Below are positions 1 to 22,751 of a stretch of DNA of 22,751 nucleotides, one piece after another. This stretch comes from a virus. Made by a program: the position numbers and the translations under genes. The notes under the pieces are model-generated. The model was not told the origin of the DNA. It searched no databases and saw nothing but the letters and a program-made list of their open reading frames with translations. Each line of letters starts with the position of its first letter. Positions within the stretch are counted from its first letter, which is position 1. The stretch lies in IMG/VR virus record IMGVR_UViG_3300038461_000184, positions 1 through 22,751 of that record, one strand, 5' to 3'.

Positions 1-881
1 GCGGGCAGGGCTGGCCGGCCAGTGGGGTCAGCCTGGGGATCACCAAGGGGGGTTTCAGCTCCCGGCGTCACGTTGCGAATGAGCCTTTCCTCGGTCTTTT
101 CTTCAGCTACCATCGCCTCACGGGCGGTCTCGGTGATGGGCAGACTCTTGAAATGCCTCCGGATGAGAGTCTTCTTACCCATCTCCTCGAAATACTCAGT
201 CCAGGGCGATTGCTTAACCTTCCAGTCTTCGAGCCCCTTCAGTACCTTGTTACGGACCTCCTCAACTTTCGAAACCGGCATCCATTCGTAGGACGTGAGG
301 CCGGAACGCAGCGCGGCGCAGGAATAGAAGCCAAGGATGGCACCGTTCTCCCGCGGGTCGGGTTTGTGCACAAGTTCCTGGCGCGGAGCGCGGACGATGG
401 AGAACTCATCACCTTCGCGAACAATGCCGGGCCAAACATCAAGGATCTCGGGAGATTGAAGCGCCAAATCCCTCAAACCACGAAAGCCGACGAGAATGGT
501 GCAGACCTTTTTGTCGCCCTGGCGCTTTGGTCGACGTGCGATGAAGAAAACCTTCTGCGTAACAGAGTCGGGATACATTCCCATCGTCGCACAATCGCTG
601 ATGCACGAAAAGAAGCTGACGGGGTCACACTCGGAAAGCTCGGGCTGGCGGTAGATGAGCGAGACGACGAGCCGCTTGAACTTGTCGAGGGAGAGTTCCT
701 TCGGAATCAACGCCTGGATTTTCTGCTGGGTGGTGGCTGCCTCCCACTTTGCAAGGAGCAAAGGCGGTTGTTCGCGGACCGCCAGGGCGCGAGCCCCAGT
801 GGTTCCTACCGGCGGCGCTTGATTCGCCGGCGGCTCGACGGTCGCGGGCGGAGCGGTTTCGAATGATTCGGAGTCGGACAT
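1..881 (-). CDS. recT: RecT-family single-strand annealing protein (3' end outside window)
   Basis: This protein should anneal complementary single-stranded DNA during phage recombination or replication. The frame is open from ATG at 881 to the window edge (293 codons, no stop). Residues 1-45 are a Pro/Ala-rich leader. Residues 45-250 have the family layout: an N-terminal helical segment, a central beta region with VGFRGLRDLALQSPEI (131-145), and the C-terminal signature WTEYFEEMGKKTLIRRHFK (227-245), matching the W-x-E-M-x-KKT-x-R segment of RecT proteins. RecT proteins are usually 260-330 residues, so only a short acidic or proline-rich tail is probably missing. No Shine-Dalgarno is visible before the ATG. 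The upstream gene overlaps it by 76 bp, suggesting coupling. It is the last visible gene of the minus-strand early operon. An exonuclease partner would be expected beyond the left edge. Family assignment is confident; function is inferred from the family. Confidence 0.9.
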   Translation of the reverse strand, partial: MSDSESFETAPPATVEPPANQAPPVGTTGARALAVREQPPLLLAKWEAATTQQKIQALIPKELSLDKFKRLVVSLIYRQPELSECDPVSFFSCISDCATMGMYPDSVTQKVFFIARRPKRQGDKKVCTILVGFRGLRDLALQSPEILDVWPGIVREGDEFSIVRAPRQELVHKPDPRENGAILGFYSCAALRSGLTSYEWMPVSKVEEVRNKVLKGLEDWKVKQSPWTEYFEEMGKKTLIRRHFKSLPITETAREAMVAEEKTEERLIRNVTPGAETPLGDPQADPTGRPALP

Positions 882-1156
882 AATTCAGTGGGTTGGATTG
901 TTTCGATTCGCAGGTTCAAAACCGGGCGGTCCTTGAGGACGCAGAGCGCATCACAGGCAGGCTGAAGCCCCTTCTGGATAGCGGTGCGCAGGACCGTGGC
1001 GCGATCTTCGCCAGTGTGCCGAGAAACCTTCCACACCATCGCTGAGATGGCGGGCGTAAAGCGCACGCCGAAAACAAAAGGCAACCGGACCGGCCTCAAC
1101 ACACCAGAGGGCATGCCGGAACGCTCGCGCACGTAAACGCGGCGGTCAAGCCTCAA
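806..1156 (-). CDS. Small basic protein with ribbon-helix-helix-like segment
   Basis: Unnamed 116-residue protein. The TTG start overlaps the TGA of the preceding gene as TTGA, the same kind of coupling used by its neighbours. An in-frame ATG 14 codons later (MPSGVLRPVRLP) is an alternative start. Residues about 33-70, including HTGEDRATVLRTAIQKGL, resemble the strand-helix-helix core of CopG/Arc-type DNA-binding proteins, where a conserved R-x-A-I-x-x-G-L ends the second helix. The Arg/Lys-rich tail (SSRRRIKRRR) lies inside the recT coding sequence in another frame, so the real end may be less conserved than the core. A role as a small DNA-binding regulator is inference only. Confidence 0.5.
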   Translation of the reverse strand: MRLDRRVYVRERSGMPSGVLRPVRLPFVFGVRFTPAISAMVWKVSRHTGEDRATVLRTAIQKGLQPACDALCVLKDRPVLNLRIETIQPTELCPTPNHSKPLRPRPSSRRRIKRRR

Positions 1157-1329
1157 TTATCAGCGTAGGGAAGACGCACGTTGACCGGCGGCCGTGGCTT
1201 CCGCCGTCGCAGTTTAGAGAGAATCGAGCAGGCTTCACTAAAGGTCTTGGCCTGTCCGGTGCGGACGAGCCACTCCGCCTTGGCATTGAGGCCAGCGGTG
1301 GGCCACCAGGCGGGGAGATAATAGCTCAC
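1153..1329 (-). CDS. Small hypothetical phage protein, 58 aa
   Basis: The chosen start is GTG at 1329, which forms a GTGA overlap with the TGA of the upstream membrane-protein gene. The longer frame from an ATG at 1389 would bury that gene. The protein reads SYYLPAWWPTAGLNAKAEWL at its N-terminus, then a helix (GQAKTFSEACSILSKLRRRK) and a basic C-terminus. The middle, an A-x-W-L-V-R-T-G-Q-A-K-T-F-S-E-A-C pattern, looks like a short helical domain. No function can be assigned. Its TGA overlaps the TTG of the next gene, so three genes here are chained by 4-bp overlaps. Confidence 0.65.
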   Translation of the reverse strand: MSYYLPAWWPTAGLNAKAEWLVRTGQAKTFSEACSILSKLRRRKPRPPVNVRLPYADN

Positions 1330-1493
1330 GGCCAGATGAGCCACGCGGCCCACACGAGCAGGGCGCCGATACAGAAGCCGAACGCGCATTCGGCAGCCAC
1401 GAGCCAGCGATGCGACCGGCGTTGAGCCTTCTCTTCGCGGACCAGGGCCGCGGCCTGCCAGCTAAAAGGGTCTGTCGGGTCGAGGCGGTTCAT
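1326..1493 (-). CDS. Small single-pass membrane protein, 55 aa
   Basis: ATG at 1493 lies 6 bp after the stop of the preceding gene, and the TGA at 1326 overlaps the next gene's GTG. Residues 1-32 are soluble and charged (MNRLDPTDPFSWQAAALVRE, then KAQRRSHR). Residues about 33-54 form one hydrophobic helix (AECAFGFCIGALLVWAAWLI) that ends the protein at WP. The Lys/Arg cluster just before the helix suggests the N-terminus stays in the cytoplasm. Comparable tiny membrane proteins are common in phage early regions. Function unknown. Confidence 0.65.
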   Translation of the reverse strand: MNRLDPTDPFSWQAAALVREEKAQRRSHRWLVAAECAFGFCIGALLVWAAWLIWP

Positions 1494-1499
1494 GGAAGT

Positions 1500-1835
1500 T
1501 TATAATATGATCGCGCTACCGCACGAGGATGGCTCGACGTCATGCAGGATCACTTTGTAGCCGAAGGGGAATTTGTCACCAGCTATCGGGATCTCTCCAT
1601 GCCAGCAACCATCTTTTTCGCTGATCCACTTTCCCCCGAAAGCCTGGGCAATCTTCATTGCTGATTCTTTTGTAGCCTCGCTCGGCTTCGGGCCAAATAG
1701 CTGCACTAATTTAGGATTGATGGCTGAGCCCTCGCAAGGGCACCAATTGTTAAACTCAGGTTCCTTGTCGGCGAGATCCCGCAAGGCCTGCAGCCTGCTG
1801 ATCGTTTCGTTAATGTTATTTTGGAGTGTTGGCAT
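1500..1835 (-). CDS. Hypothetical phage protein, 111 aa
   Basis: Unrecognised soluble protein. The N-terminus (MPTLQNNINETISRLQALRD) is predicted helical, possibly a short coiled coil. The remainder is mixed alpha/beta with three cysteines (W-C-P-C-E-G near residue 33 and S-C-G near the end) and the segment FGGKWISEKDGCWHGEIPI. Start ATG at 1835 overlaps the end of the upstream gene by 20 bp and has no clear Shine-Dalgarno. The DNA looks less GC-rich than the genes on either side, which may mark recent acquisition. Confidence 0.65.
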   Translation of the reverse strand: MPTLQNNINETISRLQALRDLADKEPEFNNWCPCEGSAINPKLVQLFGPKPSEATKESAMKIAQAFGGKWISEKDGCWHGEIPIAGDKFPFGYKVILHDVEPSSCGSAIIL

Positions 1836-2001
1836 TGGTCAATGGGGTTGAATTGCGTTTCTGTTCCCGGCGGATCCTGCGCGCCTTCTTCCAGCGTTTC
1901 TTCGCAAGACCAGCGTAGAACTTGTGATTCCCGCGGACCTTGGCGAGGCCCGTGCCGCGGCGCCCCATTTCGGAGGCGGTGATGGATGGATTGGTTGTCA
2001 T
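1816..2001 (-). CDS. Small basic hypothetical protein, 61 aa
   Basis: Start ATG at 2001 forms an ATGA overlap with the stop of the preceding gene. The frame is also open further upstream, but that stretch is the antisense frame of the previous coding gene. The protein is very basic: GNHKFYAGLAKKRWKKARRI followed by RREQKR, with a G-R-R-G-T-G-L-A-K-V motif before it. The charge pattern suggests nucleic-acid contact, but no family is recognised. Confidence 0.6.
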   Translation of the reverse strand: MTTNPSITASEMGRRGTGLAKVRGNHKFYAGLAKKRWKKARRIRREQKRNSTPLTNANTPK

Positions 2002-2183
2002 AGTGATTTTGGGGGCCAGCGGATTTCTCCTGCTGGCAGATCGATGATTGAGCAATGTAGCCAATAGGTGCGCACGCACTCGCACTCTTTGCGGATGACC
2101 AGCGTGGCATTTGTGTGCTCCGTCCAAGCCGGCGCCACGAGGCGCGCCATCTCGTCAACGTGATCTCGTTCCCCATCGGTCAT
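1998..2183 (-). CDS. Small hypothetical protein, 61 aa
   Basis: ATG at 2183 lies 3 bp after the upstream gene's stop, and its TGA overlaps the next ATG. The sequence has an acidic start (MTDGERDHVDEMARLVAP), then VIRKECECVRTYWLHCSII with three cysteines in a C-x-C-x7-C arrangement. It might bind a metal or be structural; this is a guess. No family recognised. Confidence 0.6.
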   Translation of the reverse strand: MTDGERDHVDEMARLVAPAWTEHTNATLVIRKECECVRTYWLHCSIIDLPAGEIRWPPKSL

Positions 2184-2186
2184 AGG

Positions 2187-2444
2187 TTAAGTGCTCTGGT
2201 TGTGGCATTCGTCCTGCCGGAGGATGGCGCGCCGCATGATCGCGGCACACTCAAGACAAAGGCCGTGCGTCACATCGAAGCCGGCGGCCGTGGCCGCAGC
2301 AGTCTTGGCGTCCTTGTCGGCGCACCAAGCGCACACGACGACGCAGACCCGAGGCAGCGGCGCGCACCGTTCGCGCTCGTTGCGCCGCTCCTCGTCCCGG
2401 GCGTTCTGCGCATCCTGGCGGAGATAGTCTTCGGTGAAGGTCAT
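2187..2444 (-). CDS. Zinc-ribbon-like small protein
   Basis: 85 residues from ATG at 2444, which overlaps the preceding stop as ATGA. Residues 1-30 are a charged helix rich in Arg and Glu. Residues 38-66 hold two CxxC knuckles, C38AWC41 and C63LEC66. The second sits in a V-T-H-G-L-C-L-E-C context that recalls the S-H-G-I-C-x-x-C zinc-binding segment found in many bacterial proteins. The protein most likely binds one zinc ion. A role in DNA, RNA or protein contact is inference. A longer frame reaching 2588 overlaps the upstream gene and is not preferred. Confidence 0.65.
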   Translation of the reverse strand: MTFTEDYLRQDAQNARDEERRNERERCAPLPRVCVVVCAWCADKDAKTAAATAAGFDVTHGLCLECAAIMRRAILRQDECHNQST

Positions 2445-2977
2445 ATTGTTTCGAAGGAGCCAAGCCGTCGCGCCATGTGGCGCTCGGCTCCGCCGGCGGA
2501 CTTGAGTGCGCGCTGAATTGCTGCCGTGAGTTTGGGACAGCCTGCAAATTGGGCGCGGCTTTTTGCCGTGTGCAAATGCAGTAGGCAAAGATCAAGACTC
2601 TCGGCTTGCTTGATCGTGGCGAGGCGAAGTTTTATTGGGAAACCTCCTTCTATGCCGAATTTCCGACAGGCAACCCCCTCATAATTGAGGGCTGCTTGGG
2701 CCCTCAGAAAGCTCTTGGCATGCGCATGGCGGGCGGCAACGTCGGCGCGGATGTGATCCTGCACGAATTGCCGGAGGACCCCAACGAGCTCGGCGTGCGA
2801 ATTGACCGCGTGTAAGATCTCGGCGCGCTTCCGCCGGCGTTCCTCATACTCCTGCCGCTCTTTGCGCTGGAACTCCAACGCTTCCTTGTCGATCTGCGCG
2901 GCCTGGTCGAGATCGGCAAAGTCCTTCGCCCTTGCCGAGTAGCCGCCAGCAACGGGCTTGATTAGTGGCTGCTGCAT
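2441..2977 (-). CDS. Hypothetical helical protein, 178 aa
   Basis: Start ATG at 2977 (MQQPLIKPVAGGYSARAKDF), overlapping the upstream gene by 16 bp. Residues about 20-60 are a long charged helix (KEALEFQRKERQEYEERRRK), probably a coiled coil. The C-terminal half is mixed and basic, and contains ALNYEGVACRKFGIEGGFPI. No enzyme motif is visible. The TGA overlaps the start of the zinc-ribbon gene. Function unknown. Confidence 0.6.
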   Translation of the reverse strand: MQQPLIKPVAGGYSARAKDFADLDQAAQIDKEALEFQRKERQEYEERRRKRAEILHAVNSHAELVGVLRQFVQDHIRADVAARHAHAKSFLRAQAALNYEGVACRKFGIEGGFPIKLRLATIKQAESLDLCLLHLHTAKSRAQFAGCPKLTAAIQRALKSAGGAERHMARRLGSFETI

Positions 2978-3180
2978 TTGGTGGTGGGGACGGCTGCCTT
3001 GTAGTCGCGACGAACGTTGAATGTCACTTCGCACATTCGCGGGTCGTCAGTGGGAAGCGCACACGAGAGCTTCTCTTTGAGAAATCGCTCAATGTCGCAT
3101 TTGGTGATGTTGTGCTCGTTGCCGGCTGGCAGCTTCGCCGAGACGGTGAACGTGAGGAATACTCTGTTGTTTGCGCCCAT
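2962..3180 (-). CDS. Small hypothetical phage protein, 72 aa
   Basis: ATG at 3180 is preceded by AAGGAAC at a suitable distance, one of the few good Shine-Dalgarno sequences on this strand, which decides the start. The sequence MGANNRVFLTFTVSAKLPAG begins a strand-rich N-terminus. It continues with a K-C-D-I-E-R-F-L-K-E-K-L helix and a second strand pair (CEVTFNVRRDYKA). This strand-helix-strand layout suggests a compact alpha/beta fold. It follows the terminator hairpin at 3220-3245, so it may have its own promoter in the 70-bp gap. No function known. Confidence 0.65.
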   Translation of the reverse strand: MGANNRVFLTFTVSAKLPAGNEHNITKCDIERFLKEKLSCALPTDDPRMCEVTFNVRRDYKAAVPTTKCSSH

Positions 3181-3219
3181 GATGTTCCTTTCTATTGATT
3201 GATTCGGGTTGAGTCTAAA

Positions 3220-3245
3220 GGGGGCTCGACCCGCGCCGAGCCCCC
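3220..3245 (-). terminator. Probable intrinsic terminator after the GIY-YIG gene
   Basis: A perfect 9-bp stem, GGGGGCTCG pairing with CGAGCCCCC around an 8-nt loop, is followed on the minus strand by TTTAG. It sits 10 bp past the stop of the GIY-YIG gene. The T-run is short, so termination may be partial, allowing read-through into the rest of the operon. Confidence 0.6.
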
Positions 3246-3254
3246 CGCAGACCA

Positions 3255-3935
3255 TCAACTCAAGGTTTTCCAATTGCGGCGATGTATGATGGCCAGAATT
3301 GAGTTGGGACTAACGGCGAATCTGCGACCAAGTTTAGGACTCGACCATCTGCCGGTTTGATAGAGTTGCCGGATCTGTCGCACTTGATCCTCGGTCAATT
3401 TGGGATTCCGCGGAGGCATTCGCCGTTTCGAAGCAGCGGAGATTTTCGCGAGTGCTTCCGGCGTGTGCCGATACCCTAACCCGTAATGGTGGCCCAAATG
3501 AGCCGCGGCAATCTTCCTGCGATGCTCCTCGGACAATGGCTTTCGTTTTTTACCACGTTGGGCTGCCGATATTTTCTCGATGGTCGCAGCGGAGTGGTGG
3601 TGGTTTACCTTCCCGCCGCTGTCGAGGTTGTAACCTTTCTCGCGCTGATCGCTGGAATGATAGCTGATCCATTCCTGCTCTCGAATGTCGAGCATCCCTT
3701 CTTGGATGCATTCTAAGATCCTAAATTCGAAACTCTCTCTTCCGTCGCGATTCCATGCGGCTTGCAGATGTGGATTGGGGTGGATGCCACGCCGCAGTTG
3801 CCAGAAATGCAGGTAACGCCGTCTTTCAAGATTGATGGTCTGTCCAATGTAGATTTTGCGATCGATCGCGTTCTGGATCGCATAGATGCCAGCGCCGCGA
3901 GTCACGCGATAGACGGACTTTTCTAGGGAGGTCAT
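3255..3935 (-). CDS. GIY-YIG homing endonuclease with NUMOD3 repeats
   Basis: 226 residues from ATG at 3935, which overlaps the preceding stop as ATGA. The GIY-YIG nuclease domain spans about 14-100: GIY at 16-18, YIG at 29-31, the catalytic-type Arg in LERRR (36-40), and Glu in REQEWI (85-90). Residues 115-170 hold NUMOD3-type DNA-binding repeats (ATIEKISAAQRGKKRKPLSE, then HRRKIAAAHLG, then TPEALAKISAA). A C-terminal helix-turn-helix follows (LTEDQVRQIRQLYQTGRW ... NSILAIIHRRNWK). This is the SegA-like free-standing layout. It cuts DNA site-specifically to spread its own gene. Its position inside a chain of tiny coupled genes fits insertion into an operon. Confidence 0.88.
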   Translation of the reverse strand: MTSLEKSVYRVTRGAGIYAIQNAIDRKIYIGQTINLERRRYLHFWQLRRGIHPNPHLQAAWNRDGRESFEFRILECIQEGMLDIREQEWISYHSSDQREKGYNLDSGGKVNHHHSAATIEKISAAQRGKKRKPLSEEHRRKIAAAHLGHHYGLGYRHTPEALAKISAASKRRMPPRNPKLTEDQVRQIRQLYQTGRWSSPKLGRRFAVSPNSILAIIHRRNWKTLS

Positions 3936-4114
3936 GGCGCAAGCGTGATGGTCGTCCAATCCCAGCAGCAGAATCCGTCCTGCCCGAGGTCTTGCTTGAT
4001 CTGCGCGATGTCCTCATCGCAGAGCCCGTCCTTGTTCGTGAGGAGGAAATCCGCCCAAGTGCAGGGTTCCTGCCCGTCGACGGAGACCAGCGTTTCGTCG
4101 GTAATCGTCTTCAT
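3932..4114 (-). CDS. Small hypothetical phage protein, 60 aa
   Basis: MKTITDETLVSVDGQEPCTW begins the protein, followed by ADFLLTNKDGLCDEDIAQIK and a short C-terminus (GFCCWDWTTITLAP). It is acidic and looks like one helix followed by a strand. It starts 3 bp after the stop of the upstream gene, and its TGA overlaps the GIY-YIG start. Not recognised. Confidence 0.65.
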   Translation of the reverse strand: MKTITDETLVSVDGQEPCTWADFLLTNKDGLCDEDIAQIKQDLGQDGFCCWDWTTITLAP

Positions 4115-4117
4115 GCG

Positions 4118-4273
4118 TCACCCTTGGTAGAAGAAGCACAAGCCCGTCAGCCGCCACGCTCGCGGTCCGTTGATCTCTTCGACGTCGATGGTGCCGAAGG
4201 GATGGATTTTGAAGATGCGGCATTCGACGCCGCGCACGGTAACCAAGTCTCCGATATGTGGGGGGTGTCTCAT
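4118..4273 (-). CDS. Small hypothetical protein, 51 aa, first gene of the early operon
   Basis: The chosen start is ATG at 4273 (MRHPPHIGDLVTVRGVECRI); the longer frame upstream runs through the operator and terminator region and is rejected. The G-D-L-V-T-V-R-G-x-x-C-R-I stretch followed by GTIDVEEINGPRAWRLTGL resembles a small beta-barrel (KOW or SH3-like). It is the first gene after the operator at 4382-4398, so it is probably the promoter-proximal gene of the minus-strand operon that ends in recT. Confidence 0.65.
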   Translation of the reverse strand: MRHPPHIGDLVTVRGVECRIFKIHPFGTIDVEEINGPRAWRLTGLCFFYQG

Positions 4274-4288
4274 GGGAAACAGAGAATA

Positions 4289-4302
4289 GCGCAACGTTGC
4301 GC
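4289..4302. promoter_or_regulatory. Perfect 14-bp palindrome in the early-operon leader
   Basis: GCGCAACGTTGCGC is a perfect palindrome located 15 bp upstream of the first early ATG (4273) and downstream of the proposed promoter. It could be a second operator, or an RNA hairpin controlling translation. No copy was noticed elsewhere in the window. Confidence 0.4.
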
Positions 4303-4330
4303 ATCGCCTCAAGCCTAATCTCGCCCCCGC

Positions 4331-4368
4331 CAAAGCAAAAGGCGCAAGCCCGTAAAGACTCGCGCCTT
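4331..4368 (-). terminator. Terminator or leader attenuator hairpin
   Basis: On the minus strand AAGGCGCGAG pairs with CTTGCGCCTT (10-bp stem, one mismatch, 10-nt loop) followed by TTTTGCTTTG. It can terminate the winged-helix gene that ends at 4399. If the -10 box at 4375-4380 is real, transcription would begin at about 4368, exactly at the first stem base, so the same hairpin would form at the 5' end of the early-operon RNA. It could then act as an attenuator or a stabilising 5' hairpin. Confidence 0.6.
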
Positions 4369-4374
4369 GCAACG

Positions 4375-4403
4375 ATAATAGTTACCGTTAAACGGTAATC
4401 AGT
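4375..4403 (-). promoter_or_regulatory. Early promoter with repressor operator TTACCG-TTAAA-CGGTAA
   Basis: A perfect 6+6 palindrome (TTACCG, 5-bp spacer, CGGTAA) fills 4382-4398. On the minus strand a TATTAT hexamer follows at 4380-4375. A weak -35 (CTGATT) can be placed with a 16-bp spacer, so the operator would lie between the two promoter elements, a classical repression geometry. The same half-sites occur at 11123-11176 and 21380-21416. Confidence 0.6.
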
Positions 4404-5166
4404 CCAAGTCCACCGGTTCGGCCGGAGCCTTTAGGTTGCGGTAGGAGTAACCGTAAACCTCGTCCTTGATGAGCTCGACCAACCCGGGATTGCGCTCCGC
4501 CACGGCGATGAGTTGGAACGCGAAGGACAGACGCCCTGGAAGGATCGCGCCCGCGCAGGCGCTAAACCAGTCATCCTGCGAAGTGGGGGCTCCCGTCAGC
4601 CGGGCAATCAGCGCCGCATCTTCGATTGGCGTGAGCACCCTGGCCAAGGCCTCGTCGGCCGCCGCGAGTTCCTGCGCGGTTGTTTCGCCTTCGAGCAACT
4701 CGGCATGGAACTGCGTCCGGCCCTCATCAGTGAGCAGGTAGCCTTTGCCCCGGCCGGGCAGCCGATCCAACCAGCCGCGCTCCTCCGCCCGCCGGATCGC
4801 CCGCACAAAGGACCAATGTGCCGCCGCTTTGCCCGTATCGGATTCCAGCCGCGCCTTCAGCGTCGGAAAATCCGCTTTCCCGCCGCACCGCGCAAGCGCC
4901 GCCCCAATCAATTCACCACGGATCTTCTTCTGCTGCCCATCCGCCGTTTCCCACACCCCCTCCCCTTCGTTCACATACCAAAGACCCGTCTTCGCGTTGT
5001 ACCGCATCACCTCCGCCTTCCGCATTTGGTCCCAAACCCACGACGCCACGTCCATCCGCGGATTCCCCGCCCCGTCCACCATCAGCCACCGCAGCAGCGG
5101 CGACCCCTCCGCCGTACTCCCAAACGCCATCGGTTCGTATCCCTTTAGTAGTTCGATCATTTTCAT
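4399..5166 (-). CDS. Hypothetical protein with winged-helix-like middle and C-terminal AEPVDLD tail
   Basis: 255 residues from ATG at 5166 (MKMIELLKGYEPMAFGSTAE). Residues about 40-100 look like a folded alpha/beta segment (WVWDQMRKAEVMRYNAKTGL). Residues about 125-160 resemble a winged-helix wing: a helix RAIRRAEERGWLDRL, then GRGKGYLLTDEGRTQF, the L-T-D-E-G-R pattern common in winged-helix regulators and replication accessory proteins. The last residues are RNLKAPAEPVDLD. The same tail, with different codons, ends the divergent gene at 5445-5879. The gene is followed by the operator and by a terminator hairpin. A regulatory or replication role is plausible, but no family is recognised. GC-rich codon usage matches the other structural genes. 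Confidence 0.7.
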   Translation of the reverse strand: MKMIELLKGYEPMAFGSTAEGSPLLRWLMVDGAGNPRMDVASWVWDQMRKAEVMRYNAKTGLWYVNEGEGVWETADGQQKKIRGELIGAALARCGGKADFPTLKARLESDTGKAAAHWSFVRAIRRAEERGWLDRLPGRGKGYLLTDEGRTQFHAELLEGETTAQELAAADEALARVLTPIEDAALIARLTGAPTSQDDWFSACAGAILPGRLSFAFQLIAVAERNPGLVELIKDEVYGYSYRNLKAPAEPVDLD

Positions 5167-5200
5167 AGGTAAATTTCGCTTGCTTGGCACGGACGGCCAT

Positions 5201-5261
5201 GACTCAGGGGGTAATCTTCTCACCGCGCTCCACAAGGTTGAGAAGTTACTACCCCTCAGTC
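5201..5261. repeat. Large imperfect inverted repeat in the divergent intergenic region
   Basis: The left arm GACTCAGGGGGTAATCTTCT (continuing CACC) and the right arm, read in reverse complement as GACTGAGGGGTAGTAACTTC (continuing TCAACC), align over about 24 bp with a few mismatches and small gaps, around an 11-bp centre. It lies 35 bp upstream of the minus-strand ATG at 5166. Possible roles are a regulator binding site, a replication origin element or an RNA hairpin. Confidence 0.6.
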
Positions 5262-5331
5262 AAGTCGCAATGCCGTCAATCCGCTCCCGTAAACTCCCGC
5301 TCTGCCGGACGCTTGCCATCTGTGCAAGCCT

Positions 5332-5381
5332 GCGGGATATTGTGCCATAAAACTGCCAGATATTCTGTCATAATATCCTGC
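5332..5381. repeat. AT-rich inverted repeat between divergent genes
   Basis: GCGGGATATTGTG and CATAATATCCTGC are reverse complements with 2 mismatches in 13 bp, separated by 24 bp. The interior holds the related words TGCCATAAAAC, CCAGATATTCTG and TGTCATAATA. This is the most AT-rich patch between the divergent genes and fits an operator/promoter or an origin unwinding element. The remaining bases of 5167-5444 show no convincing gene. Confidence 0.5.
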
Positions 5382-5444
5382 ACCTCCAAATCACGATACC
5401 GTTCTCCCTTGAAATCCTTCTCACATGCAAATGAAGTCTCGCGT

Positions 5445-5879
5445 ATGTGCGCAGAACCCGCATTCCCGACTGCCGAGGCAATTGAGCTCTTGGCGCCCGC
5501 CTCTGGCAGCGGTGTTGGCAAACAGATCGCTCAGAGGCTTCTCAGCCGGCCCGACTGGCTGGACCTTGTAGAGAATGCGCTGGTGCATGCACTTACCGCA
5601 CAAAGCCGGTTCTACGACAACGCAACGAAATCGCATGTCGTCATGCAGGATGCGAAGACCCAGCTTGCCGCCGTGCTGGGCATCTGGTCGCACCTGGAAG
5701 GCGATCCAATCAAGCGAGTCATCCACGAGAGAGGCGGCAGCGGCAGCAGCCCGGTCGAGGATCTTGAGGCGGCGCTCGCCAATTCGCCGGCGCTGGCCGC
5801 AGCCGTCCGCCGCACCCTCGCCAAGGCCGAGCGGAACCTCCAAATCAAGCGCGCTGAGCCCGTCGACCTCGACCCCTGA
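5445..5879 (+). CDS. Hypothetical helical phage protein, possible small terminase-like; C-terminal AEPVDLDP
   Basis: 144 residues from ATG at 5445; the frame is open further upstream but without a good start, and no strong Shine-Dalgarno is visible. It is predicted mostly helical: FPTAEAIELLAPASGSGVGK, then QRLLSRPDWLDLVENALVHA and DAKTQLAAVLGIWSHLEGDP followed by IKRVIHE. The pattern of a helical bundle, an FYD segment, then a helix ending E-G-x-P-x-x-R recalls small terminase-like or helix-turn-helix phage proteins, but this is a weak resemblance and TerL is 11 kb away. The C-terminus RNLQIKRAEPVDLDP matches the tail of the divergent gene (RNLKAPAEPVDLD) despite different codons. It is the first gene of the plus-strand unit. 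Confidence 0.65.
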   Translation: MCAEPAFPTAEAIELLAPASGSGVGKQIAQRLLSRPDWLDLVENALVHALTAQSRFYDNATKSHVVMQDAKTQLAAVLGIWSHLEGDPIKRVIHERGGSGSSPVEDLEAALANSPALAAAVRRTLAKAERNLQIKRAEPVDLDP

Positions 5880-6263
5880 TTTTCGGTCGATCCTCAGCAA
5901 CTTGCGAAAGCTGGCGCGTTCCGGATTGGCGAGTGTCGTGCAAAGCGTTGGAGTAGACGATGCTACAGCATTTAACGCACAAGAACCATTACGAGACCTA
6001 AACAAATCGGGTGCGTACCAATCCGCCGTTTGGCATCGGCCTGGTGGCGTTGCGTCGATCCGGACGCGGCCGACCGCTCCTGGCGCAGATCCGCCGGCCC
6101 GATGCACCCCGACCCTCCCCCTATGCCCCCGTTTAACGCGGCTACGTGCTGTCCAAAAAGGGTGTCATGGGGAAAGCATTCCTTGGCACGGAGCCCCCGG
6201 GGTGTTACCGTGGCATGGTAGAATAGTATTGACATAATTGCGCGACAGTACGAGGGTGTGGGG
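5880..6263. other. 384-bp intergenic region with one degenerate operator-like site
   Basis: No convincing gene is seen here; short frames exist, for example a 41-codon GTG frame from 6012, but lack support. TTACCG-TGGCA-TGGTAG at 6205-6221 matches the phage operator core with two mismatches in the right half. TTGACA occurs at 6229-6234, but no matching -10 box follows at the right distance. No tRNA-like cloverleaf was recognised. Confidence 0.4.
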
Positions 6264-6920
6264 ATGGACGAAACACCAAACGAGAACTGGAAAGCGATAA
6301 CCGGGTACGATTGGTACGAGGTTTCAGACTACGGGAGGGTGAGGTCGGTGGCGTATGGGGATTGGAGGCTGAGGGCGCTGGCGGTGAACCGGATTGGGTA
6401 CGTGAAGGTGGCGCTGAGGGTGGAGGGGGCGGCGGGGCGGGCGGAGACGAAGAGTGTGCACCGGCTGGTGGCGCTGGCATTTTTGGAGAATCCGCTGGGT
6501 TTGCCGGAGGTCGATCACTTGGACGGGGACAAGGAGAACAACTGGGTTGGAAATTTGGAGTGGGTGACGAAGAAGGAGAACACGCGGCGGGCGGTGGCGC
6601 GGCTTGGGGTGTGGCTTAGGGCGGCGTGGGCGCGGGTGAAGAAGCCGGTCTGGATGGTGGATCCGGTGGGGAAGACGGTGACGCGGTTTGGGTCGACGGC
6701 GGAGGCGATTGCGCTGTTGAGCTCGATGCAGGAGACGGCTGGGGGTTTGGCGTTGGGGCCCGGGGCGGCGGCGAACATCTGCCATGCGAAGGATCGGGCG
6801 AAGATGGCGTACGGGTATTTGTGGTGGTCGAGGCCGGTGAAGGACGTTGAGGGGTATTTGGGGAAGTTGCGGCCGTCGAAGCGGAGCCCCTTGGGGGGGA
6901 TTTTGCTGGCAGGGAGGTAG
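6264..6920 (+). CDS. HNH homing endonuclease (NUMOD4-HNH-IENR1 layout)
   Basis: 218 residues from ATG at 6264. Residues 9-28 are a NUMOD4 motif (WKAITGYDWYEVSDYGRVRS). Residues 63-105 are the HNH nuclease: V-H-R-L-V-A-L-A-F at 65-73, VDHLDGDKENN at 83-93 with metal-binding D84-H85, and NLEWVTKKEN at 97-106. Residues about 125-150 resemble the IENR1 DNA-binding motif (KKPVWMVDPVGKTVTRFGST). This is the usual layout of phage-borne free-standing or intron-associated HNH enzymes. It is expected to cleave a related allele lacking the gene. No intron borders are evident. Its codons are exceptionally G-rich at third positions compared with the 12-16 kb genes, suggesting separate ancestry. Confidence 0.88.
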   Translation: MDETPNENWKAITGYDWYEVSDYGRVRSVAYGDWRLRALAVNRIGYVKVALRVEGAAGRAETKSVHRLVALAFLENPLGLPEVDHLDGDKENNWVGNLEWVTKKENTRRAVARLGVWLRAAWARVKKPVWMVDPVGKTVTRFGSTAEAIALLSSMQETAGGLALGPGAAANICHAKDRAKMAYGYLWWSRPVKDVEGYLGKLRPSKRSPLGGILLAGR

Positions 6921-6926
6921 GGATTT

Positions 6927-7403
6927 TCATTGCCCAAGCGATTCGGCGGGGATTGGTTGGGGGCGATGAAAACACGAGCGAAGATGCGGGTAGCGTCGGT
7001 CTTGGTGACCGGTTATTCCGATCTGGTGACGCTGCAGGCGGTGTACGGCGGCGGAAACAACGCCGAGGACAACACGTATGCGAAGGCGACACCGAGCGGG
7101 AAGCTGGAGCTGCAGATCGACAACCCAGCGGTGCGAGGGGCGTTCAAGCCGGACCAGGTGTACTACGTCGATTTGACGCAATTGCCGGCGGATCCGGCGG
7201 CGGGCCCGGCGGTGGCGCCGTAGGGGGTAGAGATTCGCCCGGTGCTGGTGGCCGGCTGCCCGGGGTGGACGCGAGAGCGAAGTCCCGGGTTTTTTGTGGA
7301 GACGGGAGAGGAGCCAGGAGGCGAAGGCGGCGGTGCAGGGGTAGCAGAATTGGGATTCCCAGGAGAAGAGGGGTTGGTGGCAGCGGCGGCAGAAGGGATT
7401 CAT
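6927..7403 (-). CDS. Possible zinc-ribbon protein; only the N-terminal part is convincing
   Basis: ATG at 7403 opens MNPFCRRCHQPLFSWESQFC, continuing YPCTAAFASWLLSRLHKK. The two CxxC pairs (C5-C8 and C20-C23) look like a real zinc knuckle. The frame continues to 6927, but its second half is antisense to the plus-strand gene at 6966-7223 and looks like an ordinary shadow, with repetitive Arg/Leu/His. Either a short zinc-ribbon gene has lost its stop, or the whole frame is chance. The start lies beside the divergent promoter proposed at 7407-7415. Confidence 0.3.
   Translation of the reverse strand: MNPFCRRCHQPLFSWESQFCYPCTAAFASWLLSRLHKKPGTSLSRPPRAAGHQHRANLYPLRRHRRARRRIRRQLRQIDVVHLVRLERPSHRWVVDLQLQLPARCRLRIRVVLGVVSAAVHRLQRHQIGITGHQDRRYPHLRSCFHRPQPIPAESLGQ
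6966..7223 (+). CDS. Small conserved phage protein, 85 aa
   Basis: ATG at 6966 follows TTGGGGGCG, a plausible G-rich ribosome binding site. The protein reads MKTRAKMRVASVLVTGYSDL, continues VTLQAVYGGGNNAEDNTYAK, then ATPSGKLELQI, and ends with FKPDQVYYVDLTQLP plus a Pro/Ala tail. The K-A-T-P-S-G-x-L-x-x-x-I-x-N-P and F-K-P-x-x-x-Y-Y-V-D motifs are, from memory, those of a short all-beta protein seen in phage genomes of several groups, of unknown function. It is followed 35 bp later by a strong terminator and so ends the plus-strand unit. Confidence 0.72.
   Translation: MKTRAKMRVASVLVTGYSDLVTLQAVYGGGNNAEDNTYAKATPSGKLELQIDNPAVRGAFKPDQVYYVDLTQLPADPAAGPAVAP
7259..7295 (+). terminator. Intrinsic terminator after the 85-aa phage gene
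   Basis: CCCGGG at 7259-7264 pairs with CCCGGG at 7284-7289, extended inside by GAC/GTC, and is followed directly by six T residues (7290-7295). Stem, loop and T-run are typical of rho-independent termination on the plus strand. Confidence 0.8.
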
Positions 7404-7406
7404 CAC

Positions 7407-7415
7407 TGATATAAA
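7407..7415 (+). promoter_or_regulatory. Extended -10 promoter element
   Basis: TGATATAAA contains TG-N-TATAAA, an extended -10 box. No clear -35 is seen, which is tolerated for extended -10 promoters. It would start a transcript at about 7422, reading into the hairpin-rich segment that ends at the terminator 7522-7549. Confidence 0.4.
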
Positions 7416-7421
7416 CGCGGG

Positions 7422-7549
7422 AGCGTTACAGCTTGTCAGGATCCGGGCGGGATGCACGATGGGGGGTGCAAGACAATCGCATGGCGGCATGAAGGCTGCC
7501 GGGCGTCTCTTCACTTGCCGGAGCCACTCGAGCGATCGGGTGGCTTTTT
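7422..7549 (+). ncRNA. Candidate small RNA, about 128 nt, ending in an intrinsic terminator
   Basis: The segment lies between a complete terminator (7259-7295) and a second plus-strand terminator (7522-7549), so something should be transcribed from within. It has consecutive short hairpins: ATCC/GGAT near 7441-7453, TGCAC/GTGCA near 7454-7471 with a G-rich loop, GGCGGC/GCTGCC near 7486-7503, then the terminator stem. No good open reading frame with a ribosome site is present. It is not recognised as a known RNA family. A short peptide gene remains possible. Confidence 0.4.
7522..7549 (+). terminator. Intrinsic terminator (plus strand)
   Basis: AGCCAC and GTGGCT pair, with CGA/TCG extending the stem around a GCGA loop and one bulged base on each side, followed by TTTTTG. 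On the minus strand no T-run follows. It would terminate plus-strand transcription before the convergent minus-strand genes. Confidence 0.7.
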
Positions 7550-7614
7550 GTTTGGGCATGAAGAGGGGGCCCCATTGACGGAGCCCCCGGGGAGGACTTG
7601 AGAGTGGGAGGGGG

Positions 7615-8160
7615 TTATTCCTTGGATCTGGCGATGCCGTCCTCGATGGCTTTGGCGGCGATGTCGCCGAATTCCTTGGAGCCGATGCAGGTTTCGATGG
7701 AGTGGACGACGGCGGATCTGACGGATTCGGAGATGGCGCCGGCGAGGGTGGGGCCGTCGTCGTCACGATCCGGCTGGAGGGCATCAAAGAGGGCGCTTTG
7801 AACCTGCTGGAGGATGGCCTGGCCGAGGCGTTTATCGTTGCCGATCGTGAGGGAAGTCAGGAGTTGGTTATGCACATGGCGGTTGGCCTCGGCGATGCCG
7901 CGTTCGATGAGATCGATCACGCAGTCGCCGAATGGCTCGGTGAGGTTTCCGCGCAGAGAGTTTTGCACCGCCCGGGAAACAGCCTCCGAGATCGAGTCGT
8001 CGACCCGTGCGATGAGAGCATCAGCGAAGGACAAATCTTTGTTTTCGATGGCGATGGCATGTTCGACTTCGAGGCGGAGCCGGTGGGCAATATCGATGAG
8101 CTCGTCGGCGAGGCGTTTGGAGTCTTCGGGTTGGAGGAGGGCGTTTTGCATGGTGGGCAT
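7615..8160 (-). CDS. Helical hypothetical protein with internal duplication, 181 aa
   Basis: ATG at 8160 (MPTMQNALLQPEDSKRLADE); an in-frame ATG three codons later is an alternative. It is entirely helical, acidic and without enzyme motifs. Two stretches appear to be copies: SISEAVSRAVQNSLRGNL followed by FGDCVIDLIERGIAEA, and AISESVRSAVVHSIETCI followed by FGDIAAKAIEDGIARS. A structural or assembly role is a guess. It is the last gene of the minus-strand block starting at 11068. A GC-rich hairpin (GGGGGC/GCCCCC near 7564-7590) lies past the stop, without a good T-run. The coding strand is C-rich, unusual compared with other genes here. Confidence 0.65.
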   Translation of the reverse strand: MPTMQNALLQPEDSKRLADELIDIAHRLRLEVEHAIAIENKDLSFADALIARVDDSISEAVSRAVQNSLRGNLTEPFGDCVIDLIERGIAEANRHVHNQLLTSLTIGNDKRLGQAILQQVQSALFDALQPDRDDDGPTLAGAISESVRSAVVHSIETCIGSKEFGDIAAKAIEDGIARSKE

Positions 8161-8220
8161 GGGGGTTAGGGTTCGCGGTGGGCTCGGATGATTAGTTCTT
8201 GGGAGTGGGAGGGCATAGTT

Positions 8221-8382
8221 TTACGGGAAGCGGTCGAGGAGGGCGTTGACGCGGCTGACCCAGTGGTTGAGTTCGACCAGGCAGCGGCCGACGTAGATGA
8301 GGAAGGCCAGGACGCCGAGGTAGAAGGCGATGCCGAAGGAGTGCTCGGCGGTCCAGCGGAGGGCGCGGACAATGGTTTTCAC
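8221..8382 (-). CDS. Small single-pass membrane protein, 53 aa
   Basis: The GTG start at 8382 overlaps the preceding TGA as GTGA. The sequence MKTIVRALRWTAEHSFGIAF continues YLGVLAFLIYVGRCLVELNH and ends WVSRVNALLDRFP. One transmembrane helix spans about 17-38, with a basic N-terminus likely in the cytoplasm and a short amphipathic tail. A role in lysis (for example a holin or spanin partner) is possible but unsupported, because no endolysin lies nearby. Confidence 0.6.
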   Translation of the reverse strand: MKTIVRALRWTAEHSFGIAFYLGVLAFLIYVGRCLVELNHWVSRVNALLDRFP

Positions 8383-8651
8383 GTTGGCTTGGGAAGCTCC
8401 GCGGTGAATTCGGTAGTGAGTAGGTGCGGCGGCAGACCTCCACAGGAGCAGAGGAAGACCGGCCCGCCGGCGTTGAGGCGCTCGAGGTCGGCCGCGTCCG
8501 GCAGCCAGGCGACGACAACCACGTCCATCCCATCGAGGGAGCCGCCGATGCTCTGGCCGCGGAAGGCGGGGATACGGTGGATCTGGCCCGCTGAGAAGCC
8601 TATGGGAGGGTCGAAGACGCAATTAGCCGCCGGGAAGGTGGTCGGCATCAT
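8379..8651 (-). CDS. Hypothetical phage protein, 90 aa
   Basis: The start is ATG at 8651 (or the adjacent ATG at 8648), inside the end of the upstream gene (29-bp overlap). The sequence MMPTTFPAANCVFDPPIGFS leads to GSLDGMDVVVVAWLPDAADL and GGPVFLCSCGGLPPHLL. A hydrophobic strand (MDVVVVAWL) and a C-S-C-G-G turn are the only notable features. Not recognised. Confidence 0.6.
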   Translation of the reverse strand: MMPTTFPAANCVFDPPIGFSAGQIHRIPAFRGQSIGGSLDGMDVVVVAWLPDAADLERLNAGGPVFLCSCGGLPPHLLTTEFTAELPKPT

Positions 8652-8895
8652 CTGGTAGAAAGCGGGCGTAGGAGTCGGTTTGCCAGCGGCGTTGAATCTC
8701 CTCGAGGAGCCACTTAGCGGCGTCGAGGTTGATGGAGGCATCGTAGTTTTCGCGCTCGGCCCGGTCGGCGAAGTGGCAATCGGGGGTCCTCACGCGAAAA
8801 GAGGCCACGATATGATTGTTCTCATCGACGATGAAAACCTCGCCGGGGCTGGATCTCGTGACGGAACTGCGGAGCTCGAGCTTGGGGGTTTTCAT
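8623..8895 (-). CDS. Hypothetical phage protein, 90 aa
   Basis: ATG at 8895 overlaps the TAA of the Gp37/Gp68-like gene as TAATG. The N-terminal half is beta (GEVFIVDENNHIVASFRV); the C-terminal half is helical (YDASINLDAAKWLLEEIQRR). The strand-D-E-N-N-H-I-strand start is common in small phage proteins of unknown role. Coupling suggests co-production with the Gp37/Gp68-like protein. Confidence 0.65.
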   Translation of the reverse strand: MKTPKLELRSSVTRSSPGEVFIVDENNHIVASFRVRTPDCHFADRAERENYDASINLDAAKWLLEEIQRRWQTDSYARFLPDDADHLPGG

Positions 8896-10196
8896 TAGGA
8901 GGGCATCTGTTTGAGGTTCCAGAGGGTCTCGGGGATGATACCGCGCTGGCCTGGGCGAAGGGAACTGTCTTGCTTGACGAAGACGGGAATGCCGGCGCGC
9001 TGCACTTGGACACACAGTTTCTCGAGGTTGCCGATATGGAGCGGTCGGTAGCCAGGGCCGGACTCGCCGCCGACGATCAATAGACCGATGCCCACCGTTG
9101 CCGGAGTGCTATCTTGCTGATGCACCGATCTGACACCCCGAACGCCATTGCCAACGCTTTCAGGCTCTCCCCCGCTGATCTTCTTCGGCGAATCTCCCTC
9201 ACAGCCCCTTCCCTTAGTTTCGCCATATCGTTCTTCTCGCCATTCTGATCTTTGGGAGATACTCCGAGAACTGTTCTCGCATGGAGGATCTGTTGTTGAT
9301 ACGTGGCCAATTCCAGATTTAAGGGACGGTTGTCCCCCTTTTGGCCGTTCTTGTGGTTGATCGTAAGGCCCAGTGGAATGGGCCCGTGATGGATCCGGAA
9401 GACGATCCGATGAGAGCACGCGTAACCCCGGACGCGATTTTCCATGAATCTTGTCTGATAATAACCTCCGCCCGTATTCCTCTCCGCTCGCCGTCCGTTG
9501 GGTCGCCATATCGTCCCGTCTGATTTCACGATCAGCTTCCCTCGCTCTACTGCCCTCATCACGATGTCCTCCATCTCGCGATTCTGTTTCATTGGGACGA
9601 TTGGATAGTATCCACTTTGATAAGTCAATCGCGCCGAGCATCGGCTCGATCGAGAGGAAGCGGACCCTGGCCGGCACCTGCAGGAGGAAGCGGATTCGAC
9701 GATCGGCGGTAGATTGACTGGTGAGAGAGGTTCCCGCCCAGAGGTTCGCCGGCCAGGGGATATTCCGGATTCCAAGCCAGCGGGAGAACTCAACCATCCG
9801 AGCGGGCTTCTTGGTAAGCCAAAGCCAGATGTGCCGCCGGCCGGGTGGACTCGTGACGTTGGAGATGATCTCCTCACTCAGAAATTCGTAGGGGACCTCT
9901 ATTGAGAGCGCGTCGGACAGGTCGGAGATGAAGATGTGCCGCGGGCGGCCGGAGAGCCACGGCTTGTCGTCGCGAACGATGTTGCGCAGGTCCGACCAAG
10001 CGGCAGCCTTCGCCATGCGCCCCCGAATCGCCCGGACGTCGAGGAACTTCGGCGCATAGAGTTTCGGGAGCGATTTCGCGAGGCGGGTCTCGTGGAGGAT
10101 CCGGGCGTAGCAGGTTTTGAGGATCTCGCAGCCGTCGCAGCCGGTCGTCGGGTTGACGGTGGAGTCGCACCAGCCGATGTTGGTATGGATACTCAT
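8895..10196 (-). CDS. Phage Gp37/Gp68-like protein (PF07505/DUF5131) with an inserted HNH gene
   Basis: 433 residues from ATG at 10196, which overlaps the preceding stop as ATGA. Residues 1-196 match the family N-terminus: GWCDSTVNPTTGCDGC (8-23), CYARILHETR, RHIFISDLSDALS, LWLTKKPARM, and the RFLSIEPMLGAIDL region near 182-195. Residues about 369-433 are the C-terminus: IVGGESGPGYRPLH and GIPVFVKQDSS. Family members are usually about 240-270 residues with these motifs nearly adjacent. Here about 172 residues of polar, low-complexity sequence separate them. That stretch is the alternative reading of an HNH gene (9077-9592) and contains no stop. The family carries a conserved cysteine cluster; its biochemical role in phages is unknown. 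Confidence 0.8.
   Translation of the reverse strand: MSIHTNIGWCDSTVNPTTGCDGCEILKTCYARILHETRLAKSLPKLYAPKFLDVRAIRGRMAKAAAWSDLRNIVRDDKPWLSGRPRHIFISDLSDALSIEVPYEFLSEEIISNVTSPPGRRHIWLWLTKKPARMVEFSRWLGIRNIPWPANLWAGTSLTSQSTADRRIRFLLQVPARVRFLSIEPMLGAIDLSKWILSNRPNETESRDGGHRDEGSRAREADREIRRDDMATQRTASGEEYGRRLLSDKIHGKSRPGLRVLSSDRLPDPSRAHSTGPYDQPQERPKGGQPSLKSGIGHVSTTDPPCENSSRSISQRSEWREERYGETKGRGCEGDSPKKISGGEPESVGNGVRGVRSVHQQDSTPATVGIGLLIVGGESGPGYRPLHIGNLEKLCVQVQRAGIPVFVKQDSSLRPGQRGIIPETLWNLKQMPS
9077..9592 (-). CDS. HNH endonuclease inside the Gp37/Gp68-like gene, other frame
   Basis: 171 residues from ATG at 9592 (MKQNREMEDIVMRAVERGKL). The nuclease core lies at 55-100: RGYACSHRIVFRIHHG with H61, then LGLTINHKNGQKGDNRPLNL with H80, N88 and N92, the form found in many phage HNH enzymes. 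Residues 122-170 are a helix-turn-helix tail (LREGAVREIRRRRSAG ... FGVSDRCISKI, ending RQRWASVY). The stop at 9077 falls just inside the downstream part of the host gene. The insert, about 515 bp, is almost exactly the length of this gene, leaving no room for a typical group I intron core. The frame is open further upstream, but that is host-gene shadow. Confidence 0.82.
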   Translation of the reverse strand: MKQNREMEDIVMRAVERGKLIVKSDGTIWRPNGRRAERNTGGGYYQTRFMENRVRGYACSHRIVFRIHHGPIPLGLTINHKNGQKGDNRPLNLELATYQQQILHARTVLGVSPKDQNGEKNDMAKLREGAVREIRRRRSAGESLKALAMAFGVSDRCISKIALRQRWASVY

Positions 10197-10396
10197 TTGA
10201 CGCGGATCCAAGACCGGATCGATCGGGGAGAGGAACGCATGTCGTTGGAGGTCGGCCAGCCGGCCGCCGTGAAACCGGAGACCGTGACGTAACTCTTTTC
10301 GATGAAGGCGGGTCGCCAATGCTCGCGGGCGTTCATGCAGATTCGGATGCGGTCGCCGACCTTGACGCCACGAGAGGTGATGAATGGTTGATTCAT
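10193..10396 (-). CDS. Small hypothetical protein, 67 aa
   Basis: MNQPFITSRGVKVGDRIRIC begins a likely beta-barrel-type segment (V-K-V-G-D-R-I-R-I-C), continuing FIEKSYVTVSGFTAAGWPTS and a basic tail. The TGA overlaps the start of the Gp37/Gp68-like gene. It is the first gene after a 134-bp gap, so a promoter is expected just upstream. Confidence 0.6.
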   Translation of the reverse strand: MNQPFITSRGVKVGDRIRICMNAREHWRPAFIEKSYVTVSGFTAAGWPTSNDMRSSPRSIRSWIRVK

Positions 10397-10404
10397 AAAG
10401 TGGA

Positions 10405-10442
10405 TGATCGATCTGGCAAGCCGTTACCTGTTGGATCGATCA
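10405..10442. repeat. Inverted repeat TGATCGATC / GATCGATCA upstream of the minus-strand unit
   Basis: A 9-bp perfect inverted repeat with a 20-bp spacer lies 9-46 bp upstream of the ATG at 10396. Its location in the only gap between minus-strand genes in this block suggests a control site. It could form a leader hairpin or bind a regulator. The rest of the gap (10443-10530) shows nothing further. Confidence 0.4.
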
Positions 10443-10530
10443 GCAACAGTAGAAAGGTCCACCCTAAGACCCGGCTTTAGTTGTCAGGTGGCTCGCGACG
10501 GCTCCGAGCGCGTATGACCGGGGCAAAGGA

Positions 10531-10860
10531 TTAGAGTTGAACCCGCTCGCGGAGGTAGCCGATCCTGCCGGCGAGGCCTTCGAGCGCGTTGGAGTGCGTG
10601 TTAATAATCACGATGATATGCTCGTCATCAGGCGGCGTCGCCGCCCCTTCCGGCGGCTTCTCTGGCCGTTGCTCGGTGACCGGGAAGAGCTTCTTTTCGA
10701 GGTCATTCAACTGCTCATAGCATTGCGAGATCAGCGCGCTCTCGCGGACCAGGGCATCTTGGATCGTCGGGCGCTTGGAGGGTGAGACAGCGACCGAATC
10801 ATCGCGGATAGGAGACAGACGGCCTCCGAGGGATCTACCTGCAGTCATTGGTTGGTTCAT
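10531..10860 (-). CDS. Hypothetical protein with coiled-coil segment, 109 aa
   Basis: ATG at 10860 (MNQPMTAGRSLGGRLSPIRD), 7 bp after the preceding stop. The frame continues upstream but only antisense-like. Residues 1-33 appear disordered and basic, 34-60 helical (RESALISQCYEQLNDLEKKL), 62-80 proline-rich, and the end helical again (THSNALEGLAGRIGYLRERV). It may be a small scaffold or adaptor; no family is recognised. It shares the start MNQP with the next gene at 10396 (MNQPFITS), perhaps by chance. Confidence 0.6.
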   Translation of the reverse strand: MNQPMTAGRSLGGRLSPIRDDSVAVSPSKRPTIQDALVRESALISQCYEQLNDLEKKLFPVTEQRPEKPPEGAATPPDDEHIIVIINTHSNALEGLAGRIGYLRERVQL

Positions 10861-10867
10861 GGGAAAG

Positions 10868-11068
10868 TCAGCCCAGTTCCCGAGTGGGAGGGAGGTGGGG
10901 CGGATTCTTGGCTTTTTCGCGTTCCTCGAGCATGGCGCGGAGCTTTTTCTTTTGGGCAAAGTCTCTCTGGCGGGCATGGTCGTTGGGGTCGGGGGTGGTG
11001 ATGCTTCCGCGCTGCATGAGGAGCATGCGCAGACTCTTTACCCCTCGCGGGTCCGGTGGAAGTGGCAT
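10868..11068 (-). CDS. Small hypothetical protein, 66 aa
   Basis: ATG at 11068 (MPLPPDPRGVKSLRMLLMQR); later in-frame ATG codons at residues 15 and 18 are alternatives. The middle is a charged helix (HARQRDFAQKKKLRAMLEER, then EKAKN) and the end is proline-rich. It is the first gene of the minus-strand block and diverges from the repressor gene, with the repressor operators in between. Confidence 0.5.
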   Translation of the reverse strand: MPLPPDPRGVKSLRMLLMQRGSITTPDPNDHARQRDFAQKKKLRAMLEEREKAKNPPHLPPTRELG

Positions 11069-11122
11069 CTCATTGGAGGGTTTTGAAACTGTTCGTACCG
11101 TCGGCGATCCGAGTCAAGCGAC

Positions 11123-11179
11123 TTTTCGCGCCACACGGTAACACCGGGGATTGACAGGCTTCGCGCTTGACGGTAATCC
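11123..11179 (+). promoter_or_regulatory. Repressor promoter with two operator copies
   Basis: Two same-orientation sites share the plan TTCGCG-N5-CGGTAA: one at 11126-11141 (spacer CCACA) and one at 11160-11176 (spacer CTTGA), with centres 35 bp apart. The spacers and intact halves are identical to those of the two sites at 21380-21416 (CCACACGGTAA; GGATTACCGTCAAGCG read in reverse). A consensus -35 TTGACA sits at 11151-11156 and a weak -10 (TAATCC) follows after 17 bp, so the second operator fills the promoter spacer. Autoregulation by the downstream gene is inferred. Confidence 0.6.
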
Positions 11180-11202
11180 AAGCCCACCCAAGAAGGTGGG
11201 AG

Positions 11203-11412
11203 ATGCCGAACGAACCTCCTTCGCCTCTTGGGCACCTGATGCGCCGCCGGCGCCAGGAACACAAGATCACGCAAACCGACCTCGCACGAAAGATCGGCCT
11301 TTCGGTCAGCCAGATGAACAACATCGAAAACGGGCGGGCGCTGCCGAGTCTCGCGGTCTATTTTCGGCTCTGCATGGCGTTGGGCGTGAGGAAACCACCC
11401 TTCTCGCCATGA
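11203..11412 (+). CDS. Cro/C1-type HTH repressor
   Basis: 69 residues from ATG at 11203, preceded by AAGGTGGGAG as ribosome site. The longer frame from 11167 would cover the operator and is rejected. Residues 10-60 are a complete five-helix HTH_3/Xre domain: LMRRRRQEHKITQTDLARKI, then GLSVSQMNNIENGRALPSLA, then a final helix (YFRLCMALGV). There is no peptidase or dimerisation domain, so it is a minimal repressor or Cro-like protein. The upstream palindromes TTCGCG/TTACCG-N5-CGGTAA are the likely binding sites and recur at two other promoters in the window. Its stop overlaps the next ATG (ATGA), so it heads the plus-strand operon. DNA binding is confident from the family; targets are inferred from site distribution. 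Confidence 0.82.
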   Translation: MPNEPPSPLGHLMRRRRQEHKITQTDLARKIGLSVSQMNNIENGRALPSLAVYFRLCMALGVRKPPFSP

Positions 11413-11681
11413 GATTTCGGAAGAAGCCGGTGGTGATAGAGGCGATGAAGGTCCCGCCGAAATGGAAAGGGAAAACGATTCCGCACGACATAGCGGGCCT
11501 CGCGCTTTGGTTGGGGCCCGGCGGGCCGTGGAGAATGACAAGCGACGGCGGGATCGACATTCTGACGCGGGAGGGAACGATGCACGCATCGATCGGGGAC
11601 TGGATCATCAAGGGTGTGATGGGCGAATTCTATCCCTGCAAGCCGGAGATTTTTGCGGCAACCTACGAAGCGGTGGACTAG
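11409..11681 (+). CDS. PGDYG-domain-like phage protein, 90 aa
   Basis: ATG at 11409 overlaps the repressor stop. MRFRKKPVVIEAMKVPP, then GGIDILTREGTMHASIGDWI and IKGVMGEFYPCKPEIFAATY match the small phage family with K-P-V-x-I-E-A, I-x-T-x-E-G-x-M, G-D-W-I-I-K-G and G-E-x-Y-P-C-K-P-x-I-F motifs (PGDYG-type). The family is widespread in phages and its role is unknown. Length is typical. Confidence 0.78.
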   Translation: MRFRKKPVVIEAMKVPPKWKGKTIPHDIAGLALWLGPGGPWRMTSDGGIDILTREGTMHASIGDWIIKGVMGEFYPCKPEIFAATYEAVD

Positions 11682-11685
11682 AACC

Positions 11686-12324
11686 ATGAGCGAGTTCAAC
11701 CTCGACTGGGTGAGGGAGTATTGCCCGAAAGGTCTCTGGAGCGTGTTCGACGTCGGAGCCTACGATTGTGGGGATGCGATGCGATTCAAAGCGGCTTATC
11801 CCAAGGCGAGCGTGCTCGCCTTCGAAGCCAATCCGGCCGCGATCACGTTAGCGGTCACCCGCGGCGCCCCGGCCGCCGGCGTGAAGATCATCTGGGGGGT
11901 CGTAAAAGACGACAACGAGCCGACGCTGTTTTACCCGAATGATGATCCGCGTCAGGAGGGAAACCCGGGCATGAGTGGCTCCTTTCTGGAGACGACCGCC
12001 GCGCTGCAGGAGCGGGAGAAACATCTTGTATTCAAAAAGCCGATCATCGTCCCCGGAATCCGCTTGATGGATTTCTGCCTGCAGAACATCTACTACGGCA
12101 TCGACCTGCTGCATCTCGACGTCCAGGGCGCGGAGGGCCACGTCCTGCGTGGGTTAGGCCCGATCCGTCCGAAAATGATCTTCCTCGAGGTCGACGAGAC
12201 TGATAACTACGAGGGTGCCGTCAGTCGGTTCGACGTTGCCAAGATGCTAGATACGATGGGTTATCGTCGAAAATGGATCGGCGCGCACGATGAATTCTGG
12301 GTTTACGAGCCGCATTTGACATGA
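11686..12324 (+). CDS. FkbM-family methyltransferase
   Basis: 212 residues from ATG at 11686. It should transfer a methyl group from S-adenosylmethionine, usually to a sugar hydroxyl in this family. The Rossmann motif I is FDVGAYDCGDAMRF and motif II is VLAFEANP. The family signature LLHLDVQGAEGHVLRGL is followed by PKMIFLEVDET. The next gene begins with a second copy of this domain (MSEFNLDWVREY versus MSDFNLGWINQY). The gene starts 4 bp after the preceding stop and overlaps the next gene as ATGA. Together with three following genes it forms a glycan-modification cassette. The substrate, whether virion glycan or host surface polymer, cannot be told. Confidence 0.85.
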   Translation: MSEFNLDWVREYCPKGLWSVFDVGAYDCGDAMRFKAAYPKASVLAFEANPAAITLAVTRGAPAAGVKIIWGVVKDDNEPTLFYPNDDPRQEGNPGMSGSFLETTAALQEREKHLVFKKPIIVPGIRLMDFCLQNIYYGIDLLHLDVQGAEGHVLRGLGPIRPKMIFLEVDETDNYEGAVSRFDVAKMLDTMGYRRKWIGAHDEFWVYEPHLT

Positions 12325-14795
12325 GTGACTTCAATCTCGGTTGGATCAACCAGTACATTCCTGGGCCCCCGCGGCTCATCCTCGACGTCGGCAGCTTCGA
12401 CGGTGGGGACGCCATGCGCTTCAAGCAGGCTTTCCCGAAGTGCCGGGTGGAAGCCTTCGAGGCGGATCCGAAGAACTTCGAGCGCATGCGCCTGGCCGAT
12501 CAATGCCGGCAAACGGGTGTCGGCATCCATCATTTTGCCGTGGCCGACACTGACGACCAGACGGTCGACTTCCACCCGAACACCGACAAGCGGCCGTGGA
12601 ACCCGCTCGGGAGCTGCTCCGGATCGATCCTAAAGCCTCTTCCGAGCTGCACGGAGATGTATCCATTTCTCGAATTCCACGAGCCGGTGAAGGTCAAGAC
12701 GATGCGGCTGGATACCTTCTGCGAAGTCCACAAGACCGGCGCTATCGACGTCCTGCACATGGATATTCAGGGTGCGGAAGGGTTCGCGATCAAGGGACTG
12801 GGGCGGCTCCGCCCGCGGATGATCTTCCTGGAAGTCGACGAGACGACACACTACGACGGTGCGATGCCGCTGCCGGAGCTACGGGCGCTCCTCGAGGGTA
12901 TGGGTTATTCGAAGGTCTGGGAGAGCGCCCACGATGCGCTCTACGTCTTCAACATGAACAGCGGTTTGGATGATCTGACGGTCTGCATCACCAGTTTCAA
13001 GCGCGGCCGTTATCTCGACCGAGCGCTCAAATCCTGCCGTGCGGCCGGCATCCAGCGCATTGCGATTGCCGCCGTCGAACCAACCGAGGAGGTCAATGAG
13101 GTCATTGCAGCCAATTCCGAGGGCTGGCTCAGCTTCGACGTCTCGCGGATTCAAGACGACATTGGGTGTAACAATACCTGGATGGTGGCAGCCTACCGGG
13201 CGCGCACCAAGCGCATCATCGTCCTGCACGACGACGACTTGCTCTCTTCGGAGTTCGGTCGAACCTACGTCGACACGATCGAGCCGGAACTGACCGCTGG
13301 CGTGGGATTTGCTTCATGGCGCCCCAATGTTCTCTACGACAATGGGAGCATCGCGGCCTGCGATTATTGGTCCTCGGATACGGCTGTTTATCCTTCCTCC
13401 AGTCTCGAGCCAATCCTCGATCACTGCCTGACTCATTCCCCTTGCGTGAGTGTGCTCGACCGGGAGACGGTCATTCACGCCTGCAAGGAGGCGGAGGCAA
13501 CGCTCATCGAAAACGACTCGCTCGAGCGCCCGGGGATGCTGCTCGGGACCGAGTTGCTCGTCTACTACCGCCATATCCGGGCCTTCCCAAAGTGGCTCTA
13601 CGTGAATGAAGTTCTCTGCTCCTTTGGATCTCATGCCGGCAGCGGGACCATTGCCGCGATGACCAAGGGGCGGGATGCCGTCGAAATGCTCAAGCGTGGC
13701 TACGCACTCGCCAAGGCGCAGGGGAAGCGCGCTCCCGTCGAGATTCATCCTCCGAAGCTGCTCTTGCTCTATTCTGAATTCGAGGCGAAGGATGAGGAGC
13801 AGGCGAAGCGCAACGCCTTCGCCAAGGATTCCTGGCAGTTCCACCTTTCGAATGCTGATTTCATTGAGATACCCGTGCGGGATGGCGAGTTGAAGCGATC
13901 CGGCGCGGATCTCGGAGACAAACCCGTTCCCTATGTCAAAGACCTCTTCGACGCCGGCTGTGCCTACGCCATGCCCGAGGATATCGTGGTTTACGCCAAC
14001 CGTGACATTGGATTCACCACCGCAGCGCCCGAGCGTATCCTCAACGGAGTCAAAATCGGCCAAGGTATCACGGTCTGCCCGCGGCGCTGGCTCTTCCCGA
14101 ACGGCCGGCTCTACAAATCGGTCCGGAACTGCAAGCATGACGGCGGGTTCGACGTGATGGCATTCACGCCGGCCTGGTGGCTGGTCCACCGGGAGACGAA
14201 AATGCCGGACATGCTGATCGCTCGTGAGGGCTGGGATACCGTGTTCCGCACGATCGCCGAGGAATGGGCGGATCACAAGGAACTGCTCGATCACGTCACC
14301 GACGGACCTCCGGAATGGAACCGAAGCCTCGCCTACACGGATGATGTTTGTTGGCATTGGCCCCACGAGAGCGAGTGGGAGACCAAGCGGACGAGTCTCC
14401 CCGGCCAGATCCACAATCGGAGGCTGGCCCGGGCTTTCTTTCTCGAGCGGAAAAACTTCGGGGTCGTCGCGTTGCTCGACGCCTACGGCGCTCCGCCGCG
14501 GGCGGTGCCATTCGGCCAGGTTTCCCAGACTCGCCGGCGCGTCACATTCCAACCACCCGAAGAACGTTACCATCCGCAAACGACGCAGCCGCCGCAACCC
14601 GGCCTAATCAAGACGAAGGTGCCGCGCACCGTGCGGATGACCGAGCCCATTCAGGCGCGTAGGCCTCCGCTACCTCTCCCGCTGCCACCGCCAGCCAGAA
14701 GCCTCCTCCCTGGGTATGTTCCACCGGTGCAGGCACGGAAGCCGACACTCGCGGAGCTCAACGCGAAGAGTCAGCTCGGGTTTGCCCGCAAATGA
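12321..14795 (+). CDS. Fusion: FkbM methyltransferase - GT-A glycosyltransferase - second GT-like domain
   Basis: 824 residues. Residues 1-212: FkbM methyltransferase paralogous to the preceding gene (LDVGSFDGGDAMRF at 21-34, VEAFEADP at 43-50, HMDIQGAEGFAIKGL at 146-160). Residues about 218-460: family-2-like glycosyltransferase (LTVCITSFKRGRYLDRAL at 219-236, metal/nucleotide-sugar motif VLHDDDLLSS at 301-310). Residues about 478-700: a third alpha/beta domain (KLLLLYSEFEA, MPEDIVVYANRDIGFT) that looks like another nucleotide-sugar-binding fold, less certain. Residues 740-824: Pro/Gln/Arg-rich tail, probably disordered. It could glycosylate and methylate one glycan in a single polypeptide. 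The start overlaps the upstream stop as ATGA. Confidence 0.8.
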   Translation: MSDFNLGWINQYIPGPPRLILDVGSFDGGDAMRFKQAFPKCRVEAFEADPKNFERMRLADQCRQTGVGIHHFAVADTDDQTVDFHPNTDKRPWNPLGSCSGSILKPLPSCTEMYPFLEFHEPVKVKTMRLDTFCEVHKTGAIDVLHMDIQGAEGFAIKGLGRLRPRMIFLEVDETTHYDGAMPLPELRALLEGMGYSKVWESAHDALYVFNMNSGLDDLTVCITSFKRGRYLDRALKSCRAAGIQRIAIAAVEPTEEVNEVIAANSEGWLSFDVSRIQDDIGCNNTWMVAAYRARTKRIIVLHDDDLLSSEFGRTYVDTIEPELTAGVGFASWRPNVLYDNGSIAACDYWSSDTAVYPSSSLEPILDHCLTHSPCVSVLDRETVIHACKEAEATLIENDSLERPGMLLGTELLVYYRHIRAFPKWLYVNEVLCSFGSHAGSGTIAAMTKGRDAVEMLKRGYALAKAQGKRAPVEIHPPKLLLLYSEFEAKDEEQAKRNAFAKDSWQFHLSNADFIEIPVRDGELKRSGADLGDKPVPYVKDLFDAGCAYAMPEDIVVYANRDIGFTTAAPERILNGVKIGQGITVCPRRWLFPNGRLYKSVRNCKHDGGFDVMAFTPAWWLVHRETKMPDMLIAREGWDTVFRTIAEEWADHKELLDHVTDGPPEWNRSLAYTDDVCWHWPHESEWETKRTSLPGQIHNRRLARAFFLERKNFGVVALLDAYGAPPRAVPFGQVSQTRRRVTFQPPEERYHPQTTQPPQPGLIKTKVPRTVRMTEPIQARRPPLPLPLPPPARSLLPGYVPPVQARKPTLAELNAKSQLGFARK

Positions 14796-15517
14796 AGCCG
14801 GTTTTTTCGATTCTGCACGCCAGCCTCGGGCGCCCGGAAAAGGCGTTCGCGGCGATGATCGACTGGATCGCCAAGAGCAATTACCCGGATCTCGTCGAGT
14901 ACATCTTCGCACTCAACGCAGACGATCCGACCGCACACGAGCTCATCAATAAACTTGTGCCGGGTAGGTTGCTTGGTGAGCGCGTTCATGTGGTGCAGGA
15001 TCAATTCTCCGGCTCGGCAGCGGCTTGGGATGCCGCGGCCAAGATTGCGAAGGGCGATCTGCTTATTCAGGCGCAGGACGACGTGGAGCCGCCGGGACTT
15101 TGGGCGAGTGGGCTGATGGACGTCCTGTTGAAGGAGGTCGGCGGTAACTGGCGCAATGAGCCGGTGGTTATTCGCGTCTCGGATGGTTACCGCCAAGACG
15201 GGCTGATGTGCACGGCGATTATGACGATGGCCCGCGTGCGGCAGGAAGGTCATTTCATCTTCCCTGGCTACCTCTCGGTCTTCAGCGATGACGAGGTCAC
15301 CTTTAGAGCAATGAGGGATTCACGCATGGGCATCTGTAAGTTGATCGATGCACGCGACCTCGTTTTCCGCCATCGCCACCACTACCACGACAAGAGCGTC
15401 CCGTTTGACGCCACCTATTCGAAGGAAAACAGCGCCGAAGCTTATATCCATGGGGAGAAACTCTTCTTCGCCCGCAATCCGGAGGCCCGCACAGACGGGA
15501 TCATCACATGGCACTAA
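14792..15517 (+). CDS. Glycosyltransferase-like protein (GT-A fold)
   Basis: 241 residues, ATGA overlap with the fusion gene. The N-terminus MKPVFSILHASLGRPEKAFA, continuing AMIDWIA, is a typical family-2 start. D96-D97 in LLIQAQDDVEPPGLWASG is the nucleotide-sugar/metal motif, and FSDDEVTFRAM (164-174) with FRHRHHYHD (192-200) fits the acceptor/catalytic side. It would transfer a sugar from an activated donor. No membrane segment is present, so it is probably cytoplasmic. The next gene overlaps its end by 10 bp. Confidence 0.78.
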   Translation: MKPVFSILHASLGRPEKAFAAMIDWIAKSNYPDLVEYIFALNADDPTAHELINKLVPGRLLGERVHVVQDQFSGSAAAWDAAAKIAKGDLLIQAQDDVEPPGLWASGLMDVLLKEVGGNWRNEPVVIRVSDGYRQDGLMCTAIMTMARVRQEGHFIFPGYLSVFSDDEVTFRAMRDSRMGICKLIDARDLVFRHRHHYHDKSVPFDATYSKENSAEAYIHGEKLFFARNPEARTDGIITWH

Positions 15518-16218
15518 CCCCACGTCTCTTCATCGCCATCCCCTGCTTCAACCGCTTCGAGATCGCCCAGCAATGCCTTCCGACGATCAAAGTGAATCGG
15601 TGGGACTGCGTCGGCATTTTCAACGACGGATCGACGGAGTACAGAGGGAGCCGGCTGAGGAAATGGTGTGATTGGCTCTTCGACCGCAAGGAGAGGATGG
15701 GGATAGAATGGCAGCGCCGGCGGCACTTCAGAATCTTCTGGCGCTGCTACGAAAAGGCAGGATTCACCCACTTCTACCTCACGGATGCAGATGCGCTGCA
15801 TGATCCATCCTGGCGCTCCGAGGCGCTCCATCTGCAGGACGAATACGGCGGCGCGCCGGTCTGCCTCTACAACACCGCCGCGCACGTCCGGCTCAGTGGG
15901 AACACCATCGAAGACAACCCTGGGCAATATGTCATTTGGCGCCGCTACGCACCCGGAATCAGTTACCTCCTGACCGTCGAGCACGTTCGGATTGTGATGC
16001 GGCACATCGATCAGATGACCAACTGGGACTGGCAGGTCTGCGATTGGCTCGGCAACCGCATGGCGATCTCGAGGCGGAGTTTCGTGGATCACATTGGCCG
16101 CGGCGGCATCCACCACCCAGAGAACGAGGGGTTCAATGGCGGGGACGTCGCGCTCAACCCCACAAGTTTTTTGGTAGATAAAAGGGCGGAAGTAATCTCA
16201 ATACTATCCAAGGAATGA
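15508..16218 (+). CDS. Family-2-like glycosyltransferase
   Basis: 236 residues. Nucleotide-binding start FIAIPCFNRFEIAQQCLPTI (8-27), FNDGST at 38-43, and the D-x-D-type motif LTDADALHDPSW at 91-102. H-I-G-R-G-G-I-H-H-P near 195-204 resembles the C-terminal His/Gly segment of related enzymes. The last 15-20 codons become visibly AT-richer, matching the adjoining HNH gene. The original C-terminus may therefore have been replaced when that gene inserted. Confidence 0.8.
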   Translation: MALTPRLFIAIPCFNRFEIAQQCLPTIKVNRWDCVGIFNDGSTEYRGSRLRKWCDWLFDRKERMGIEWQRRRHFRIFWRCYEKAGFTHFYLTDADALHDPSWRSEALHLQDEYGGAPVCLYNTAAHVRLSGNTIEDNPGQYVIWRRYAPGISYLLTVEHVRIVMRHIDQMTNWDWQVCDWLGNRMAISRRSFVDHIGRGGIHHPENEGFNGGDVALNPTSFLVDKRAEVISILSKE

Positions 16219-16955
16219 ATACGGAAGGCTTTCATTGCAGGGAATCTGTGATACTTACTCGTCCACGAGCATTGAAGAATTTCTATGCCAGAGTCGATCG
16301 TAGTGGGGGAGCAGATGCATGCCATAATTGCCGTGGGCACACATTTAATAATGGCCGAATGGCCAGATACGCGAGAGTGCGTACCACGGAAGGGAGCTTC
16401 GGGGCTCATCGGATAGCTTATTTTCTAGCTAATGGAGATATTCCGAAAGGCCTGTGCGTATGCCATTCGTGCGACAATCCCTTATGCTGTAATCCAAGCC
16501 ATCTTTGGCTAGGTACGAATGCAGACAATGCCGCAGACCGAAGTGCAAAAGGACGTGGTGCCTTTGGCGATCACAATGGATCTCGTCGGCATCCCGAGAG
16601 GTATCCCAAGGGTGATTTGAGCGGTCCCCATCTTCATCCTGAATTAATGCCCCGCGGTGATAGGCATGGCTCTCGCACACATCCTGAACGTCTGCCCCGA
16701 GGAGACCGCAATGGTATGCGAAAGCATCCGGAAAGCGTACTTCGTGGAAGCAAATCACCCAATGCGAAACTGACAGAGGGAATGGTCTTCCAAATCAGAT
16801 CCTTTGCGGCGCAAGGTGAAAGTATACGATCGATCACTCGAAGATTCTTGGTGTCCCGGCGGACAATTCAATTCGCGATCCGCGGTCGGAACTGGGCACA
16901 CCTTCCGCTTGTCCAAAAGCGCAAAGAGGTTGTCGCGGCCCTCGAATCGCAGTAG
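16215..16955 (+). CDS. HNH endonuclease with four 15-residue repeats
   Basis: 246 residues, ATGA overlap with the preceding stop. Residues 36-105 are a zinc-supported HNH domain: C36-H-N-C39, GAHRIAYFLANGDIPKGL, then C-V-C-H-S-C-D-N-P-x-C-C-N-P-S-H-L-W-L-G. Residues 118-177 are four tandem 15-residue units with the plan G-D-x-x-G-x-x-x-H-P-E-x-x-P-R, leading into NAKLTEGMVFQIRSF and a helix-turn-helix (VSRRTIQFAIRGRNWAHL). Similar His-Pro linkers occur in phage HNH proteins. The DNA is clearly less GC-rich than the flanking genes, consistent with an invading homing gene placed directly in front of terL. Confidence 0.85.
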   Translation: MNTEGFHCRESVILTRPRALKNFYARVDRSGGADACHNCRGHTFNNGRMARYARVRTTEGSFGAHRIAYFLANGDIPKGLCVCHSCDNPLCCNPSHLWLGTNADNAADRSAKGRGAFGDHNGSRRHPERYPKGDLSGPHLHPELMPRGDRHGSRTHPERLPRGDRNGMRKHPESVLRGSKSPNAKLTEGMVFQIRSFAAQGESIRSITRRFLVSRRTIQFAIRGRNWAHLPLVQKRKEVVAALESQ

Positions 16956-16964
16956 GCCTTGGTC

Positions 16965-19814
16965 ATGGTAGACGGCAGCGTACTCATTTCCTCTGTCGCC
17001 AGTGACGCCGGCGCCTGGTTCGAGAATTACGGTCGGATCTGGCCGAAAGATCGCAACCGCGGGCTGATCTGCCCGAAGCTCAACTACCTGCAGACCGAGA
17101 TTCAGGAGGTCGTGCAGCGAATGGAGGATTTGGACCTTCCGGTCCGCATTGTTGGTCTGAAACCCCGGCAAAAGGGCTCAACCACCTATTTCGCGGCGGT
17201 CGATTACTGCCATCTGAGGCGGGCATCTGCGCACGCCTGCCTCATCGGCGGACAGTATTCCCAGACAACGGAAGTCTGGGAGATGATGAAAACCTACCAG
17301 AAGAACGATACGTTCGACTGGAGGAACACCGGCGAGATCAACGCGAAGGAGGGCCGATGGTCGAACGGCAGCCGGCTCACCCCGGAAACGGCGAATGACA
17401 AACTGGCCGGTATCTCGACTACCTTCCAAATCCTCCATTGCACGGAGCTCGCCCGCTGGGCGAAGTATGGCGTTGCGAACGCCGGCGCGGTCCTCACCAA
17501 CATTCTAAAATGCGTCCCTCTCCTCCCGGGAACGATCGTGATTCTCGAGAGCACCGCCGAAGGCAACTGTTACGATGACAAGACGGAGATTCTTACAGAT
17601 GCGGGTTGGAAGTTTTTCAAAGACCTCAATGGACGAGAGGGCATCTTGACCAAGAATCCGGAGACTTCAGTCGCTTACTATCAGAAGCAATGGAGCCCAG
17701 TCATCAGCAAGTGGAAGGGGGAGATGGTGCATTTCGAGACTCGCACCGTTAATCTAGTGGTAAGCCCTAACCACATGATGTGGATGGCGAGGCAAAAGGG
17801 TAAAATGAAACTCCAAGCGGCTGAGACGGCCCTCGGGGAAAAGACCGATTTCATTTTTGATCGAGCGATGAAATGGGCGGTGCCTGGTTTGGAGGCGATC
17901 ACAATACCGAGCTACACTCACGTTCAGGGTAACGGCATTCGCACGCATCAGCCTATTAGAATCCCGATCGATATTTGGTTGAGATTTCTTGGGCATTGGC
18001 TGGCCGATGGCCACCTGAGTTTCAGGCAACGTGACAAAAAGGTTGTATTGACGCAAACCAAGTTTCCTGAGCTCTTCCGCTCATCAGCGAAAGGAATCGC
18101 TGATTGCCTAGGGTCACCACTGAGGGACATGCCTCATACGAATGGAAGGAGATTTGAAATCTGTAATGCCCAACTTGCTTCTTATCTCACCGCGTTTTGT
18201 CGCCCGAAAAGGATTCCGCGGGAGCTTCTTATGGGATTGTCTTCGGTCCAGTGTAAGCAACTTATTCAATCGATCTACGAAGGAGACGGGGATCAGTACG
18301 ATGCAGAGACGCGGAAAATCGAGAGAGGAACAATTTTCTGCGGGATAGATAAAGAATTTCAGGATGACTTACAGGAATTAGCCTTGAAGGCCGGTTACGC
18401 AACGAGTGCCTTCGGGCCAGATAGAAACCGTCGGGCTACTTTCACGGCATCTACTCGGGCGATGGTCCGGTACGACAATCCTCCATTTGTAACTGAGGAT
18501 TACGATGGGATGATCTATTGTGTCAAACTACCCAAGGATCACCTATTGATGGTGAGGAGAAAAGGGAAAGCGGTTTGGTGCGGGAACACCGGGGAGTTTC
18601 ACGACCGGTTTGTCGCCGCGGTCGACGCGCAGGACTTTCTGAGCGGTCGGGTGCAGCTCATCCCCGGACAGTACGTGCGAGTTTTCGCTCCCTGGTTCGA
18701 GTTCGATGATTCGGCCATCCGGTTGACGCCAGAGCAGAAGCGAGAGATGGAGCGGACGATCGATTCAGACGAGGAATTCTCTGGCGAGCGCGATCTGATT
18801 AACGCCTACGGACACGAGGAAAACGGCGTCATGCGGCTCGGCAATAGCGTGAAGGATTATGACGTCTGGGAGCAGCTCGCTTGGCGCCGCTTTGCCATTC
18901 GGGAAGAGTGCGAACGAGACAAGGACATTTTCGATCGCGACTATCCGCATAGTTGGAAGGAGGCTTTTCTGAAGAGCGGCGACCGTCGCTTTAACTCGAC
19001 CGGACTTTCCGTACTACGAAAAAGGCTGGGCTTGCGCGTTCCGATGCCTGGGATCTTGGAGGAAACGAAGAGCCGCCGTCTGTCCTTCCGCCAAACAGAG
19101 CAGCGCGGGGCGAAGTTCATCATCTTTGAGAAGCCGCTCGCCGGCCGCCGGTACCTCATGCCGGTCGACGTGATGACCGGTGCGACCCAAACTGGCGGCA
19201 CCGACCCAGATTTCCACTCTGCCTTTGTTCTCCGGGCTGGTTACTGGGACACCAATGGCAAGTGGATCCGGCCGGCCACGGCGGCGCGGATCGTCGCCTG
19301 TCAGTGGGATATTGACGTTCTGGAGGATTCCGTCTGGAGACTCGCCCGCTTCTATGGAGGGACCGTCGGATGCAAAATCGCGATCGAGATGAACATGGAC
19401 CGCGGCCTCACGGAGCTCCTGAAGCAGCGCAGCGCGGATATGTATATGCGCGAAATCTTCAACCGGAGGGAGTTCAAGACCACGTCGGCGCTTGGCTTCA
19501 ACACGAACGAGAAAACCCGGGAGATGATCGTCGAGGTCCTTGCCAAGGCGATTCGTGAATGGGACACGCCCGGCGAAGGGATTGACGTTTTCGATGCCCG
19601 AGCCATCGAGCAGATGGAAAACTTTGTTAGAAAGCTCAACGGCCGCAGCGAGGCGGCAGAGGGGTTCCACGATGACGACGTCATCTCGATCGCGCTCGGC
19701 CTGCAGTTGATCGAACAGGCGACGAGTTTTTTCCCCGAGAGGTTTGGAAACAGTTTGCCCCCGGACCTGCGCGGCACGCCGCAGGGCCAGGGGCAACCGT
19801 CCCAGTTCAGCTGA
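16965..19814 (+). CDS. terL: Large terminase subunit (TerL) containing an intein
   Basis: 949 codons from ATG at 16965 (a TTG at 16959 is an alternative start); 609 residues after intein removal, a normal TerL length. It is the packaging motor that translocates and cuts phage DNA. ATPase: Walker A-like GLKPRQKGSTT (64-74), Walker B FQILHCTELARW (154-165) with E161, coupling motif ILESTAEG (193-200). The intein (202-541) interrupts directly after the coupling motif, at AEGN/TGEF. Nuclease: MPVDVMTG with its Asp, CKIAIEMN with its Glu, and FHDDDVISIALGLQL near the C-terminus, matching the RNase H-like metal site. YPHSWKEAFLKSG is the usual inter-domain motif. The gene ends just before the period-5 array. 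Confidence 0.93.
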   Translation: MVDGSVLISSVASDAGAWFENYGRIWPKDRNRGLICPKLNYLQTEIQEVVQRMEDLDLPVRIVGLKPRQKGSTTYFAAVDYCHLRRASAHACLIGGQYSQTTEVWEMMKTYQKNDTFDWRNTGEINAKEGRWSNGSRLTPETANDKLAGISTTFQILHCTELARWAKYGVANAGAVLTNILKCVPLLPGTIVILESTAEGNCYDDKTEILTDAGWKFFKDLNGREGILTKNPETSVAYYQKQWSPVISKWKGEMVHFETRTVNLVVSPNHMMWMARQKGKMKLQAAETALGEKTDFIFDRAMKWAVPGLEAITIPSYTHVQGNGIRTHQPIRIPIDIWLRFLGHWLADGHLSFRQRDKKVVLTQTKFPELFRSSAKGIADCLGSPLRDMPHTNGRRFEICNAQLASYLTAFCRPKRIPRELLMGLSSVQCKQLIQSIYEGDGDQYDAETRKIERGTIFCGIDKEFQDDLQELALKAGYATSAFGPDRNRRATFTASTRAMVRYDNPPFVTEDYDGMIYCVKLPKDHLLMVRRKGKAVWCGNTGEFHDRFVAAVDAQDFLSGRVQLIPGQYVRVFAPWFEFDDSAIRLTPEQKREMERTIDSDEEFSGERDLINAYGHEENGVMRLGNSVKDYDVWEQLAWRRFAIREECERDKDIFDRDYPHSWKEAFLKSGDRRFNSTGLSVLRKRLGLRVPMPGILEETKSRRLSFRQTEQRGAKFIIFEKPLAGRRYLMPVDVMTGATQTGGTDPDFHSAFVLRAGYWDTNGKWIRPATAARIVACQWDIDVLEDSVWRLARFYGGTVGCKIAIEMNMDRGLTELLKQRSADMYMREIFNRREFKTTSALGFNTNEKTREMIVEVLAKAIREWDTPGEGIDVFDARAIEQMENFVRKLNGRSEAAEGFHDDDVISIALGLQLIEQATSFFPERFGNSLPPDLRGTPQGQGQPSQFS
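17568..18587 (+). mobile_element. Intein with LAGLIDADG endonuclease inside TerL
   Basis: 340 residues, starting at Cys (CYDDKTEILTDAGWKFFKDL, block A) and ending at WCGN before an extein Thr. Block B is NLVVSPNHMMWMA (62-74). The LAGLIDADG endonuclease motifs are FLGHWLADGHL (140-150) and LIQSIYEGDGDQ (232-243). The C-terminal splicing block is DYDGMIYCVKLPKDHLLMVR (311-330). The penultimate residue is Gly instead of the common His. The bordering exteins read ILESTAEGN and TGEFHDRF, restoring a conserved TerL motif region. Base composition is lower in GC than the exteins. It should self-splice from the precursor and copy itself into intein-less terL alleles. Confidence 0.92.
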
Positions 19815-19820
19815 CCGGCC

Positions 19821-20668
19821 ATTCCAAACCGCGCCCGGCCGCGCTCCGCTGGACCTCACCTCGCCAGCCGTACCATGTCCCATCGCGCTAATCCTCGCTC
19901 CACCCGGCTTGGCCAAGCCTGCCGCGCCTCGCCTCATCAAGCCTCGCCACGCCCAACCTCGCCTGTCATGCCGCGCCGGGCCATGTTTCGCCTAACCCCA
20001 CCAGACCAGGCGGTGCTGCGCCGCGCCTGCCAGACCAAACCTGTCTTTGCATAACCTAACCCAGCCGGCCGGGCCGCGCTCTGCCCGACCTTGCCCGTCC
20101 GCGCCAAGCCAGATTTTGCCGCGCCGAACATTGCCGCGCCTGCCGTGCCATGCCAAACTGTGCTTCACCATGCCTCGCTTCGCCGGGCCGGCCGTTCCAT
20201 TGATTACAGAACCTCGCTGCGCCGCGCCTGCCATACCTCTCCGGCTGGGCCACACCAGACCTAACCACTCCTTGCCCCGCCGGCCGCGCCGAGCTTTGCC
20301 ATACCAACCTGTGCCATGCCACACCTGCCGGACCGAGCTTTGCTTTATACCGCCAGACCGTAGAATACCGCGCCCGGCCGCGCCGGACTGGGTCTTGCGT
20401 TTCCGTGCCTGACCTGACCAGTCATGCCGTACCCGTCTCGGCCATACTACGCCATGTCCTGCGGCGCCCCACCACGCTCGACCGCGCCTGCCGTGCCTGA
20501 CCCGTCTGAATCATTCCCCGCATTGCTAAGCCTGGCCTGCCGTTCCATGTCACGCCATAGATTGCTGCGCTCCGCTACACCCTACCGCGCCGGCCTCGCT
20601 GCACCCAACCCGGGTAAACCAGACCGTGCCTGCCGCGCTGGACCGGACTAGACCAAGCTATACCTTGC
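19821..20668. repeat. Degenerate pentanucleotide array, consensus NNRCC (GGYNN on the minus strand)
   Basis: For about 848 bp CC (or CT) recurs every 5 bp with the other positions variable, giving roughly 169 units. Example runs: TTCCA-AACCG-CGCCC-GGCCG and GCCTC-GCCAC-GCCCA-ACCTC. The phase drifts slowly through occasional 4- or 6-bp units, for example near 19866 and around 19960-19980. All minus-strand frames are open over parts of it and give peptides of Gly, Arg, Ala, Trp, Met and His, a by-product of the period, not real proteins. It lies between the convergent terL and the gene ending at 20685. No gene or known repeat family is recognised. Confidence 0.85.
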
Positions 20669-20684
20669 GATGGCAAAAGCTGAA

Positions 20685-21317
20685 TTAAGCGGGGACGGGA
20701 ACGTATCGCTCGAAGCGTCCCCAGCCCAAAGCTGAGGATTTCTCCGGTCGACCTTCACAGATGCCGACACCCCATCCAGCCTGTTTGATGAGCGCCAGTA
20801 ATTGCTCCTCACTTACGAGGCGCGGATTGTACTCTACGGTGACGCGCAACTGCCACTCATTATAGACCGGACGATAGGCCAGTCCTCGGGTGTTGATGCC
20901 AATGGTGACGGCATGCTCGGCAAAGACGCCGACGGCGGGTGTTCCATCAAACATCTCGATGGGAACAAGCTGACTGGTCGGAGCTACTGTCGGAGAGACG
21001 AATAACGCCTGCCGCAGCGCAACCTTTGTGAGGTCCTCGAAAGCCGTGGCAGCAGAGACGATGGCCTTTTTGAGCGCGGTGATAGGAGCGCATTCCCTCC
21101 CCTCTGCATCCACATAGCGAGCTGCGAGAAACTCCGCTTGAGGATCTCGGGCCTCTTTCGCCTGTTTGGCGTTTTTCGCCTGCTTTTTCCTGATTTCACG
21201 CTTCGCCTTCTCGTCGAACTGGTGAACTACGAGCGGAGAGCCGGGCTTTCCGCGTAGGATGATGTCGATCGACTGAATATCTCCCTTCGGAGCTAATACG
21301 TCTGGTGTTGCATTCAT
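20685..21317 (-). CDS. Conserved phage protein of unknown function, 210 aa
   Basis: ATG at 21317 (MNATPDVLAPKGDIQSIDII); the frame upstream crosses the operators and is rejected. Residues 17-30 (IDIILRGKPGSPLVVHQF) are followed by a Lys/Arg-rich helix (EKAKREIRKKQAKNAKQAKE). A central part contains ALKKAIVSAATAF and LVPIEMFDG. The C-terminus reads RPVYNEWQLRVTVEYNPRLV, then LLALIKQAGWGVGICEGRPE and SALGWGRF. The AG-x-x-x-GVG-x-x-x-G-R-P and G-W-G-R-F end is, from memory, shared with a phage family of unknown role. It is regulated, by inference, from the operator pair at 21380-21416. Confidence 0.7.
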   Translation of the reverse strand: MNATPDVLAPKGDIQSIDIILRGKPGSPLVVHQFDEKAKREIRKKQAKNAKQAKEARDPQAEFLAARYVDAEGRECAPITALKKAIVSAATAFEDLTKVALRQALFVSPTVAPTSQLVPIEMFDGTPAVGVFAEHAVTIGINTRGLAYRPVYNEWQLRVTVEYNPRLVSEEQLLALIKQAGWGVGICEGRPEKSSALGWGRFERYVPVPA

Positions 21318-21379
21318 TGTTTTTTGTCCCGGGTTGCCGTGATTGGCTAAGGGACGCGCCCAAAATGCGCTTCCGAGGA

Positions 21380-21416
21380 TTACCGTCAAGCGGTATTTTA
21401 CCGCCACACGGTAAAA
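21380..21416. promoter_or_regulatory. Two adjacent repressor operators between divergent genes
   Basis: Site A is TTACCG-TCAAG-CGGTAT (21380-21396); site B is TTTTACCG-CCACA-CGGTAAAA (21396-21416), a perfect 8+8 palindrome. Centres are 18 bp apart. Both spacers recur in the repressor promoter at 11123-11176. A minus-strand TAAAAT (21400-21395) and a plus-strand TATTTT (21394-21399, with TTCCGA 17 bp upstream) could be -10 boxes, so both directions might be repressed. Promoter calls are weak; the palindromes are clear. Confidence 0.65.
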
Positions 21417-21471
21417 TGACCGACATTGCAAGAATTTGACAGTCAGACGGAGGCTCCGTAGCGGCTGGCAA

Positions 21472-22751
21472 ATGGCCGCAGACACGTCCGCCCCTGTCAG
21501 AACGAAGAAAGGCGCCGACGACGAGGAGGATATTCTACCCCCGCCGGACGAGCGAGATAACCCACTCCCAGAGGAGAATCCCGAGCAGCCAGAGCAGCAA
21601 ACCGGTCCGCAGGCGAATCGGCCGCAGGTACCTACACTTGGACCGCGGAAGACAATTCCGCGGGTTGACGAAAGTCTTCTACCTGAGAGCCGAGTAGCGC
21701 GGCACGAGAAGGCGGACGAGGAGACGAGGGCAGCGACCGCCGAGGCCTACAGCGAGCAGCACCCTTTCCAGCCGTCGGGGTGGACGCCCGGAGCATCCCC
21801 GCAGGCGATCAAACAGGGAGAACTGACTGCAGACCAGGAGGCCACTGATAAGGCGGCGCTGGATCGATACAACCTTGTCGAACAGCGCAGGGCCCGCATG
21901 CAGCAGGTTCGGCAGCAGAACGTTGATTTCCAGAAGCAGGCGGCAGCGACCGGACAGCGTTCGTATGTAGATGAAAATGGGGTGAAACAGCCCTTGCTTG
22001 AGCCTGGCACGAATCGGCCACTCTATACGCCGAGCCGCTGGGAGGACGCCGTCAATCCCGCCGGCGAACCGGCCCGGATGATGAGCGACGCCTACGGCCA
22101 GAGGCAATTCAAGCCTCACCCGGTTGCATTCAACGACGCGGATCTCAACGATTCGAAGGCCTATTACCGGAACATGGCGGGAGAGTTGGTCGACTCCGGC
22201 CAGACGCTCGAGCAACTCACCAAGCACAGTGATTTCAACGTCCGGATGGGCGCCCGGAAGGCAATAAAGCAGAAGGACGCGATGGTCTACAAGGAGGCGC
22301 TCCGACCATACGAGGAGGCGACGGAGTTCTCTGCGATCAACCTCAAAAAGGCCGAAGATGATCTGATGGGCTGGCAGGATAGGATCAAGCAGCAGACGGC
22401 TTTGGTCGACGCGACGCTCGATCCGGTCCAGAAGGCCGGCCAACAGGCAACGCTCGACCAGTTGAATGCGCAGGCGCAGCAGCTCGAGGCGGCAGTCAAA
22501 CCGAATACCGGCAACCTCTGGCGGCTCAACAAGCAGGCGGAATTACACAAGGGCATCGCGTCGGCGACGATGCACCAAAAGCTCCAGGAGCACCAGATTG
22601 GGGAGCGAATGGAGTTTCTGAAATCGAATGGGCTGCCGGTGGAGGGAGATCCAGTTCTTGAGAGCATCAACACCGCAATCGCGCAGGGCGCTGCAGGCAT
22701 CAACGGCGCCGCGCAGATGGCGAAGGCCCGCGCCGCAGCCGGCTGGCCGCA
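21472..22751 (+). CDS. Large hypothetical virion or internal protein (3' end outside window)
   Basis: The frame is open from ATG at 21472 to the window end (426 codons, no stop). Residues 1-45 are acidic and Pro/Gln-rich (disordered; DDEEDILPPPDERDNPLPEE). Residues about 70-170 are charged and helical (DRYNLVEQRRARMQQVRQQN). Residues about 175-430 are long Gln/Ala/Glu-rich helices (AQAQQLEAAVKPNTGNLWRL), ending in an Ala-rich stretch (INGAAQMAKARAAAGWP). No catalytic motif is visible in this part. Position after TerL suggests a structural gene such as an internal or very large multidomain protein; this is inference. The portal protein that often follows terL is not recognisable in this N-terminal part. 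No good Shine-Dalgarno precedes the ATG. Confidence 0.7.
   Translation, partial: MAADTSAPVRTKKGADDEEDILPPPDERDNPLPEENPEQPEQQTGPQANRPQVPTLGPRKTIPRVDESLLPESRVARHEKADEETRAATAEAYSEQHPFQPSGWTPGASPQAIKQGELTADQEATDKAALDRYNLVEQRRARMQQVRQQNVDFQKQAAATGQRSYVDENGVKQPLLEPGTNRPLYTPSRWEDAVNPAGEPARMMSDAYGQRQFKPHPVAFNDADLNDSKAYYRNMAGELVDSGQTLEQLTKHSDFNVRMGARKAIKQKDAMVYKEALRPYEEATEFSAINLKKAEDDLMGWQDRIKQQTALVDATLDPVQKAGQQATLDQLNAQAQQLEAAVKPNTGNLWRLNKQAELHKGIASATMHQKLQEHQIGERMEFLKSNGLPVEGDPVLESINTAIAQGAAGINGAAQMAKARAAAGWP

Follow-up and report, generated by a model that had tools for sequence, protein, structure and literature searches.

How can a complete HNH endonuclease gene lie inside another phage gene, in a different frame, while the outer frame runs through the whole insert without a stop codon? 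The usual view is that a homing endonuclease can reside harmlessly in a coding gene only within an intron or an intein, and inteins and group I introns remove themselves by protein or RNA splicing. The question is raised by a complete IMG/VR virus record 22,751 bases in length, referred to here as the window, and the outer gene in it belongs to the DUF5131 family. The initial annotation had left three options, namely a host protein with a long disordered loop (true overprinting), an unusually compact intron, or an inactivated host gene that is still open by chance. The first of these is now supported by 12 of 12 nested elements with an open outer frame in one phase, by a codon test and by an AlphaFold model, and we consider it very probable that a homing-type HNH gene has inserted into a DUF5131 loop and that overprinting here replaces splicing.

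An HNH gene within a DUF5131 loop

Both ORFs lie on the minus strand where they had originally been placed (Table 1). The outer protein matches PF07505 DUF5131 (E 2.7e-39, 135.5 bits versus a Pfam gathering score of 28.9) and phrog_2045 aligns over its residues 1-420. The conserved columns of PF07505 are kept, and conserved residues of the outer protein are preserved on both flanks of the insert; C-terminal to GGESG, the protein is shorter than in eight aligned phage relatives. Closest to it are genes of Verrucomicrobiota MAGs and the DUF5131 gene of L010, and the presence of the MAG genes (L180-L184) among the nearest relatives hints at the host of the phage. Fold searches of PDB and BFVD with the model of the outer protein returned nothing at E <= 0.001, a DUF5131 profile had no match among PDB sequences at the same threshold (best E 0.21), and a search of viral contigs with 8-residue patterns found no close relative of either the DUF5131 or the HNH protein.

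The nested protein matches HNH_3 (PF13392; E 7e-13, 48.4 bits versus a gathering score of 24.8, Pfam) and phrog_59 (E 1.8e-26), and the HNH profile spans its residues 4-170. No match to it was found among plasmid sequences. The ATG of the HNH gene begins on the second base of a host codon (offset 1), and its TGA overlaps the host codons that open the conserved IVGGESG motif. A GGAGG sits 5 nt before a GTG (9562) and 8 nt before an ATG (9559), which are HNH codons 11 and 12, and judging from this spacing the HNH protein may start at one of these two codons instead of at 9592. A search for a near-identical uninvaded allele that could fix the insertion site found none, and the ends of the insert are given as approximate because no close uninvaded relative was found.

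Table 1. Features of the window and the nested elements found in viral contigs
Feature	Position	Strand	Basis or remark
Outer (host) gene, DUF5131 / Gp37-Gp68 family, 433 aa	8895..10196	-	ATG 10196, stop ending 8895
Host part 5' of insert: DUF5131 core, GC..C..CYA-type motif and SIEPMLG	9606..10196	-	alignment; pLDDT
Insert, approximate extent	9077..9605	-	host-like residues to about SKWIL on 5' side, again from GIGLLIVGG
Nested HNH endonuclease gene, 171 aa, HNH_3 and C-terminal HTH-like part	9077..9592	-	ORF, profile matches
GGAGG, possible ribosome-binding site for HNH	9568..9572	-	counted on sequence
Host part 3' of insert: conserved segment GGESG...KQ	8895..9076	-	alignment; pLDDT
Further apparent endonuclease or terminase-like gene	3255-3959	-	named by eye
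Further apparent endonuclease or terminase-like gene	6258-6920	+	named by eye
Further apparent endonuclease or terminase-like gene	16215-16955	+	named by eye
Further apparent endonuclease or terminase-like gene	16959-19814	+	named by eye
Nested element: window	9077-9592	-	
Nested element: L185			same contig as L177
Nested element: L178			same element as L176, L192, L193, no differences
Nested element: L179			
Nested element: L186			no differences from L188, L189, L257, L259, L260, L266
Nested element: L187			same contig as L258
Nested element: L190			same contig as L261
Nested element: L264			
Nested element: L265			middle of DUF5131 missing
Nested element: L272			L274 looks identical by translation
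Nested elements: L273a and L273b			both in one DUF5131 gene

The insert lies between two conserved host motifs that had been described as normally adjacent and as being about 172 codons apart in the window. Their wide separation stood up, with a corrected figure of 181 residues, but adjacency is not the norm in this family. When DUF5131 loci were measured by script, the motif starts lay 23 to 145 residues apart in 73 of 88 loci (14 of the others had no pattern match and one, L021, had a false match), with a loop of variable length between them; by the same measure, the window has 195 residues. The insert thus enlarges a loop that already varies in length, which makes its tolerance plausible. 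Four other DUF5131 proteins (L043, L052, L064 and L083) carry loops of other kinds, with 94 to 145 residues between motif starts and, in some of them, repeated Cys pairs. An uninterrupted homologue with the same loop sequence and no HNH frame, which the initial annotation had named as a refuting case, did not occur among the loops listed for the 88 loci. In an AlphaFold model of the host protein, built with 53 sequences, block means of pLDDT were 72-98 for residues 1-190 and 84-90 over residues 371-410, with most core blocks above 90, and almost all values for residues 236-362 were below 50. The loop encoded by the insert is therefore predicted to be disordered next to a confidently modelled core.

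The open outer frame across twelve elements

As the initial annotation had it, the host frame is free of stops across the whole insert. The third frame has 11. When the codons of the HNH gene were permuted synonymously, preserving protein and codon usage, the host frame stayed open in 0.13% of 20,000 draws and, in a second run, in 0.10% of 3000. Across nine of the nested elements the frame remained open in 0.03 to 1.5% of draws for eight and in 0 of 3000 for L178, so that single open cases are expected to be rare but possible. Among the other genes of the window, from ORFs of our own selection, none of 2456 overlapping 171-codon windows was open in either alternative sense frame. By eye, from the translations, the phage also appears to encode a GIY-YIG protein, two additional HNH proteins and a terminase-like protein with an apparent in-frame intein; none of these endonuclease genes has an open alternative sense frame. 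In a wider set of 149 distinct HNH cores, ten have an open alternative frame; seven of the ten are nested in DUF5131, and L213, L219 and L150 are not. At L111 and L164, the alternative frames contain 4 and 7 stops and 12 and 12 stops, respectively.

Searches of viral contigs brought the number of nested HNH elements to 12, in 11 DUF5131 genes on 16 contigs, the window included. These searches consisted of pattern scans and a profile scan and were blind to the outer reading frame. A scan for the HNH motif and GGESG at the right spacing, in any frame, returned four viral contigs, all four with the same arrangement, and further elements came from one profile scan and two more pattern scans. In all 12 the outer frame is open and the HNH gene lies in one common phase. 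The arrangement recurs in diverse DUF5131 genes and at two loops: eight elements lie before GGESG and three (L190, L264 and L273a) in an earlier loop before an NVWLG-type motif, and the site in L265 is not assignable to a loop, as the middle of its DUF5131 is missing. Both loops are occupied in L273, where positions 1262-3046 form one 595-codon DUF5131 frame with two overprinted HNH genes, one per loop.

In a frame-blind check of the loci with both matches collected by that stage, no HNH gene was found nested between DUF5131 segments with a broken outer frame, and non-nested HNH genes near DUF5131 matches lay in a neighbouring gene or after the DUF5131 stop. The pattern scans also gave HNH genes that are not nested in DUF5131 (L262, L263, L268, L269, L270 and L271). 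At or directly after the 3' end of DUF5131 we observed HNH genes in L096, L097, L052, L178 (a second HNH gene) and L262, each of which encodes a copy of the DUF5131 tail (GK..AGR.LDG..W...P type) at its own C-terminus, as though the 3' end of the host gene had given way to the element. As to translation signals, a clear ribosome-binding site was seen only in the window, L273a and L273b (in the last an AAGGAGG directly before its GTG), and L179 has only a GAGG far into the frame.

In the common phase, the outer frame gains a stop wherever T is the last base of an HNH codon and the following codon starts with AA, AG or GA. In the 12 elements, T-ending codons are found at 0 of 391 positions before AA, AG or GA and at 269 of 1188 elsewhere (Fisher 2e-37, a value that treats codons as independent), compared with 211 of 1173 and 892 of 3570 in 36 GC-matched HNH genes that are not nested. 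Since a count of zero follows from an open frame, the test measures how many chances to break the frame were avoided, and the absence of T-ending codons at these positions is as would be expected if outer-frame stops are avoided. With the open frame in one phase in every nested element and this codon signature, the earlier option that the frame of the window is open by chance is rejected: it is not chance.

The two overlapping products differ in conservation. In all 66 pairs of elements the HNH proteins show a higher identity than the loop peptides (means 44% versus 23%), and the eight pairs listed differ most often at third positions of HNH codons; by this comparison the HNH frame is the more conserved product of the two. 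Hydrophilicity of the loop was also considered as a sign of selection and dropped: offset-2 peptides of the 36 GC-matched non-nested HNH genes have a mean hydrophobicity of -1.21 (sd 0.26) and are about as hydrophilic as the nested ones (-1.12 to -1.46), which means that the loop's character comes with the phase and is no evidence of selection.

Possible splicing, loss of the outer gene and movement between host genes

Phage HNH genes are commonly intron-borne, and the insert might be a self-splicing intron of very small size with a core that overlaps the HNH gene, in which case the openness of the host frame would be incidental. HNH relatives do split nrdB in L093, L094 and L095. No Rfam family reached a meaningful score in the region of the window, and none of the Rfam intron families was found in eight other nested loci; the covariance search for intron cores that had been proposed at the outset was thus carried out without a match, but it carries little weight on its own because it likewise missed the presumed introns of two controls, L094 and L095. 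More telling is the space available. Almost all of the insert is matched by HNH profiles, and host-like sequence begins no more than tens of bases from either end, so that the HNH frame and conserved host sequence fill the region and leave no room for a ribozyme core. An intron would, moreover, give no reason for the host frame to be free of stops in all 12 elements. On these grounds the compact intron of the initial annotation is unlikely, and we give it very little probability. For an intein, we found no Hint or splicing domain in the 433-aa host protein, in which DUF5131 is the sole Pfam match at E up to 10.

Slightly less probable still is that DUF5131 has been inactivated and owes its open frame to chance or to the recency of the insertion. 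The few permutation draws that leave the frame open in eight of nine elements allow for this in a single case, and damage is visible in two other host genes: most of the core is gone from L265, and in L273 a stop interrupts the DUF5131 frame upstream of the inserts. Their loop frames are open all the same, which means that an open frame is no proof of a working host protein, and both genes, which are counted among the 12, speak against all hosts being functional. As a general account, however, inactivation is at odds with an outer frame that is open in one phase in all elements despite HNH divergence to 44% mean identity, and with the conserved host residues kept on either side of the insert. 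That the loop peptide functions in DUF5131, with the nested HNH gene as a partner or domesticated gene and not a selfish one, is the least probable reading, since the loop is disordered in the AlphaFold model and far less conserved than the HNH protein in every pair, even though the HNH frames of L179 and L273a are broken by one internal stop each while the outer frame through them is open, and L273 holds two nested elements in one gene.

Being related, the 12 elements do not represent 12 independent events. A quick tree was built from 69 HNH proteins, those of nine elements together with the 60 non-nested proteins that matched best; in it, the nested proteins fall within a weakly supported group of 14 rows (51), alongside five non-nested rows, two of which (L096 and L097) lie directly downstream of a DUF5131 gene. 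The fewest changes between nested and non-nested state are three for the nine elements, and the starred branches force at least two. When six main-loop hosts were compared with nine uninvaded genes that we picked from the best matches, the closest gene was an uninvaded one in four, was tied in L185 and was another invaded one in L178. Among these six, the HNH proteins have a higher identity than the hosts in 10 of 15 pairs. These comparisons and the patchy presence of the element fit a movement between host genes. A candidate homing conversion tract between the near-identical contigs L257 and L260 was dropped, as about 10 kb agree except for the first 200 bases near a contig end.

For an overprinted homing element, we propose the following course of events. 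A homing-type HNH gene would enter a phage DUF5131 gene at a loop of variable length, in a phase that lets the alternative frame encode a hydrophilic peptide free of stops. Ribosomes on DUF5131 would read through the insert and produce a protein that includes about 175 residues of disordered loop and would presumably retain its activity, and separate initiation within the same mRNA would give the HNH endonuclease. The latter would cut uninvaded DUF5131 alleles, and repair would copy the element. According to this proposal, selection on the outer gene keeps stops out of the second frame, and the element can therefore be tolerated with neither RNA nor protein splicing. We regard it as reasonably probable that the elements form a class of phase-locked, splice-free homing elements that have the second frame under host-gene selection, can occupy either or both of two loops and outlive their endonuclease. 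If so, an element would persist after the loss of its endonuclease as a long disordered loop, and homing without splicing would be a way for proteins to gain disordered insertions. The system also lets one ask how a gene pair evolves in which one protein is conserved and the other only avoids stops, and the codon signature offers a direct way of testing any genome computationally for such elements.

Relation to known systems

Inteins and group I intron homing elements are likewise selfish endonucleases in a coding gene that survives the insertion; they splice out, whereas the endonuclease nested in DUF5131 lies out of frame and shows no sign of splicing. I-HmuI is encoded in a group I intron. 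Its HNH domain is related to the nested protein, the family profile of which matches it (PDB 1u3e, E 4.6e-6), but no intron was detected around the DUF5131-nested gene.

No description of an HNH gene nested in DUF5131 turned up in searches of the open-access literature. The closest known case is the ShiLan domain, in which an HNH gene is inserted out of frame in a phage methylase gene, and a second such case is Pacc40 gp60 (PMC11855218); an earlier paper (PMC9957025) deals with the same methylase. In both the ShiLan and the DUF5131 case, an HNH gene lies wholly inside another phage gene in a different frame, the outer frame is stop-free, the insert closes with the HNH stop codon, no intron or intein is detected, the outer-frame peptide is poorly structured, and homing is inferred (for ShiLan, from distribution). 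They differ in the host gene, a DNA methylase in ShiLan and PF07505 DUF5131 here; in the phase, the HNH ORF in the ShiLan gp65 sequence lying on the third base of host codons (gene offset 2) and the DUF5131-nested HNH gene on the second; and in the type of HNH protein, with flanking zinc fingers in ShiLan (PMC11855218) and a C-terminal HTH-like part in the DUF5131-nested proteins. The terms Gp37, Gp68 and DUF5131 are absent from the text of PMC11855218, as are the words synonymous and selection, and to the ShiLan work the present analysis adds a set of twelve elements, located at two loops, together with a test of whether stops are avoided. That the ShiLan arrangement is found in a second gene family, with a different phase and a different type of HNH protein, suggests that overprinting is a recurrent alternative to splicing.

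Follow-up and report, generated by a model that had tools for sequence, protein, structure and literature searches.

A phage-borne array of GGYNN pentamers beside a predicted RAMP-fold gene: a probable VIPR locus

Genes and features of the locus

The window, i.e. the whole stretch of 22,751 nucleotides of viral DNA that was analysed, carries a long degenerate repeat and a short gene on the minus strand, placed between two plus-strand late genes. The features relevant to this region are listed below. Guide ends in the list are 4-base breaks that were set from the DNA alone.

16959..19814, plus strand: terminase large subunit gene (terL; PHROG terminase match, 3e-6), a neighbour outside the VIPR system described below
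about 17568-18584, plus strand: apparent intein inside terL (L002, a homologue without intein, covers residues 9-203 and 543-943 in the alignment)
19812..20664, minus strand: putative guide (vrRNA) array of GGY NN pentamers, with 4-base units GGCA, GGCC, GACA, GGCT and similar; its grammar is common to 215 other loci
19920..19963, minus strand: guide 15, GGY perfect in 7 of 8 units, one of the best-preserved guides
20067..20140, minus strand: guide 12, 14 units, 10 with perfect GGY, ending in GGCC; among the longest guides
20420..20488, minus strand: guide 5, NN = GC CG GT GG GC AG AT GT AT CG CG AC AT, then GACT
20538..20591, minus strand: guide 3, NN = GC AG GT GG GC AA AT GT AT AC, then GGCA
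20685..21317 (ATG at 21317), minus strand: predicted vipr gene, 210 aa, RAMP fold, PHROG 4652 family, by profile, PDB and model matches
21415..22749, plus strand: next late gene, a stop-to-stop frame that runs off the window end; in L002 and L003 a homologue (26% identity; E 5e-20 and 1e-19) follows the terL region

A degenerate array with a five-base grammar

The lag-5 identity of the array is 0.467, compared to 0.295 +/- 0.014 in 1000 dinucleotide-preserving shuffles (maximum 0.337), and its unit-parse score is 268, whereas 200 shuffles average 6.7 and reach 11.7 at most. Both values lie far above the shuffles, and the period-5 array described in the original prediction is thus real. Its proposed limits (19821-20668, about 169 units) required correction: the best extent is 19812-20664, and a parse that permits units of 4, 5 and 6 bases divides it into 157 pentamers and 17 tetramers and uses no 6-base unit. 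The Fourier analysis suggested at that time was less decisive, as the power at period 5 over the whole segment (2.1) exceeds the shuffle mean (0.69) but not the shuffle maximum (2.9). The plain Fourier peak is weak because the register shifts along the array. Tandem Repeats Finder, run on the window, missed the array.

Read on the minus strand, the array is (GGY NN)n, with GGCA-like 4-base units at every 5k+4 bases. On the plus strand these units are TGCC- or GGCC-like, and their spacings are 39, 44, 49, 54 etc., always 5k+4. Every register shift in the window array is -1 and is carried by such a unit; these units went unnoticed in the original prediction. The phase-corrected entropies in the minus-strand sense are 1.13 (first G), 0.51 (second G), 1.34 (Y), 1.94 and 1.96 bits (the two N positions), i.e. 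GGY is conserved, with Y and the second G each kept in 91% of the units, and NN is near-random across the array. The claim that CC (GG on the minus strand) is kept preferentially therefore holds, and neither of the outcomes named as contrary to the original prediction, absence of a period-5 signal above shuffles or equal variability at all five positions, was found. CRISPR-type long identical repeats are absent from the array, which contains only the degenerate 5-base code.

The same grammar in other genomes

In order to find related arrays, we used DNA pattern scans only: two scans of viral contigs and a stricter scan of species genomes, after which the array detector was run on all loci. The same grammar was found in at least 215 viral and bacterial loci. 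The stricter scan contributed 37 stretches in several phyla. Long arrays were confirmed in contigs of 42-73% GC, with GGCA breaks mostly 44-59 bases apart. Among Cheoctovirus isolates the NN words are inherited, and whole GGCA-bounded blocks are gained or lost. Two very long arrays, L072 7605-9177 and L024 6301-7021 (307 and 141 pentamers), have almost no 4-base breaks and possibly represent a different array class.

The array is linked to one protein family

Clustering of the open reading frames around the 215 array loci revealed a single protein family adjoining the array. A six-frame profile search found its gene in 169 of the 215 loci, within 1 kb of the array in 166, and in 168 of the 169 GGYNN lies on the sense strand of the gene. 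Thirty-six of the 46 loci that lack the gene have their array no more than 1.5 kb from an end of the fetched DNA. This count is not circular, because the array, not the gene, served to select the loci. In the reverse direction, 18 cultured-phage records, many of them close relatives of one another, were retrieved through the protein, and each has a GGYNN array nearby, a weak one in LESphi2.

The window's member of this family stops 20 bp from the array, on the same (minus) strand. Its 210-aa protein matches PHROG 4652 (E 6e-20). The family profile finds the PDB entry 36pp, 'SUSP1 Vipr protein', with an E of 3.4e-27, far above every other chain, and the window sequence by itself matches 36pp with an E of 6e-4. 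The AlphaFold2 (AF2) model of the window protein has a pLDDT of 93, and its top Foldseek matches are Csm3/Cas7 RAMP subunits (E about 1e-4, TM about 0.4-0.5). By these profile and model matches, the gene product is a predicted Vipr, a minimal RAMP homologue.

A second gene family, PHROG 15946 (the B family), accompanies 122 of the 215 array loci and is likely an accessory gene of VIPR loci. It was not found in the window, which is a genome fragment. Its members (e.g. L277 4570-5025 and L280 4769-5191) share the motif ..HPLHxxFEWDDxxAAxxYRxxQARxLI.., and the AF2 model is confident (pLDDT 96) and mainly alpha; no PDB fold match was found for it.

Assignment to VIPR and comparison with known systems

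VIPR (Viral Interference Programmable Repeat) is described in the available text of a 2026 preprint (PMC13142463) as a CRISPR-like phage system that silences rival phages. According to that text, Vipr is an ancestral RAMP, and the vrRNAs consist of 9-16 YNNGG repeats in which GGY and NN alternate; NN recognises DNA with a 1-base skip, usually at the codon wobble, and competing phages are repressed. The same text mentions staggered arrays with overlapping vrRNAs, a conserved structured 3' tail in type II VIPR, with other types differing, and the accessory genes vap1-6 (PMC13142463). In the literature searched VIPR rests on this one preprint, and the DNA scan that started from the window reached the same system independently.

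We consider the window locus a phage-borne VIPR locus, with a minus-strand Vipr and about 17 contiguous vrRNA guides past its stop, at a probability of roughly 0.93. The array grammar, the same-strand linkage of the family gene, the match to Vipr (36pp) and the RAMP-like predicted fold lead to this assignment, together with the apparent constraint on NN and the likely target of a relative that are presented below. The locus thus adds to a known, very recently described kind of system. Among the explanations offered in the original prediction, an RNA-binding platform matches the guide array; overall, that interpretation is partly supported.

SUSP1, an Escherichia phage with type II VIPR (PDB 36pp), resembles the window, as far as the preprint text describes it, in its phage-encoded RAMP protein of about 200 aa, and in GGY/NN repeats that adjoin the gene on its strand (PMC13142463); guide length may be similar too, with 7-14 repeats for most guides. 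In VpaE1 (L329), a SUSP1-like Felixounavirus, the GGT-rich vrRNAs stand apart from one another, spaced by non-repeat sequence, whereas in the window about 17 guides run together without tails, separated solely by 4-base register breaks, and no B-type gene was found. A structured 3' tail between guides was not found in the window, an Rfam search gave no match, and a simple consensus search at the locus revealed no promoter- or terminator-like site. The window array may belong to the class that the preprint text calls 'staggered' (PMC13142463). The modules of the mycobacteriophages and Gordonia phages Saal, Quico, Pipp and ODay share with the window a contiguous GGYNN array, GGCA-type breaks and PHROG 4652, but they also encode PHROG 15946 and their GGC is more uniform.

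Vipr resembles the Class 1 CRISPR RAMP effectors (Csm3/Cas7) in its predicted fold and in periodic protein-RNA binding. Unlike Class 1 CRISPR, the window has no visible repeat-spacer array, and VIPR recognition is gapped by design. CRISPR-Cas membership was rejected, as there are no identical repeats with spacers and no Cas family among the window genes scanned. TIGR-Tas (PMC12045711) is likewise described as phage RNA-guided DNA targeting with a tandem guide array; it differs in its protein family by its description, and the GGY/NN pentamer code is not mentioned in the available text of that paper.

By analogy with the published mechanism, the array would be transcribed, and Vipr subunits would occupy the conserved GGY of one pentamer after another. 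Each guide would end where a 4-base unit breaks the 5-base register. The exposed NN pairs would then base-pair with target DNA at NN-x-NN-x spacing, the skipped base usually being a codon wobble, and the bound complex would repress genes of competing phages or prophages. It is conceivable, at somewhat less than even odds, that the lone 4-base unit (GGCA) is the whole punctuation between guides and that contiguous arrays are a distinct vrRNA organisation. If so, guides could be delimited without a tail or processing hairpin, and a single transcript of 850 bases would carry about 17 of them.

Conservation of NN between guides

The guides of the window comprise 2-18 units each, mostly 7-14 between 4-base breaks. 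Guides 3 and 5 agree at 14 of 16 NN letters over 8 units, a value reached by none of 3000 NN-word shuffles (p < 1/3000). Their GGY letters agree at 15 of 24 positions, and the average over all guide pairs is 14.2. As the two guides agree in NN and not above average in GGY, NN is the conserved part of this pair, which fits guides aimed at the same or homologous targets. NN had been regarded as free variation in the original prediction; our comparison points instead to NN as the informative part of the array. A codon phase for NN was also sought and left unused: by raw composition, 146 of 152 arrays favour positions 1-2, but a composition-free pair test fails to single one phase out.

These data bear on the possibility that the locus is a VIPR locus in decay, whose array has ceased to be produced or used. 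Only about 70% of the window units retain GG, compared to 90-100% in the closest relatives (L206, L133 and L215), and some units lack the motif altogether (ATTGA, TTACA and TTATA on the plus strand). However, the vipr frame is intact and its profile score of 191 bits is as high as that of its relatives, Y and the second G remain highly conserved, and guides 3 and 5 still agree in NN although their GGY letters differ. We therefore regard a relic as unlikely; the looser GGY may reflect the decay of some guides.

Search for guide targets

No targets were found for the four decoded guide patterns of the window (the guides 3/5 consensus and guides 12, 14 and 15). Exact scans of viral contigs gave 2, 2, 0 and 30 matches, respectively, which is about the chance level by our estimate; one guide 12 match overlaps a terminase-like frame, out of phase. 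A comparison of all guides to the 2.5 Mb of fetched loci, too little DNA for this purpose, gave no excess at any skip from 0 to 4. In all, 1497 guides were collected. The Saal guide had no convincing target in viral contigs and Mycobacterium genomes.

In the VIPR locus of Mycobacterium szulgai (L256, 3514-5151), one guide, when read with a 1-base skip, agrees with two other Mycobacterium genomes at 19 of 20 bases, at one site per genome. The sole mismatch falls in the pair beside GGCA. In each genome the site falls at the C-terminus of a large serine recombinase/integrase, assigned to Pfam Resolvase and Recombinase. The two integrases are 56% identical, and their sites differ at three positions, all of them skip bases (3 of 9). 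As controls, a 2-base-skip pattern of the guide had no match and the backward pattern had two matches at up to 2 mismatches. Simple arithmetic gives a chance expectation of about 0.13 such matches per guide, and five guides were tried in Mycobacterium genomes; the other M. szulgai guides gave nothing convincing. The serine integrase is thus a likely natural target of this guide, on sequence evidence that is good but not conclusive.

The scan thus links GGY/NN arrays with one RAMP protein across well over 100 contigs. Three points are added to the published description. Contiguous, tail-less arrays follow a grammar in which 4-base breaks recur at 5k+4 bases; a pair of guides within the same array conserves NN rather than GGY; and the 1-base-skip rule leads from a guide of a contiguous array to a likely natural target, the serine integrase. 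Together these points open the code to direct tests in common mycobacteriophages.

Genomic position and other explanations of the array

Only two terL relatives were found, L002 and L003, and neither has an array. In both, a small plus-strand gene lies between terL and the late gene that follows; at this place the window has the array and vipr on the opposite strand, and the homology of the following late gene shows that the two occupy a slot between late genes. The module lies between tail genes in ODay, LittleE and Medea1 and beside antirepressor and excision genes in Saal; in other phages, array and vipr are found beside repressor, antirepressor or excision genes or between tail genes. Given these varied neighbourhoods and the array-free terL relatives, the terL neighbour is incidental, and the VIPR module behaves like a moron.

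The position directly after terL, between convergent genes, had been considered significant in the original prediction, which proposed a DNA structural element such as a packaging or pausing site or a transcription barrier. Such an element is very improbable: the array is missing from the two terL relatives found and elsewhere tracks vipr (169 of 215 loci), not terL. The half-helical-turn spacing invoked for it does not hold either, since an average period below 5 bp drifts off the 10.5-bp helical face.

A neutral, decaying pentanucleotide microsatellite would account for the period of 5 and the local degeneracy, and had been thought unable to explain the preferential retention of CC. The other loci bear this out. 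In L151, among the cleanest arrays, GGC is present in 84 of 84 units and NN is free, and neutral decay cannot yield such a pattern, as fresh arrays are random at NN and never at GGC. Register shifts that are all -1 and the same-strand linkage to one gene family across several phyla also contradict a microsatellite, to which we assign almost no weight. Equally negligible is a repeat-protein coding region: the long minus-strand open reading frames in the array (up to 110 aa) are accidental, because GGYNN gives few stops, the 4-base units shift the frame repeatedly, none of the frames runs through the whole array, and the periodicity is 5, not 3.

The 22.7-kb fragment also holds several selfish elements, namely two homing-endonuclease-like genes (GIY-YIG/NUMOD3 and HNH_3, at 3255-3959 on the minus strand and 16215-16955 on the plus strand) and the terL intein. 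The borders of the latter read ..ESTAEGN (extein), CYDDKTEIL..AVWCGN (intein) and TGEF.., and it is absent at this site in L002; the same terL stretch, 17568-18584, has PHROG matches to families of thymidylate synthase and ribonucleotide reductase. In the L003 terL homologue (4644-7655) an apparent intein interrupts another position (HDDD / CLIGG..VHN / CIAIALG). Upstream of terL, positions 12321-16218 encode an FkbM methyltransferase, a glycosyltransferase and another conserved gene, the last two of which are kept in L002 and L003.
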